Part shown: positions 1 through 59,172 of the stretch, one piece after another
Position numbering within the stretch: position 1 is the first letter of the stretch
How the letters are laid out: each line of letters opens with the position of its first letter
NCBI GenBank assembly: GCA_927405585.1
Contig: CAKMJS010000031.1
Span: 1 to 59,172, forward strand
Source: an uncultured Desulfosporosinus sp.
GTDB lineage: Bacteria; Bacillota; Desulfitobacteriia; Desulfitobacteriales; Desulfitobacteriaceae
Direction: 5' to 3'
DNA: 59,172 nt
Notes under the pieces: generated by a model
Database searches by the model: none
The model's input: only the letters and a program-made list of their open reading frames with translations
What the model was told of the DNA's origin: nothing
Program-made: the position numbers and the translations under genes

Positions 1-91
1 AAAGTATCACAAGCTTATAGGGCTTCTATGTAAAGAGTTTGGAGTAACTCTAACTTTTGTTTGTAATGCAGGGAACTGTCAGAGCATTTAA
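1..91 (+). CDS. C-terminal end of an unidentified protein (partial)
   Basis: Reading from base 2, an open frame runs from the left edge to a TAA at 89-91 and would encode the last 29 residues of a protein, ending in LTFVCNAGNCQSI. The family is not recognised. The case for a real gene is that the stop codon lies in the loop of a good intrinsic terminator (74-117), the same arrangement as at the end of cobD in this window. The other two forward frames close within the first 35 bases. The evidence is weak because the fragment is so short. Confidence 0.4.
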   Translation, partial: KYHKLIGLLCKEFGVTLTFVCNAGNCQSI

Positions 92-117
92 TTAAGTGCG
101 TGACAGTTTTCTTTTTT
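74..117 (+). terminator. Intrinsic terminator at the left edge
   Basis: The arms AACTGTCA (74-81) and TGACAGTT (101-108) form an 8-bp stem followed by a T-rich run (TTCTTTTTT). It would end the gene entering from the left and insulate the ABC importer operon. Confidence 0.75.
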
Positions 118-232
118 AATAAATTTTTTAGAAATATAATCAATTCCATTTAATGCATTGGTAAATTTTCGAATTGCTCACCGATTTAAGCATCTTCCAA
201 TACATTATAACGCAGAGATGATTTAGGGGGGA

Positions 233-1006
233 GTGCCATTGAATGAGATTGTAGAGGTTCAAAACGTAGGGATGAAATATCAATCCCTCAATGGGGAAAT
301 TACTGCTCTAGAAAGTATTAATTTTTCTGTTCGCAACGGTGAGTTTGTAAGCATTGTCGGCCCGAGTGGGTGCGGTAAATCTACCCTACTATCGATTATT
401 TCTGGATTACTTCCTTCCTCCACTGGGACCGTCATGCTATCGGGGGAAAAGGTTACGGGAGCTTCCCAAAAAATCGGATATATGCTGCAAAAGGATCATC
501 TTTTTGACTGGAGAACAATCTTTCAAAATGTCATGTTAGGCCTGGAAATAAGGAGACTTGTTACCTCCGAGACGAAATCCCGAGCCTTAAAACTCCTTAG
601 AACGTATGGACTATACGAATTTAAGGATAAATATCCAAACCAACTTTCCGGCGGGATGAGGCAAAGGGTAGCTCTGATACGAACCCTTGTGACCGACCCA
701 CAAATCCTTCTTCTGGATGAAGCATTTTCTGCCTTAGACTATCAAACAAGACTCGTGGTTAATCAAGATATCTATGCCATTATAAAACAAGAAAACAAAA
801 CTGCTCTTTTGGTAACCCACGATATTGCTGAGAGTATTAGTATGTCCGACCGAGTTATCCTTTTATCTAAGCGACCTGGAACGATCAAAAATATCTATAA
901 CATAAAGTTGAGTTGTGATAACAGATCACCCTTATCCTCCCGGGAAACACCCGAGTTTCTGTATTATTTTCAAGAGATATGGAAGGGGCTGGATGTTCAT
1001 GTCTAA
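233..1006 (+). CDS. ABC importer ATPase, NitT/TauT (SsuB/TauB) type
   Basis: This is the cytoplasmic ATPase of an importer for nitrate, sulfonate, taurine or a similar small solute. Visible motifs are Walker A GPSGCGKST near residues 43-51, the signature LSGGMRQR near 138-145, Walker B ILLLDEAFSALD near 158-169 and the switch histidine in LVTHD. The 257-residue length is usual for the family. The GTG at 233 sits almost on the AGGGGGG ribosome site, so the in-frame TTG at 239 (six codon-spaced bases later) is an equally good or better start. The permease gene overlaps its 3' end, which points to translational coupling. The substrate cannot be told from sequence. Confidence 0.92.
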   Translation: MPLNEIVEVQNVGMKYQSLNGEITALESINFSVRNGEFVSIVGPSGCGKSTLLSIISGLLPSSTGTVMLSGEKVTGASQKIGYMLQKDHLFDWRTIFQNVMLGLEIRRLVTSETKSRALKLLRTYGLYEFKDKYPNQLSGGMRQRVALIRTLVTDPQILLLDEAFSALDYQTRLVVNQDIYAIIKQENKTALLVTHDIAESISMSDRVILLSKRPGTIKNIYNIKLSCDNRSPLSSRETPEFLYYFQEIWKGLDVHV

Positions 1007-1841
1007 ACAAGGACAAGAAAGCATGCCTCGCAAAACTAGAGAATCAGACCAATCGCTTGAACATATTAGATACTTGCGAAGTGTTAGGAGAGAAAAAGTA
1101 ACGATTCGAATCATTCAATTCATGATTTTACTAATAGCTTTAGGACTTTGGGAACTATGCGCTAATGCCAAAATCGTTGATCCGTTTATTACTAGCCAAC
1201 CAACTAGGGTCATTCAAACGATTATAAGGTTGTATGAAGAGGGGGTACTATTTCAGCACATCGGAGTAACCTGTCTTGAAGCAGTCGTCGGCTTTGTTTT
1301 GGGGACGCTTTTGGGAACGATTATTGCCATTATCTTATGGTGGTCTGATTTTTTATGTAAAGTTTTAGAACCCTACTTAGTAGTCTTGAACAGTTTGCCT
1401 AAAATTGCACTTGGTCCTGTATTTATCGTTTGGATTGGGGCTGGTCCTGCAGCAATCATTGTCATGACTTTGGCTATTTCACTAATAGTCACAGTTTTGG
1501 AAGTCTTAAATGGGTTCTTAGCGATTGATGAAGAAAAGATCAAGCTTGTCCAAACCTTTGGAGGTACTAAGTTACAAGTTCTTACAAAAGTGTTACTTCC
1601 GGCTTCGTCGCCGACTTTCATTAATGCCCTTAAGATTAACGTCGGGTTATCCTGGGTTGGCGTCATAGTAGGGGAGTTCTTAGTTTCCAAAGCAGGCTTG
1701 GGTTATCTGATCGTTTACGGAGGACAGGTTTTTAAATTAGACCTAGTCATGACCAGTGTCATAATATTAGGTATAGCAGCGACCATTATGTATCAGGGGG
1801 TGGTTTACCTTGAGAAATTTCTAGTGAAGAACAAAGGCTAA
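993..1841 (+). CDS. ABC importer permease, NitT/TauT (SsuC/TauC) type
   Basis: This is the inner-membrane permease (BPD_transp_1 fold) that partners the upstream ATPase. It has about six hydrophobic segments and an EAA-type coupling loop around LVQTFGGTKLQVLTKVLLPAS. A longer in-frame extension reaches back to 915, but the site GGAAGGGG at 981-988 supports the ATG at 993 or the ATG at 999, and both give a normal-length protein of about 280 residues. The gene overlaps the ATPase gene by about 14 bases. The substrate is unknown. Confidence 0.9.
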   Translation: MFMSKQGQESMPRKTRESDQSLEHIRYLRSVRREKVTIRIIQFMILLIALGLWELCANAKIVDPFITSQPTRVIQTIIRLYEEGVLFQHIGVTCLEAVVGFVLGTLLGTIIAIILWWSDFLCKVLEPYLVVLNSLPKIALGPVFIVWIGAGPAAIIVMTLAISLIVTVLEVLNGFLAIDEEKIKLVQTFGGTKLQVLTKVLLPASSPTFINALKINVGLSWVGVIVGEFLVSKAGLGYLIVYGGQVFKLDLVMTSVIILGIAATIMYQGVVYLEKFLVKNKG

Positions 1842-1897
1842 ATTGCCACAGACGGGTAGGTTGATAAACTAAACTAAAAATGAGGAGGATTATCGTT

Positions 1898-2902
1898 ATG
1901 AAAAATAAGTTGATGCTCGTACTTATCGTGTTAGTTTTGGCAGGGTCATTAGTGTTAGCTGGTTGCAGCAATCAAACTGAGCTGACAAAAGTAAAGCTGT
2001 CTGAGGTAACACACTCAATTTTCTATGCTCCGCAATATGTTGCTCTGACTCAAGGGTTCTTTAAAGAAGAGGGTCTTGATATTGAACTATCGAATGGCGC
2101 AGGCGCAGATAAGGTCATGACTGCCGTGTTGTCAGGGCAAGTAGATATTGGCTTTGCTGGACCTGAAGCAAGCGTATATGTCTACAACGAAGGCAAAGAG
2201 GATCATAGTGTTGTATTTGCTCAACTTACAAATGGAGATGGAACGTTTCTCATGGGTCGAAAGGCTGATTCTCAATTTAAATGGAGCGAACTTAAAGGCA
2301 AGACTATTATTGGCGGACGTAAGGGTGGAATGCCGGCGATAGTTCTCCAATATGCCTTAAGTAAAAATGGCCTTACAGTTGGGAAAGACGTATTTATCGA
2401 TACCACAATGCAATTTGCTGCAATGCCTGGGGCTTTTATTGGAGGACAAGGAGACTACGTCATTATCTTTGAGCCAACTGCATCCAGTATGGAGAAGGAG
2501 GGTAAAGCATATATCGTAGCTTCTCTAGGTAAGGAAAGTGGGGAAGTTCCTTATACAGCTTATTTCACTAAAAAGAGTACGATCGATAAAAACCCCGAGC
2601 TGCTGCAAAAATTTACCAATGCAATTTATAAGGGTCAGCGTTGGGTAGGAAATCATACTGCAGAGGAAATAGCTAAAGCCATTAAGCCCCAATTCCCAGA
2701 AGAAAATGATCAGATACTGGTGAGCGCTGTCAAACGTTATAAAGAACAGAACAGCTGGAAAACAGACCCTGTTCTTATGGAAAAAGATTTCTATCTTCTT
2801 CAACAAATCATTAAGGATGCCGGAGAGTTAAACAAAATTGCTCCTTATGAGAAGTTAGTAACAAAACAATTTGGAGAATCGTCAATTAAAAATATTAAAT
2901 AA
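1898..2902 (+). CDS. ABC importer substrate-binding lipoprotein, NMT1/SsuA-like
   Basis: This is the extracytoplasmic solute receptor of the importer, anchored as a lipoprotein. The N-terminus has a lysine-containing head, a hydrophobic core and the lipobox LAGC, with the lipidated Cys near residue 22. The mature part has the NMT1/SsuA-like pattern (FYAPQYVALTQGFFKEEGLD, later SGQVDIGFAGPE). An ATG at 1880 is in frame, but the sequence GAGGAGG at 1882-1888 is the ribosome site for the ATG at 1898. The gene is third of three in the operon and is followed by a hairpin. The same family also includes binding proteins for thiamine precursors (ThiY), so nitrate, taurine, sulfonate or a pyrimidine are all possible ligands. 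Confidence 0.9.
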   Translation: MKNKLMLVLIVLVLAGSLVLAGCSNQTELTKVKLSEVTHSIFYAPQYVALTQGFFKEEGLDIELSNGAGADKVMTAVLSGQVDIGFAGPEASVYVYNEGKEDHSVVFAQLTNGDGTFLMGRKADSQFKWSELKGKTIIGGRKGGMPAIVLQYALSKNGLTVGKDVFIDTTMQFAAMPGAFIGGQGDYVIIFEPTASSMEKEGKAYIVASLGKESGEVPYTAYFTKKSTIDKNPELLQKFTNAIYKGQRWVGNHTAEEIAKAIKPQFPEENDQILVSAVKRYKEQNSWKTDPVLMEKDFYLLQQIIKDAGELNKIAPYEKLVTKQFGESSIKNIK

Positions 2903-2918
2903 ATTATATATAAAAATC

Positions 2919-2946
2919 AGAGATCAAGCATTTATGCTTGATCTCT
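2919..2946 (+). terminator. Hairpin ending the ABC importer operon
   Basis: A perfect 12-bp stem, AGAGATCAAGCA (2919-2930) with TGCTTGATCTCT (2935-2946), closes a TTTA loop. The following T-run is weak (ATTAGTTCATTTTC), so it may act as an mRNA 3' end stabiliser as much as a terminator. Confidence 0.6.
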
Positions 2947-2951
2947 ATTAG

Positions 2952-3404
<453 letters not shown>

Positions 3405-3443
3405 GAAGTAAAAAAACATTAAAGCATAATTAGGAGAATGACA

Positions 3444-4364
3444 ATGAATAATGGACAAAAAGCCCCGATTGGATTCGGAGTACTATTAATCCTTATTTCC
3501 ACAGTAGGGTTCAGTTTGTACCCAATACTGGGTAAGTTTGTATTTTCTGGGGGTGCGGGTCTTGCTACAGTTTTATTTGTTCGATTCACTATTGCAGCAC
3601 TTTTTTTCTGGATAATTACTATTTGGCGAGAAGGTTTTCCCAGAATCCCCCTAAAAATCTGGTTAATCCTATGGGGCATGGGTGGGATATTCTACGCTTT
3701 GATGTCGGGATTTTACTTAACTTCCGTACGTTATATTCCTGCTTCCTTAGCCGCATTACTTCTCTATGCTTATCCAATTATTGTAACTATTATTGCAGTT
3801 TTGACTCACCAAGAAAAATTTTCAAAATTTAAGTTCTTTGGACTGTTACTATCAACCTTTGGCTTGGTTTTAGTTTTAGGAGTGGCAATCAACGATATTA
3901 GTTCTTTTGGCGTTGCTCTCGCTTTAGGGTCTGCTTTACTTTATGCAACTTATATCATCATTGGAAATCATGTATTAAAAACAACTAGCTCGTTAGTGAC
4001 TATTACCTTGATTTCTACGTCTGCTGCTCTAACTTATGGAATAATAGGTCTTACAATGGGTGGGTTAACATGGAACCTCGACTTGAACACCTGGTTAGGG
4101 ATCGGAGGTTTGGCCTTTTTTCCCACCATTATTGCAATGTTAACATTTTTTCATGGTATGAAACTTATCGGTGCAACTTCTGCCTCAATTATTAGCACAT
4201 TGGAACCTGTGTTTACATTTGCTTTCGCAGTCTTTTTATTTGATGAACATCTAACGCTTTTTCAAGCAACTGGGGGAATTTTTGTCGTCATGGGTGGCAT
4301 TTTAGCCGTGTGGTCACCTTCCCGAAATGTAACCCAAGAGTTTGATGCCTCGATTAGTAAATAG
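3444..4364 (+). CDS. EamA/DMT-family permease
   Basis: An inner-membrane transporter of the drug/metabolite superfamily with two EamA repeats and about ten hydrophobic segments across 306 residues. Repeat hallmarks include GFSLYPILGKFVFSGG in the first half and GATSASIISTLEPVFTFAFA near the end of the second half. The ribosome site TAGGAG at 3431-3436 is too close to the ATG at 3438, so the in-frame ATG at 3444 is preferred. The substrate is unknown; relatives export amino acids, nucleosides or drugs. Confidence 0.88.
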   Translation: MNNGQKAPIGFGVLLILISTVGFSLYPILGKFVFSGGAGLATVLFVRFTIAALFFWIITIWREGFPRIPLKIWLILWGMGGIFYALMSGFYLTSVRYIPASLAALLLYAYPIIVTIIAVLTHQEKFSKFKFFGLLLSTFGLVLVLGVAINDISSFGVALALGSALLYATYIIIGNHVLKTTSSLVTITLISTSAALTYGIIGLTMGGLTWNLDLNTWLGIGGLAFFPTIIAMLTFFHGMKLIGATSASIISTLEPVFTFAFAVFLFDEHLTLFQATGGIFVVMGGILAVWSPSRNVTQEFDASISK

Positions 4365-4393
4365 GAACAGAAGTTAAAAACACAGACCTAACT

Positions 4394-4421
4394 TTGTCAA
4401 CAAGAGTGACTTTGGTATAAT
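4394..4421 (+). promoter_or_regulatory. SigA-type promoter of the ytxJ-like gene
   Basis: TTGTCA (4394-4399) and TATAAT (4416-4421) are separated by 16 bases, and a TG one base before the -10 box makes it an extended -10. It lies 27 bases upstream of the coding start, so the 5' leader is short. Confidence 0.75.
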
Positions 4422-4448
4422 GCATATATGTAACGAGGAGGAAACTCA

Positions 4449-4817
4449 ATGGCTGTATTTAAGGAAATTACATGTTCTCAAGAATTAGGACAAATATTAG
4501 ACGAGTCTTGCCAGCGTCAGGTTGTACTTTTCAAACATAGTACAGCATGTCCTATCAGTAGCCGTGCCTGGCGGGAGATACAGAATTATATCCAGGAAAG
4601 TTCGGATGAGGTATTGGTAGGCATGATAAAAGTGATTGAATCACGTCCAGTTTCCAACCAAGCAACTGAGAAATTAGGGTGTAAACATCAGTCCCCTCAG
4701 GTACTTTTGGTTAGTGATCGGCATGTTATTTGGCAGGCCTCACATCAGGAAGTGACCCAAGTAAGTATTATGGAGGCCTTAGAAGGAGAAAAGATGCCTT
4801 TTAATCTATTAGATTAG
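4449..4817 (+). CDS. ytxJ: YtxJ-like monothiol bacilliredoxin (DUF2847)
   Basis: A thioredoxin-fold protein of 122 residues with the motif STACPISSRAW near residues 31-41; its single Cys in the CPIS position is the redox residue of the YtxJ/BrxC group. In Bacillus this family removes bacillithiol from mixed disulfides. The bacillithiol link is inferred from the family, since no bacillithiol biosynthesis gene is in this window. The gene has its own strong promoter and an AACGAGGAGG ribosome site, and appears to be transcribed alone or with the small zinc-ribbon gene that follows. Confidence 0.85.
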   Translation: MAVFKEITCSQELGQILDESCQRQVVLFKHSTACPISSRAWREIQNYIQESSDEVLVGMIKVIESRPVSNQATEKLGCKHQSPQVLLVSDRHVIWQASHQEVTQVSIMEALEGEKMPFNLLD

Positions 4818-4968
4818 CTAGTGATTGGAAGTAAATTATTACCGCAAGGAATGAATTACACAAGATAATCTAAAACAATAGATGATGAACTACTATCGTT
4901 CTTTCTGATATTGTGTTAAAATAATAATTAATATAAATTATTATATTAAGAGAAGGGAATTGATTTCT

Positions 4969-5115
4969 ATGGCTAAATGTGAAAAATGTGGGATTGAAGT
5001 TGTCTCTACAGAGGACTTGTATGAAGATCGAGGGTTACAAATATGTGAGGATTGTAAGATTAATAGTACCTCTTCTCCGTCCCAGCCTTGTGGCGTGAAG
5101 GAATCGACACAGTAA
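4969..5115 (+). CDS. 48-residue zinc-ribbon mini-protein
   Basis: A small open frame, ATG at 4969 to TAA at 5115, preceded by AGAAGGGAA with good spacing. It begins MAKCEKCGIEVV and later has ICEDCK, giving two CxxC knuckles about 23 residues apart, a typical tetra-Cys zinc ribbon. The tail is rich in Ser, Pro and Gln. A strong terminator follows directly, which supports a real transcription unit. The function is unknown; such short knuckle proteins may bind RNA or act as metallochaperones, but nothing here decides this. Confidence 0.7.
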   Translation: MAKCEKCGIEVVSTEDLYEDRGLQICEDCKINSTSSPSQPCGVKESTQ

Positions 5116-5137
5116 TAATTACATTTGCCAAGAATAT

Positions 5138-5184
5138 AAAAAGGGGTAGGATTCATAGTTTTCTATGAATCCTACCCCTTTTTT
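5138..5184. terminator. Strong bidirectional terminator
   Basis: A roughly 21-bp near-perfect stem with a TTTT loop (5159-5162) is flanked by A and T runs on both sides. It lies between the convergent zinc-ribbon gene and the minus-strand gene ending at 5231, so it can end transcription from both sides. Confidence 0.9.
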
Positions 5185-5230
5185 GCTATAAAGGCCAAAG
5201 GAACCTATGCTTAAGAAGCGCAAGTATAGT

Positions 5231-6469
5231 CTATTTCAAGGATTCCAGTGGATGTAATTTCACTAGGGTGGAAGTTCCTTGTGGATTTAGTTGGATAAGT
5301 TCTGCACCATCAATAGAGACATAATTGTCTGATCCCTCGAGATTAAACATTTTCATTTTTCCCTCTGTGACGATATGAACAGTTTGATTATCATAGACTA
5401 CAACTTGACCGTCTGAGCCGATGAGCATGCGAACATCCTTGAAGGGAATTATGCCTTCCCATTCAGTTTTCAAAGTAGGTTTCTCCATTAACTCTGAGCG
5501 ATCTGTCGTTGTTTTAATCTTCACGAGTTCATTGTTTGTGACTTCTCCAATATAAACCTTTCCATCTCTAATCCCTAGGATCCTATCGTTAGATTTATTT
5601 GAAATAACCCAGCGTTGAGTACCATTCAAAGCAATAACTTGATGGGTACTGCCAATTTTACTGTTTACATAGAGTGTTCCATACCGATCAGAAGCAGCCA
5701 TAGTATTAATGACCTCTCCTGATTTATTCATTGTTCGAACGTTTTTCATAACATCAATTTCCATCAGTAGTTGAGAGGATTCGTTTTTAACGGTGAGATA
5801 GATTAAATTAGTAGATGTTGAGAAAACTAAGTTTTCAATTTTGCCACCTTTAGGCATTTTGTCAATCGTTTGATTAAAGCGATCATCTGGAGGGGTATCA
5901 TCATTGCTTTCAGGTAGTTCCAGTGAATACAATTCTGTAAGTTGAGGATTTCCATAACGCGTTTCAATCCGAGGTTTTACAGGTACCACAGGAGGAGCTT
6001 TCTGCTCAATCTTTTGGTTGGGATCTTCAGGATCGTATGAAGCCGGATTTTGTGTGGGGGGTTGCTCAATAGGTTTAGGGTACACGGTAACGGTTGTTAT
6101 TTCATTGGGATTTTTCTTAGCATAAAAATAAAGCAATGTATTTCGATCGGGCAACCATTGATAGGTAAGAACCCCCAGTGATTTGTCCGTAGTAGAAGGC
6201 GGTTTTTTCTCAAACACTTGCTTACCTTGTACAAGGTTGAATACTTTGAATGTACCATCCTCTGTATAAGCTAAATAATCCTTGGCGTAGGATATTTGAA
6301 TATTTTTAAGGTTAGAACCAGGAATCGTTGCATTTAGTTTAAGAGTAATTGGTTTAGTTGGCAATGGAGCCATAACTTGTTGAATTTTGCTGTTCAAAAA
6401 GGTGTATGCTCCACCTTGCAAGAACAGTGAAACTAAGGTCCAAACTAAAATGATACGTAGTTTCCTCAC
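5231..6469 (-). CDS. Membrane-anchored extracytoplasmic protein, propeller-like
   Basis: A 412-residue protein of no recognised family. The N-terminus has a short basic start and one hydrophobic segment (about residues 5-22), which suggests a signal anchor with the rest outside the membrane. The body has repeated beta-rich units such as NLIYLTVKNESSQLLMEID and KVYIGEVTNNELVKIK, and a Pro-rich stretch around residues 155-180 (PKPIEQPPTQNP, QKAPPVVPVKP). This could be a beta-propeller. The open frame extends to 6544 into the upstream gene, but AAGGAG placed nine bases before the GTG at 6469 sets the start there. It follows the phosphodiester glycosidase gene by 31 bases, so they are probably one operon. 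Confidence 0.7.
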   Translation of the reverse strand: MRKLRIILVWTLVSLFLQGGAYTFLNSKIQQVMAPLPTKPITLKLNATIPGSNLKNIQISYAKDYLAYTEDGTFKVFNLVQGKQVFEKKPPSTTDKSLGVLTYQWLPDRNTLLYFYAKKNPNEITTVTVYPKPIEQPPTQNPASYDPEDPNQKIEQKAPPVVPVKPRIETRYGNPQLTELYSLELPESNDDTPPDDRFNQTIDKMPKGGKIENLVFSTSTNLIYLTVKNESSQLLMEIDVMKNVRTMNKSGEVINTMAASDRYGTLYVNSKIGSTHQVIALNGTQRWVISNKSNDRILGIRDGKVYIGEVTNNELVKIKTTTDRSELMEKPTLKTEWEGIIPFKDVRMLIGSDGQVVVYDNQTVHIVTEGKMKMFNLEGSDNYVSIDGAELIQLNPQGTSTLVKLHPLESLK

Positions 6470-6500
6470 GCTTGATTGCTCCTTCTTATTGTACAAGTAT

Positions 6501-7466
6501 TTAAGGGGTAACAACAAATGCCGTAGGAATATAGCGTTCTCCAAATATATTCCATAAACGATTCATGACTTTACCGTTATAGACGAGTTCAGAGGAAGAA
6601 CCCCCATCGAGATTGACAGCGTTCACTGCATGATAATCTTCAAAGACATGCATGAGGTCTCGTAAAGTCGCTCCAATACTCCACGTGGGCTGACGTCCAT
6701 CTATGACTACAAAGATAACGGTTCCATCGGCCATTTGTCCAATGCCAGTCCTAGGGGCAATACCCCAGCCGCCATCCCCTTTAATCACAGGTTTACCCTC
6801 GACAATTAGATTAGGCTCAAAAGTAACAACTTCGCGCATGTTTTTCTCTTCCAATTGTTTCGCCGTCATATTACCGAGGACTAGTTTGCCTTTGTCGTTA
6901 AACCCGACAATGTTAACCGCCTTGTCTCCTACATTATTATGAATCAGTTGTCCATTATGCATGGTTAATCCGTCTGGAAAGGCTCCGTTTCCTTTACCGT
7001 TAGGGTCGTAGAAACCGCCTGCATTTATCCCGGCAATAGCACCCATATCCTTGACCATATCGCTAACTCGTTCTCCAGTAACACCAATTTCCTTGGTAAC
7101 GGCTAATTTAACTCGTTTAGGATCTTTAATTAACATGACTTTACCCTTGAAGCTTGCCCCTTTGATATCTTCTATCGTGATTCCGGTGCTCGGATCGGAA
7201 ATCTTATTGGTTTTATTGATTACTTGTCCTACGCTTATGTCTTGATCAGTATTAAGATTCATAATCCGACTTATTTCTGCTTCAGATAAAAAAGCCTCCA
7301 CAACTTGGGGATGTCGTGAGGTGGCTACCGCCCCGACGGTCATTATCTTTAATGACTCGAAAGGTCCCCAAAACAGTATAAAGGGAGCGAGGATTGATGC
7401 AAAAATAATATTATAGCCAATAAAGGCTAGAACCATCTTAAATTTAAAAGTACTCTTTTTTTTCAT
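6501..7466 (-). CDS. Phosphodiester glycosidase family protein (NAGPA domain)
   Basis: A 321-residue protein with an N-terminal hydrophobic anchor (about residues 10-32) and a C-terminal NAGPA/DUF2233 domain. Domain landmarks are INAGGFYDPNGKGNGAFPDG, GIAPRTGIGQ, VIFVVIDGRQP and VNLDGGSSSELVYNG near the end. The family includes the enzyme that uncovers mannose-6-phosphate in lysosomal targeting; bacterial members are found in exopolysaccharide and spore-coat settings and probably cleave sugar-phosphate diesters outside the cell. AAGGAG lies upstream of the ATG. It is the first gene of a two-gene minus-strand operon. Confidence 0.85.
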   Translation of the reverse strand: MKKKSTFKFKMVLAFIGYNIIFASILAPFILFWGPFESLKIMTVGAVATSRHPQVVEAFLSEAEISRIMNLNTDQDISVGQVINKTNKISDPSTGITIEDIKGASFKGKVMLIKDPKRVKLAVTKEIGVTGERVSDMVKDMGAIAGINAGGFYDPNGKGNGAFPDGLTMHNGQLIHNNVGDKAVNIVGFNDKGKLVLGNMTAKQLEEKNMREVVTFEPNLIVEGKPVIKGDGGWGIAPRTGIGQMADGTVIFVVIDGRQPTWSIGATLRDLMHVFEDYHAVNAVNLDGGSSSELVYNGKVMNRLWNIFGERYIPTAFVVTP

Positions 7467-7902
7467 ATAACTTTCTTTCTCCTTCTTAATTATTGTGAGA
7501 CATTCTGTTGACTAAGCGTCTGAAGGTCAACGCTAGCCAAGTAAGGATTAGAAAAGGCTACTCTAAACATAAAGCATATTCTAGAATGTTAATATTATCA
7601 CATTATACACGATATTTTACAGCAACTCCGCATAAGTATAACAAAACAACTATGTTCTATCAAGCAAAGTCTATGTGAAAATTTTAGGAAGGTTTAAGAT
7701 ATAGTCATTTTAACGGTACAGATCCTACAATATTGAGTAGTAAAGGTAACGATTGTGATATAGATGTGAGCCACTTTAATGAAGTGCTTATTCCGATAAG
7801 ATATCTAGAAATTAATCGAAATACTATGATATACTTTCGTCAAATGCCTTACACCTAGAAAGGGGTAGGGTATTTGATTGTCAGTTAGTGAGAGGAGATT
7901 AT
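7467..7902. other. 436-base divergent intergenic region
   Basis: It separates the minus-strand glycosidase gene from the plus-strand ABC exporter. It is AT-rich. A TATACT box at 7830-7835 preceded by TG at 7827-7828 is a candidate extended -10 for the exporter, with no convincing -35. A forward frame stays open from about 7700 to 7858 but lacks a usable start and ribosome site, so it is not called as a gene. Confidence 0.5.
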
Positions 7903-9654
7903 ATGCTTCTTTTTAAGGAATTAATGTGGTTTTTTAAGTTAGAAAAGAAAAGTTACAGTATAGGTATTATTATTTTAGTTTTTGTAGCCCTCATAAATCT
8001 GTTTCCTCCTTATGCAGTTCGGGTCATTGTCGATGGAGTGGCTATGGGGAATCTTACACAAGAGAAGATGCTCAAGTGGAGTCTGCTTCTTTTAGGTACG
8101 GGGTTCCTGGTCTATGGTTTACGATATGCTTGGCGTTTGACGATTTTCGGGGCGTCAAGCCGGCTCGGGCACTTACTTAGGAAGAAGCTATTTGAACATT
8201 TCACGCACATGTCACCGCAATTTTATCAAGAGCATCGAACCGGAGATTTAATGGCTCATGCTACAAATGATATTCATGCGATTGAAATGACTGCAGGAGT
8301 GGGAGTTTTAACACTGATCGATTCTCTGACGACGGGGAGTTTGGTTGTTTTTTCTATGTCCTTTTTTATAAGTTGGAAACTTACCCTGATTACCTTACTA
8401 CCTATGCCGATCATAGCTTGGTCTACTAGCTATTATGGCACTCTACTCCACAAGAGGTTTCATAAGGCTCAAGCGGCTTTTTCTGATCTTAATGATAAAG
8501 TGTTGGAGAACATCTCTGGGGTTAGAGTGGTTAAAGCGTTTGGGGAGGAAGAAGCGCAAGGGGAGTCCTTTCGACTCTTATCCGCTGACGTGGTGAAGAA
8601 AAATATTGCGGTTGCGAAAGTGGATGCACTCTTTGAACCGACAATTCAGTTGATTATCGGGATTTCTTTTTTCTTGGCCATCTCTTTTGGTGCGAAAGAA
8701 GTTGTAAATGAGAAATTGACTTTTGGACAGCTTACCCAATTTACTATTTATCTCGGACAGTTTATATGGCCAATGCTTGCCTTTGGCTGGCTTTTTAATA
8801 TCCTAGAACGCGGGCGGGCATCCTCTGACCGAGTGAATAAAATACTTAACATCAAACAAGACATTATCGAACAGACCGGGGTATTAGATCAGGTGCCGAG
8901 CGGAGAGGTGACGTATCTTAAGGCTACGTTTACTTATCCAAAGACGGATGTGCCTGTTCTTAAGAATATTGATGTGGTACTCACTCAGGGTCAAACCTTA
9001 GGAATCGTAGGGAAGACGGGAAGTGGTAAGACAACATTTTTCCGCCTCCTTTTGCGGGAATTTGATCTTTCCGAAGGCGACCTTCGGATCGGAGGACTCT
9101 CGATATATAACATAACACTTAGAGCTTTACGAACGGCGATAGGATATGTTCCTCAGGATAACTTTCTGTTCTCAACATCAATAGCCGAGAACATTGCTTT
9201 TGGCAAACCGGACGCCTTGCTGGAAGAAATCAAAGCAGTCGCTGAGATTGCTGCCATTCACGAGGATATCATGGGGTTTGAAGGTGAATATGGCACTTTG
9301 GTTGGGGAGCGGGGTGTAACCCTATCCGGAGGACAAAAACAACGAATATCGATAGCTAGGGCTCTTTTAGTCGAACCAGAAATTCTGATTCTCGATGATT
9401 CTTTGTCAGCCGTGGACGCCAAAACAGAAAAGGCAATTCTACAAGGTTTAAAAGAAACGAGAGCTCATAAGACAACCCTTATTTCTTCTCATCGTTTGAG
9501 TGCCATTGAACATGCGGACTTGATTATTGTCCTTCACAATGGGATGATTATGGAACGTGGCTCACATGCTGAACTCATAGCAAGCGAAGGATGGTATGCT
9601 TCCACTTATCGAAGTCAGCAGTTAGAGTCACTGATTGCAGAAGGGGGAGCGTGA
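7903..9654 (+). CDS. Heterodimeric ABC exporter subunit with degenerate ATP site (BmrC/YheI-like)
   Basis: A 583-residue half-transporter with an N-terminal membrane domain of about six helices and a C-terminal ATPase. Walker A is GKTGSGKT near 370-377, the signature is LSGGQKQR, and Walker B reads ILILDDSLSAVD. The residue normally a catalytic Glu is Asp499, the hallmark of the degenerate half of BmrCD, LmrCD and TM287/288-type exporters. GAGAGGAG at 7889-7896 fixes the ATG at 7903 rather than the upstream GTG at 7888. The partner gene starts two bases after its stop. The pair probably exports drugs or lipophilic compounds; the substrate is unknown. Confidence 0.92.
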   Translation: MLLFKELMWFFKLEKKSYSIGIIILVFVALINLFPPYAVRVIVDGVAMGNLTQEKMLKWSLLLLGTGFLVYGLRYAWRLTIFGASSRLGHLLRKKLFEHFTHMSPQFYQEHRTGDLMAHATNDIHAIEMTAGVGVLTLIDSLTTGSLVVFSMSFFISWKLTLITLLPMPIIAWSTSYYGTLLHKRFHKAQAAFSDLNDKVLENISGVRVVKAFGEEEAQGESFRLLSADVVKKNIAVAKVDALFEPTIQLIIGISFFLAISFGAKEVVNEKLTFGQLTQFTIYLGQFIWPMLAFGWLFNILERGRASSDRVNKILNIKQDIIEQTGVLDQVPSGEVTYLKATFTYPKTDVPVLKNIDVVLTQGQTLGIVGKTGSGKTTFFRLLLREFDLSEGDLRIGGLSIYNITLRALRTAIGYVPQDNFLFSTSIAENIAFGKPDALLEEIKAVAEIAAIHEDIMGFEGEYGTLVGERGVTLSGGQKQRISIARALLVEPEILILDDSLSAVDAKTEKAILQGLKETRAHKTTLISSHRLSAIEHADLIIVLHNGMIMERGSHAELIASEGWYASTYRSQQLESLIAEGGA

Positions 9655-9655
9655 T

Positions 9656-11404
9656 ATGTTAGTAATGGGGCGCTTACTCAGATATCTCAAAACCCACTCT
9701 AAAGCATTGAGTGTTGCCTCTCTAATTCTAATCTTGGCAACCGTTGCAGATGTCATAGGTCCAATACTAGTCAAAATCTTTCTCGATCGCCATCTAGTAC
9801 CACGTTCCTTTGACTCGCAGGCATTATGGCTTCTTGGAGGAGGATATTTAGCGCTCCATATTCTTTCTGTGGGGCTGCACTATTATCAATTGGTCAGCTT
9901 TAATCAGATTGCTCTAAAAGTGATTCAAGAATTGCGGGTTGATGTCTTCCAGCATGTTCAGGGTCTTAGGCTTGAAGTATTCGACAAAACCTCTACTGGT
10001 GCTTTAGTTTCTCGGATTACTAATGATACTGAAGCGATCAAGGAGTTGTTCGTCGGAGTTCTAGTAACTCTTGTCCAAAATTCAGTTTTTTTGATTGGTA
10101 TTTTTATTGCTATGTTTAGTTTGGATGTCCGATTGGCCACCTTTTGCCTAGCCTTGCTTCCTGTGATCCTCTGCTTAATGTATGTGTATCGAAGAGTTAG
10201 TACAAAAGTATATCGAACCCTACGTCAAGAATTGAGTCGCCTTAACGCTAAATTAAATGAATCCATCCAAGGAATGAGTATTGTACAGGCGATGCGCCAG
10301 GAGATTCGCTTCAGAGATGAGTTTGCTGAGATAAACCATGCCTACTATCGTTCAGCCATTACCAATATTCGCTTGGAAAGCTTATTTGTACGGCCAGCGG
10401 TTGACTTGATTTACACCTTTGCCCTTGTTCTTGTTTTAAACTTCTTTGGGATTCAATCAATGTATGGACCGATCCAAATCGGCGTGCTATACGCTTTTAT
10501 TAATTATCTGGATCGCTTCTTTGAACCAGTTAATACCATGATGCAACGATTGTCTCAGTTTCAACAATCCTTAGTTGCAGCGGAGCGAGTTTTTGAGCTA
10601 ATGGATGATGATCGGCTGACTACGGAGGTAGAGGTCGCTGGGTCTCCTTCGATCCTTGAAGGACAGGTTGAATTTAAGAATGTTAGTTTTTCTTATGATA
10701 GTACCTCGGATAGTCAATCAGACATCCTAACAAACATCAGTTTTACCGCCTATCCAGGCCAAACTGTGGCTTTAGTGGGGCATACTGGGAGTGGTAAAAG
10801 TACGGTAGCGAATCTACTCATGCGTTTTTATCCCATTTCGCGTGGAAAAATACTTATAGACGGGGCATCGTTGTCTGAGTTCTCCGATGAAGAGCTGCGT
10901 TCGAAAGTTGGGCTTGTGGCCCAAGATCCTTTTTTGTTCGTGGGGAATATCCGCAAAAATATTTCGCTTTCTAGGCTAGCTGTAAGCGAGAAGGAAGTAG
11001 TTGAAGCTGCAGCGTTCGTGCAAGCTGATGAATTCATTCTAAAACTTCCTGAAGGATTTGAAGAATCAATCGGAGAACGAGGGGCTACTCTATCGAGCGG
11101 ACAGCGTCAACTCATTTGTTTTGCTCGTACGATGGCAGGTAAACCAAAAATACTTGTTCTTGATGAAGCAACTGCCAGCGTAGATACAGAAACGGAAGAA
11201 GCGATTCAAACGGCACTCGAAAAGATGCTAAAAGGTAGGACGACAATCGCCATTGCTCATCGGCTCTCGACAATTCAAGATGCCGACCTCATCTTGGTCT
11301 TGCACAGCGGTAGAATTGTTGAACGAGGAACACACCTGGAGCTTTTACATAAAGCAGGACTGTATCACAAAATGTTTTTGATGCAGCAGGGTACGATAGT
11401 ATAA
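9656..11404 (+). CDS. Heterodimeric ABC exporter subunit with catalytic Glu (BmrD/YheH-like)
   Basis: A 582-residue half-transporter that completes the heterodimer with the preceding gene. The ATPase has Walker A GHTGSGKS, a non-canonical signature LSSGQRQ and Walker B ILVLDEATASVD with the catalytic Glu504 present. This is the exact complement of the upstream subunit, which has a canonical signature but lacks the Glu, so one composite site should hydrolyse ATP and the other should be impaired. AAGGGGGAG at 9641-9649 fits the ATG at 9656. Family relatives respond to antibiotics by ribosome-mediated attenuation; no such leader was recognised here. Confidence 0.92.
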   Translation: MLVMGRLLRYLKTHSKALSVASLILILATVADVIGPILVKIFLDRHLVPRSFDSQALWLLGGGYLALHILSVGLHYYQLVSFNQIALKVIQELRVDVFQHVQGLRLEVFDKTSTGALVSRITNDTEAIKELFVGVLVTLVQNSVFLIGIFIAMFSLDVRLATFCLALLPVILCLMYVYRRVSTKVYRTLRQELSRLNAKLNESIQGMSIVQAMRQEIRFRDEFAEINHAYYRSAITNIRLESLFVRPAVDLIYTFALVLVLNFFGIQSMYGPIQIGVLYAFINYLDRFFEPVNTMMQRLSQFQQSLVAAERVFELMDDDRLTTEVEVAGSPSILEGQVEFKNVSFSYDSTSDSQSDILTNISFTAYPGQTVALVGHTGSGKSTVANLLMRFYPISRGKILIDGASLSEFSDEELRSKVGLVAQDPFLFVGNIRKNISLSRLAVSEKEVVEAAAFVQADEFILKLPEGFEESIGERGATLSSGQRQLICFARTMAGKPKILVLDEATASVDTETEEAIQTALEKMLKGRTTIAIAHRLSTIQDADLILVLHSGRIVERGTHLELLHKAGLYHKMFLMQQGTIV

Positions 11405-11421
11405 AGGTAGAGGTGTTTTAA

Positions 11422-13407
11422 ATGGAAGCGACCCGACAGTTATATTGGAATATAGGTGAAAAAGGCCTAATGTATTTGTTTGCCCTGTTAGCCTTGGCCA
11501 TTTTCATAATCGGAATTGTCAAGAAAATCAAGCGCTGGAAACAAGGTCGACCGATCGTGTATGATAACCTGGGGTTGAGGTTTAAGAGCTTCTTCTCAGC
11601 TATCGTTAAGCATGACCTAGAGGTTTTCAGAGGCACCTTTCGTAGATATATGCATTTAAGCGTTTTTTATGGTTTTACCGTATTAACTTTCGGAACGTTG
11701 GTTATTGCTATTCAAGATCATTTTGGAATTGCACTATTTTATGGAAATAAATATTTAGTCCTGAGTTTATTGATGGATCTGTTTGGTCTGATGGCCTTGA
11801 TAGGAATAGGAATGGCAACCTATAAACGCTATATTGATAAACCGGATCATGAAGATTATACGTTCGATGACGCGTTGTTACTGGTTCTTGTTTTCGCTAT
11901 CCTCTTCACTGGTTTTATCCTTGAGGGATTACGTATTTACGCTACCGATGATCCATGGAGTTTGTGGTCACCTGTCGGTTTATTTTTTTCAACGGTTATT
12001 AAATATTTTGGTTTTTCAATTAAAGCTGCCTTGTCCTTTCACAGCTTTTTATGGTACTTTCATATGCTGTTAACCTTCGGGTTTATTGCGTATATACCAT
12101 ATTCTAAGTTATTTCATATGTTTGCTTCTCCGCTTAACATTTTTCTTAGGTCATATTCCCCTATAGGAGGAATTACCCTAATAGATGCTCCCTCAACTGA
12201 CCTAATAAATATTGGAGTAACTCGTCTTGAAGAGTTCAGTCAGAAACAGTTACTGGAAATAGACGCCTGTATTTCTTGTGGAAGGTGTCAGAAAGGGTGT
12301 CCTGCCTATATAAGTGGTGCCCCCTTGTCGCCTAAAGTTGTACTTCATAGTTTAAAGAGACACTCCATTACAAAGAACTCCGTTTTTCGTAGAAAAGAAA
12401 ATGATATTACTAATGATTTAATCCTCGATAAGGTAATCACTAAAGAGACACTCTTTTCTTGCACTACATGTGGTCTTTGCGAAGACAAATGCCCTATCTA
12501 TATTGAACATATAAAAAGAATAGTAGATGTGAGAAGAGGTTTGTTAAGTGTAGATGCTGGCTATCCCGCCGAGATTCAGAAGGTGTTTAAAAACATCTCA
12601 GAAGTAGGAAATCCATGGGTGCAACGTTTAGATGCTAAGTATTATTTGACAGAAGAATCGAAGATTCCTATCCTATCTAAGATCAAAGAGACGGAAGTCT
12701 TATATTGGGTAGGGTGTTATGGTTCTTATGAAGCTCGGAATAGGAAGGTCTCGAAAGTCATGTTTAAAATATTTGAAAAGGCAGGGGTCAACTTCGTTAT
12801 CATGGGTAGCGAAGAAAAATGTTGTGGGAATTCTGTAAGGCGTCTTGGAAACGAAAAATTATTTCAACAATTAGCACTTGAGAATATCAACAATCTAAAT
12901 CGTTATAAATTCACGACCATAGTAACTTCTTGTCCGCACTGTTTTAATTCTCTAAAAAATGAGTATCCTCAGTTTGGAGGACACTATCAAGTATTGCATC
13001 ATTCTGAGTTTATATTAGAACTAATCAAAGCTGGTAAAATTAAACCAAAGGGGGTTAAGAATCTTAAAGTCACCTTTCATGATCCTTGTTATCTGGGGAG
13101 ATATAACTCTATCTATAATGCCCCGAGGGACGTTTTGAACTCAATTCCAGGCCTTGAATTAGTAGAAATGAAAAATAATCAATCAAAAGGGTTTTGTTGT
13201 GGAGCAGGTGGAGGTCGAATTTGGATGGAAGATATCCAGGAGCATACGATTAGCAGCCTCCTCGTTAAAAAGGCTCAGAGAACTGAGTCCGATATTCTGG
13301 CCAGCGCCTGTTCGTTATGTCTAACAACGTTGAGTGAAGCCGTAAGTGATATAGATTCCGATTTAAGTAGCCAAGACATTGCAGAAATTTTATACGATGC
13401 TCTATAA
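11422..13407 (+). CDS. HdrD-like membrane Fe-S oxidoreductase (cytochrome b-like domain, two [4Fe-4S], two CCG domains)
   Basis: A 661-residue fusion. Residues 1 to about 230 hold five or six membrane helices of the nitrate-reductase-gamma/HdrE type with candidate haem His residues (FHSFLWYFHMLLTF). Next come two ferredoxin motifs, CISCGRCQKGCP and CTTCGLCEDKCP. The C-terminal third holds two full CCG domains (EKCCGNSV with TSCPHC, and GFCCGAGGGR with SACSLC), as in heterodisulfide reductase HdrD and GlpC. It probably passes electrons between menaquinone and a cytoplasmic thiol/disulfide or flavoprotein partner. It follows the exporter by 17 bases, so it may be co-transcribed. The electron partner is not evident. 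Confidence 0.88.
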   Translation: MEATRQLYWNIGEKGLMYLFALLALAIFIIGIVKKIKRWKQGRPIVYDNLGLRFKSFFSAIVKHDLEVFRGTFRRYMHLSVFYGFTVLTFGTLVIAIQDHFGIALFYGNKYLVLSLLMDLFGLMALIGIGMATYKRYIDKPDHEDYTFDDALLLVLVFAILFTGFILEGLRIYATDDPWSLWSPVGLFFSTVIKYFGFSIKAALSFHSFLWYFHMLLTFGFIAYIPYSKLFHMFASPLNIFLRSYSPIGGITLIDAPSTDLINIGVTRLEEFSQKQLLEIDACISCGRCQKGCPAYISGAPLSPKVVLHSLKRHSITKNSVFRRKENDITNDLILDKVITKETLFSCTTCGLCEDKCPIYIEHIKRIVDVRRGLLSVDAGYPAEIQKVFKNISEVGNPWVQRLDAKYYLTEESKIPILSKIKETEVLYWVGCYGSYEARNRKVSKVMFKIFEKAGVNFVIMGSEEKCCGNSVRRLGNEKLFQQLALENINNLNRYKFTTIVTSCPHCFNSLKNEYPQFGGHYQVLHHSEFILELIKAGKIKPKGVKNLKVTFHDPCYLGRYNSIYNAPRDVLNSIPGLELVEMKNNQSKGFCCGAGGGRIWMEDIQEHTISSLLVKKAQRTESDILASACSLCLTTLSEAVSDIDSDLSSQDIAEILYDAL

Positions 13408-13445
13408 AGACCCTAAGGCAGACTTTTGAACTGCCTTAGGGTCTT
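13407..13445 (+). terminator. Terminator after the HdrD-like gene
   Basis: A 15-bp stem, AAGACCCTAAGGCAG with CTGCCTTAGGGTCTT, closes a nine-base loop and is followed by a short T-rich tail. The left arm begins at the last base of the stop codon. Confidence 0.8.
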
Positions 13446-13487
13446 ATTTATGTAGAGCGTAAATGAAATTTCAAATTATAGCTCTTA

Positions 13488-13673
13488 TCAAGTATCCAAT
13501 GGAATAACGAGCCATGCGACAATATATGCTAAAAATCCTGTACCAGCAACCAAAAGAAGAAGCACTGCTCCTATCCGGACGAGGCTGGGATCAAGTTCGA
13601 AATATTCGGCAAGCCCTCCACAAACCCCACCAAGTTGTTTATCTGAGCTAGATCTATACAAGCGTTTTGACAT
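13488..13673 (-). CDS. PspC-domain small membrane protein
   Basis: A 61-residue protein that is essentially one PspC domain: a cytoplasmic stretch [22 protein letters not shown] followed by a hydrophobic hairpin (about residues 36-57) and the end LVIPLDT. PspC proteins are membrane-stress components; stand-alone copies are common in Firmicutes. The minus-strand ribosome site GGGAGGAAAT precedes the ATG. It is a single gene convergent with the HdrD-like gene. Confidence 0.9.
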
Positions 13674-14011
13674 ACTATTTCCTCCCTTTCAATAATGTTA
13701 CAGCCAATCAATACAAATGATATGGGCTGTTTTATTTATCTCTAATCTTAATACGCTTGAAGTCTTTTATTTGTTACATGCAAATGAAAATACTCTCAAA
13801 CTTTTGGGAGGAATGCCTAATACATAAATACTATATTTACAAATATAGTAAATAAATGAAGGTATTGTCATTAGTTAAATAGAATAGTTCAAAATAATTA
13901 GTAATATTATCAAATACTCATGAGAAGTTTTTGACAATCACCTGAGCTACCTTAGCAAAAGTAATAGCTAGAAATATGTTGAATAGTTAAGCATTGGAGG
14001 AAACAACCTGT
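13674..14011. other. 338-base region upstream of the glycogen operon
   Basis: It lies between the divergent pspC-like gene and glgP and is very AT-rich. It contains a perfect palindrome (13829-13850) listed separately. A TTGACA hexamer at 13931-13936 is present but no good -10 lies 16-18 bases downstream. No gene was found. Confidence 0.5.
13829..13850. promoter_or_regulatory. 22-base palindrome, candidate operator of the glycogen operon
   Basis: TACTATATTT (13829-13838) and AAATATAGTA (13841-13850) are perfect inverted arms around a two-base centre. The shape fits a dimeric repressor site, for example of the GntR type. The regulator is unknown, and AT-rich sequence makes chance palindromes more likely. 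Confidence 0.4.
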
Positions 14012-16459
14012 ATGTTTACAGATAAAGAAACGTTTAAGCAAGCCTATATCTTGAAATTAATGGAGGGGGAAGGAATTACAGCAGATGAAGCAACGCCATG
14101 GGATAAATTTGTTGCCTTGGTCGCACTGCTTAAAGAGAAAATGAGTTATTACCGAACGATTAATAAAATGTCTATGAATCAGGGCAAGCAAGTCTTTTAT
14201 TTTTCTATGGAGTTTCTTATTGGTAAACTCCTCCATAATTATATGGTTAATTTCAAAATAGACGAACTTATCAGAGAAGCATTGTCAGAGTTAAACATTA
14301 ATCTTGATGATCTTCTTGAACAAGAATTAGATCCTGGCTTAGGTAACGGGGGTTTAGGAAGATTGGCTGCGTGTTTCCTTGACTCAATGGCTTTCTTAGG
14401 AATTGATGGACATGGTAATGGAATTCGATATAAGTATGGGCTATTTGAGCAAAAAGTAGTAGGGGGGAAGCAGGTTGAAGTTGCAGACAATTGGCTTAAA
14501 AATGGTTACCCATGGGAAATAAGAAAGCCAGATAAGGCTGTTATCGTCAAATTTAAAGGTACGGTGAGAATAGAGCTAAATAATGGAAGAATGTTATTTA
14601 TCCACGAGAACTATGAATCCGTACTTGCTGTACCTTATGATGTTCCGATTATGAGCTATGATAATCCTTTGTATATTAACAACTTAAGATTATGGAGTGC
14701 AGAAACGATCTGTAGCGAACTAGATTTAGCCTGTTTTAATCGTGGAGAGTTTAATCAGGCTACAAGCAATAAATCTGAGGTTGAGTCAATTTCCTATATT
14801 CTTTATCCTGATGACAGTAGTCCAGCCGGAAGAGAGTTAAGGCTTAAGCAAGAGTACTTTTTTGTAGCAGCGGGGTTAGGAACTATTATAAGAAATTATA
14901 AAAAAAAGAACCGCTTGGAATCGCTGCTTAACTTCTCGCGACGAGTTTCAGTTCACATAAATGACACCCACCCTGTGTTGTGTATCCCTGAACTGATGCG
15001 CATCTTAATCGATGAGGAGAGAATGGAATGGGATGAGGCATGGAATATCACCGTTAACACAATCTCCTTTACAAATCATACCATCATGCCTGAAGCCATG
15101 GAAAAGTGGGCAATTGATTTAGTCAAGAGCCTATTACCTAGGATTTTCCAGATTATTGAGGAAATAGATCGAAGATTCAAGGAAGATCTCATCGCACGAT
15201 TTATGAGTGATGAAGGTGTAATTCGTAACACTAAAATTATTAAAGATGGGTATGTTTGGATGGCTCATCTTGCGATTATCGGAAGTTCATCAGTAAATGG
15301 CGTTGCCCAATTACACACGAAGATTCTTAAGAATGAAGTCTTTAAAGATTATTATCGTGTCTTTGGTTATAAGTTTAACAATAAGACGAACGGTGTAAAT
15401 CACAGAAGATTTCTTTTAACGGCTAATCCAAACTTATCAAACTTGATAACCGAGGCAATTGGTCCTAAATGGAAGGAAGAGTCTGGAGAACTAAAGAAAT
15501 TACTGGTTTATAAGGATGATCACATTTTTTTAGAACAGCTAGCAAAAGTGAAGCACTTAAATAAATGTCGGTTTGCAGAGAAGATCAAGGCAAAACATGG
15601 CCTGATCATTGACCCTCTCTCAATCTTTGATGTTCAGGTGAAGAGAATTCATGCCTATAAACGACAGTTGCTCAATGTACTAAAAATCATGCATTTATAC
15701 AATCAGGCGCTGAACAATCCTGAGTCATTGACATGTTCACACACCTTCATTTTTGGAGGAAAAGCTGCGCCAGGCTATTATTATGCAAAAATCGTGATTA
15801 AACTTATCAATGCTTTAAGTATGAAAATTGAACATGATGATAGAGTTAATCAAAAATTAAAAGTTATCTTTATTGAAAATTTTAATGTGACCCAGGGAGA
15901 ATTGATATATCCTGCGGCAGACATTAGTGAACAGATATCTACTGCGAGTAAAGAGGCTTCTGGGACCGGGAATATGAAATTTATGATGAATGGTGCCCTA
16001 ACTTTGGGAACCTTAGATGGAGCCAACGTAGAAATTATGGAGGCGGTAGGTAAGGATAACATATTTATTTTTGGGCTGACAGCCGAGCAAGTTATCAATT
16101 ACACACGTTTTGGTGGGTATAAATCTTGGGATGAATACCACGCTAACCCAAATATTCGAACGTGTGTCAACCAATTGAACTGTGGTTTTTTCGATAATCT
16201 CGGTGAAGAATTCAGAGTTTTATTTGATTCTCTTATGCTTTATAACGATGAGTTCTTTATCTTAAAAGATTTTGATGCTTATCTTCAAATGCATAATAAA
16301 CTTCAGGAACTATATCACGATCAAAAAAAATGGACTGGAATTTCGTTGGCCAATATTGCCTTGTCAGGTAAGTTCTCGAGCGATAGGACAATTAGAGAAT
16401 ATGCAGATTGGATATGGAAAATTAGATATCGTACCATTAATAATATTTCTTCTTATTAA
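14012..16459 (+). CDS. glgP: Glycogen phosphorylase
   Basis: It releases glucose-1-phosphate from alpha-1,4-glucan using phosphate and pyridoxal phosphate. The 815-residue length is normal for the family. The PLP-binding region reads EASGTGNMKFMMNGA, with the Schiff-base Lys at about residue 656, and the N-terminal motif YFSMEFLIG and the loop HINDTHP are present. The frame can be extended to a TTG at 13994, but GGAGGA at 13996-14001 is the ribosome site for the ATG at 14012. It is the first gene of glgP-glgC-glgD-glgA, so breakdown and synthesis enzymes share one operon. Confidence 0.96.
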   Translation: MFTDKETFKQAYILKLMEGEGITADEATPWDKFVALVALLKEKMSYYRTINKMSMNQGKQVFYFSMEFLIGKLLHNYMVNFKIDELIREALSELNINLDDLLEQELDPGLGNGGLGRLAACFLDSMAFLGIDGHGNGIRYKYGLFEQKVVGGKQVEVADNWLKNGYPWEIRKPDKAVIVKFKGTVRIELNNGRMLFIHENYESVLAVPYDVPIMSYDNPLYINNLRLWSAETICSELDLACFNRGEFNQATSNKSEVESISYILYPDDSSPAGRELRLKQEYFFVAAGLGTIIRNYKKKNRLESLLNFSRRVSVHINDTHPVLCIPELMRILIDEERMEWDEAWNITVNTISFTNHTIMPEAMEKWAIDLVKSLLPRIFQIIEEIDRRFKEDLIARFMSDEGVIRNTKIIKDGYVWMAHLAIIGSSSVNGVAQLHTKILKNEVFKDYYRVFGYKFNNKTNGVNHRRFLLTANPNLSNLITEAIGPKWKEESGELKKLLVYKDDHIFLEQLAKVKHLNKCRFAEKIKAKHGLIIDPLSIFDVQVKRIHAYKRQLLNVLKIMHLYNQALNNPESLTCSHTFIFGGKAAPGYYYAKIVIKLINALSMKIEHDDRVNQKLKVIFIENFNVTQGELIYPAADISEQISTASKEASGTGNMKFMMNGALTLGTLDGANVEIMEAVGKDNIFIFGLTAEQVINYTRFGGYKSWDEYHANPNIRTCVNQLNCGFFDNLGEEFRVLFDSLMLYNDEFFILKDFDAYLQMHNKLQELYHDQKKWTGISLANIALSGKFSSDRTIREYADWIWKIRYRTINNISSY

Positions 16460-16514
16460 GTGAAACATAAATCCTAATAAAAATTACCAATTTTTTAAGG
16501 AAGGGGAAATAGGT

Positions 16515-17714
16515 ATGAAAAAGCAGGAATGTGTTGCGATGCTGTTAGCAGGTGGACAGGGAAGCAGATTGGGTGGATTAACTAGGAAGCGGGCAAAACC
16601 TGCCGTTTCATTCTGTGGTAAGTATAGAATTATTGATTTCAGCTTGAGTAACTGCACAAATTCAAACATTAACACGGTCGGTGTCCTTATCCAATACAGG
16701 CCCTTTTTACTTAATTCATACATCGGTTTAGGTTCTGCATGGAACTTAGATAATCCATTTGGAGGAGTCCATATTCTCCCCCCATTTCTTGGAGACGAGG
16801 AAGGAAGCTGGTATAACGGAACAGCAAATGCAGTGTACCAAAATTACGAATTCATTGATTTTTATGATCCCGACTATGTGATTATTCTTTCCGGGGATCA
16901 TGTCTATAAAATGGATTATTCACTTATGTTAAAGTTTCATAAAGAGAAGAATTCGGAAATTACTCTTGCCACAATTGCAGTTCCTTGGGAAGAAACTTCA
17001 CGGTTTGGAATGCTAACCGTTGATGAAGAAGCAAGAATTACTAGGTTTACTGAAAAACCAGCTCATTCAGACAGTAATCTTGCTTCAATGGGAGTCTATA
17101 TTTTCAACTGGTCAACTCTGAAGCACGCCTTGATTGCAGATGCTGGTGATTATCAGTCTCAAAACGACTTTGGTAAAAACATTATCCCCCAACAACTGAA
17201 TCTGGGGAAACGAGTCTTTGCTTACCAGTTTCATGGATATTGGCGTGATGTCGGTACTATTGAAAGCTACTATCATGCTAATATGGAATCCTTATCTGAC
17301 GGACACTTCCTGAATATTTTTGATCAAAAGTTTCGAATCTTTTCTAATGAAGATATCTTGCCTCCCCACTTTGTGGGATTGAAAGCAGAAATTAAGAATA
17401 GTCTCGTTTGTAACGGGTGCATAGTTCATGGTATGGTGAGCAATTCGATCCTAGCACCAGGGGTTTATGTAGGGGAAGGGGTAACCATTGAAAATTCTAT
17501 TTTATTACCTTATGTCAAAATCCATGCAGGATCGGTGATACTTAAGACAATTGTTGGAGAAAATGCAGAAATTATGAATAACTGTATTGTGGGTGCAAAG
17601 GGAGTAGTTACTCCAGATCAGGAAGGGATTACTGTTATCGAGGATTATCATATTATTCCTATAGGGTCAATTATCGAGGCGGGTAAGAATGTATACAGTA
17701 CCCGAACGAGTTGA
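16515..17714 (+). CDS. glgC: Glucose-1-phosphate adenylyltransferase, catalytic subunit
   Basis: It makes ADP-glucose from ATP and glucose-1-phosphate, the committed step of glycogen synthesis. The nucleotide-binding signature [20 protein letters not shown] is intact near the N-terminus, followed by [12 protein letters not shown] and [12 protein letters not shown]. The C-terminal half is a left-handed beta-helix of hexapeptide repeats. At 399 residues it has the usual GlgC length. It sits 55 bases after glgP and 15 bases before glgD, its regulatory partner in Firmicutes. Confidence 0.96.
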
Positions 17715-17729
17715 AAGGGGGAGAAAATA

Positions 17730-18851
17730 ATGCCGAATGCCATAGGAATTATTTTCGCTAATAGCGGATATGCCATCTTACAAGGACTTGCAGAAGAACG
17801 CCCAATAGCTGCTGTTCCCTTTGGAGGAAGATATCGAATTCTTGATTTCGCATTGTCGAGTATGGTTAATTCTGGTATTAGAACAATAGGATTAGTTACA
17901 CCTCACCAATACCGGCCCCTCCTCGATCATTTAGGGGCAGGCAAAGACTGGTTTTTGGATCGAAAAGCCGGTGGTTTATTTATACTGCCAGGAGTGATGC
18001 ATAGTTTGGCAGGAAACAGCCATACATTTTGTATCAAGGATTTACAGCACAATATGGAGTTTTTACAGAAAGATTCTGTCGAAAATGTTGTGATCAGCTG
18101 CGGTGATCAAATATTTAATATGAATATGATGAATGCGTTAGATGTACATGAAGAGAAGCAAGCAGACGTTACCTTGATCTACAAAGAAAATGATAACATC
18201 GACGATCTAACTGATGAGGTATTTCTAGAATTGGACGAGAGTCAGAGAGTGTCAAGTATTCGAGACCAAAAAGGACTGGAGTGGTCAGAGTCCGATCGTC
18301 CTCATTATGTGAATATGTTAATTATTCGACGTCCACTATTATTGGATATTGTTGAGAAATATAGTTCTTTCGGGTGTATGAGTTTGATTAATATTTTAAC
18401 CAAAAATTTGGACGTCCTTAAAATCTATGGTAGTGCCACACGTTCAGTGATACGCACAATTCGTACGATTAATGATTACTTTGATCAAAGTATGGAGCTC
18501 CTGGACCAAGAAGTTCGAGAAAGACTTTGGTTGGGTGCCGATCGAATTCATACAAAAATCGTGGATAATCCCCCTACTCAATATACTTCAAAGGCAAAAG
18601 TTCATAATTCTTTGATCGCTAGCGGGTGCACTATCGCAGGAGAAGTACTTAACTCGATAATATTTAGAGGTGTGATACTTGAGAAAGGATGCAAAATAAA
18701 AAATAGCATCATCATGTCGAAATGTCATATTCATGAAAATGCTCAAATGGAATACGCCATTCTTGATAAAGCGGTGACGGTTCATGAAGGAAATGTCTTA
18801 AAAGGAAGATCGAGTAACCCCTTAGTTGTTCACAAAAGAACGGTAATCTAG
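17730..18851 (+). CDS. glgD: Glucose-1-phosphate adenylyltransferase, regulatory subunit GlgD
   Basis: This is a GlgC paralogue that forms a heterotetramer with GlgC and tunes its activity. The fold is retained (GGRYRILDFALSSMVNSGI, C-terminal hexapeptide repeats), but the GGxGxRL nucleotide loop is replaced by IFANSGYAILQGLAEERP, so it is unlikely to be catalytic on its own. The 373-residue length is typical. The order C-D-A with gaps of under 20 bases implies tight co-expression. Confidence 0.94.
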   Translation: MPNAIGIIFANSGYAILQGLAEERPIAAVPFGGRYRILDFALSSMVNSGIRTIGLVTPHQYRPLLDHLGAGKDWFLDRKAGGLFILPGVMHSLAGNSHTFCIKDLQHNMEFLQKDSVENVVISCGDQIFNMNMMNALDVHEEKQADVTLIYKENDNIDDLTDEVFLELDESQRVSSIRDQKGLEWSESDRPHYVNMLIIRRPLLLDIVEKYSSFGCMSLINILTKNLDVLKIYGSATRSVIRTIRTINDYFDQSMELLDQEVRERLWLGADRIHTKIVDNPPTQYTSKAKVHNSLIASGCTIAGEVLNSIIFRGVILEKGCKIKNSIIMSKCHIHENAQMEYAILDKAVTVHEGNVLKGRSSNPLVVHKRTVI

Positions 18852-18870
18852 ACCTGAAAGGCGGGAGAAT

Positions 18871-20310
18871 ATGAAACTTGTTTTTGTGACTTCTGAAGCG
18901 GGTCCATTTCTTAAAACAGGTGGTTTGGGAGATGTTGTTGGCTCTTTAGCTACCTTTTTGCATAAACAGGGTATTGACGTACGTGTTATTATGCCGAAAT
19001 ACAGCACGATTGCTGAGCATTTTCTAAAAGAGTTTGTACATATCGCCCATTTTGACGTCCCAGTTGCTTGGCGTAAACAATATTGTGGTTTGGAAGAAAT
19101 CGTTTATCATGGGGTTCAATATTATTTTATTGACAATGAGTACTATTTTTCACGACTAGGTTTATATGGAGAAGTTGATGATGCGGAACGATTTGCTTTC
19201 TTTTCAAGAGCAGCTCTCGAAAGTTTAATCCACATACCTGGGTTTAAACCGGATATCTTGCATTGTCATGATTGGCATACAGCTTTAATCCCGCTGATGC
19301 TTAAAGCGTTTTATAATCGAGAGCCGTTATATTATCCGATAAAAACAATTTTTACAATCCATAACCTTAACTATCAGGGGGTTTTTCCGAAGGAAGTACT
19401 TAGCGATATTTTAGGGCTTGGCATGGAGTATTTTACTGAAGACACCTTGGAATTTTATGGCTCTGTCAATTTTATGAAAGCAGCGCTGGTATATGCAGAG
19501 CAGATTACGACAGTGAGTCCAACCTATGCACAGGAGATCAAATTTCCTTATTACGGAGAAAAGCTTGAGGGACTTTTATGTAAAAGAACTAATTCCCTTT
19601 CGGGCATCCTCAATGGCATTGATTATGATATTTATAATCCAAGTTTGGACCCTTATCTTTTCAAAACATTTGATAATTCTTCTTTGGCTAAAGAAGAGAA
19701 CAAACAGCACTTACAAAGGATTTTGGGACTTCCAGTTATAGGAGATAGGGCAATACTGGGAATGGTCTCTAGACTCTCCGTTCAGAAAGGTATAGATCTC
19801 CTTGCTCACGTAATGGAAGAACTTTTAGAGTTAGATGTTCAAATGGTTATCCTCGGTTCTGGAGAAATACAATATGAAGAAATGCTACGTTATTTCTCCT
19901 CTAAATATCCAGAGAAGTTTGCCAATCGAGTTGAATTCTCGGATGAATTAGCGCATCAAATTTATGCAGGTGCAGATATGTTGTTGATGCCCTCACGTTT
20001 TGAACCCTGTGGTATTTCGCAAATGATCGCCATGCGTTATGGCACGATTCCAATTGTAAGGGAAACTGGTGGATTAAAAGATACAGTCAAGAACTATAAT
20101 GAAGTCTCCGGTGAAGGAAATGGATTTAGTTTTATTGATTATAATGCCCATGAATTTCTGTTTTCTGTACAACGGTCAGTTAAAATATTCCAAAAAGATA
20201 AGTTGGCTTGGAACAACATATGTCTGAATGCAATGAACAGTGATTATAGTTGGTATCAATCCGCAAAGGCTTACATTAAAATCTATGAGTCTTTAATATC
20301 CTTGCGCTGA
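18871..20310 (+). CDS. glgA: Glycogen synthase (ADP-glucose dependent, GT5)
   Basis: It transfers glucose from ADP-glucose to the non-reducing end of alpha-1,4-glucan. The GT5 fingerprint KTGGLGDV is at residues 15-22, with HCHDWHTALIPL, TIHNLNYQG and the C-terminal PSRFEPCGISQMIAMRYG also present. Length is 479 residues, as expected. The ribosome site is GGCGGGAG. It is the last gene of the operon and is followed by a long hairpin. No branching enzyme (glgB) is present in the operon or elsewhere in the window. Confidence 0.96.
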   Translation: MKLVFVTSEAGPFLKTGGLGDVVGSLATFLHKQGIDVRVIMPKYSTIAEHFLKEFVHIAHFDVPVAWRKQYCGLEEIVYHGVQYYFIDNEYYFSRLGLYGEVDDAERFAFFSRAALESLIHIPGFKPDILHCHDWHTALIPLMLKAFYNREPLYYPIKTIFTIHNLNYQGVFPKEVLSDILGLGMEYFTEDTLEFYGSVNFMKAALVYAEQITTVSPTYAQEIKFPYYGEKLEGLLCKRTNSLSGILNGIDYDIYNPSLDPYLFKTFDNSSLAKEENKQHLQRILGLPVIGDRAILGMVSRLSVQKGIDLLAHVMEELLELDVQMVILGSGEIQYEEMLRYFSSKYPEKFANRVEFSDELAHQIYAGADMLLMPSRFEPCGISQMIAMRYGTIPIVRETGGLKDTVKNYNEVSGEGNGFSFIDYNAHEFLFSVQRSVKIFQKDKLAWNNICLNAMNSDYSWYQSAKAYIKIYESLISLR

Positions 20311-20338
20311 TAAACTCGAGAGTGCGGTTTATATTCAT

Positions 20339-20395
20339 ATACAAGGTCAATATTCAGCATACCACTACAGGGTATGGTAAATATTGACCTTGTAT
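20339..20395 (+). terminator. Long hairpin ending the glycogen operon
   Basis: ATACAAGGTCAATATT (20339-20354) pairs with AATATTGACCTTGTAT (20380-20395), and a small inner hairpin CATACC/GGTATG lies in the loop. The T-run is weak (TATTATTC). Confidence 0.7.
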
Positions 20396-20455
20396 TATTC
20401 TAATTTATGTGTTAAATTTCAAAGGAAATAATTAATACCTATAGGGGGTACTAGT

Positions 20456-21511
20456 ATGAATAATATATCGCGTAGAACATTTTTCAAGAGAACCACTGCA
20501 GCTGGAATTTTAGGGGTGCTTTCAGTAACTGGTCTGAACAAGCCTGTTCATGCCGCAGGACTTAGTAATGGAAAATTGGGTACCTTAATTGATTTAACAG
20601 AGTGTGACGGTTGTAAAAGTTATGGTACACCACTTTGTGTTTTAGCATGTGGTAAACACAATCAAGAAAGATTTCCAGAACCTAAAAAGCCTCTGAAAAA
20701 TTATTGGCCGCAAAAGAAAGTAGAAGACTGGTCTAACAAACGAGATATTAAAAGTCGCTTGACTCCATACAATTGGACTTTTGTTGACCATGTCAATGTC
20801 GAACATAATGGGGTTCAACATGAGATCAATGTTCCACGACGTTGTATGCACTGTGATAATCCAACTTGTTCAAAACTATGTCCCTTTAGTGCAATCACTA
20901 AAGATCAATCGGGTGCCGTGTCCATTGACGATGAGTTATGCTTTGGAGGGGCTAAATGTCGTGACGTATGTCCTTGGGGAATTCCTCAGCGACAAGCTGG
21001 AGTTGGAATCTACCTCGATATCGCTCCTGATTTAGCCGGTGGTGGAGTCATGTACAAATGCGATATGTGCGTTGACCTTCTAGATGAAGGTATACAACCC
21101 GCTTGTGTGAGCAATTGTCCGAAGGGTGCAATCTCGATTGGACCTCGAGATGACGTTAGAAAACTAGCCTATAAAAAGGCCAAAGAAATAAGCGGATATG
21201 TTTACGGAGATAAAGAAAACGGAGGGACTCCAACTTTGTACATTTCGGCCGTACCCTTCGGAAAAATTGATGCTGCGATTAAAGCAGATAAAGCAAGTAA
21301 AAAGGATACTGCCCCAGGGCGTCCAGGAATGCCTGTGAATGTCGAAAATTACCTCTCTACGGGAAAGGGAATGTTCTTGAGTGCGGTAATGGCTCCAGTA
21401 GCTGGAGCAGCAGTTGCTGGAATAACGGCATATCGGACGATAAAAGGGGATAAAGCTAAACGAATTCAAAACATCAAGAACGATCAAAAAGGGGAGAATA
21501 TTCATGACTAA
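20456..21511 (+). CDS. Tat-exported multi-cluster ferredoxin, FdhB/FdnH-like
   Basis: A 351-residue Fe-S protein with a twin-arginine signal (SRRTFFKR at residues 5-12, hydrophobic core, cleavage near HAA). Four Cys groups follow: CDGCKSYGTPLCVLAC, CMHCDNPTCSKLCP, CFGGAKCRDVCP and CDMC with PACVSNCP. This is the four-cluster plan of formate dehydrogenase beta subunits and related electron-transfer subunits. The third group has Gly in place of its second Cys, leaving 15 of 16 expected ligands. A hydrophobic segment near residues 300-320 could anchor it. The cytochrome b gene overlaps its end by 8 bases. No molybdopterin catalytic subunit is adjacent. Confidence 0.85.
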   Translation: MNNISRRTFFKRTTAAGILGVLSVTGLNKPVHAAGLSNGKLGTLIDLTECDGCKSYGTPLCVLACGKHNQERFPEPKKPLKNYWPQKKVEDWSNKRDIKSRLTPYNWTFVDHVNVEHNGVQHEINVPRRCMHCDNPTCSKLCPFSAITKDQSGAVSIDDELCFGGAKCRDVCPWGIPQRQAGVGIYLDIAPDLAGGGVMYKCDMCVDLLDEGIQPACVSNCPKGAISIGPRDDVRKLAYKKAKEISGYVYGDKENGGTPTLYISAVPFGKIDAAIKADKASKKDTAPGRPGMPVNVENYLSTGKGMFLSAVMAPVAGAAVAGITAYRTIKGDKAKRIQNIKNDQKGENIHD

Positions 21512-22289
21512 GCAATTGAACAACCCAAAGCAGAGTAAAATTTTAAGACAAAGCGTTACCAATCGATTTGTTCACTGGACTACAGCACTCTCAGTCTTGT
21601 TGCTAATTATTACTGGCTTAGGGCAACTTCCTCTGTACACTCGGTACAATGTTACAAAATTACCCGGTGCTGAATGGCTAGGTGATTATTTCATTACCAT
21701 TAACCTTCATTACTTGGGTGCAATGGGGCTAATATTTGCTGCATCGTTCCATATTGTGTTTGCATTCTCTCGCCGAGAGTTTGATATTTTCCCGCGTAAG
21801 GGAGATATGAAAGAATCCTATCTGATTATTAAAGCAATGTTGACTAAAGGCAAAGAGCCAGCTTCGGATAAATACTTGGCCGAACAACGTGTAGCTTATC
21901 TCTTTATAGGACTATCTCTTCTCCTCTTGATCGTTACTGGAATTATTAAGACCCTGAAGAACGTCCCGGGTGTTGAGCTTTCACACTCTCTTCTGTATTG
22001 GAACACGGCATTGCATAACGTTGGTACAGGTTTAATATTTTTTGGAGTTATTGGGCACTTAGCAGCATTTTTGCTTAAGGAAAACCGCCCACTACTTCCT
22101 GGAATGTTCACAGGATCAATTAGCAGGGAGTATGTCAAACATCGTCATAGTCTTTGGTATACGATGCTCATTCGTAGTAACGAAATATGCGAAAACAAGC
22201 TCGAGGAATCTATAACCTATCCTAGTGGGGCTAATCCCGCACACGTGATCCGTAACCATTCGGATGTTGGTAAAGCTTCTTCTCTGTAA
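21504..22289 (+). CDS. Cytochrome b subunit, FdhC/FdnI-like
   Basis: A 261-residue membrane cytochrome of the formate dehydrogenase gamma type, which passes electrons between a periplasmic-side Fe-S subunit and the quinone pool. It has about four helices. Candidate haem His residues are in RFVHWTTALS, NLHYLGAMG, SFHIVFAFSRRE, TALHNVGTG and VIGHLAAF. The start codon lies inside the ferredoxin gene, so the two are translationally coupled and should form one complex. A terminator follows directly, so the operon contains only these two genes. Confidence 0.87.
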   Translation: MTKQLNNPKQSKILRQSVTNRFVHWTTALSVLLLIITGLGQLPLYTRYNVTKLPGAEWLGDYFITINLHYLGAMGLIFAASFHIVFAFSRREFDIFPRKGDMKESYLIIKAMLTKGKEPASDKYLAEQRVAYLFIGLSLLLLIVTGIIKTLKNVPGVELSHSLLYWNTALHNVGTGLIFFGVIGHLAAFLLKENRPLLPGMFTGSISREYVKHRHSLWYTMLIRSNEICENKLEESITYPSGANPAHVIRNHSDVGKASSL

Positions 22290-22297
22290 TAATTAGT

Positions 22298-22336
22298 AAA
22301 GCTCCTCACAGAAAATTGTGGGGAGTTTCTTTTTTT
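22298..22336 (+). terminator. Terminator after the ferredoxin/cytochrome b pair
   Basis: AAGCTCCTCACA pairs with TGTGGGGAGTTT around a GAAAAT-type loop and is followed by CTTTTTTT. Confidence 0.85.
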
Positions 22337-22437
22337 ATAACCTATATTATCTTGCTTAATTTAATTCAGTTCGCCAAGAGGAAAGTTATAAGACATGCTT
22401 GCATATAGTTAGTTAGCATTGTTGGGGAGGAATCTAA

Positions 22438-23163
22438 GTGGAATTAATGTATACTTTGCCTGCTGTAATTGGTCTGGGGGCCCTTCATTCACTAGAACCT
22501 GGTCATGGTAAAGGAATTATTACTGCATATCTAATTTCTTCGGGCGCCAAAATCAAAGACGCCATCACGATAGGTTTGATTGCCGCTTTAGCACATACTC
22601 TCTCAATTACGTTGATAGCCATTTCTGCTTCGTCAGCTGTTAAGTTAATTGTACCCGAAAATCTTATTCACTGGTTTCAACTAGTTTCTGGAATTATCGT
22701 TATTTACATTGGGCTTAATATTATTACGCAAAGATTCTTTGACTATCTAGAGACTAAACAAACCAATAAGAGGGTAAATGACATTAATCCTTGTACGAGT
22801 CATTGTAAACATCATCACTCGGAGTCACATTCGGTTCCTTCCTCACGTTCAAATCTATTCTTAACAGGTTTTTTTACTGGCATTATCCCTTGCCCAAGCG
22901 CCTTAGCAATTTTACTTGCCGCGATTTCAGCCGATAAGATTCCCCTAGGGTTAGGACTAGTGGGTGCCTTTTCGATCGGCGGTGCTATTACAATGGTCAC
23001 AATTGCAGTATTTGTGGTGAGGGCAAGTCATACTATGAAAAAACTAGAACGATGGCAGGTTGTAAATCGTTTGGCCATTGTCTCCTCTTTTATAATTATC
23101 TTTCTGGGTGGGGCTGTAATCTTTCAATCTCTAGGTCGGATTGGGATAGCAGCCGGGTTCTAA
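22438..23163 (+). CDS. NicO-family nickel/cobalt transporter (RcnA-like)
   Basis: A 241-residue membrane protein with about six helices. The first helix carries GALHSLEPGHGKGIITAY, the HxxxxxHG-type metal motif of the NicO/RcnA group. A cytoplasmic or external loop near residues 120-135 is rich in Cys and His (CTSHCKHHHSESH), and the second half carries FTGIIPCPSALAILL. Relatives export nickel and cobalt (RcnA) or take them up. It is about 2 kb upstream of the corrinoid genes, so a cobalt role is attractive but unproven; there is no riboswitch in front of it. The GTG start has a GGGGAGG ribosome site. Confidence 0.8.
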   Translation: MELMYTLPAVIGLGALHSLEPGHGKGIITAYLISSGAKIKDAITIGLIAALAHTLSITLIAISASSAVKLIVPENLIHWFQLVSGIIVIYIGLNIITQRFFDYLETKQTNKRVNDINPCTSHCKHHHSESHSVPSSRSNLFLTGFFTGIIPCPSALAILLAAISADKIPLGLGLVGAFSIGGAITMVTIAVFVVRASHTMKKLERWQVVNRLAIVSSFIIIFLGGAVIFQSLGRIGIAAGF

Positions 23164-23279
23164 TATTTGACATCAGAAGAATTTAATGTAATATTAACAT
23201 TATTGGATTATTTGAAATCGAGATTCACTTATGAAGAATAATAAGTTTCTCAAGTAATAGGAAATTGGGGCGAGAAGAT

Positions 23280-23846
23280 TTGAAAAAATTTATTGGAATT
23301 TTTCTAAAGGGGCTCTTAGTTCTAACTCCTGTAGTCATTACATTTTATATATTGTATAAAATGTTCTTAATAACGGACGGACTATTTAAAGGCGTGCTCG
23401 AGAGGGCTGGTTTGTATTTTCCTGGTTTCGGAGTGATTGTTACCCTTACCACGATCTTTTTAGTTGGTTTACTAGCATCTAACTGGTTGACGAGTCGATT
23501 ACTAAATTATTTGGACAAGATGATTATCAAAGTGCCGCTTCTCGGTAGTATCTATGGAATTATTAAAGACACCGTGAGTTCCTTTTCAGCCAATAAAAAG
23601 GGCTTTTCTCGTTTAGTCTTAGTCAATATGTCTGATGAGCTTAAGCTTTTGGGATTTCTCACAAATGACGAAGAAAGCGCCTTTATTCCAAAAGGTTACG
23701 TGGCAGTTTATTTAATGCAGTCAATGCAATGGGCAGGCAATCTGATCCTTGTACCGGAAGAGAAAGTTCAACAACTCGAAGTTTCCTCCGAAGAAGCTTT
23801 AAAATTTATTGCTTCCGCTGGACTATTAAGCAAAAAAGGCGAATAA
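23280..23846 (+). CDS. DUF502 membrane protein
   Basis: A 188-residue protein with two N-terminal hydrophobic segments (about residues 5-27 and 43-65) and the DUF502 core IKVPLLGSIYGIIKDTV, followed by LVNMSDELKLLGFLT. Function is not established; plant relatives (LCV-like) are membrane proteins. The open frame begins with TTG at 23265, but GGGGCG at 23267-23272 is better placed for the TTG at 23280, which gives the natural start MKKFIGIF. A terminator follows. Confidence 0.85.
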   Translation: MKKFIGIFLKGLLVLTPVVITFYILYKMFLITDGLFKGVLERAGLYFPGFGVIVTLTTIFLVGLLASNWLTSRLLNYLDKMIIKVPLLGSIYGIIKDTVSSFSANKKGFSRLVLVNMSDELKLLGFLTNDEESAFIPKGYVAVYLMQSMQWAGNLILVPEEKVQQLEVSSEEALKFIASAGLLSKKGE

Positions 23847-23860
23847 TCCAGTTATTAAAA

Positions 23861-23904
23861 AATAATTGCAAGGCGTACCTGATAGGATAAGCCTTGCAAT
23901 TATT
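23861..23904. terminator. Terminator after the DUF502 gene
   Basis: A 14-bp stem, AATAATTGCAAGGC with GCCTTGCAATTATT, has T-rich sequence on the right side and A-rich sequence on the left. It could serve both the DUF502 gene and the convergent DUF1540 gene. Confidence 0.85.
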
Positions 23905-23913
23905 TTATAGAGA

Positions 23914-24087
23914 TTAGATATTGACAAAAGTGACACAGTCTGTCATTTCCGTATTACTAGCATTGGGTGATTGAATTTCAATTTTTTCAGCGTGACAATG
24001 ATCACCTGAGCCATAGTAGTAACAGGTATTAACTAAGCATTTTACACCACTATTTTGATGCTGCATTTTTTTGATTCGTCCATCCAT
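23914..24087 (-). CDS. DUF1540 mini-protein, copy 1
   Basis: A 57-residue protein read on the minus strand, with AGGAGGATTTTGA just before the ATG. The core GVKCLVNTCYYYGSGDHCHA carries three Cys and a His, followed by KIEIQSPNAS and a last Cys in TDCVTF, the DUF1540 pattern of a small metal-binding unit. It is closely similar to the next gene upstream on the same strand (24212-24382). The function is unknown; DUF1540 proteins occur mainly in spore-forming Firmicutes. Confidence 0.85.
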   Translation of the reverse strand: MDGRIKKMQHQNSGVKCLVNTCYYYGSGDHCHAEKIEIQSPNASNTEMTDCVTFVNI

Positions 24088-24107
24088 TCAAAATCCTCCT
24101 ACTCTAT

Positions 24108-24140
24108 AAGGCTTGTCTCACGGGACAAGCCTTATATTTT
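24108..24140 (+). terminator. Hairpin between the two DUF1540 genes
   Basis: AAGGCTTGTC pairs with GACAAGCCTT around a six-base loop and is followed on the plus strand by ATATTTTTG. The T-run is on the plus side, opposite to the direction of the flanking genes, so on the minus strand it would be a hairpin without a T-run and may act only as a partial terminator or processing site. Confidence 0.55.
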
Positions 24141-24211
24141 TGTTGTTAATCTCAAACCGTTTTATTGTTACAACGTTTAATGGTTTAATAGTTTAAGTTC
24201 TAGTCAATTAA

Positions 24212-24382
24212 TTACTCTGGTAGAAAAGTGGCACAGTCTGTCATTTCGGTGGTACTAGCGTTAGGGGATTGAACTTCGATCATTTCTGCATGGCAATGGT
24301 CGCCTGAGCCATAGTAATGACAGGTGTTAACTACGCATTTGATACCAGTGTTAGGTGAGGGCATTTTTTTGGTGTGTGGCAT
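24212..24382 (-). CDS. DUF1540 mini-protein, copy 2
   Basis: A 56-residue protein read on the minus strand with GGAGGAGA upstream of the ATG. It has the same core as copy 1, GIKCVVNTCHYYGSGDHCHA, then MIEVQSPNAS and TEMTDCATF. Differences are concentrated at the two ends, which suggests a tandem duplication with the metal-binding core conserved. It is the upstream copy, so a promoter to its right would serve both genes. Confidence 0.85.
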   Translation of the reverse strand: MPHTKKMPSPNTGIKCVVNTCHYYGSGDHCHAEMIEVQSPNASTTEMTDCATFLPE

Positions 24383-24593
24383 TTTGCAATCTCCTCCTTA
24401 AATTGAATTCTAATTTATAATCTCCAAATAAATAAATAATATGAATCATGATTTGCAATTTTCACTTCATCTCTTCCAACAATTTCTGTGAAGATAGGTT
24501 ATACGAAAAATTCATAACTGTATGATATAATTCAATTATAATAATATTCATGACGTTTTGTACCTTGAGTCAACGAAAGGAATGGTAATAAAG

Positions 24594-24989
24594 ATGGATA
24601 TAGATAAACTTGGGAAAAATGAATTGGCACCCTATAAAGTAAAAGCTAATGAGTATATCAAAGATAAGAAAAAATCATTAAACCTTCTTAACGAAGCACT
24701 GCAAAAGGCTAATACTCACCGTGGTACATTGGGTCAAACTTGGGAGAAGCTACAACTGTTATTTGAAGTGTTCAGAGATTGGATTAATGGCAACTATAAG
24801 GAAATGCCCACGCGCTCACTACTGATGATAGTATTAGGGATTATCTATTTCGTTTCTCCTGTGGATGGAATTTTCGATTATATTCCCTTTGCGGGGTTGG
24901 TCGATGATGCGGCAGTGGCTGGTTTTGTTATTTCTCAAGTTAGTGCTGAGCTAGAACAATACAAACTCTGGAAGCACAAGAACGACTAG
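24594..24989 (+). CDS. YkvA-like DUF1232 membrane protein
   Basis: A 131-residue protein. The C-terminal half is the DUF1232 unit: LMIVLGIIYFVSPVDGIFDYIPFAGLVDDAAVAGFV, given here by its key features SPVD, DYIP and DDAAV. The N-terminal half is charged and helical. The function is unknown. The frame extends back to 24558; the ATG codons at 24582 and 24594 are both poorly spaced from AAAGG at 24576-24580, so the start is uncertain. An extended -10 (TG at 24523-24524, TATAAT at 24526-24531) lies about 60 bases upstream. Confidence 0.8.
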   Translation: MDIDKLGKNELAPYKVKANEYIKDKKKSLNLLNEALQKANTHRGTLGQTWEKLQLLFEVFRDWINGNYKEMPTRSLLMIVLGIIYFVSPVDGIFDYIPFAGLVDDAAVAGFVISQVSAELEQYKLWKHKND

Positions 24990-25041
24990 TATAGTTGGAC
25001 AAGTCAATTGAGTGAGCAAAAACTTAAAGAGCGCTGGAATT

Positions 25042-25070
25042 TTAACTTGTAATCTTACGCCGCTTATATT
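25042..25070 (+). promoter_or_regulatory. Promoter for the first cobalamin riboswitch operon
   Basis: TTAACT (25042-25047) and TATATT (25065-25070) are spaced by 17 bases. Transcription would begin near 25077, about 20 bases before the riboswitch. Confidence 0.55.
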
Positions 25071-25096
25071 AAAATACAAATAACTCAATATTCGTT

Positions 25097-25252
25097 TTGT
25101 TACTGGTGCCCTTTTATTAGGGAGAATAGGGAACTGGGTGAGAATCCCGGACGGACCCACCACTGTAAAGAGGAGACTTATGCTTTAGCCACTGGGAAAC
25201 CGGGAAGGCGCATAGGATCGATGATTCTAAGTCAGGAGACCTGCCTGTAACG
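25097..25252 (+). promoter_or_regulatory. Cobalamin riboswitch 1
   Basis: The adenosylcobalamin-type aptamer core is visible: GGGAACTGGGTGAGAATCCC, then ACGGACCCACCACTGTAA, and the 3' box GTCAGGAGACCTGCCTG. The closing helix P1 can form between GTTAC (25099-25103) and GTAAC near 25247-25251. It lies upstream of cblS-cblT-ecfA-ecfT-cbiD and is followed by a long terminator, so ligand binding should stop transcription. Confidence 0.93.
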
Positions 25253-25273
25253 TATTAAGACATGGATTAAGGT

Positions 25274-25338
25274 AAGGTTCATGGTCAATTTTCTTTCCAA
25301 GCATTGCTTGGGAAGAAAATTGGCTATGAACCTTTTTT
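25274..25338 (+). terminator. Riboswitch 1 expression platform terminator
   Basis: A very long interrupted stem starts with AAGGTTCATGG and ends with CTATGAACCTT, followed by TTTTTG. It ends just 10 bases before the first coding start. This is the OFF-state terminator of the upstream riboswitch. Confidence 0.88.
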
Positions 25339-25348
25339 GTTTCTTTAA

Positions 25349-26122
25349 ATGTGGAAAGCAGGTGATTGGTTGGGATATCTTGGTCGTGATGTTGAGGTTG
25401 CTTCGATAAACCATACACAATATTTAGTGGCGTCCTGTGATTCCTGTGGTGCAATAGGTATGAAGGAATTAGATGTTTATAAAGTTCCATGGTTCTTTAC
25501 AGGAAAGTTGACAACTCGGGTTGCTTTGTTGGAAGTCCTCTCCACAGGAGCTGTACCACAGATGCTTACCGTGGCGATTTCAAATGAGCCATACCCGACA
25601 GGAGATGAACTATTGAAGGGGGTGACCGATGAACTAGAATGCGCAGGATTAAGAACGCTGCCTATGGCTATCAGCACTGAAAAAAATATGACAACAAAAC
25701 AAACCGCTCTCGGAATCAGTGTGATTGGGGTGGCTGATAAGAACAAGTTGCGAATAGGATCTACTCAACAAGGGGATGAGATCTATTGTTTAGGTTCTCC
25801 TAAAGTCGGATCTGAGCTCAACAATCCAGAGGATCCAGAAATTGTACAAGTAAAAGCTATTCAAATCCTCTTAGAAATTTCAACAATCCATGACATTATT
25901 CCTGTAGGGTCCAGAGGGATACGATTAGAAGCAGACCAACTTGCCTCTACTGTTAACAGCCGTTTGCGAGTTGATCTTACCTGCACCCTTGATTTAGATA
26001 AATCAGCAGGACCTTCTACTTGTCTTATTTTTTCATCTTTAACATCCCAGAACTTAGACCTGGTGTTATCCAGTTTTCCAAATTTACCGTTAACCAGAAT
26101 CGGCACATTATACAAGATATGA
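25349..26122 (+). CDS. cblS: Alpha-ribazole kinase CblS (AIR-synthase-like)
   Basis: A 257-residue protein of the AIR synthase (PurM-like) ATP-binding fold, recognised as CblS, which phosphorylates salvaged alpha-ribazole to alpha-ribazole phosphate for the lower loop of cobalamin. Family landmarks are YLVASCDSCGAIGMKELD, TRVALLEVLSTGAVP and TEKNMTTKQTALGISVIG. The adjacent gene is its usual partner CblT, and both are under a cobalamin riboswitch, which supports the call. The ATG at 25349 has no ribosome site because the terminator T-run precedes it; the in-frame TTG at 25370, four bases after AGGTGA, may be the true start. A generic AIR synthase relative is the alternative. Confidence 0.78.
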   Translation: MWKAGDWLGYLGRDVEVASINHTQYLVASCDSCGAIGMKELDVYKVPWFFTGKLTTRVALLEVLSTGAVPQMLTVAISNEPYPTGDELLKGVTDELECAGLRTLPMAISTEKNMTTKQTALGISVIGVADKNKLRIGSTQQGDEIYCLGSPKVGSELNNPEDPEIVQVKAIQILLEISTIHDIIPVGSRGIRLEADQLASTVNSRLRVDLTCTLDLDKSAGPSTCLIFSSLTSQNLDLVLSSFPNLPLTRIGTLYKI

Positions 26123-26135
26123 GGAGGAATACTCT

Positions 26136-26648
26136 ATGAATAATTTAGGAACAGAAAAGAACTTACAACGCTCCGCTTGGAATGTTAAAAGACTAGCAAT
26201 TATGGCTATTTTTATTGCCCTAAGTGCGGTAGGAGCTTTGATAAAAATCCCTAGCCCGGTAGGAACTATTGGTCTAGATTCGGCTGCAGGATTTTTCAGT
26301 GCTCTAGCCTTTGGAGGGCTGCCGGGTGCAATCGTTATTGCTTTCGGGCATATGCTATCATCAGCAGTTGTTGGATTTCCTCTGACGATTCCCATTCATC
26401 TGTATGTTGCTTTGCAAATGGCCTTATGGGCTGTGGCCTATCGTTGGGTGAATGAAAAACTTGGTCTGATTCCTGCAGTTATCGTTGGGGTAATCCTCAA
26501 TGGCGTTGTATCATCCTTTGCTATGCTTCCGTTTATGGGTATGGGTGGAGTTATGGGATTGATGCCATTTCTGGTCGTTGGAGCAGCCCTTAACGTGATA
26601 ATTTCGGCAGTTGCCTACAAGGCTATTAAGGGAAGTCGGCTCATTTAG
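26136..26648 (+). CDS. cblT: ECF transporter S component CblT (alpha-ribazole)
   Basis: A 170-residue integral membrane protein with about six helices, the substrate-capture component of an energy-coupling-factor transporter. The first helix has the S-component pattern of small Ala/Gly residues (AIFIALSAVGALIKIPSP). Its place directly after cblS and before ecfA and ecfT, under a cobalamin riboswitch, points to alpha-ribazole as substrate, as reported for CblT of Listeria and Geobacillus. Cobalamin or another precursor remains possible. Spacing to cblS is 13 bases. Confidence 0.8.
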   Translation: MNNLGTEKNLQRSAWNVKRLAIMAIFIALSAVGALIKIPSPVGTIGLDSAAGFFSALAFGGLPGAIVIAFGHMLSSAVVGFPLTIPIHLYVALQMALWAVAYRWVNEKLGLIPAVIVGVILNGVVSSFAMLPFMGMGGVMGLMPFLVVGAALNVIISAVAYKAIKGSRLI

Positions 26649-26656
26649 GTGATGAG

Positions 26657-28480
26657 GTGAAAACCGTGGAGACCGTAAAAGTCCTAAATAGCGATGAATT
26701 TGCTATCGAACTCAAGAATATCTCGTATTGTTATCCAAACGTTGAAGAGCCTTGTTTGAAAAACATCAACTTAACCGTGCAGAAAGGGAAATTCATCGTT
26801 TTGATGGGAGCCACCGCGGCGGGGAAAACCACTTTGAGTTTATGTCTAAACGGTCTGATTCCACAGCTTCTAGAGGGGAAACTAACGGGACAGGTTAGTG
26901 TGGCTGGTCTGGACGTTAGGAAAACAGCGGTGCAAACGCTTTCGAAGGTTCTAGGGCTTGTTCTACAGGACCCCGAAACTCAAATATTTGGACGAACCGT
27001 CGAAGAGGATACAGCATTCGGACCGAGAAATTTTCAGGTTCCATTAGATGAAATCAAACAGAAAGTAAATAGCAGCTTAGAAAGTGTCCGTCTTAAAGGA
27101 TATAATCAACGCATGACTGAGGAACTTTCAGGTGGAGAGAAACAACGCTTGGCGATTGCGGGCGTCCTCGTGATGGAACCTGAAATTTTGGTGCTGGACG
27201 AGCCGACTTCAGAACTCGATCCAATCGGTCGATCAGAAATCTATGCGACGTTGAATGATTTGCGAACGAAAAAAGACTTAACTATTTTGTTGGTCGAACA
27301 CTCCATTGAAGAACTGATTCAGAAGGCCGATGAAGTCATTGTACTTAACCAAGGGGAAGTTGCTTGGAGAGGGGTTCCGATTGAACTCTTTCGCAATATT
27401 CCCCTCTTGAGTAAGTGGGGAATAAAGCCGTTGCCTGTGAGTCAGATTGGATGGAATTTCTACGAGAAGGGCTGGATTTCCTTTGCTGAAATCCCGTTAG
27501 ATATCCAAGCTGCGGAAGGCATGATTAGAGCGTTGTTACCCAAATACGGGCTTAGACAAGGACAAGTGCTAGTGCTGGGAGAAGGGCTAGGGCACACGCA
27601 AGAGCAGAATAAGGATTGCCTACTTAAGCAAGAAAATCAAATGTCCGAGAAAAAAATCTCAGTTCAAGTCAGTGAGCTATTTTACCAATATAACTCAGCA
27701 CAGCCAGCTTTGCGAGGGATTAATTTGACCATTGAAGCTGGTGAATTTGTGGCTTTGATCGGACAAAACGGTGCTGGAAAAACAACTTTAGCTAAACATT
27801 TCAATGGGCTTTTGAAACCTACCAGTGGTGAGATTATTGTAGAGGGCATGAAAACCTTACAGTATGATACCTCTGAATTATCAAAAACCATTGGGTACGT
27901 TTTTCAGAATCCGGACCATCAAATCTTCTCTACTTCCGTCGCCAAAGAATTAGAATTTGGACTTAAAAATGCTGGTTTTAGTGGCAAAGAAATCAAAGAA
28001 CGAGTCGATCAAGCTCTTCAATATACTGGGTTAGAAAGATACCGAAGTGTTCATCCATTTAGTTTGGGCAAAGGTGAACGGCAAATGATTGCTGTGGCTT
28101 CAATTCTTGTCTTAAAACCTAAACTGCTAATCATTGACGAACCGACTACTGGTTCGGATTGGGCAGGAGTTCAGACGATGATGGCTTTGATACGTAAACT
28201 TCACAGTGCAGGTACCACAATTATTATGATTAGTCATGATATGGACTTGGTAGCCCAATATGCTAAGAGGGTTATTGGGTTGAAAGACGGCGAGATTATA
28301 ATAGATGGTACACCACAAGCTGTTTTCTCTCAGGAGCAAATTCTTCTCGACTCTGCCATTATTCCACCTCAACTCTGTAGGCTCTCCTCGCATTTAAAGG
28401 ATATTCTAGGGAATGAAACCTTCATCGATTCAAGTGAGTTTACAGGGATGTTCGAAAGTTGGGAGACGACAGGATGTTAA
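26657..28480 (+). CDS. ecfA: Fused EcfA-EcfA' ATPase of an ECF transporter
   Basis: A 607-residue protein made of two complete ABC ATPases in tandem. The first (about residues 10-250) has GATAAGKTT, LSGGEKQR and LVLDEPTSELD. The second (about residues 335-560) has GQNGAGKTT, a modified signature FSLGKGERQ and LIIDEPTTGSD. The fusion supplies both nucleotide-binding sites needed to power the S and T components. The GTG start lies 8 bases after cblT. The second signature (LGKGE in place of SGGE/Q) is unusual but known in EcfA-type domains. Confidence 0.9.
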   Translation: MKTVETVKVLNSDEFAIELKNISYCYPNVEEPCLKNINLTVQKGKFIVLMGATAAGKTTLSLCLNGLIPQLLEGKLTGQVSVAGLDVRKTAVQTLSKVLGLVLQDPETQIFGRTVEEDTAFGPRNFQVPLDEIKQKVNSSLESVRLKGYNQRMTEELSGGEKQRLAIAGVLVMEPEILVLDEPTSELDPIGRSEIYATLNDLRTKKDLTILLVEHSIEELIQKADEVIVLNQGEVAWRGVPIELFRNIPLLSKWGIKPLPVSQIGWNFYEKGWISFAEIPLDIQAAEGMIRALLPKYGLRQGQVLVLGEGLGHTQEQNKDCLLKQENQMSEKKISVQVSELFYQYNSAQPALRGINLTIEAGEFVALIGQNGAGKTTLAKHFNGLLKPTSGEIIVEGMKTLQYDTSELSKTIGYVFQNPDHQIFSTSVAKELEFGLKNAGFSGKEIKERVDQALQYTGLERYRSVHPFSLGKGERQMIAVASILVLKPKLLIIDEPTTGSDWAGVQTMMALIRKLHSAGTTIIMISHDMDLVAQYAKRVIGLKDGEIIIDGTPQAVFSQEQILLDSAIIPPQLCRLSSHLKDILGNETFIDSSEFTGMFESWETTGC

Positions 28481-29286
28481 TAGAGTATTTACAGGGAGAC
28501 TCCTTCATCCATCGTCTAGATGTACGGACCAAAATGTTCGGATTTTTAGGATTTATGATACTTTCTTTTATATTCCAAGATCCAAAATACCAACTTTTGA
28601 TCGTTTTCTCAATGGGGCTATTAGCCTTTTGGATTAAAATACCTCTAAGAAAGATTGGGAAAATGTTGGTTCCCTTGATTCCTATCATCATATCGATTAT
28701 TCTAATCACAGGATTTACGTTTACACCTGAGCGCTTTGAGCGAGTTTCTAGCCAAGCAATCCTCTTTTATGTCCTGCCAGGAGACAGATTAGGGGCTACC
28801 TTGGGGGGATTTTTAATGGGCACAACCTTTATCTGTCGTCTGACCAGTATGATGATCGCTTCTTCTGTATTAACCTTGACCACGTCTATCGATGATTTCA
28901 CTCAATTTTTTCATAAGATGAAAGTTCCAGCTGAGGTATCCATGATGCTGACAACGGCGATACGCTTTATACCGACCCTGGATAAAAAACGTCGACTAAT
29001 CATAGAGGCTCAAAAAGCTCGAGGGACTAAGTTCAATGAGAAGGGGATCGTCGGTTCAATTAAATCGTATCTTCCTATCATGATCCCGATGTTTATTAAC
29101 TCAATTATGATGGCAAATTCGTTATCGATGGCAATGCTTAATCGAGGATATGGCTTGACGCGAACTTGGACAACCATGCGCGAACTATCATTTGAAACTA
29201 GCGATTACTGGGTGATTACCCTTACTGTGTTGTTAGTAACGTTAGCAATTTTTGTTCGCATTAAATTACAAATAGGGGTTTTATAA
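28474..29286 (+). CDS. ecfT: ECF transporter transmembrane component EcfT
   Basis: A 270-residue membrane protein that couples the ATPases to the S component. It has about five hydrophobic segments, the start motif GDSFIHRLDVRTKMFGFL, and two coupling-helix patterns, with AQKARGTKF near residue 180 being the Ala-Arg-Gly motif that docks on EcfA. The ATG at 28474 overlaps the end of the ecfA gene by seven bases; a TTG at 28459 is possible but badly placed. With ecfA and cblT it forms a self-contained group I ECF importer. Confidence 0.92.
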   Translation: MLIEYLQGDSFIHRLDVRTKMFGFLGFMILSFIFQDPKYQLLIVFSMGLLAFWIKIPLRKIGKMLVPLIPIIISIILITGFTFTPERFERVSSQAILFYVLPGDRLGATLGGFLMGTTFICRLTSMMIASSVLTLTTSIDDFTQFFHKMKVPAEVSMMLTTAIRFIPTLDKKRRLIIEAQKARGTKFNEKGIVGSIKSYLPIMIPMFINSIMMANSLSMAMLNRGYGLTRTWTTMRELSFETSDYWVITLTVLLVTLAIFVRIKLQIGVL

Positions 29287-29351
29287 GCTGTCTATAACCT
29301 TGCTGAGTAATAAGAGTCCTAAGGTAATAATTTGAATGTGGGAGAAAAACA

Positions 29352-30479
29352 ATGGCACGAGATAAAGACCGACATACTTGGCGCGAAGGATATACCACAG
29401 GAAGTTGTGCAGCAGGTGCTGCGAAAACAGCCTGTCAACTCCTCCGTGGGGAGAACTTAGCCGAACAGGTAGATATTCCACTGCCGAATTCGTCACGCTT
29501 AAAGATGCCCATCCATCGGGTTGAAAGTGGCTATCCAGAGGCTAAGGCAATTATTCTCAAAAACGGTGGAGATGATGCGGATATTACGCATGGACTTGAG
29601 ATCCATGCAATTGCGCGCTTTATATCCTCTCAAGGGGAGGTTTACATCCAGGGGGGCCTAGGAGTTGGAACCGTCACAAAAAAAGGATTGGCTCTCTCGG
29701 TTGGGGAAAGTGCCATTAACCCAGTACCAAGGACGATGATTTGTGAAGCGGTTCGGGAGGTCTTCCCTAATGAAGAAATTGAAATTACAATTGAAGTTCC
29801 TGACGGAGAAACCACCGCGCTACGCACTCTAAATCCTAGACTCGGGGTTCTTGGAGGGATTTCAATTCTCGGGACCAGTGGAATCGTTCGACCAATGTCC
29901 GAAGAGGCTTTTAAAACCTCGATCCTGCCAGAGCTGGATCAAGCAGTGGCTTATGGGCATAAAACCATAGTGCTTACTCCAGGACACTATGGCTATCGGG
30001 TAGCAACTGAACGCTTTATGGTCCCCGCCGAAGCTGTAATTCAAATGAGTAACTTTGTAGGCTTCTTACTGGAAGAAGCAGCTTATCGAGGGATTGACCA
30101 GGTTATTCTCTTAGGGCATATTGGCAAGCTCATTAAAGTTTCAGGTGGAATTTTCCATACCCATAATCGTGTCGCAGATGCTCGAATGGAAATTTTACTG
30201 GCGCATGCTGCATTAACAGGGGTTAACGCTAACACCTTAAACCATCTGGCAGAGTTTCCAACGACTGAAGGGGCGACCACTGAACTCTTGCTTCTCGGAG
30301 AGCAAAAGTTGCTTCACCATCTGGCTAACTTGGCGAGTGAAAGAGCCCAAGCTTACACCTTTGGACGTCTAAGCGTTGGAACAATCATGACCTTATTAAA
30401 CGGCCAAGCAGTTGGCTGGGATCCGTTGGCTCGGAAAATAGTGCAAGAACAAGGCTGGATATGGCCAGTTGAGCCATAA
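29352..30479 (+). CDS. cbiD: Cobalt-precorrin-5B (C1)-methyltransferase
   Basis: It methylates C1 of cobalt-precorrin-5B in the anaerobic corrinoid route. The N-terminal CbiD signature REGYTTGSCAAGAAKTA is clear, as are KNGGDDADITHG and HNRVADARMEILLAH. At 375 residues it has normal length. It is the last gene of the first riboswitch operon, 65 bases after ecfT and closed by a strong terminator, so it is separated from the other cbi genes by a second regulatory region. Confidence 0.95.
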   Translation: MARDKDRHTWREGYTTGSCAAGAAKTACQLLRGENLAEQVDIPLPNSSRLKMPIHRVESGYPEAKAIILKNGGDDADITHGLEIHAIARFISSQGEVYIQGGLGVGTVTKKGLALSVGESAINPVPRTMICEAVREVFPNEEIEITIEVPDGETTALRTLNPRLGVLGGISILGTSGIVRPMSEEAFKTSILPELDQAVAYGHKTIVLTPGHYGYRVATERFMVPAEAVIQMSNFVGFLLEEAAYRGIDQVILLGHIGKLIKVSGGIFHTHNRVADARMEILLAHAALTGVNANTLNHLAEFPTTEGATTELLLLGEQKLLHHLANLASERAQAYTFGRLSVGTIMTLLNGQAVGWDPLARKIVQEQGWIWPVEP

Positions 30480-30480
30480 C

Positions 30481-30525
30481 AAAAATAAGCTAGATGATTC
30501 ACTGATGAATCATCTAGCTTATTTT
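30481..30525 (+). terminator. Terminator closing the first riboswitch operon
   Basis: A stem of about 20 bp (AAAAATAAGCTAGATGATTC with GAATCATCTAGCTTATTTTT) begins directly after the cbiD stop codon. A and T runs flank it. Confidence 0.92.
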
Positions 30526-30621
30526 TACAAAAGTTCTTTCTTAAATGATTAAATTATTATATAATACACAAATAATACATTATGTCGATTGATTACCTTA
30601 AGTGAATTGAATAAGTATATT

Positions 30622-30770
30622 CTTAAGGTTCCTCTGCGATAGAGGATTTAAAGGGGAAGTCGGTGAAAGTCCGGCGCGGTCCCGCCACTGTATACAAGGA
30701 GTTCTGTTCACAAATCCTCGTACTAGGATTGAATAGAATGATGATTTGAAGCCAGGAAACCTGCCTTAAG
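30622..30770 (+). promoter_or_regulatory. Cobalamin riboswitch 2
   Basis: The core reads GGGGAAGTCGGTGAAAGTCC, then GCGGTCCCGCCACTGTA, with the 3' box GAAGCCAGGAAACCTGCC. P1 forms between CTTAAGG (30622-30628) and CCTTAAG (30764-30770). A downstream TTAAGG copy (30814-30819) could pair with the 3' strand of P1 instead, a plausible anti-terminator switch. It controls the main cbi operon. Confidence 0.94.
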
Positions 30771-30827
30771 TAGCATCACAAACCTACGAGCGATAGGAGA
30801 TGTGTGTGTTTATTTAAGGTAAACCAT

Positions 30828-30852
30828 ACGAGCCGCTCAGGCTCGTTTTTTG
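30828..30852 (+). terminator. Riboswitch 2 expression platform terminator
   Basis: ACGAGCC (30828-30834) pairs with GGCTCGT (30840-30846) and is followed by TTTTTTG, 32 bases before the first coding start of the operon. Confidence 0.85.
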
Positions 30853-30883
30853 TTACCTATTAATCGATGGAAGAAGGTTTTCA

Positions 30884-32101
30884 ATGTTACAAGTGATCGG
30901 TATCGGACCTGGTAGGCTGGAATGGTTGCCCCCTGCAATTACTGAACTTGTAAAGAACTGTGAAATACTAATCGGAGGGTCTAGGGCGCTTAAACTCTTT
31001 CCTGATTTCAGGGGACGTCAGCATACCCTATCTGGTGACCTAACCAGTAGTATTGAGGTGATCAGAAATGCACTACTGGAGGAGAAAGTTGTCGGGGTAC
31101 TTGTCTCTGGTGACCCAGGATTTTTCAGTTTTTTACCTAGACTTAAGAAAGAATTTCCTAAGGAGAGAATGGACGTCTATCCTGGGATCAGTTCTCTTCA
31201 ATTTGCTTTTGCTAGAGCTGGTATCGCTTGGCAAGAGGCAACCTTTGTAAGTGTTCATGGTCGAGAGTTGTCCGTCTTGCCTCAGGTTATAACTCGTCCA
31301 ACAGCGGTTTTAACAGGTGGGGAAAATACTCCTCAGAAAATTGCGCAATTCTATCTGGAGAGAGGATATAATCCACATATGTCGGTTGGGAATGCCCTTG
31401 CTTATCCAGAGGAATTTTGGGCGACAATGGATGCAAAGCATCTAGCTGAGGAAAAAACAGTTTTATTAAATGCGATTGTTATTCTTTATTCAGATAACCA
31501 CCAAGTCAATAAGTCTGGTACAGGGGGAAGAATTGGAATTCCGGACGAAGAATTTCTGCGAGGAAAGGTTCCGATGACCAAGGCGGAAATTCGGGTACAA
31601 GTACTTGCCAAAGCACAAATTTCAAGATATGACCGTGTCCTGGATGTTGGAGCTGGCACAGGAAGCATAAGCATAGAAGCCGCTGGCCTCGCTTCTGAAG
31701 GTGTAGTTTATGCGATTGAACATAATCCGGAGGCCCAAGCACTTATTCTTGCCAATCAAAACAAGTTTGGCATTTCAAATCTGCGCATGATTCCTGGAGT
31801 AGCGCCAGAAATCTTTGAAGAGATTGCTCCAGTCAATGTCTGTATTATTGGTGGGAGTAATGGGCGTTTATCAGAAATCTTGAAAACCGTTCCCCTTGTT
31901 GAAGGGGGAAGAATCGTGATTACTGCAGTCACGATCGAAACAGTCGCTCAAGGCTTAAAACTGCTTAAAGACTTCAACTATCTAGATATTGATACAGTAT
32001 CTGTTCAAGTAGTCCGTTGGAAAGAGGTTCAAACTCTTCATATGGCCCAAGCTCTAAATCCTATCTTTATAATATCAGCACGAAAAGGGGAAGCATTATG
32101 A
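30884..32101 (+). CDS. cbiET: Cobalt-precorrin-7 (C5,C15)-methyltransferase/decarboxylase, CbiE-CbiT fusion
   Basis: A 405-residue fusion, equivalent to CobL. Residues 1 to about 200 are CbiE (VIGIGPGRLEWLPPA, VSGDPGFFSFLPRL); about 215-405 is CbiT, a class I SAM methyltransferase with VLDVGAGTGSISIEAA near residue 252. It methylates C5 and C15 and removes the C12 acetate carboxyl. It is the first gene of the main cbi operon. Its stop overlaps the cbiL start as ATGA. Confidence 0.94.
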   Translation: MLQVIGIGPGRLEWLPPAITELVKNCEILIGGSRALKLFPDFRGRQHTLSGDLTSSIEVIRNALLEEKVVGVLVSGDPGFFSFLPRLKKEFPKERMDVYPGISSLQFAFARAGIAWQEATFVSVHGRELSVLPQVITRPTAVLTGGENTPQKIAQFYLERGYNPHMSVGNALAYPEEFWATMDAKHLAEEKTVLLNAIVILYSDNHQVNKSGTGGRIGIPDEEFLRGKVPMTKAEIRVQVLAKAQISRYDRVLDVGAGTGSISIEAAGLASEGVVYAIEHNPEAQALILANQNKFGISNLRMIPGVAPEIFEEIAPVNVCIIGGSNGRLSEILKTVPLVEGGRIVITAVTIETVAQGLKLLKDFNYLDIDTVSVQVVRWKEVQTLHMAQALNPIFIISARKGEAL

Positions 32102-32835
32102 GTACAACCTGGGGAAAATTCTATGGAGTCGGGGTCGGTCCTGGTGACCCTCGTCTCTTGACATTGCAAGCCGTCGATGTTCTACAGTCGGTCGATCTAG
32201 TGGCCACTCCGAAATCCAAACTTGACCGAGATAGTGTGGCTTGGGATATAGCCAAAATTCATTGTCCATCTAAGGTCCGACTTATCGAACTCGAAATGCC
32301 TATGACTGCAGATCAACAGGTTTTAGCAAAGGCTTGGCAAGATGGAGCACAAACTCTCTTGGCAGAACTGAAGCAGGGCAAATCCGTTGCCTTTATCACA
32401 TTGGGTGATCCTTCACTCTATAGTACCTACAGTTACCTACTTAACATCCTTCAGGAAGAATTACCTCAGGAGTGTATCATAACTGTGCCGGGGATCACAG
32501 CCATGTCCGCAGCAGCAGCCAGAATTAATTTACCTCTTGCCACTGGGGATGAGCCCCTTCTTATCTTGCCAAGTACTGAAGATGTTGGGGAGTTCCTCAA
32601 CTTCCCCAATTTAGTCTTAATGAAAGTGTCTCGGAGACTACCTGAAATTTTAACGCTTCTCGAAAAAAGAGATAGAAAAGCGGTCTTATTAACTCGACTA
32701 GGACAAGCAGGAGAAAAAATCCGTTGGGAACCCAAACCACAGGATTTCACGACTGACAAAATTGATTACCTGAGTTTGTTACTTGTCAAAAAAGATTTGT
32801 TGGGGAGGGAAAACAGTGAGCCAGACAAAAACTAA
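32098..32835 (+). CDS. cbiL: Cobalt-precorrin-2 C20-methyltransferase
   Basis: A tetrapyrrole methylase of 245 residues that adds the C20 methyl to cobalt-precorrin-2. The N-terminal loop GVGVGPGDPRLLTLQAV is typical of the family and AFITLGDPSLYSTYSYL is the second landmark that marks the CbiL/CobI group. The open frame reaches back to 32017 within cbiET, but the ATGA overlap at 32098 is the natural start. Confidence 0.94.
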   Translation: MSTTWGKFYGVGVGPGDPRLLTLQAVDVLQSVDLVATPKSKLDRDSVAWDIAKIHCPSKVRLIELEMPMTADQQVLAKAWQDGAQTLLAELKQGKSVAFITLGDPSLYSTYSYLLNILQEELPQECIITVPGITAMSAAAARINLPLATGDEPLLILPSTEDVGEFLNFPNLVLMKVSRRLPEILTLLEKRDRKAVLLTRLGQAGEKIRWEPKPQDFTTDKIDYLSLLLVKKDLLGRENSEPDKN

Positions 32836-33604
32836 CGGTGAGGTAATCTTTGTTGGGGCTGGACCGGGCGATCCAGAACTAATCACGCTCAAAGGATCCC
32901 GAGCACTAGAGAGGGCGGACCGTGTAATTTACGCAGGATCTTTAGTGAACCCAGAATTATTGGCAATGTGTCGTCCGGGAACCCCGTTTCATGATAGCGC
33001 CCATCTCACACTTGAAGACGTGGTTGCATTAATGTTCGAGGGAACTAAGCATGGAGAAACGATTGTCCGACTGCATACTGGCGATCCTAGTATGTATGGA
33101 GCTATTAAGGAACAATTTGACCATTTAGATAAGCAAGAGATTCCGTATTCTGTTATTCCTGGGGTTAGTTCGGTGTTTGCCGCCGCTGCAGCCATTAAAC
33201 GTGAATTTACACTGCCAGACATCAGCCAAACCTTGATTCTCACCCGTATAGCTGGACGCACTCCAGTTCCAGAGCGTGAGGCACTTGCTAAATTAGCACA
33301 ACACCAAGCAAGTATGGCTATTTTTCTTAGTGTTCAGGATATGGGATCTGTCGTTCAAGCCTTGCTGGAAGGTGGTTATCCTGCCACCACCCCCATTGCT
33401 GTAATTGCTAAAGCAAGTTGGCCGGATGAAGAGGTTCTTCTCGGAACCTTAGAAACCATCGTAGAAAAAGTCAAAGTCGCAGGAATCCGAAAACAGGCTC
33501 AAATCCTTGTGGGAGACTTCTTAGATCCGGCCCATGGATATGCCCGTTCGAAACTTTACGACCCGACCTTTACACATGAATATCGGCAAGGGACAGAAAA
33601 GTGA
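32816..33604 (+). CDS. cbiF: Cobalt-precorrin-4 C11-methyltransferase
   Basis: A tetrapyrrole methylase of 262 residues that methylates C11. Landmarks are VIFVGAGPGDPELITLKG, VIYAGSLVNPELL and RLHTGDPSMYGAIKEQ. GGGGAGGG at 32802-32809 fixes the GTG at 32816; the gene then overlaps the end of cbiL by 20 bases. Its own stop overlaps the cbiG start. Confidence 0.95.
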   Translation: MSQTKTNGEVIFVGAGPGDPELITLKGSRALERADRVIYAGSLVNPELLAMCRPGTPFHDSAHLTLEDVVALMFEGTKHGETIVRLHTGDPSMYGAIKEQFDHLDKQEIPYSVIPGVSSVFAAAAAIKREFTLPDISQTLILTRIAGRTPVPEREALAKLAQHQASMAIFLSVQDMGSVVQALLEGGYPATTPIAVIAKASWPDEEVLLGTLETIVEKVKVAGIRKQAQILVGDFLDPAHGYARSKLYDPTFTHEYRQGTEK

Positions 33605-34704
33605 ACATCAAAGAGAAATCGAAAGTAGCTCTAGTCGCCTTGACCGATCGAGGGTGGGATTTGATCCAGCGTATTGGAGAAGGACTTCCCAATGAAGTTA
33701 CTCGAGAGTTTTATATTCATGAAAAAGCGTTCGCTCAAAGTGAACAACAAGTCTTTTCTCGTTTGAGCGATATCCTTCCACGTTTATGGAAAGAGTATCA
33801 GGTTCTCATTTTTGTGATGGCTACAGGAATTGTCGTACGCCAAATTGCGTCGTTGATCGATCGGAAAGATCGAGATCCCGCAGTGCTAGTCTTAGATGAG
33901 GATGGGAAATTTGTAATTCCTCTGCTTTCCGGACATTTAGGTGGCGCGAACGCATGGGCCCATCTGCTTTCTAATCGGATTGGAGCCATGGCCGTTATTA
34001 CGACTGCAACGGATGTGAGGGGAATGGTAGCGCCTGACGTATACGCTCGTAGGTTTGGCTGGAAAGTTGAACCCGTTGATCATTTGCCAGTGGTCAATCG
34101 CATACTACTGGATCGAAAGCTTCTCAATGTCTGGGCAAAGTATCCTTTAAGCACTGAGCATCAGACCTGGGTCCAGGATCCCCATTATCGTTTCTTGTTA
34201 GAAAGCGAAAAAGATCTGGCGAATGTGATTATCGATGCTTTTCCAAACTCCAGGATTAAAGCGGATTGCCTGTATCTAGTCCCGCCAATCTTAAGTGTAG
34301 GGGTAGGGTGTCGTCGAGGGGTATCTCGTGAGGTAATACTAGAGAGAATCAGGACAGAAGTAGAACAGCTCGGGGCCTCGGTTAAGGCAATCTCGGGAAT
34401 ATATAGTATTGACCTTAAATCGGATGAGGTAGGTCTGATTGAAGCGGCTAAGTACCTGCGGGTCCCGTTTCAAACCTTTCTGGCAGATGAGCTACAAGAG
34501 ATTAATCTTCAAGAACAGTTGAATCGATCAAATTTTGTAAGTGAAAAGATAGGAGTGGACGGAGTATGCGAAGCAGCGAGTTTACTGGGAGCCAAGATGG
34601 GACGGCTAGTCCTGCCGAAAACCAAGGGACAGGGGGTCACAGTGGCGATCAGCGTGGAAAGCTCTTTGTCGTGGGACTTGGACCCGGGGATCAAGACCAT
34701 ATGA
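33601..34704 (+). CDS. cbiG: Cobalt-precorrin-5A hydrolase
   Basis: It opens the delta-lactone of cobalt-precorrin-5A and releases acetaldehyde, a step unique to the anaerobic route. The central CbiG pattern is FVMATGIVVRQIASLI, DRDPAVLVLDEDG and PLLSGHLGGANAWA. The C-terminal domain starts with LSVGVGCRRGVSREVI. The start is GTG at 33601. Its last 139 bases overlap the next gene in a different frame. Confidence 0.94.
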   Translation: MNIKEKSKVALVALTDRGWDLIQRIGEGLPNEVTREFYIHEKAFAQSEQQVFSRLSDILPRLWKEYQVLIFVMATGIVVRQIASLIDRKDRDPAVLVLDEDGKFVIPLLSGHLGGANAWAHLLSNRIGAMAVITTATDVRGMVAPDVYARRFGWKVEPVDHLPVVNRILLDRKLLNVWAKYPLSTEHQTWVQDPHYRFLLESEKDLANVIIDAFPNSRIKADCLYLVPPILSVGVGCRRGVSREVILERIRTEVEQLGASVKAISGIYSIDLKSDEVGLIEAAKYLRVPFQTFLADELQEINLQEQLNRSNFVSEKIGVDGVCEAASLLGAKMGRLVLPKTKGQGVTVAISVESSLSWDLDPGIKTI

Positions 34705-35390
34705 CGACACTGGTCCAGTCTGTGTTAAATGAAGTAGAATATATTGTGGGCTATAAAACCTATATCGACCTTATTCGATCGTTTATTACTCATCAACAAA
34801 TTGTAGCGACTGGAATGCGTCAAGAGATTGATCGCTGTCGAGAAGCAATTCGTCTGGCTGCTGAGGGACACCGTGTAGCCGTCATAAGCAGTGGAGATGC
34901 TGGAGTTTACGGTATGGCTGGGATTATTATCGAATGTTTGGAACAAGAGAACCTTATAAATCTGCCCTTAGAGATCATTCCTGGCGTAACAGCGGCCTCT
35001 GCGGCAGCTTCTATGTTAGGAGCTCCTTTAATGCATGATTTTGCAGTGGTTAGCTTAAGTGATCTTTTAACTCCTTGGGAGATTATCGAGAAACGAGTTC
35101 GTTTAGCAGCTGAAGGAGATTTTATCTTCGCGCTTTATAACCCGAAAAGTAACGGGCGTCCGCACCACATTGAGACCGTGCGGGAAATTGTCTTGCGCTA
35201 TCGTCATCCTGACACCCCTGTAGGATTGGTTCGGGAAGCCTTACGAGGGGAGGAATCAAGCGTTCTAATTACTACATTGGGGGATTTCACGAAGCACCCT
35301 ATCGATATGCTCACGACTGTCATTATAGGAAACTCTCAAACTAGAATTATTGGCCCCTATATGGTGACTCCACGAGGATACAAGCTGTGA
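34566..35390 (+). CDS. cbiH: Cobalt-precorrin-3 C17-methyltransferase (ring contraction)
   Basis: It methylates C17 with ring contraction of the macrocycle. The catalytic domain begins at about residue 32 (KLFVVGLGPGDQDHMT) and includes YKTYIDLI, ISSGDAGVYGMAG and ALYNPKSNGRPHH. The only in-frame start upstream of the conserved core is the ATG at 34566, with GGAG sequences at 34552-34555 and 34561-34564. This gives a 31-residue polar extension (MRSSEFTGSQDGTASP...) that is encoded inside cbiG. Without it the protein would have to start within the conserved strand. Confidence 0.93.
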   Translation: MRSSEFTGSQDGTASPAENQGTGGHSGDQRGKLFVVGLGPGDQDHMTTLVQSVLNEVEYIVGYKTYIDLIRSFITHQQIVATGMRQEIDRCREAIRLAAEGHRVAVISSGDAGVYGMAGIIIECLEQENLINLPLEIIPGVTAASAAASMLGAPLMHDFAVVSLSDLLTPWEIIEKRVRLAAEGDFIFALYNPKSNGRPHHIETVREIVLRYRHPDTPVGLVREALRGEESSVLITTLGDFTKHPIDMLTTVIIGNSQTRIIGPYMVTPRGYKL

Positions 35391-36520
35391 GGCTTTTAGT
35401 CTTGGCGGGAACAGAGGATGGCCGAGAGCTAGCGGATGCCTTTAAGCAGCGTGGACATGATGTTTTAGTGTCAACTTTAACGGCATATGGTGCGGATTTG
35501 GCACAAGAGCAAGGGTTGAACGCTCGCTCGGGTGCGATGGATGCAGAGAGTCTCACAGAACTTCTTAAAGCGGGTTCCTCCGTTGAAGCTCTAGTGGATG
35601 CAACTCATCCCTATGCTGTACGCGTTAAAGTAATGGCCAAAAAGGTCTGTGACGATTTAGGTATACCATACCTGCGCTGGGAGCGATCACCACTAGAGAT
35701 AGCGGATCATCCCCTGATACATTGGGCGAAGGATTTATCATCTGCGGCGCAGATTGCAGCAGAGCAGGGACAACGTATTCTGCTAACGACTGGTAGTAAT
35801 GGGTTGGCTGAATGGGTATCTCTTCTTGATAGGAACAATAAATTGCTCTATATTCGTGTTCTCCCTACCTCAGAGGTGTTGAAGCGTTGTGAGGAGTTAG
35901 GATTTAAGCCCTACCAAATCATTGCCGCTCAAGGTCCGTTTTCTCAAGCATGGGATGAAGCCATGATTAAGCAATTAAAGATCGAGGTCGTGGTCGCCAA
36001 GGAAAGTGGGAAAGTTGGCGGAACCTTCGAAAAAGTACAGGCTTGTCTCAGCTTAAACATTCCGTTGGTTATCATAAAACGGCCAGTAGTTGAAAAGGAT
36101 TCACAGAATACTACAGTTGCTCAATTTATAAAGCATATGGAGGATAATTACATGAAATCAGAAATTATTATTCTAGGACACGGTAGCCGTCGTGCAGAAG
36201 CAAACCAAGGACTTTTGGAAGTTGCCGAAAAAGTGAGTCGGTTAATGGGACAGCCAGTAACCCCAGCCTATATGGCTCATGATCACCCGAGCCTTCCAGA
36301 AGCAGTAGAAGCAAAAATTCAAGGTGGTGCGTTACGTATTGTCGTAATGCCGCTCTTTCTTTTCCGAGGAATTCACGTTACAGTCGATATTCATGAGGAA
36401 TTGCGTGAAATTCGTGAACAGAATCCTAAGGTAGAGATCATCTTTACTAAAGAACTGGGAGCGGATGACGGGATTGCAAACTTGGCCAGCCTGCGTATTA
36501 AGGAGGCTTTAGGCATATGA
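35387..36520 (+). CDS. cbiJX: Cobalt-precorrin-6A reductase fused to sirohydrochlorin cobaltochelatase (CbiJ-CbiX)
   Basis: A 377-residue two-domain protein. Residues 1 to about 250 are CbiJ/CobK (LVLAGTEDGRELADAFKQRG, LVDATHPYAVRV, VVVAKESGKVGGT), which reduces the corrin ring with NAD(P)H. Residues about 256-377 are a short-form CbiX (IIILGHGSRRAEANQGLLEV, PLFLFRGIHVTVDI), which inserts cobalt into sirohydrochlorin; the chelatase His are in GHGSR and GIHVTVDI. One frame runs through both with no stop. An internal ATG at the junction (DNYMKSEI) with AGGA upstream could also allow a free CbiX to be made. Confidence 0.93.
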   Translation: MRLLVLAGTEDGRELADAFKQRGHDVLVSTLTAYGADLAQEQGLNARSGAMDAESLTELLKAGSSVEALVDATHPYAVRVKVMAKKVCDDLGIPYLRWERSPLEIADHPLIHWAKDLSSAAQIAAEQGQRILLTTGSNGLAEWVSLLDRNNKLLYIRVLPTSEVLKRCEELGFKPYQIIAAQGPFSQAWDEAMIKQLKIEVVVAKESGKVGGTFEKVQACLSLNIPLVIIKRPVVEKDSQNTTVAQFIKHMEDNYMKSEIIILGHGSRRAEANQGLLEVAEKVSRLMGQPVTPAYMAHDHPSLPEAVEAKIQGGALRIVVMPLFLFRGIHVTVDIHEELREIREQNPKVEIIFTKELGADDGIANLASLRIKEALGI

Positions 36521-37155
36521 CAATAGAATTTATTCTGGACCCGAGTAAAATTGAAACAGAAAGTATGCGCATTATACGAGCAGGGCTAACCCGACAATGG
36601 CTAGAGGCAGATTATCCTGTAGTCGAACGGATTATTCATACTACCGGAGATCCATCGTTAGAGTCCTCGATCGCGATTCATCCAGAGGCAATTGCTTGCG
36701 GGCTTAAGGCGCTTAAGGAAGGTGCCAACGTGATTACTGACGTTGAGATGGTCCGAGCTGGGATCTCTAAGGAAAAACTTAAATCGTTGGGCGGAACGGT
36801 AGAATGCTTCCTGAATGCTCCCGGGGTCACGGAACAAGCGAAAGAGTGGGGAATCACACGCTCGATGACTGCTTTGCGTATGAATGCGGAGCGTTTGAAA
36901 GGCTCAATTGTGGCGATCGGTAATGCGCCAACAGCCCTAATCGAGGTCTTGGGTTTAGCAAAGAATCCAGAGACTCGACCTGCTTTAATCGTTGGCATAC
37001 CTGTGGGTTTCATTGGAGCACAGGAGTCTAAGGATTTACTTTGGGAACACCAGGAGTACCCTTCGATTACAGTGCTCGGGACGCGTGGAGGAAGTCCAAT
37101 TGCCGCAACCGTTGTTAATGCCTTAATTTATACTGTGTTAAAACAACTTAAATAA
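36517..37155 (+). CDS. cbiC: Cobalt-precorrin-8 methylmutase
   Basis: It moves a methyl group from C11 to C12 to give cobyrinic acid. The family motif RIIHTTGDPSLE carries the likely catalytic His, and later come GANVITDVEMVRAGI and APTALIEVLGLA. Length is 212 residues. The ATG overlaps the stop of the CbiJ-CbiX gene. Confidence 0.95.
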   Translation: MTIEFILDPSKIETESMRIIRAGLTRQWLEADYPVVERIIHTTGDPSLESSIAIHPEAIACGLKALKEGANVITDVEMVRAGISKEKLKSLGGTVECFLNAPGVTEQAKEWGITRSMTALRMNAERLKGSIVAIGNAPTALIEVLGLAKNPETRPALIVGIPVGFIGAQESKDLLWEHQEYPSITVLGTRGGSPIAATVVNALIYTVLKQLK

Positions 37156-37219
37156 GTTTTTAAGGTCAAGACATGAAAATCCATAAAGTACCAGTTGTAA
37201 GAAAAAGAGGGTGATAAAG

Positions 37220-38785
37220 ATGTCTTCAAACAATAAACCAACGGCCATGCTTATGATTCAAGGAACCTCCTCAAGCGTTGGAAAGAGTGTGTTGGCTGCA
37301 GCGTTTTGTCGGATATTTTATCAAGAAGGATACCATGTAAGTCCTTTCAAAGCACAGAATATGGCCCTCAATTCCTTTGTGACCATAACCGGTGGAGAGA
37401 TGGGGAGAGCGCAGGTCGTTCAAGCTCAAGCCGCTGGAGTTGAACCAGAGGTGCGAATGAACCCTATTTTACTTAAACCCAGTGGTCCAACGGGTTCTCA
37501 GGTCGTTATTATGGGCAAGTCGCAGGGGAACGTGACTGCTTTACGTTACCATGGGGAATATCAACGTATGACGTGGCCGTATGTGACTGAGGCTCTTCAC
37601 GGTCTGATCGATGACTATGAAATAGTGGTGATTGAAGGGGCAGGAAGTCCAGCTGAAGTTAATCTTAAATCAAACGATATTGTCAATATGCGAGTTGCTA
37701 TGGAAGCCAAATCACCGGTCTTACTTGTGGCAGATATTGACCGTGGCGGCGCGTTAGCAGCCGTCGTCGGGACCCTGGAATTGGTGGAACCCGAGGAACG
37801 AGCTATGATCAAAGGGATCATTTTTAATAAGTTTCGTGGTGAAATTAAGCTTCTACAGCCCGCATTAGACTTCATAGAAGAAAAAACAGGAATCCGAGTA
37901 GTAGGGGTTGTGCCATATTTTAAGATCCGTATTCCAGATGAAGATTCAGTAGCCTTGAACGAAGCAGACGAAAAACCCTCGGTTACCTTAGAAGACCAAT
38001 TGGACGTAGCGGTGATTCGTTTACCGTATATTTCAAATTTTACGGACTTTGATGCACTTCAAGATGAACCGGATGTTTCGGTGCGCTATGTAACTGACCC
38101 CGCAAATCTGGGAAAACCAGATCTCTTAATTATTCCGGGTAGTAAAAATACTCTTGGCGACTTACGTTTTCTCCATGAGAGTGGGTTAGGAGCCCTTATT
38201 CATACGCTTGATGAAAAAGAGGTTCCGGTCATAGGGATATGTGGTGGCTACCAAATGATGGGCCGCTTAGTGAAAGATCCCTTGCATACGGAGTCCGAGC
38301 TTGAAGAAGTATTGGGCCTTGGCATTTTGCCAATGGTGACAGAATTTTACGCTCAGAAGCATACTGTCCAAAGTAAGGGGACAGTTGTTGCGGAGCATGG
38401 CTTTTTAAAGGCTTGTACTGGTGAAACGGTGGTTGGGTATGAGATCCACATGGGTCGAACTACGATGGATGACGGACATACGCCACTGTTTAAACTGACC
38501 ACAGATGGAGAATCTAATGTCGATGGCATGCAGGTAGGCAATGCCTATGGAACCTATTTACATGGTATTTTTGACAATGACAGCTTGCGGACATCCCTTA
38601 TAAACTGGCTATGGCAGCGTCGGGGGTCCGTGAGACCTGTAGAAGCGTCACTCTCTCAGGCAGCACTTCGTGAATTAGCGTTTAATGAGTTAGCAGATTT
38701 AGTACGTCACAATGTTGATTTAGAACAGATTCGAGCTATTATGGGCTTAGGTGTTGAAGCAACGCCAAAGGGAAAGTCCAGGTAA
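37220..38785 (+). CDS. cbiP: Cobyric acid synthase
   Basis: It amidates four side chains of the corrin ring (b, d, e, g) using glutamine and ATP. The N-terminal synthetase domain has QGTSSSVGKSVLAAAF and KPSGPTGSQVVIMG. The C-terminal class I glutaminase-like domain has the nucleophile Cys in GICGGYQMMG and His in YLHGIFDN. Length is 521 residues. A GTG at 37211 is in frame, but GAGGGTG at 37207-37213 is the ribosome site for the ATG at 37220. Confidence 0.96.
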   Translation: MSSNNKPTAMLMIQGTSSSVGKSVLAAAFCRIFYQEGYHVSPFKAQNMALNSFVTITGGEMGRAQVVQAQAAGVEPEVRMNPILLKPSGPTGSQVVIMGKSQGNVTALRYHGEYQRMTWPYVTEALHGLIDDYEIVVIEGAGSPAEVNLKSNDIVNMRVAMEAKSPVLLVADIDRGGALAAVVGTLELVEPEERAMIKGIIFNKFRGEIKLLQPALDFIEEKTGIRVVGVVPYFKIRIPDEDSVALNEADEKPSVTLEDQLDVAVIRLPYISNFTDFDALQDEPDVSVRYVTDPANLGKPDLLIIPGSKNTLGDLRFLHESGLGALIHTLDEKEVPVIGICGGYQMMGRLVKDPLHTESELEEVLGLGILPMVTEFYAQKHTVQSKGTVVAEHGFLKACTGETVVGYEIHMGRTTMDDGHTPLFKLTTDGESNVDGMQVGNAYGTYLHGIFDNDSLRTSLINWLWQRRGSVRPVEASLSQAALRELAFNELADLVRHNVDLEQIRAIMGLGVEATPKGKSR

Positions 38786-38791
38786 TCTAAA

Positions 38792-39766
38792 ATGTTGGAA
38801 ATACTAAGTTTAGTTTGGGCTGTTCTTCCAATCGCAGTATTGTTTGGCTTTATTCTGGATCAGATAATAGGAGACCCCCGAAGTTGGCCTCATCCGGTCG
38901 TGGGAATAGGGAACATGATCACCATTTTAGAACGCAAGCTCAATCTAGGAACGCCTAAGGTGCGACGCGCCAACGGGGTTCTCCTAACGATCCTTATAGT
39001 AGGTGGGAGCTATCTGATCACATGGATTGTTGTGTTTATTGCGAATACACTTCATCCCTTGTTGGGTTTAGCATTAAGTACTTATGTGATTTTTACAACC
39101 TTAGCGAGTAAATCCCTCTTAGATGCTGGGCAAAGTGTCCTAGCTCCTTTGCTAAATGGGGATCTAGGTGAAGCTCGTACACGACTTTCGTGGTTGGTCA
39201 GCAGAGATACTGCCAATCTTTCCGAAGGAGAGATTGCCCGGGGAACCGTCGAAACGCTCGCCGAAAATTTTGTCGACGGGATTTTATCTCCGCTGATATA
39301 TGCCGCTCTGGGAGGAGCGCCCTTAGCGATGGCCTTTAAGGCGATCAGCACTTTAGATTCTATGGTTGGCTACAGGAATGATCGTTATGAAGAGTTTGGC
39401 TGGTTCTCGGCTCGAACGGATGACTGGGCGAACTACGTGCCAGCGCGCTTATCTGTGCCGATCTTACTGCTCGCAGGCTGGTTGAGGAAAATGTCCGTAG
39501 GTCACGCCTATCAAATGTGGAGGCGAGATGCCTCAGGTCATCCTAGTCCCAATGGTGGTAATCCGGAAAGTGTGGTTGCTGGGTTACTTGGCATTCAGCT
39601 TGGCGGTATCAATATCTATCATGGTCGGACTCACCACCGAGCAGAAATGGGAGACGCCCTGCATCCAGTAGACGTCACTGACATTGTCCGTTGTCGTCAA
39701 CTGGTTCATACGGCGACCTGGCTTTCCCTCTTACCTGCTCTAATGTTAGCTTACCTGATGAGTTAA
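38792..39766 (+). CDS. cbiB: Adenosylcobinamide-phosphate synthase
   Basis: A membrane protein of 324 residues that joins aminopropanol phosphate to adenosylcobyric acid. Landmarks are DQIIGDPRSWPHPVVGIGNM, LDSMVGYRNDRYEEFGWFSA and GHPSPNGGNPESVVAGLLGI. It has about four or five hydrophobic segments. The gap to cbiP is six bases. Confidence 0.95.
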   Translation: MLEILSLVWAVLPIAVLFGFILDQIIGDPRSWPHPVVGIGNMITILERKLNLGTPKVRRANGVLLTILIVGGSYLITWIVVFIANTLHPLLGLALSTYVIFTTLASKSLLDAGQSVLAPLLNGDLGEARTRLSWLVSRDTANLSEGEIARGTVETLAENFVDGILSPLIYAALGGAPLAMAFKAISTLDSMVGYRNDRYEEFGWFSARTDDWANYVPARLSVPILLLAGWLRKMSVGHAYQMWRRDASGHPSPNGGNPESVVAGLLGIQLGGINIYHGRTHHRAEMGDALHPVDVTDIVRCRQLVHTATWLSLLPALMLAYLMS

Positions 39767-39904
39767 TTGAGACCATTTTTAACGTCTGCAATTCTCCTTG
39801 AAGAAGGCAGTCATTTTGTACAAGAGCCAGATAATCGAACTTTATGGCTATAACGATTGGGTGAATATTAGGTAACTGGGATTTTATAGGAAGGGAGATA
39901 CAGC

Positions 39905-41308
39905 ATGAAGATCCCACGTATTGTTCTAGCGGGAACGCATAGTGGCGTTGGAAAAACAACCCTTGCTACAGGTTTGATGGCAGCTTTGAAAAAGCGAGGA
40001 CGCCCAATCCAAGGGTACAAGGTCGGACCAGATTACATCGACCCCAGTTATCATGCGGCAGCTACGGGAAAGGCTTCCCGAAATCTTGACCGCTGGCTGT
40101 TGGGCGAACATCTTCCTTCCGTCTTTGCTCAAAGCGCTGGAGAGTGTTGGGCGGTGATTGAAGGTGTGATGGGCTTATTTGACGGTATGAGCGGAACAGC
40201 CGGTTTCGGAAGTACTGCCGATGTGGCAAAACTTCTTCATACTCCAATCATCCTCATTGTCGATGCGTCCTCGATGTCCCGTAGCGTTGCGGCCTTAGTT
40301 CACGGGTTTAATACTTATGACCCTGAAGTAAACCTTCAAGGAGTTATACTTAACCGCGTAAAATCTGTGGCCCAGGAAAAAATACTTAGAGAAGCCTTAA
40401 ATGATCTCCAGATCCCTGTCCTCGGTGTCCTCCCGAAAGAAGTGGCATTGCATCTTCCTGAACGGCATTTAGGATTGGTTCCAGTGGGGGAGAGTGGGCT
40501 ACTAGAGGGCTTTATCGACACGCTTTCAGAGTTGGTAACGAAACACATTGATTTAGAACAAATCGAACGCATTATGCTAAGCGCTCCTGATCTCAACGAG
40601 TCTCCTGTAATGACGGGTGTATTAACGGATGCCCCCATACAAACTGAAGTTAGTTCTGTGGAGCAAGAGGATAAATTTCGGTTAGGATTGGCACTGGATG
40701 AGGCTTTCCTTTTTTACTACCAGGATGCAATAGATCTGGCAAAACGTTTAAATTTTAGGATTGTCCCGTTTAGCCCTTTACACGACAATGCACTCCCACC
40801 GGACCTTGACGGTATTTTTATCGGCGGGGGATTTCCAGAGCTTCATCTTGATCGTTTGAGTGGAAATATTACCTTCCTTGACTCTCTGCGCTCTTATGCA
40901 GCGAGTGGCAAACCTGTTTATGCCGAGTGTGGTGGATACATGTATCTCGGACAGTCCATAACTGATTTTGAAGGAAGAGAAGTTCCTTTAGCTGGTCTCA
41001 TTCCGATGAAGGCAGAAATGACACGACGCTTACAAGGCATAGGGTATCGACGAGGGGTCTTTCGTGAGGATAATTTCCTAGGTCCACGTGGGACCACAGT
41101 TCAAGGGCACGAATTTCACTATTCTAGAGTTACCTATGATCACGAATTCCCGCCCGCCTATGAATTGTTCAAAGGAGATCACGCTGATCGAATGGAGGGA
41201 TATGCCCGAGATAATATCGTGGCATCCTATCTTCACCTTCATTTTTCAGGACAAGCAAAGCTACTCGAGAACTGGTTTGCAACGCGAACCGGGAGAATTG
41301 GGGTATGA
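39905..41308 (+). CDS. cbiA: Cobyrinate a,c-diamide synthase
   Basis: It amidates the a and c side chains using glutamine and ATP. The synthetase domain has AGTHSGVGKTTLATGL and YKVGPDYIDPSYH; the glutaminase domain has the Cys in YAECGGYMYLG and the His in SYLHLHFSG. Length is 467 residues. It follows a 138-base gap after cbiB with no obvious terminator, and its stop overlaps the pduX start. Confidence 0.96.
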   Translation: MKIPRIVLAGTHSGVGKTTLATGLMAALKKRGRPIQGYKVGPDYIDPSYHAAATGKASRNLDRWLLGEHLPSVFAQSAGECWAVIEGVMGLFDGMSGTAGFGSTADVAKLLHTPIILIVDASSMSRSVAALVHGFNTYDPEVNLQGVILNRVKSVAQEKILREALNDLQIPVLGVLPKEVALHLPERHLGLVPVGESGLLEGFIDTLSELVTKHIDLEQIERIMLSAPDLNESPVMTGVLTDAPIQTEVSSVEQEDKFRLGLALDEAFLFYYQDAIDLAKRLNFRIVPFSPLHDNALPPDLDGIFIGGGFPELHLDRLSGNITFLDSLRSYAASGKPVYAECGGYMYLGQSITDFEGREVPLAGLIPMKAEMTRRLQGIGYRRGVFREDNFLGPRGTTVQGHEFHYSRVTYDHEFPPAYELFKGDHADRMEGYARDNIVASYLHLHFSGQAKLLENWFATRTGRIGV

Positions 41309-42210
41309 CGGATTTTACTAGCGGGATGGCCCGTTGTCCGGGGACGTGTGGAGAATGGGTACAAGGGGCTCGAGAAGGGATCCCGTTTCTGATTGATTGT
41401 CCTATTGATCGTTTTTCAGAAGCTCGGGTGACCTTAAATATGCTCGCTACAGGCTGGGATCTTCCCTTTGGTAAAACAAAAGCATTACAAGTCTTGGAAT
41501 TGCTTAAAGAAGATTTAGGTATACCGTCACTCGGTGGTAAAGTGGAATTCACTCAACAGCTGCCAGAGGGGAAAGGAATGGCCAGTTCCACGGCTGACCT
41601 AACTGCAGTAGTTGCGGCGGCTCTGATCGCCCTAGGTGAAGAGCCGATTCCAGAGCGCTTGGCGCATTTTGTTTTACAAATTGAACCTAGCGATAGTGTG
41701 ATGTTCCCAGGAATTACAGAGATTGAACATGTGCATAGACATAATCACCGCGTACTTGGGCCAGTAGTTCCTGCGCTGTTTCTCGCTTTGGATTGGGGCG
41801 GAGCAATCGATACACGTGTCTTCAATGCGAGACCGGGTTTAGCGGAGCATTATCGTCGTAATGAAGTTGAGATTGCTAAAGCATATAGCTTTGCACGTGA
41901 AGGTATAGAACAAACTGATTTAGAAAAATTAGCAGTCGCCGGGACAATTAGTGCACGGTGTAATTTAGAAATAAATATGAAATCGCAATTTGAACCATTC
42001 TTGACCTGGGTGCTCCATAAAGGCGGACTCGGTGTTGTTACTGCCCATAGTGGTACACTGATAGCTGGAGTATTTCCACGAGCCGATTTTTCCAATTCTG
42101 AGATTCTTAAGAATTTGCAACTTGACGCTGATCAACGGTTTAACCCGGCGTACCTGGATCTTTTCCACAGTCATTCTGGTGGAATCTTAGTACCCAAGCA
42201 GGAAATATAG
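41305..42210 (+). CDS. pduX: L-threonine kinase PduX (GHMP family)
   Basis: A 301-residue GHMP kinase that makes L-threonine O-3-phosphate, the precursor of aminopropanol phosphate. Landmarks are the N-terminal CPGTCGEWVQG and the ATP-binding LPEGKGMASSTADLTAV. Its position between cbiA and cobD, which uses its product, supports the call strongly. The ATG overlaps the cbiA stop as ATGA. Confidence 0.92.
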   Translation: MTDFTSGMARCPGTCGEWVQGAREGIPFLIDCPIDRFSEARVTLNMLATGWDLPFGKTKALQVLELLKEDLGIPSLGGKVEFTQQLPEGKGMASSTADLTAVVAAALIALGEEPIPERLAHFVLQIEPSDSVMFPGITEIEHVHRHNHRVLGPVVPALFLALDWGGAIDTRVFNARPGLAEHYRRNEVEIAKAYSFAREGIEQTDLEKLAVAGTISARCNLEINMKSQFEPFLTWVLHKGGLGVVTAHSGTLIAGVFPRADFSNSEILKNLQLDADQRFNPAYLDLFHSHSGGILVPKQEI

Positions 42211-42238
42211 GAATTAACATAAATTACGGGGTGAAACT

Positions 42239-43363
42239 ATGCACGGTGGAAATCTCCGCAGAGCGCAAGAATTATATGGTTTAGATTCATTTATTGACCT
42301 TTCCGCCAATATTAATCCTTTTGGCCCGCCAACCGGGGTTTGGGAGTCTATACAACAAGGAATGGCTGATATCGTGAATTATCCTGATCCTGAAAGCCGG
42401 GTCTTGATATCAACCCTCTCTAACCATCTGGAAATACCGACTGACTCGATCATGGTAGGTAACGGAGCAGGGGACTTGATCTTCACAGTCGTTCAAGCGT
42501 TAAAACCTAAAAAAGTAGCCATTCCCATTCCCACTTTTAGTGAATACGAACGGGCTGCACGTTCAGTTGGAGCCGAAGTTAGCTATATCCTATTTGGTCC
42601 AGAAGGTTGGGCAAAATATAATCCATTGGGCGGACAAAGTGATAACTCAGAAGACAAGAGCAGTGGAGTAGACCAACAGTGGCGAGAATTCCTTAAAGGG
42701 TGTGACTTACTTTTTCTTTGTTCCCCACATAACCCGACAGGAAGTCAAATTAGTATTGACCTGTTTGAACGACTTCTTCGTCTAACCAAAGAATTAGGAT
42801 GTCGGATTCTATTCGATGAGTCGTTCCTTGATTTTCTGTCGGACGAATTACGTCATTCTGCACGCACTTACCTAGAAACCAACGACCATCTCATTGTGTT
42901 ATACTCCTTAACAAAGTTTTATAGTTTGCCTGGTCTGCGTTTGGGCGCAGTTTTTGCGGATAAGTCTTTACTGGCCAGATTCGATCAATACCGCGATCCT
43001 TGGTCCGTTAATGTTCTTGCTCAGCATGCCGGGAGCGCGTCACTAGAGGATATGAAGTTTCCTGAGGACGTTCGGGTAAAGTTAAGAGAGAGTCGGACAC
43101 TATTTTACAGGGAATTTGCTCAATCTAGTTTCTCACATTTAAAACTTTGGCCAACGACGGTGAATTTCGCTTTGATCGAGGTTTTGGACCACACGTCAGC
43201 AGACTTGATCCAACATTTAGGTAGACAGGGGATTCTTGTTCGCGATTGTTCAAGCTTTACAGGTCTGACAGGTGATTTTATTCGAGTCGCAATCAAAGGT
43301 GTCCTAGCTATGCAAAGGCTTTTAGAGGGTTTTAAAACATACTATTTTAAGGAGGAGCAATAA
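42239..43363 (+). CDS. cobD: L-threonine-O-3-phosphate decarboxylase
   Basis: A PLP enzyme of the aspartate aminotransferase fold, 374 residues, that makes (R)-1-amino-2-propanol O-2-phosphate for CbiB. Landmarks are HGGNLRRAQELYGL, DLSANINPFGPP, CSPHNPTGSQIS and the PLP-Lys segment YSLTKFYSLPGLRLG. It closely resembles histidinol-phosphate aminotransferase, but the pduX and cbiB neighbours favour CobD. It is the last gene of the operon. Its stop codon lies in the loop of the terminator. Confidence 0.93.
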   Translation: MHGGNLRRAQELYGLDSFIDLSANINPFGPPTGVWESIQQGMADIVNYPDPESRVLISTLSNHLEIPTDSIMVGNGAGDLIFTVVQALKPKKVAIPIPTFSEYERAARSVGAEVSYILFGPEGWAKYNPLGGQSDNSEDKSSGVDQQWREFLKGCDLLFLCSPHNPTGSQISIDLFERLLRLTKELGCRILFDESFLDFLSDELRHSARTYLETNDHLIVLYSLTKFYSLPGLRLGAVFADKSLLARFDQYRDPWSVNVLAQHAGSASLEDMKFPEDVRVKLRESRTLFYREFAQSSFSHLKLWPTTVNFALIEVLDHTSADLIQHLGRQGILVRDCSSFTGLTGDFIRVAIKGVLAMQRLLEGFKTYYFKEEQ

Positions 43364-43377
43364 TTGCTCCTCTTTTT
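43353..43377 (+). terminator. Terminator overlapping the cobD stop codon
   Basis: AGGAGCAA (43353-43360) pairs with TTGCTCCT (43364-43371). The loop is the TAA stop itself (43361-43363), and CTTTTTC follows. Confidence 0.82.
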
Positions 43378-43398
43378 CATTTTACTAACATAGCCACT

Positions 43399-43433
43399 AA
43401 GCTTGTCTCATAGGTTTATTATGAGGCTTTTTC
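43399..43433 (+). terminator. Second hairpin after cobD
   Basis: AAGC and CTCATA pair with TATGAG and GCTT, with TTGT bulged, followed by TTTTTCC. It may be a back-up terminator before the next gene. Confidence 0.5.
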
Positions 43434-43455
43434 CAATTAAATAAGGAGGGATTTT

Positions 43456-43734
43456 ATGACTAGAGAAGAAGAAATCATGGCTTTTCTCCATATGAGTATT
43501 TTTGATCCGATATTGAATTCAGCAGAAGCTTCAGAGAAGCTCAAATCAGCAACAAGAGGGGCAAGCCTTCGATTCAAACAGCGCAACGCACAAAAAATGA
43601 TTGAGTATTTCTGGGCTGAAGTTGTTGGCACTCCAGAACGAAGTACCAAATATGGAAGACTAATGAAAGGTGAAGGGTTTACACAATTCGAACAGATCGC
43701 GGATGAGTTTAGGGTTCGAATGAAAAACAACTAA
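43456..43734 (+). CDS. Unknown 92-residue protein
   Basis: No family is recognised. It is a soluble, mostly helical, basic protein (SATRGASLRFKQRNAQKM, KYGRLMKGEGFT) with no Cys and no membrane segment. The strong ribosome site AAGGAGGG at a good distance, and isolation between terminators and structured sequence, support a real gene. The many Arg and Lys residues would fit nucleic acid binding, but this is only a suggestion. Confidence 0.7.
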   Translation: MTREEEIMAFLHMSIFDPILNSAEASEKLKSATRGASLRFKQRNAQKMIEYFWAEVVGTPERSTKYGRLMKGEGFTQFEQIADEFRVRMKNN

Positions 43735-44087
43735 TACACTAGTCTTGTGATTGATTTATCCAATCGTGAGACTCCCACTTCTGCAAGTGGGAGTAGTACC
43801 CCGTACTCCGTTTCGTTAGGGGTAGACTCCCCACAGGAGTCTCGATGTTCAACTTTAGTTGGACGAGTTCATTGTGTAGGATAGCGTCTCTTTCGTGGGA
43901 CGCTGTCTTTGTTATTTTCATAGTTTAGACATGACTCTCCTTAGGAATACGAGAAGCTACGTGTTAATTCTATTCTTTAGAATGATAAGATGTGGTGCAT
44001 ACTAGGAAAGCATTCTACTCATTCGTTCGCCATTATAAACTTAGAATTTGATAGGTGCGTTAAACCAACGCGAATAGGAGTGATTTT
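43735..44087. other. 353-base non-coding region with five hairpins
   Basis: Between 43771 and 43904 five consecutive hairpins can form. They are ACTCCCACTT/AAGTGGGAGT (43771-43794, 10 bp, CTGC loop), TACCCC/GGGGTA (43797-43824), GACTCC/GGAGTC (43825-43841), GTTCAACT/AGTTGGAC (43847-43864) and AGCGTC/GACGCT (43883-43904). A T-rich tail (CTTTGTTATTTTC) follows the last. The rest up to the cardiolipin synthase start is plain AT-rich sequence. It could be a small RNA, or the right end of a decayed IS200/IS605 element; no transposase or TnpB remnant was found. Confidence 0.5.
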
Positions 44088-45512
44088 ATGATATGGTTAT
44101 TTCTAATATTGATAAGCTTTTTTCAGGTAATTCTGATTGGGGGAGTGATACTCTTAGAAAACAGAGCAGCCTCAAAAACAATCGCTTGGATCTGTATTCT
44201 TGGAATTTTACCGGTCTTGGGGGCAATTATTTTTATTATCTTTGGACAGAAATCTCATCGGCTTATATTTCGAAATAAACATATCCCTGATAATCGATTG
44301 GTCAAAGCTCTGCGACAGCAACCTGATTACAATCACGGCGATCAATTACCTCAACACTCTGATTCGCACCATAAACTGGTCAATCTTCTTTTGAAAAGTG
44401 GTTTTGCACCCTTAACACAACATAATCAGGTTGAGATCTTATTAAATGGAGACGAAAAATTCCAAGCCTTATTCAACGCATTAGAAGGAGCTTCTGATCA
44501 CATACACTTTAGCTATTTCATCTTTAATGATGATGAAATAGGGGCAGACGTTTTGAAAATCTTAACCCGTAAAGTTGAGGAAGGGGTTGAAGTTCGAGTC
44601 CTTTTGGACGGAATGGGAAGTATATCGATTTCAGGTAGTTTTGTACGGAGCATGCGTCAAGCCGGGATTCAAGTCGAATGGTTTTTCCCAATTCGTTTTC
44701 CGTTTATAACATCAAGACTTAATCTGCGTTACCATCGTAAAATTGTCGTGGTTGATGGTCGTATTGGCTTTATGGGCGGGCTAAATATTGGGGATGAGTA
44801 TTTGTCACGCGACTCTAAACTTGGATTTTGGCGAGACACTCATTTGAAAATTGAAGGGGAAGCAGTCCAAACGCTCCAATCAATTTTCCTAAACGACTGG
44901 TATTTTGTGACTCGTCAAGAGGTTACCGATGCTCGCTACTTTCCACGCGCTACCACAACTCAAATGCTGCCCATTCAAATTGTTGGTGGGGGACCTGATT
45001 CAAATTGGACGTCAATTTGGCAGGGATTTTTCAATGCGATTACCATGGCTAAACGCAGTGTTGCCATTGAAACACCATACTTCATTCCAGATGAAAGCCT
45101 GATTATGGCCCTCAAAACTGCAGCACTTAGTGGTATAGACGTAAGGCTAGTTGTACAAGGAGTACCCGAACATAAACTGACTTATTTGGCGATGCATTCC
45201 TATTTTGAAGAATTACTTCTAGCGGGTGTTAAAATATTTCGTTACATGAAAGGGACCTTTCACGCTAAGATCTTCTTTATTGACAATGAGCTTGCTTCAG
45301 TAGGGTCTGCAAATATGGATCAAAGAGGTTATCTCCTAGATTTCGATATCTGTGCTTTTGTTTATGACCAGTCCTTAGTAGAAAGGCTTAAACATGATTT
45401 TGACCAGGACATAAACGATAGTATTAGAATCGACCTTCAAACCTTTCAAGCTCGCCCGACTTCACAAAGATATAAAGAATCAATTGCTCGCTTGTTTTCA
45501 CCAGTTTTATGA
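44088..45512 (+). CDS. cls: Cardiolipin synthase
   Basis: A membrane enzyme of 474 residues that condenses two phosphatidylglycerols into cardiolipin. Two N-terminal helices (about residues 2-20 and 32-52) precede two phospholipase D motifs: YHRKIVVVDGRIGFMGG, with HxK near residues 216-218, and HAKIFFIDNELASVGSANMD, with HxK near 391-393. The ribosome site is TAGGAGTG. It stands alone between non-coding regions. Confidence 0.95.
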   Translation: MIWLFLILISFFQVILIGGVILLENRAASKTIAWICILGILPVLGAIIFIIFGQKSHRLIFRNKHIPDNRLVKALRQQPDYNHGDQLPQHSDSHHKLVNLLLKSGFAPLTQHNQVEILLNGDEKFQALFNALEGASDHIHFSYFIFNDDEIGADVLKILTRKVEEGVEVRVLLDGMGSISISGSFVRSMRQAGIQVEWFFPIRFPFITSRLNLRYHRKIVVVDGRIGFMGGLNIGDEYLSRDSKLGFWRDTHLKIEGEAVQTLQSIFLNDWYFVTRQEVTDARYFPRATTTQMLPIQIVGGGPDSNWTSIWQGFFNAITMAKRSVAIETPYFIPDESLIMALKTAALSGIDVRLVVQGVPEHKLTYLAMHSYFEELLLAGVKIFRYMKGTFHAKIFFIDNELASVGSANMDQRGYLLDFDICAFVYDQSLVERLKHDFDQDINDSIRIDLQTFQARPTSQRYKESIARLFSPVL

Positions 45513-45700
45513 GTTAGAGCAATTAGCATAATTAATTTTAATCTAGCCACATCAGAAAAGGCATCCAGTATACGTCTATAGAATAGTAAGGATAAACCAC
45601 ATACTACTTTTCATATAAAGTATGCGAGTTTAACTAGCTACTCCTATTACTCTATTAGAGTAGCATATCAAAAGCGTGACGGAAGGAGGCTGACGAGAAG

Positions 45701-46210
45701 GTGGAAGCCGATTCGTCCTTTGATGAGGTCTATGAACTAATTTTCCCTTTAATCTACCGATATGTATCCATTCGTGTGCCTAAGCTAGATGTGGAGGATG
45801 TATCCGCCGAAATTATCGTGAAAGTATGGCGGGGTTTGCCTGATATAGAGAAGAAGAACGCTCTAAAGGCATGGGCATTAAAGATCGCTTCCCATCAAAT
45901 TGCCGATTATTACCGGTCTCATAAACGCACTCCCACGATTACTCTAGACGAGATACTTAAGCCTTTACCACAAGAATCCGATCAAAGTGAGACATGGGCA
46001 ACACTTTTAAGTGTTGGGGAAGCCTTGGCAAAGCTTTCCCCGCAACAGGTAAATGTCATTCAACTTCGCTTGATCGAGGGCTTTTCTGCCGGTGAAGTGG
46101 CAGAGATTCTCGGAACAACTCATCAAGCGGTCGACAGCCTTTTATACCGAGCGAAGAAAGGGTTTCGTAAAATTTACCAAGGGAACCCGGACAAAGGAGG
46201 AAGAGGCTGA
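45701..46210 (+). CDS. ECF-like RNA polymerase sigma factor
   Basis: A 169-residue sigma-70 family factor with region 2 (about residues 8-75, VYELIFPLIYRYVSIRV, DVSAEIIVKVWRGL) and region 4 (about residues 105-160, LSPQQVNVIQLRLIEGFSAGEVAEILGTT). The start is GTG with GGAAGGAGG upstream at a rather long distance. Its stop overlaps the start of the next gene, a membrane protein likely to be its partner. A hairpin GCTACTC/GAGTAGC at 45637-45664 lies in the leader and may be part of its control. Confidence 0.9.
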   Translation: MEADSSFDEVYELIFPLIYRYVSIRVPKLDVEDVSAEIIVKVWRGLPDIEKKNALKAWALKIASHQIADYYRSHKRTPTITLDEILKPLPQESDQSETWATLLSVGEALAKLSPQQVNVIQLRLIEGFSAGEVAEILGTTHQAVDSLLYRAKKGFRKIYQGNPDKGGRG

Positions 46211-47463
46211 TGAATAGGTTTTTTATCAACAGAACGGATCTCACATCCCTCTGGGAAGAAGATGGTGATTTGAAGCGCATGAAAGCGTTCTTCTATACAA
46301 TCCAATCAGATTCGAATATGAATGAGCAAATAAAACAGAGGGTCAAGCAGAAAGCCTTAGAAAAAATGTCCAAAGAAGAACAGGTAACTTTGCCACCGAT
46401 AGATAAGGAAGGGTTAGTTCAACGGTTACGAAAAAAATTACGTACGTTCTTTGGGTATAGGCAATGGAAATTTGGCATTTCGGTCGTAGGCATCGCAATG
46501 TTGGTGATCATCGGGCAAGGGGTTATGAACGGTTCATTTAATCTACTCCCGCGTATGGGGAGTCAAGCAAAATCAACCGAATCCGTAGCTATGGATCAGT
46601 CCTACGGTGTAGCTGACAACGACGGTGTCCAGAATAGAGCTGGTACAGTGGCACCCCAAGCGCCATCACCGGAATCGAATAAATCGATGTATTCCCTTTC
46701 CGAAACCATGGGAGGGGATAGACAAATCCTTCCTGTTCCTCCCGACCAAGCGGTCGTTCCGCCGGCGGATGAAGGCGTTCCTCGGAAAATCACCCACGAT
46801 ATGTCCTTAACCCTTGAAGTAGTAACTATTGACGATGTAGTTACCCAAATTAGCAAGGAAGTTCAAAGAATAGGGGGGTATGTCACCTCATCCCAACAAA
46901 ACGGATCGGATAATTATTCATCGGCTCAAATGACGGTCAAGATACCGGCAGAAAAGCTTGACGGGTTACGTGACTCGCTCTCAACGTGGGGCAAAGTGCT
47001 CAATCAACACATGACTGCCAATGACATTACAAATCAATATTACGATTCCCAGGTTCGCCTGCAAACTCTAGAAGTCCAAGAGAAACGTTACCTCGAAATC
47101 TTAAACGAGGCAAAAACTGTGGAAGACGTTATTAAGGTGGAAAATGCACTTGGAAACATTCGTCAGCAAATTGAACAATTAAAGGGTCAGCTTAAACTCT
47201 GGAACAATATTGTGGAATACTCCACATTGAGCCTACAAATTGTTACTCTCAAAAGTCCAAATCTAAATGTTAAGAATCCTTGGCAACCAATTTCTTGGGA
47301 TACTACCTGGAAAGCAACCCAAGATGCCGTATTAAAAACCCTCAGCAGTTCCTGGAATGCCATTAACTATCTTGTAGTCGGGTTGGGCTATGCCTTCCCT
47401 TATCTAATTATTGGTATTCTGGGATGGGTCGCCTACCGTTTTTGGAAAAAGCGAAATATATGA
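46210..47463 (+). CDS. DUF4349 membrane protein, possible anti-sigma partner
   Basis: A 417-residue protein. The N-terminal cytoplasmic part (about residues 1-90) is charged and helical, followed by a membrane segment (about residues 92-110, FGISVVGIAMLVIIGQG), a low-complexity Gln/Pro/Ser linker, then the DUF4349 domain (about residues 190-360) with a coiled-coil centre (VKVENALGNIRQQIEQLKGQ). A second helix near residues 390-410 precedes a basic tail. The overlap with the sigma gene is one base. The layout of cytoplasmic head, helix and external sensor fits an anti-sigma factor, but no zinc-binding (ZAS) motif is seen. The anti-sigma role is inferred from context. Confidence 0.8.
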   Translation: MNRFFINRTDLTSLWEEDGDLKRMKAFFYTIQSDSNMNEQIKQRVKQKALEKMSKEEQVTLPPIDKEGLVQRLRKKLRTFFGYRQWKFGISVVGIAMLVIIGQGVMNGSFNLLPRMGSQAKSTESVAMDQSYGVADNDGVQNRAGTVAPQAPSPESNKSMYSLSETMGGDRQILPVPPDQAVVPPADEGVPRKITHDMSLTLEVVTIDDVVTQISKEVQRIGGYVTSSQQNGSDNYSSAQMTVKIPAEKLDGLRDSLSTWGKVLNQHMTANDITNQYYDSQVRLQTLEVQEKRYLEILNEAKTVEDVIKVENALGNIRQQIEQLKGQLKLWNNIVEYSTLSLQIVTLKSPNLNVKNPWQPISWDTTWKATQDAVLKTLSSSWNAINYLVVGLGYAFPYLIIGILGWVAYRFWKKRNI

Positions 47464-47528
47464 TAGAAAAACTTTACGACTACTGAAAATATCTATATAC
47501 TAAGATTAGTGTTAATTGAACTAACATC

Positions 47529-47567
47529 AAAACCTCCCATCACCCTATAAGGTGGGGGAGGTTTTTT
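47529..47567 (+). terminator. Terminator after the sigma/DUF4349 operon
   Basis: AAAACCTCCCATCACC pairs with GGTGGGGGAGGTTTTTT around a short loop. A and T runs flank it. Confidence 0.88.
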
Positions 47568-47595
47568 CAGCATATTCATGGGGGGAGGACATACA

Positions 47596-48444
47596 TTGAA
47601 AATTTCAGAGCGGGCCAGGTCTGTCCTAGGTATATTCGCGATAGCTATTGGTTCCATAGTAGCTGCTTTCGGCATACAAGGTTTTATTGTCCCCTCAGGT
47701 TTAGGCGGAGGTGGAGTTGGCGGGATTGCTTTGCTGTTATTCTATACATTGAAGCTTCCTATGGGACTGATGACCTTCTTATTGAACATCCCCTTATTTG
47801 TTCTAGGCTGGCGGGAAATTAATAAGAAATTTGTCTTTAAAACCATATGGGGATTAGCTATTTTCTCAATATTTTTAGATCTCTTTAAAGGGGTTCAAAC
47901 GATTGCCTTTGATGACATTTTTCTTGGAGCACTTTATGGAGGGGTGATTTCGGGAATTTCTGGAAGCCTAATATTTCACTTCGGTGGTAGCCTAGGCGGC
48001 ACAGACATCGTCTCTAAAGTCATTCAGAGGAGATATGGAATTCCGATGGGAACCTCTTCCCTTGCCATTAACGCAGTTATCATCATGATATCCTGGGCAA
48101 TACTCGGCTCAAAAGCTGCACTTTATACATTGGTGATGCTGTTTGTCTATGGTCGTGTGCTCGATCTAATCCAGAGCGGAGTTCCAGCAAAGTCTATTAC
48201 GATCATTTCAGATAGATCTGAAGCCTTAGTCGACAAAATTATGGCTGATTTGGGCCGGGGAGCTACTTTTTTGCATGGACGAGGAGCGTATTCCTGCGAG
48301 CCAAAAGACGTGATTATCTGTGTTGTCAGTCTACCTGAAATTGGCCGACTCAAACAAGCAGTGCGCGAGGTGGACCCTCAAGCCTTCATGATTGTCCAAA
48401 ATGCTGGAGAAGTTTTCGGCGCTGGCTTTGTTGCAAACGATTAA
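47596..48444 (+). CDS. YitT-family membrane protein (DUF161/DUF2179)
   Basis: A 282-residue protein with about five helices (the YitT membrane domain, with GFIVPSGLGGGGVGGIALL and GGSLGGTDIVSKVIQ) and a C-terminal cytoplasmic DUF2179 domain (about residues 215-280, GRGATFLHGRGAYS). The function is unproven. An ATG at 47578 is in frame, but the run GGGGGGAGG at 47580-47588 is the ribosome site for the TTG at 47596. It ends close to the convergent polysaccharide deacetylase gene. Confidence 0.9.
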   Translation: MKISERARSVLGIFAIAIGSIVAAFGIQGFIVPSGLGGGGVGGIALLLFYTLKLPMGLMTFLLNIPLFVLGWREINKKFVFKTIWGLAIFSIFLDLFKGVQTIAFDDIFLGALYGGVISGISGSLIFHFGGSLGGTDIVSKVIQRRYGIPMGTSSLAINAVIIMISWAILGSKAALYTLVMLFVYGRVLDLIQSGVPAKSITIISDRSEALVDKIMADLGRGATFLHGRGAYSCEPKDVIICVVSLPEIGRLKQAVREVDPQAFMIVQNAGEVFGAGFVAND

Positions 48445-48524
48445 CATAATTCTAAAAAATTCTTCACTGTCATCGTCATCTTTACTTGCACGAGGTCACT
48501 TCATATGTCTCATCCGGGACTTTT

Positions 48525-49250
48525 CTACTTAATTTCAGAATCCAACATTTTCAGCTCACTTAGTGTGGCTAATCGATAACCGTGATCTCGGAGAGCGTCA
48601 ATAATCGGTCCCAATGCTTTCACGGTTTGAATACGCTGATATCCTCCATCATGCATAAGAATAATGGCGCCTGGAAAAGCATTTTTTATAACATTATCGA
48701 CGATTTGTTTTACGCCTGGGTTACGCCAGTCCTTGCTATCCACACTCCACAACGCTACGATATGACCATTGTTTTTAACAGTTTCCAGCTGAATTTTGGA
48801 CACAAAACCTCCTGGAGGGCGATAGAAATAAGTATGGGCACCCGTTGTAGCAAAGACCTCTTGATCTGTCTTTATAATCTCTTCAACCAAACGACGTTGC
48901 TGATAATCATGGTTGAAACTATGGTTTCCAATTTCATGACCTTCAATCACAAGACGTTTTAACAAGTCAGGATTATCGTGCGCTGCCTTCCCTAAAACGA
49001 AGAAGGTTGCCCGAACATTCTTTTCTTTGAGAATATTCAAAACTGCTGGCGTGTCGATTGGGTCCGGTCCATCGTCAAAGGTCAACGCTATGACTTTTTC
49101 TTGGGTATTCGCCATATAGTAAGTTCCTGGCGCCCGAACAAGCGATGGGGTCGTCAGAGAACTTAGGGTTATAGTGAGACTTCCTCCGACTGTAAGAAGA
49201 AACATAAGAACAAGAAATAGCCTGCGGCGAGAGATCACAACAATACGCAC
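48525..49250 (-). CDS. Polysaccharide deacetylase (NodB domain)
   Basis: A 241-residue protein with an N-terminal signal anchor (about residues 10-30) and a NodB domain that removes acetyl groups from peptidoglycan or another polysaccharide outside the membrane. The motifs are ALTFDDGPDPIDTP, GNHSFNH (metal His), RPPGGF and LMHDGG. The order and spacing match PdaA/PgdA-like enzymes of Bacilli and Clostridia. The GTG start on the minus strand has GGGGGTGAA upstream. Confidence 0.92.
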   Translation of the reverse strand: MRIVVISRRRLFLVLMFLLTVGGSLTITLSSLTTPSLVRAPGTYYMANTQEKVIALTFDDGPDPIDTPAVLNILKEKNVRATFFVLGKAAHDNPDLLKRLVIEGHEIGNHSFNHDYQQRRLVEEIIKTDQEVFATTGAHTYFYRPPGGFVSKIQLETVKNNGHIVALWSVDSKDWRNPGVKQIVDNVIKNAFPGAIILMHDGGYQRIQTVKALGPIIDALRDHGYRLATLSELKMLDSEIK

Positions 49251-49364
49251 ACAAGTTCACCCCCAAACTTCTATATATCTATTGATGGAGGCTGAATTCC
49301 ATGCCTATCAATCATTATTTAGTACTTACTAGGCGTTTAATCTTTGAACCAATAAGGATAGGAA

Positions 49365-50318
49365 GTGACTATCATAGGAATTCGAATCGGAGTTGATGGC
49401 GGAGGCAGTAAGACAGAGATAGTCTCGTTAGATCCTACTGGGCGAGTTCTTCGTTTACTGCGCAAGCCAGCGAGCAATTATCATGTGGTCGGCAGGGAAG
49501 AAGCTGTCCTACATATTATTGAGGGGATTCGAGAAGCCTGGCAGCAGTTGGAGACAGTAGAGGGGATCGGAATCACTCTTGCAGGGATTGACACACCGGA
49601 AGACTGGTCAATAATGGCCAATGGCTTAAAGCAAGGGTTAAACGCGCTTGTACAGGATACAGGGACCACATTGCATGGGGTTACTGTGGTTTTGGAAAAC
49701 GATGTATACGGGGCTTTAATGTCAGTGCAAGGGGTTTTTTCCGGGAACGTTTTAGTGGCAGGAACAGGAGCTATCGCCTTAGGGGTTAACCCTGAGGGTG
49801 AAGCAATCCGAGTAGGCGGCTGGGGACATATCATAGGCGATCAAGGCGCTGGCTATAGTATTGGTCGCAAGGCCCTAGCAGCAATGGTCGCATCCTTCGA
49901 TGGGTACGGCCCTAAAAGTCTATTAGAAACAAAAATTGCAGCCCATTTGGGATTGAAGGAGGTTCGTGGTATCCTCGACTGGCTCTACCTGAAGAAACGC
50001 CTAAACATAGAATTTGCCGCTTTAGTTCCAGTGGTTGTTGAAACCGCTCAGATGGGCGACAATATTTCTAAACAGATACTTGATGAGTCCGGGCGAGCTT
50101 TAGGTTACTTGACTATGGCTCTCCTACGAAAGACCCAAGGCTTAGAAATCGGGTTGGTTGGCGGCATGAAGCATAGTTGGGAGTGGCTGGAGCCATCGTT
50201 TATGAACACTATTCAAGAAGAATACCCTGATCTGCGAATACTTAAGCCAAAATATCCCCCATCTGTTGGATCAGCTCACTTGAGCAAGGTCCTTCAAGTA
50301 CGGCACATCGAATTATAA
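49365..50318 (+). CDS. BadF/BadG-type ATPase, N-acetylglucosamine kinase-like
   Basis: A 317-residue member of the acetate and sugar kinase fold. It has GVDGGGSKTEIVSLD at the N-terminus (phosphate-1 motif), LAGIDTPEDW, and VAGTGAIALG (phosphate-2). The group includes N-acetylglucosamine kinase and the activators of benzoyl-CoA reductase. No Fe-S Cys pair is seen, so a sugar-type kinase is more likely than a BadF activator. It starts with GTG and lies 11 bases before an amidohydrolase gene. Confidence 0.85.
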   Translation: MTIIGIRIGVDGGGSKTEIVSLDPTGRVLRLLRKPASNYHVVGREEAVLHIIEGIREAWQQLETVEGIGITLAGIDTPEDWSIMANGLKQGLNALVQDTGTTLHGVTVVLENDVYGALMSVQGVFSGNVLVAGTGAIALGVNPEGEAIRVGGWGHIIGDQGAGYSIGRKALAAMVASFDGYGPKSLLETKIAAHLGLKEVRGILDWLYLKKRLNIEFAALVPVVVETAQMGDNISKQILDESGRALGYLTMALLRKTQGLEIGLVGGMKHSWEWLEPSFMNTIQEEYPDLRILKPKYPPSVGSAHLSKVLQVRHIEL

Positions 50319-50329
50319 GGAGCTTTACT

Positions 50330-51235
50330 ATGAAACCGGATAAGATCTTAGACTTCCATGCGCACTTTCCAGCGAAAACTAAAATAGCGCGACGAGAGCT
50401 CCACCCATTGGTAAAAGCCTATACTAGAGAACTAAAAAAACAATGGCGGGCAGTATTCGACTTTCCAGAACCCGAGAGAAAGCAAAGTGGTATCCAAGTT
50501 CAAGGCGAACGTTGGGCGGCGGAAGTGCACAATAATCATTTGGAGAAGGTCGTTTTCATGACGGGAGGAGGGAACAAGGTTCTTTCTGCTGTTGTACGTC
50601 AGCATCCGCAGGAATTCCTAGGTTTTGCTCATCATGACCTTTGTGCCCCAAATGCCTTGGAGGAAATGCACCACGCGTTGGAGGAGCTAGGGTTGAGTGG
50701 GTATAAATGGTTTGGTCCCATGACCACAAAACCGTTTGAGTCACCAGATTTAAAGCCCTTTTGGCGCTTGTTAGCAGACCGAAAGATACCTGTTTTAATT
50801 CATTTTGGTGTGTTAGGTGGTCCTGGAGGAATTATTCGACATCCTCGTATTAGTCCAATTACTTTGGCTGAGGTGGCACAAGAATATACCGATATTCCAT
50901 TTATCATCCCTCACTTTGGGGCTGGGTATTTTCAAGACCTTCTTCACCTAGCATGGTCGAGCCCTAATGTCTATATAGATACCTCTGGATCGAACGATTG
51001 GATTCGCTGGATGCCCCATCCGCTCTCTTTAAAAGATCTCTTTGCCAGAGCCTTGGATACTGTCGGCCCAAAACGGATTATTTTTGGCACAGATTCGAGT
51101 TGGTTCCCTCGTGGTTGGGCGAAGAAGTACTTCGATCTCCAAACCCAAGTGTGTACTGAACTGGGAGTATCTCAAGAGGAAATGGATGCCATCTTTTATC
51201 ATAATGCAGCGACCCTATTAGGTCTTGAAAAGTGA
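50330..51235 (+). CDS. Amidohydrolase-2 family metal-dependent hydrolase
   Basis: A 301-residue TIM-barrel hydrolase. Metal-binding features are ILDFHAHFP near the N-terminus (HxH), VLIHFGVLGG, FIIPHFGAGYF and IIFGTDSSWFPRGW near the end (catalytic Asp). Relatives decarboxylate or hydrolyse small aromatic or lactone substrates. AAGGAG precedes the ATG. It is probably co-transcribed with the BadF-like kinase, which suggests a shared sugar or amide substrate. Confidence 0.85.
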   Translation: MKPDKILDFHAHFPAKTKIARRELHPLVKAYTRELKKQWRAVFDFPEPERKQSGIQVQGERWAAEVHNNHLEKVVFMTGGGNKVLSAVVRQHPQEFLGFAHHDLCAPNALEEMHHALEELGLSGYKWFGPMTTKPFESPDLKPFWRLLADRKIPVLIHFGVLGGPGGIIRHPRISPITLAEVAQEYTDIPFIIPHFGAGYFQDLLHLAWSSPNVYIDTSGSNDWIRWMPHPLSLKDLFARALDTVGPKRIIFGTDSSWFPRGWAKKYFDLQTQVCTELGVSQEEMDAIFYHNAATLLGLEK

Positions 51236-51320
51236 ATGAGGTGTGATCTCATTCAACTAACGTTGTGGTATTTTTACGACTGGTTGGTAATATGAACTTT
51301 CCTAGAGAGGAGCGATTTGT

Positions 51321-54300
51321 TTGGGTTTGCGTTTCGTGTTTGGTCGCGCTGGAACAGGGAAGAGCACTCTGTGTTTAGAAGAAATTCGCCAAGAACTTCG
51401 GCTGAAGCCTTGGGGTGCACCATTGATCCTGCTCGTCCCAGAGCAGGCGACTTATCAGATGGAAGTAGCCTTGGCCAACACACCTGACTTAGGCGGAAGT
51501 TTACGGGCACAAGTCTTAAGTTTTCGTCGGCTTGGCTGGCGAGTGTTTTCCGAAACTGGGGGAGGGCAAAAAGTTCTGATCGGTGCGATTGGCAAACAGA
51601 TGCTCCTACGCCGAATTCTCCTAAAGCATCGTCTACATTTAAATGCATTCGCACGATCCGCTACCCGGCCCGGTATGGCTGACCTCCTCGCTCAAGCTAT
51701 CGGAGAATTTAAAACTTACCGTATTGTCCCAGACGACTTGCGAAAAGTTAAAAATACCACAGGGCTATTATTGGATAAACTTCAAGACTTAGCCCTTATT
51801 TATGAAGAATTTCAGGCTGCTTTAGGACAAGGAATCCTTGACCCTGATGATGAGCTGTCAATTTTGGCAGAAAAAATCCCTTTTGCACCCCTTATCCGAG
51901 GTGCTCATGTCTGGGTTGATGGGTTTACCGGATTTACCCCTCAGGAATTAGAGGTCTTAAAAATGATCTTCTCCAAGGCCAGTGAAGTTGTCATTACCTC
52001 CTCACTCGATCCTGGTTTACTTGTCGATCAAAGCCAGCCGGACTCGTGGACCTTTAAAGTGGGAGAGGAGTTATTTACAGGGCCTCGGCAGACGTATCAA
52101 GATTTACAACGCATCTCCTCGGAGACTGGTACCCTTCTACACCCTCCAATTTTGCTGGGCAATACGACACGCTTTAAACACCCCTGGCTCTGGCATTTAG
52201 AAAGGTATTTTTCTACCTATCCAACGGTAGCTTACGGAACGGTTCAGTCTTCCGATCCAATATCCAAACTCTGTGAATTACGTGCTAATGCGGAGAGTCC
52301 CCTAGAGGAAGGAATTCGGATTATTTCAACTGTCAATCGGAGAGCTGAAGTGGAAGTGGTTGCGCGGGAACTGCGAAATTTAGCCAGGGATGAAGGGTTC
52401 TCCTGGAATGAAATGGCAGTCATGACTCGCGACCTTACAGGTTATCACGAGCTGATTACGCAGGTCTTTACGTCCTATGAGATTCCTTATTTCTTAGATC
52501 ATAAACGTTCTGTCTTGCATCATCCTTTGATTGAGCTGATTCAATCTATACCAGAAGTGGCAGAGAGCCATTGGGCTTACGAACCACTTTTTCGTTGTTT
52601 AAAAACGGACTTTTTCCCACTGCAACGGGATGCCATCGACTGTCTGGAAAACTACGTACTTGAACACGGAATACAAGGTGAAGGGTGGAACAGGAACATT
52701 GCGTGGAGATATCATCGTCAGTGGTCTCTGGGACAAAATGAAGCACAATTAGCCACTGAGATTAGATTTCAAGCTCAGCTTAATTCCACCAGGGAGACTA
52801 TTTACACCCTCATGGCCCCCTTTGTCCAAAGGGTTCGTCCAACTAGCAAAGCAGACAGTTTAACGGTGCGAGAAGTTACCAAGACGTTGTATACTTTTTT
52901 AGAAAGGCTAGATGCTCCAGCAACCTTAAAGAAGTGGTCTCTAATGGCTCAAGAAAGGGGAGACCTCAGCGAAGCTAAACTGCACGAACAAATCTGGGAA
53001 GCTGTCATGCTAGTCATGGATGAAATGGTCGCAGGACTTGGCGATGAATGTCTGGAGCTTGCAGACTACGCCTTAATTCTCTCTTCAGGGATAGAAGCGA
53101 TTGAACTCGGGTTGATTCCCCCAGGGCTGGATCAAGTCCTAGTTGGATCGTTAGATCGGTCTCGGAATCCGGAAGTGCGGGTACTCTTTCTGCTCGGAGC
53201 AAATGAGGGTGTACTTCCTGCCAGACCTGCCTCTGATGGAGTCCTTGATGAAGAGGAAAGGAAACAATTAGAGCTAGCTGGGGTCGCACTTGCTCCGAAA
53301 GGGAAAGCTCAGACGTATGAAGAACAATTCTTTATCTATACAGCCCTTACCCGAGCAACCGAAAAACTTGTGGTTTCCTATCCATTGACAGACGAAGAAG
53401 GAAAAGGTCTAGTCGTTTCGCCTATTGTCGCACGGCTTAAGAATCTTTTCCCAACTCTCATGGAACGTTTTCAAGGTAATCAGGAGGATATAAACCGCAT
53501 CAGTCATGCAGCTTCAGCGCTTCAAGGCTATGCAGAGCAATTGAGCACATTGCGTCAGGGAGATCCGCTCGAACCCCTTTGGAGGGCTACTGAACAGTGG
53601 TTAACTCAGGATCCCATCCATCAAAATCAAGTGAAGCAGTTACAAGCTAGCCTGTTAACTCAAAATCAGGAAGACCGGATTCAACGCCCACAAGCGCGCC
53701 GTTTATACGGTAAACGGTTGAAAGCCAGTGTTTCCCGCTTAGAACAATTCGCTCGATGTCCTTTTGGACATTATGCTCGGTACGGTCTGAAGCTTCGTGA
53801 AAGGTCAACTTATCAACTCTCGAGTCCAGATATGGGTGAATTCTTCCATACTCTATTGCATGACTTTGCGATTCAATTGCAAAAACGGGGTTTAGATTGG
53901 GGGAAATTGACGAAGGCAGAATCTTGGGCACTAGTCAGTGAATTGTCGGATCAGCTTGCTCCGAGTCTTCAGCATGAAATCCTCCTGAGTAGCGCCCGCT
54001 ACCGCTATTTAACTCATAAACTTAAACGTACTGTTCATCACGCTGTTCGAGTCCTTGGAGAGCATGCTCGCCAAGGGATATTTATTCCGATCCAGCTAGA
54101 AGTGAGGTTTGGGCCAACAGAAACCCTCCCCGGGGTTGACATCCAATTAACAGAGGGTGATTCTCTACTTTTATGCGGGCAAATCGACCGCGTCGATGCA
54201 GCATTCTTAGACGGAAAAGTGTATTTACGTATCCTTGATTATAAATCTCGAGAATTATCCTTAGCACTGGATTCTATTTATCATGGGCTAAATCTTCAAT

Positions 54301-55058
54301 TGCTCACTTATTTAGATGTGGCCTTGCAAGGCGCTGAAGTCTTGCTTAATACGACTTCAGAGTTACCCACCCTGGAAATCAATTCAGAAAACTCAGGTAT
54401 AGAATTAGCAGCAGAATCGGAAAATGTCTTTCCTGAGAAAATTCCTGCGGGTTTTCTATATTTTCCTGTCCTAGAACCACAGCTAGCGAACAAAGCTCCC
54501 ATATGCTCGGAAGAGCTGGAACAGCAGCGAGTCAAAGCCGTCAAAGTCGGAGGGTATTTATTAGCCAATCCACGAGTCTTAGAAGCCATGGACTCTTCCT
54601 TTTGTACAGGGCAATCTGATTTACTTGGGCTTAAATTGAAAAAGGACGGTACCTTCACAAAAGGAGCCAACGTCCTTACCGAGGATCATTTTGCCTCGCT
54701 TACTACCTATCTCCATCAGTGGTTCCGACAAACAGGAGAACAGATATTAGATGGTAATATATCCCTCTCACCCTATCGGCGTGGGAAGAGTAATGGATGC
54801 CAGTATTGTTCTTACAAACCTGTATGCCACTTTGACCCTTACCTACCGGAAAACCGATATAGGGATCTGTCTGTCTTAAAGCCAGAAGAAGTTTTGAGAC
54901 GCATCGAAAACATAGCAGAAGATAACCGTAGTCCCGGCACAGACTCAATTTCACAAACTTATACATTGGGTCCACAATTAAACTGGTTGGATGGCACAGG
55001 AGATGGAAATCCTATTGAAAAAACAGATAATACTCCAGGTTTTAAGGGGGAGATCTGA
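51321..55058 (+). CDS. addB: ATP-dependent helicase/nuclease subunit B
   Basis: The AddB subunit of the AddAB complex, which resects double-strand breaks and loads RecA. Length is 1245 residues. Walker A FGRAGTGKST is at residues 6-15. The C-terminal nuclease domain has RILDYKSRELSLALD near residue 970. The four Cys of the Fe-S cluster are visible: one near residue 813 (FARCPFGHYARYG) and three near residues 1159-1168 (CQYCSYKPVCHFD). The start is TTG with AGAGGAG upstream. addA starts two bases after its stop. Confidence 0.96.
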   Translation: MGLRFVFGRAGTGKSTLCLEEIRQELRLKPWGAPLILLVPEQATYQMEVALANTPDLGGSLRAQVLSFRRLGWRVFSETGGGQKVLIGAIGKQMLLRRILLKHRLHLNAFARSATRPGMADLLAQAIGEFKTYRIVPDDLRKVKNTTGLLLDKLQDLALIYEEFQAALGQGILDPDDELSILAEKIPFAPLIRGAHVWVDGFTGFTPQELEVLKMIFSKASEVVITSSLDPGLLVDQSQPDSWTFKVGEELFTGPRQTYQDLQRISSETGTLLHPPILLGNTTRFKHPWLWHLERYFSTYPTVAYGTVQSSDPISKLCELRANAESPLEEGIRIISTVNRRAEVEVVARELRNLARDEGFSWNEMAVMTRDLTGYHELITQVFTSYEIPYFLDHKRSVLHHPLIELIQSIPEVAESHWAYEPLFRCLKTDFFPLQRDAIDCLENYVLEHGIQGEGWNRNIAWRYHRQWSLGQNEAQLATEIRFQAQLNSTRETIYTLMAPFVQRVRPTSKADSLTVREVTKTLYTFLERLDAPATLKKWSLMAQERGDLSEAKLHEQIWEAVMLVMDEMVAGLGDECLELADYALILSSGIEAIELGLIPPGLDQVLVGSLDRSRNPEVRVLFLLGANEGVLPARPASDGVLDEEERKQLELAGVALAPKGKAQTYEEQFFIYTALTRATEKLVVSYPLTDEEGKGLVVSPIVARLKNLFPTLMERFQGNQEDINRISHAASALQGYAEQLSTLRQGDPLEPLWRATEQWLTQDPIHQNQVKQLQASLLTQNQEDRIQRPQARRLYGKRLKASVSRLEQFARCPFGHYARYGLKLRERSTYQLSSPDMGEFFHTLLHDFAIQLQKRGLDWGKLTKAESWALVSELSDQLAPSLQHEILLSSARYRYLTHKLKRTVHHAVRVLGEHARQGIFIPIQLEVRFGPTETLPGVDIQLTEGDSLLLCGQIDRVDAAFLDGKVYLRILDYKSRELSLALDSIYHGLNLQLLTYLDVALQGAEVLLNTTSELPTLEINSENSGIELAAESENVFPEKIPAGFLYFPVLEPQLANKAPICSEELEQQRVKAVKVGGYLLANPRVLEAMDSSFCTGQSDLLGLKLKKDGTFTKGANVLTEDHFASLTTYLHQWFRQTGEQILDGNISLSPYRRGKSNGCQYCSYKPVCHFDPYLPENRYRDLSVLKPEEVLRRIENIAEDNRSPGTDSISQTYTLGPQLNWLDGTGDGNPIEKTDNTPGFKGEI

Positions 55059-55059
55059 C

Positions 55060-58000
55060 GTGAGTAAACCCAAGTGGACAGCGGAACAACGTGCCGCCAT
55101 CACGTTACGGGGACAAATCTTGGTTGCTGCTGCAGCCGGTTCAGGCAAAACGGCCGTGCTTGTAGAACGGTTAATTCGGCGAATCACCAATCCCGAAAAA
55201 CCTGAGGATGTAGATCGTTTTCTCGTTGTAACATTTACTAAAGCAGCGTCAAGTGAGATGCGAGAGCGTATTGGCAAGGCCTTAGACGAAGCTTTATTTG
55301 TGGCACAAGAGACTGAGGAGGTGGAACGTCTTCTCCGTCAACGCACCCTGCTTCAACGGGCAAGCATTACTACGTTGCATTCTTTCTGTTTAGAGTTAAT
55401 CCGAAAGTATTTTTATCAAATTGAGCTGGACCCAGCGTTTCGCGTGGCGGATCAAGCAGAGGCTGACCTTCTACGCCAAGATGTTGTTGAAGAACTCTTT
55501 GAATCTAGGTATGAACGTGTTGACCTTGATTTTCTGAAACTAGTCGATGCCTTTGGCTCGGATCGTGATGACCAACCATTAATGGAACATGTTTTGCGTC
55601 TGTACTCATTCGCCTATAGTCAACCCCAACCAGATTTATGGCTGGGAGGACTTGAACAGGCTTATGTGTGGGACGATATTGATTCCATGATGCAGAGCGA
55701 TTGGGGTCGAGCCGTTTGCCAAGGACTCATGGACCTTGTGAGCGAAAGTTTAAATATTCTTGATCGAGCTGAAGAAGTTGCCCAGCGCCCAGGTGGGCCA
55801 GCTCTATATGCGGAAACGTTACAAGATGATATATACCGAGTTCGGTTATTAAACCGCGCATTGATCGAAGGAGACTGGGCTCAGGTTGAAGCACAATTCA
55901 AAAATGCAGTGAATTTTCCCAGGCTCCCAGCAGCGCGTTCAAACGTAAAGAAAAAGGGTGCTAAGGAATGTTCAAATCCCGCTCTTGAAGCAGATGCTGC
56001 TCTAGAACAAATGCGTCAAAAGAATTTACAAGAGGAATGCAAGAAATTGCGAGATGAAGCTAAGAAGAAACTCAATTCGTTACACAATGAGGTTTTTGCT
56101 TATCCCCTAATAGACCAGCTTCCTGCTTTACGAGAGATGGGGAATATGGCACAAACCATGGGCTGCTTAGTGAGTGAATTTTCGCAAGTCTATGCAGCTG
56201 CAAAAATCCATCGTAACGTCTTAGACTTTACAGACTTAGAACATTTCGCTCTCCGATTACTAGAGGAAAAGGGCGAGGCTTCTCTGATATCTCTTGGATT
56301 AAAGGAATATTTTGCAGAAGTTTTAGTCGATGAATATCAGGACATTAATCCTGTCCAAGAACGTATCTTGCAACTGGTCTCGAGGCAGGAGGAGTCACCT
56401 AATCTCTTTATGGTTGGAGATGTTAAGCAAAGTATTTATCGTTTTCGAATGGCTGACCCCAGCCTATTTCTCGCTCAATACAGCGCCTTGCCGCATTGGC
56501 ATCATGGAATACCGAGCAGTACGTCCCCAATGGAGCTTGTGATTGATTTGAACCGTAATTTCCGAAGTCGTCTGGAAGTTGTGGACGGGGTTAATTTCAT
56601 ATACCGACAGATTATGACAAAAGGTGCCGGTGAAATTCCTTATGACGACCAAGCAGCCTTACAATATGGTGCGTCCTTTATTTCGGGACAGGATCAAATT
56701 CGTACGGCTGAAGGACCGATAGAATTCCACCTGATTGACCCTAAAAGTATAAGAAGCCAGTTGGCCCTGAGTTCGGCAGATGAGGGAAAGCCAGATTTAA
56801 ATATGAGTGAAGAACAGAGAGTCTTAGAATCCGCACCAACGGAAGACCCTCCAGGGTGTGTAGACGATTTGAGTGCTGAAACTGAAGACTCCACATCCCC
56901 GGAAGATCTCGATAAGGCTAGAATTGAAGCTCGTCTTGTTAGTGAACGAATTCAGAAGATGGTACAAGGGGCTGAGTTTCAAATTCATGATCATAAACTT
57001 AACAATTTCCGACCGGTCCGATACTCAGATATTGTGATCCTAATGCGTTCATACTCAGCTGTTGCTCCGATTTATGTAGAAGAATTTCAAAGCGCCGACA
57101 TCCCTGTTTATGCGGAAACGACGATGGGTTACTTCGGAGCTAGTGAAGTGGAAACAATGTTATCCCTTCTTAAAGTCATTGATAATCCACGGATGGATAT
57201 TCCTTTGGCTGCGGTACTGCGTTCGCCACTGGTTGGCCTAAACGGTAGTGAGTTAGGTAAAATCCGAATGATACTTCCCGAAGGAGATTTCTTCGAAGCG
57301 TTAACTCTCGCAGTTTGGGCTAGTCTAGGAGATGAAAGCTCATCCCCAGATAGAATCATGGATTTCCAACAGATTCTAATGCTTTATGAAGAATCAATGG
57401 AGCATCGCCTTGAAAAAGCACGGATAATATTGGGCACAGCCAAGGGATTGAATAATAGAATCACGGAGTTCTGGCTTAAATTACAATCCTGGAGAACTCG
57501 CTCCCGTCGTACCTCACTCGCAGATTTACTCTGGTCTCTATATGAAGAGACTGGATACTTAAACTATGTTGGAACTCTACCAGCAGGAGTTCAGCGGCAG
57601 GCCAATCTGAGAGTGCTTTTTGATCGTGCCAGTCGATTTGAAGCAACACGGTACCGTGGACTGTTTCGTTTTTTACGTTTTCTGGATCGTTTCCAGGGGC
57701 AAGGCAAGGATATGGGAAATGCTCGCGCTTTAGGAGAAACTGAAGATGTCGTCCGCTTGATTACGGTCCACGCTAGCAAGGGCTTAGAATTCCCCGTCGT
57801 TTTCGTGGTCGGTTTGGGGCGAACCTTTAATACACAAAACCTCAAGGGAAGGGTGCTTCTACACTCTAAATTAGGGTTGGGAATGCCAATCATTGATAGT
57901 GAAAACAATGTTCGCTATCCCTCTTTAATTCAATACGCTGTTAAACAGCGCTTAGCACAAGAAGCCTTAGCGGAAGAGTTGCGAATTCTTTATGTTGCCC

Positions 58001-59172
58001 TAACTCGTGCCAAGGAGCGATTGTTACTTTACGGGACAATGGATGATTTAGATAAGATATTTCCGAGATGGTATCGAACAATTGAGTGGGGAGAGGTCTC
58101 CTTACCAGATGGTCAACTCCGAAGTGCCAAATGCTTTCTAGATTGGATCGGCCCTGCGTTAGCTCGGCATCCCAGTCAACTGTTCGGCGAAACTGAGGGA
58201 CGATCAGCCTTGAACATTCCAGAAACTGATTCACGCTGGGATGTAAAGATTCATCGTAGCTTAATCCTAGTCAAAGGAGAAAGTCAGGCGGCTAATCTTG
58301 AAGAGGGCAAAAACGAAAACCTAGAGAAGAGCATCGATAATAGTGCTAAATGTGAACTCGATAAAATAAAGTTGAACATTGACTCCTATGAGCAATTGGT
58401 TACTGAAGTCGACCGTAGACTAGCTTGGGAGTATCCACACCTTAATGCTGTTCGGCAGGTTGCGAAAACTAGTGTTAGTGAATTGAAACGACAATTCAAT
58501 TGGCATGCAAACGAGGACACGACTCCGCTGACTACGCTACACAAAAACACAGATTCTATGAAACGCCCAAAGTTCCTTCAAGAAGAGCAGGAGCTTACCG
58601 CAGCCGAACGAGGTACGGCCTTACACACAGCGATGCAACATCTCCCTTTTGAAGAATGGGCAATTCAATGGCGAACTTTTCCTGAGCTGGAACAGATAAG
58701 GAATGTTAAAGATTTTCTGAGTACGCTTATTGACCGTGAAATTCTAAGCTGCAAACAAAAGGATAGTATTAAGCCCGAACAAATTGTTCAGTTTCTGAGT
58801 TCGGAAATGGGAGAGCGATTCTTTGGCGCTGAGCAAATACTTCGAGAGATTCCATTCACAATAACGTTTCCAACTGAGAGTGAGACGAATATCTTGGTTC
58901 AGGGGGTCATTGATGTTGTGTTAATTCGTAAGGACGAACATCAGGAACTCCGTGCAGAAATTTTAGACTATAAGACAGATTCATTTCGAACAGAGAGCGT
59001 GGACAAAATGGAGAATAATGAAACCAACCCAGAGCAGATCTTGCGAGAACGATATACCCTTCAACTTTCACTTTACGCATTGGCAATTGAACGCCTACTT
59101 AAGATCAAAGTCTCACGATGTACACTTTACTCATTTTCACTTGGACGCGAAATTTCTATCTCACCTGAGCTT
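55060..59172 (+). CDS. addA: ATP-dependent helicase/nuclease subunit A (partial, runs off the window)
   Basis: The AddA helicase-nuclease subunit of AddAB. The frame starts with GTG at 55060 (SKPKWTAEQRAAITLRGQ) and stays open to the right edge, giving 1371 codons without a stop. Walker A is AAAAGSGKTAVLVERLI near residues 24-40, the helicase motif II is VLVDEYQDINPVQ near 422-434, motif V region TVHASKGLEFPVV lies near 901-913, and the nuclease motif EILDYKTD is near 1301. GGGGGAGA upstream serves as ribosome site. The missing end is short, because the nuclease domain is nearly complete. Confidence 0.96.
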   Translation, partial: MSKPKWTAEQRAAITLRGQILVAAAAGSGKTAVLVERLIRRITNPEKPEDVDRFLVVTFTKAASSEMRERIGKALDEALFVAQETEEVERLLRQRTLLQRASITTLHSFCLELIRKYFYQIELDPAFRVADQAEADLLRQDVVEELFESRYERVDLDFLKLVDAFGSDRDDQPLMEHVLRLYSFAYSQPQPDLWLGGLEQAYVWDDIDSMMQSDWGRAVCQGLMDLVSESLNILDRAEEVAQRPGGPALYAETLQDDIYRVRLLNRALIEGDWAQVEAQFKNAVNFPRLPAARSNVKKKGAKECSNPALEADAALEQMRQKNLQEECKKLRDEAKKKLNSLHNEVFAYPLIDQLPALREMGNMAQTMGCLVSEFSQVYAAAKIHRNVLDFTDLEHFALRLLEEKGEASLISLGLKEYFAEVLVDEYQDINPVQERILQLVSRQEESPNLFMVGDVKQSIYRFRMADPSLFLAQYSALPHWHHGIPSSTSPMELVIDLNRNFRSRLEVVDGVNFIYRQIMTKGAGEIPYDDQAALQYGASFISGQDQIRTAEGPIEFHLIDPKSIRSQLALSSADEGKPDLNMSEEQRVLESAPTEDPPGCVDDLSAETEDSTSPEDLDKARIEARLVSERIQKMVQGAEFQIHDHKLNNFRPVRYSDIVILMRSYSAVAPIYVEEFQSADIPVYAETTMGYFGASEVETMLSLLKVIDNPRMDIPLAAVLRSPLVGLNGSELGKIRMILPEGDFFEALTLAVWASLGDESSSPDRIMDFQQILMLYEESMEHRLEKARIILGTAKGLNNRITEFWLKLQSWRTRSRRTSLADLLWSLYEETGYLNYVGTLPAGVQRQANLRVLFDRASRFEATRYRGLFRFLRFLDRFQGQGKDMGNARALGETEDVVRLITVHASKGLEFPVVFVVGLGRTFNTQNLKGRVLLHSKLGLGMPIIDSENNVRYPSLIQYAVKQRLAQEALAEELRILYVALTRAKERLLLYGTMDDLDKIFPRWYRTIEWGEVSLPDGQLRSAKCFLDWIGPALARHPSQLFGETEGRSALNIPETDSRWDVKIHRSLILVKGESQAANLEEGKNENLEKSIDNSAKCELDKIKLNIDSYEQLVTEVDRRLAWEYPHLNAVRQVAKTSVSELKRQFNWHANEDTTPLTTLHKNTDSMKRPKFLQEEQELTAAERGTALHTAMQHLPFEEWAIQWRTFPELEQIRNVKDFLSTLIDREILSCKQKDSIKPEQIVQFLSSEMGERFFGAEQILREIPFTITFPTESETNILVQGVIDVVLIRKDEHQELRAEILDYKTDSFRTESVDKMENNETNPEQILRERYTLQLSLYALAIERLLKIKVSRCTLYSFSLGREISISPEL

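Follow-up and report, generated by a model that had tools for sequence, protein, structure and literature searches.

A CblS-CblT locus with its own ECF transporter genes in Desulfosporosinus, a probable alpha-ribazole salvage module

Results

A cobalamin riboswitch precedes an operon of cblS, cblT, ECF transporter genes and cbiD

We analyzed a stretch of 59,172 nucleotides from an uncultured Desulfosporosinus sp. (contig CAKMJS010000031.1 of assembly GCA_927405585.1), hereafter called the window. The closest relatives of the genome likewise place it in Desulfosporosinus. At 25087-30479 its forward strand carries a cobalamin riboswitch and a strong terminator, followed by the five closely packed genes cblS, cblT, ecfA-ecfA', ecfT and cbiD (Table 1). 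An initial annotation of this DNA had named a riboswitch, an AIRS-like protein, an S component, a double EcfA, EcfT and CbiD, and all of these parts were found in place. No terminator-like site was found in the gaps between the five genes, including the 65 bases that separate ecfT from cbiD. An RF00174 aptamer and a likely expression platform both lie 5' of the operon, which places it in the cobalamin riboswitch regulon; the terminator hairpin is near-perfect (MFE -46.8 kcal/mol, z -9.65). All eight tested Bacillota loci that carry this module have a riboswitch in the corresponding position, and none of the three tested Desulfobacterota loci does.

Two of the listed start codons probably need correction. 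The ATG of cblS (25349) lies directly behind the terminator and has no ribosome-binding site; the true start is probably the TTG at 25370, since this codon is preceded by AGGTGA (25360-25365) and gives the N terminus MGYLGRDVEV as in relatives. For ecfT the true start is probably the ATG at 28474, which overlaps the ecfA stop and corresponds in place to the ecfT start of relatives.

Table 1. Features of the cblS-cblT operon and the adjoining corrin operon (window positions).
Feature	Position	Strand	Evidence
Cobalamin riboswitch aptamer	25087..25262	+	RF00174, 113.9 bits, E 8e-28
Intrinsic terminator, likely expression platform	25281..25327	+	20-pair stem, then U run
cblS, alpha-ribazole kinase homologue	25349..26122	+	Listeria CblS reciprocal match; PurM/ThiL-type fold
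cblT, ECF S component homologue for alpha-ribazole	26136..26648	+	PF12822, 46.7 bits; Listeria CblT reciprocal match
ecfA-ecfA' fused double ATPase	26657..28480	+	Two ABC_tran domains; TIGR04520 and TIGR04521 above cut-off
ecfT, transmembrane coupling component	28459..29286	+	PF02361, 108.5 bits
cbiD, cobalt-precorrin-5B C1-methyltransferase	29352..30479	+	TIGR00312, 406.7 bits
Second cobalamin riboswitch, 5' of main corrin operon	30609..30782	+	RF00174, 86.6 bits
Terminator of second riboswitch	30828-30846		
Main corrin operon	30884..43363	+	Family matches; CobI, CobM, CobJ from translations

The next operon, which begins with the second riboswitch and its terminator, holds the remaining corrin-ring genes. 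It encodes CbiET, CobI/CbiL, CobM/CbiF, CbiG, CobJ/CbiH, CbiJ-CbiX, CbiC, CbiP, CbiB, CbiA, a GHMP kinase and CobD; CobI, CobM and CobJ were assigned by reading the translations and all others by family matches. The initial annotation was thus right to place a corrin operon next door, and the cell is probably able to build the corrin ring itself. A single fusion protein (35387-36520) combines CbiJ (precorrin-6x reductase) with CbiX (cobaltochelatase). The GHMP-kinase-like protein encoded 5' of CobD (41305-42210) has no NCBIfam match and is possibly an L-threonine kinase feeding CobD.

The first two proteins are homologues of CblS and CblT

Alpha-ribazole salvage by CblT and CblS of Listeria innocua reportedly goes back to Gray and Escalante-Semerena in 2010. 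Homologues of the window proteins were searched in annotated plasmid records, which include some Listeria chromosomal DNA. By tblastn, window CblS is 32-34% identical to CblS of Listeria and lactobacilli over 84-95% of its length (E to 5e-29); a Cytobacillus homologue was also matched. The match in Listeria is a single protein encoded immediately 5' of cobU-cobS-cobC, and Listeria CblS in turn matched only the window gene in the whole Desulfosporosinus genome (E 7.9e-26). This one match each way supports the earlier naming of the first protein as CblS. On plasmid pMF1298-5 the gene order agrees with the CblT, CblS, CobS and CobC reported by its authors (PMC6722938), and the pair is homologous to that of the window.

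The AlphaFold model of CblS (mean pLDDT 94) has the fold of PurM, ThiL, SelD and HypE (Foldseek E about 1e-13). Window CblS shares with these enzymes the fold and a weak match to Pfam AIRS (19.7 bits, under the cut-off), a family matched by 42 of 44 CblS family members (best 1e-8), but it is shorter (250 aa), only 11-17% identical to them and a member of the CblS family. In an alignment of the window sequence with those of related loci (44 sequences), 24 columns are invariant, for example in CDSCGAIGxK, and all of them are present in the window protein. Sequence searches, a profile search included, found no solved relative. By homology, window CblS is predicted to phosphorylate alpha-ribazole.

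Window CblT matches the Listeria S component encoded 5' of cbiA-cbiB (about 34% identity) and nothing else in the whole Listeria chromosome record, and the reverse search of the Desulfosporosinus genome with Listeria CblT gave the window gene as its single match (E 1.3e-18). Together with the adjacency to cblS, this reciprocal result backs the assignment of the second protein as CblT, a putative alpha-ribazole transporter component. Its AlphaFold model (mean pLDDT 93) shows the ECF S-component fold. Among solved structures, RibU and FolT come closest in fold, no CblT occurs among the matches, and the cobalamin S component CbrT (6fnp) scores far lower. The initial annotation had taken a best match to riboflavin, thiamine or cobalt S components as evidence against CblT. 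Such a match to riboflavin was seen only among solved structures, and the sole match in the Listeria chromosome is its CblT. The two Pfam families matched by window CblT are matched by Listeria CblT as well, and more strongly. The nearness of RibU and FolT is therefore no evidence for riboflavin, given that structure matches include no CblT and that Listeria CblT fits the 'riboflavin' Pfam family better; on the same ground a riboflavin S component was ruled out.

The ECF module is additional to a shared-type module elsewhere in the genome

The genome encodes seven EcfT proteins: three in CbiMNQO cobalt importers, one in a shared-type module adjoining truA-rplM-rpsI on contig C112, two at other S-component loci and one beside cblT. 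With three CbiMNQO sets encoded elsewhere, the window transporter was ruled out as the cobalt importer. As these importers and a separate shared-type module exist, the window module is additional, in line with the initial annotation, and probably dedicated to CblT; the module on C112 makes exclusive use of the window module by CblT plausible.

As in other group I ECF transporters (CbiMNQO and further S-A-A'-T operons), the S component forms one unit with A, A' and T, an arrangement kept in 31 loci (among the best 80 of 180). The window transporter differs from them in its substrate component, CblT, which has no module of its own in most loci.

The first half of the fused ATPase keeps the signature LSGGE, and the second has LGKGE in place of LSGGQ. 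In every member of the cblS-cblT-ecfAA' branch (see below) where the motif was located, the second half departs from LSGGQ (LGKGE or similar), giving a fixed asymmetry of the two signatures across the branch. This departure is not unique to the CblT module, since another S-component-linked module of the genome departs too. In five loci of heliobacteria and relatives (L094, L099, L101, L102 and L103), EcfA, EcfA' and EcfT form one polypeptide of 795-885 residues encoded beside cblT; the domains were confirmed in three of the five.

The arrangement is confined to one branch of the CblS family

To place the locus we scanned the collection with one short motif and named the best 80 of 180 loci, so that more distant architectures may be missed. 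Among these 80, cblS-cblT followed by ECF genes occurs at 31 loci and cblT-cblS without adjacent ECF genes at 33; the latter agree with the earlier expectation that CblT elsewhere has no module of its own. In the CblS tree, every sequence from a locus with the order cblS-cblT falls into one branch of 35 (support 83/74; 100/98 with one sister sequence added), and among the same 80 loci the full order cblS-cblT-ecfAA'-ecfT is confined to this branch, which includes Desulfotomaculales kin. Its members come from Desulfosporosinus, Paradesulfitobacterium, heliobacteria, Pelotomaculum, Desulfotruncus and four Desulfobacterota loci; the exceptions inside it are two short contigs and one decayed Acididesulfobacillus copy. 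The initial annotation treated the arrangement as a trait of this strain, and it proved to be clade-wide. Its recurrence in most of the related CblS loci examined argues against a chance gene order. Throughout the branch cblT is always encoded with cblS, and cbiD follows ecfT in most, not all, Desulfosporosinus.

In the Acididesulfobacillus acetoxydans copy (locus L107, 6001-8154), cblS is intact, cblT and most of ecfAA' are missing and part of EcfA' is fused to EcfT, the state of a decaying module.

The pairs of Clostridia, Negativicutes, Bacilli and some archaea resemble that of the window in that homologous genes are adjacent, sometimes within corrin operons (Alkaliphilus, Natronincola), but differ in their cblT-cblS order and in having no adjoining ECF module in the 33 loci examined. 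The archaeal pairs lie on contigs L132, L140 and L142 (Methanomethylicota, Bathyarchaeota), and two of the three adjoin CobS, CbiZ, CbiB and CobD. In Listeria, kinase and S component are orthologous to the window pair by reciprocal search, but cblT and cblS are about 39 kb apart without neighbouring ECF genes, whereas the window genes are adjacent, in opposite order, with their own ecfAA'T and with CobT present in the genome.

CobT is retained in all CblS-bearing relatives

Cobamide function depends on the lower ligand, and the initial annotation had called for a search for cobT and bza genes. The first was found and the second were not: CobT (E 4.5e-137), CobU and CobS are clustered on contig C24, and no ThiC-family protein was found in the genome, which leaves BzaA, BzaB and BzaF as well as ThiC itself absent. 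Nor was BluB found above the cut-off. As the genome is a draft (98.6% complete, 181 contigs), these absences are likely rather than certain; as they stand, DMB must come from outside.

CblS was found in 32 of 60 relatives and CobT in all 32, and none of the nine relatives lacking CobT has CblS. Across a sample of the phylum, CobT accompanies CblS in 33 of 54 genomes and is missing from the other 21, and the two are not significantly associated (p 0.11). The Desulfosporosinus genome thus keeps the very gene for which CblTS would substitute, and a replacement of CobT by CblTS was ruled out for this order. Given CobT-CobU-CobS in the genome and CobT in every CblS-bearing relative, salvage most likely supplements CobT rather than replacing it. 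The proposed dependence of the strain on scavenged alpha-ribazole was accordingly not supported as stated, as CobT can attach imported bases and possibly purines.

The absence of ThiC-family proteins is unlike most genus mates, which have three of them, with tandem ThiC-family genes of BzaA/BzaB type, and suggests a need for an external thiamine precursor as well. One relative (G015) has a long bza-type cluster alongside its own cblST module, with two ThiC-family genes, a PurE-like gene and three more genes as in bza operons (L153, 7380-15260).

Discussion

We conclude, with good confidence, that the operon serves alpha-ribazole salvage and encodes an ECF importer of its own for this task (group I, dedicated). 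Several lines of evidence argue for alpha-ribazole salvage: window CblS and CblT are single reciprocal matches of the Listeria CblS and CblT loci, which adjoin cobU-cobS-cobC and cbiA-cbiB; the pair is homologous to that named CblT and CblS on pMF1298-5, and folds and conserved CblS residues agree; cblS, cblT, ecfAA' and ecfT stay together in 31 loci (among the best 80 of 180); other parts of the genome provide for cobalt import and for a shared ECF module; and no ThiC/Bza protein and no BluB above the cut-off were found. The BzaA/BzaB-type genes of most genus mates and the identity of only 30-35% to the Listeria proteins count against it.

At low intracellular cobamide, the riboswitch would let transcription proceed past the terminator. 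CblT would bind extracellular alpha-ribazole, and the EcfA-EcfA' ATPase with EcfT would drive it through the membrane, and CblS would phosphorylate it with ATP. The resulting alpha-ribazole phosphate would be joined by CobS, whose gene lies elsewhere in the genome, to adenosylcobinamide-GDP, and the adjoining operon would supply the corrin ring of the latter. Because cbiD shares the transcript of cblS and cblT, CbiD may couple ring synthesis to salvage, and CobT would continue to handle free bases in parallel. Bacterial exometabolomes and marine organic matter contain a compound whose mass formula is that of alpha-ribazole (PMC9296465).

It is unlikely, though worth weighing, that the pair salvages the free benzimidazole base or other alpha-ribosides, for example of purine, and that alpha-ribazole is just one substrate among several. 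Desulfitobacterium natively uses a purine from outside as its lower ligand (PMC6389850), cblTS is classed by some authors as a system for DMB uptake (PMC8123684), and a CblT with only about 34% identity to that of Listeria leaves room for another ligand. A ThiL/PurM-type kinase beside an S component, however, fits a nucleoside and not a free base, and the pairing of cblS with cblT is kept family-wide in either gene order. We judge it similarly improbable that the ECF genes beside cblT serve several S components or that CblT uses the truA-rplM-rpsI module instead: such a shared module does exist on C112, but the S-A-A'-T block is inherited together, and the single A-A'-T polypeptides beside cblT in five loci are what a dedicated transporter would lead one to expect. 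That the S component is wrongly paired or carries another cobalamin-regulated cargo (riboflavin, cobalt, a whole corrinoid) is very improbable: its Pfam family is named ECF-type riboflavin transporter and RibU and FolT are its nearest solved folds, but Listeria CblT matches the same families more strongly, three CbiMNQO sets serve cobalt, CbrT scores far lower and cblT is always encoded with cblS in the branch.

Alpha-ribazole salvage is not obligatory here, since this genome and every one of the 32 relatives with CblS encode CobT. In the sister genus Desulfitobacterium, purines and benzimidazoles from outside enter the cobamides by way of CobT (PMC6389850). With CobT present and able in Desulfitobacterium to use exogenous bases, salvage most likely provides a route for the nucleoside next to the CobT route for bases.

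CblS has been counted in 363 species, mostly Firmicutes, with its share also plotted for predicted cobamide producers (PMC6461909). Corrin producers that salvage are thus no novelty; CblS in such producers was already known in bulk (Shelton 2019). A Dehalobacter corrinoid study never names cblS or cblT (PMC4285132). No dedicated ECF module for CblT appeared in the literature searched, a set that stops short of the founding ECF and CblTS papers, where an earlier mention is possible. The parts are known, and the variant with a dedicated importer is limited to a single lineage within the CblS family.

Tentatively, we suggest that in one anaerobic Bacillota lineage (and four Desulfobacterota) alpha-ribazole import separated a single time from the shared ECF pool and gained a self-contained transporter, mostly under riboswitch control. 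It would be kept beside corrin synthesis and CobT, so that at cobamide scarcity the lower ligand is set by a scavenged nucleoside and not by a base of the cell's own. If true, corrin producers with CobT would nonetheless take up finished alpha-ribazole by their own transporter, and bza or cobT genes alone would not reveal which cobamide they make. The module would also offer a compact four-protein system in which alpha-ribazole transport may be reconstituted without a shared ECF module.
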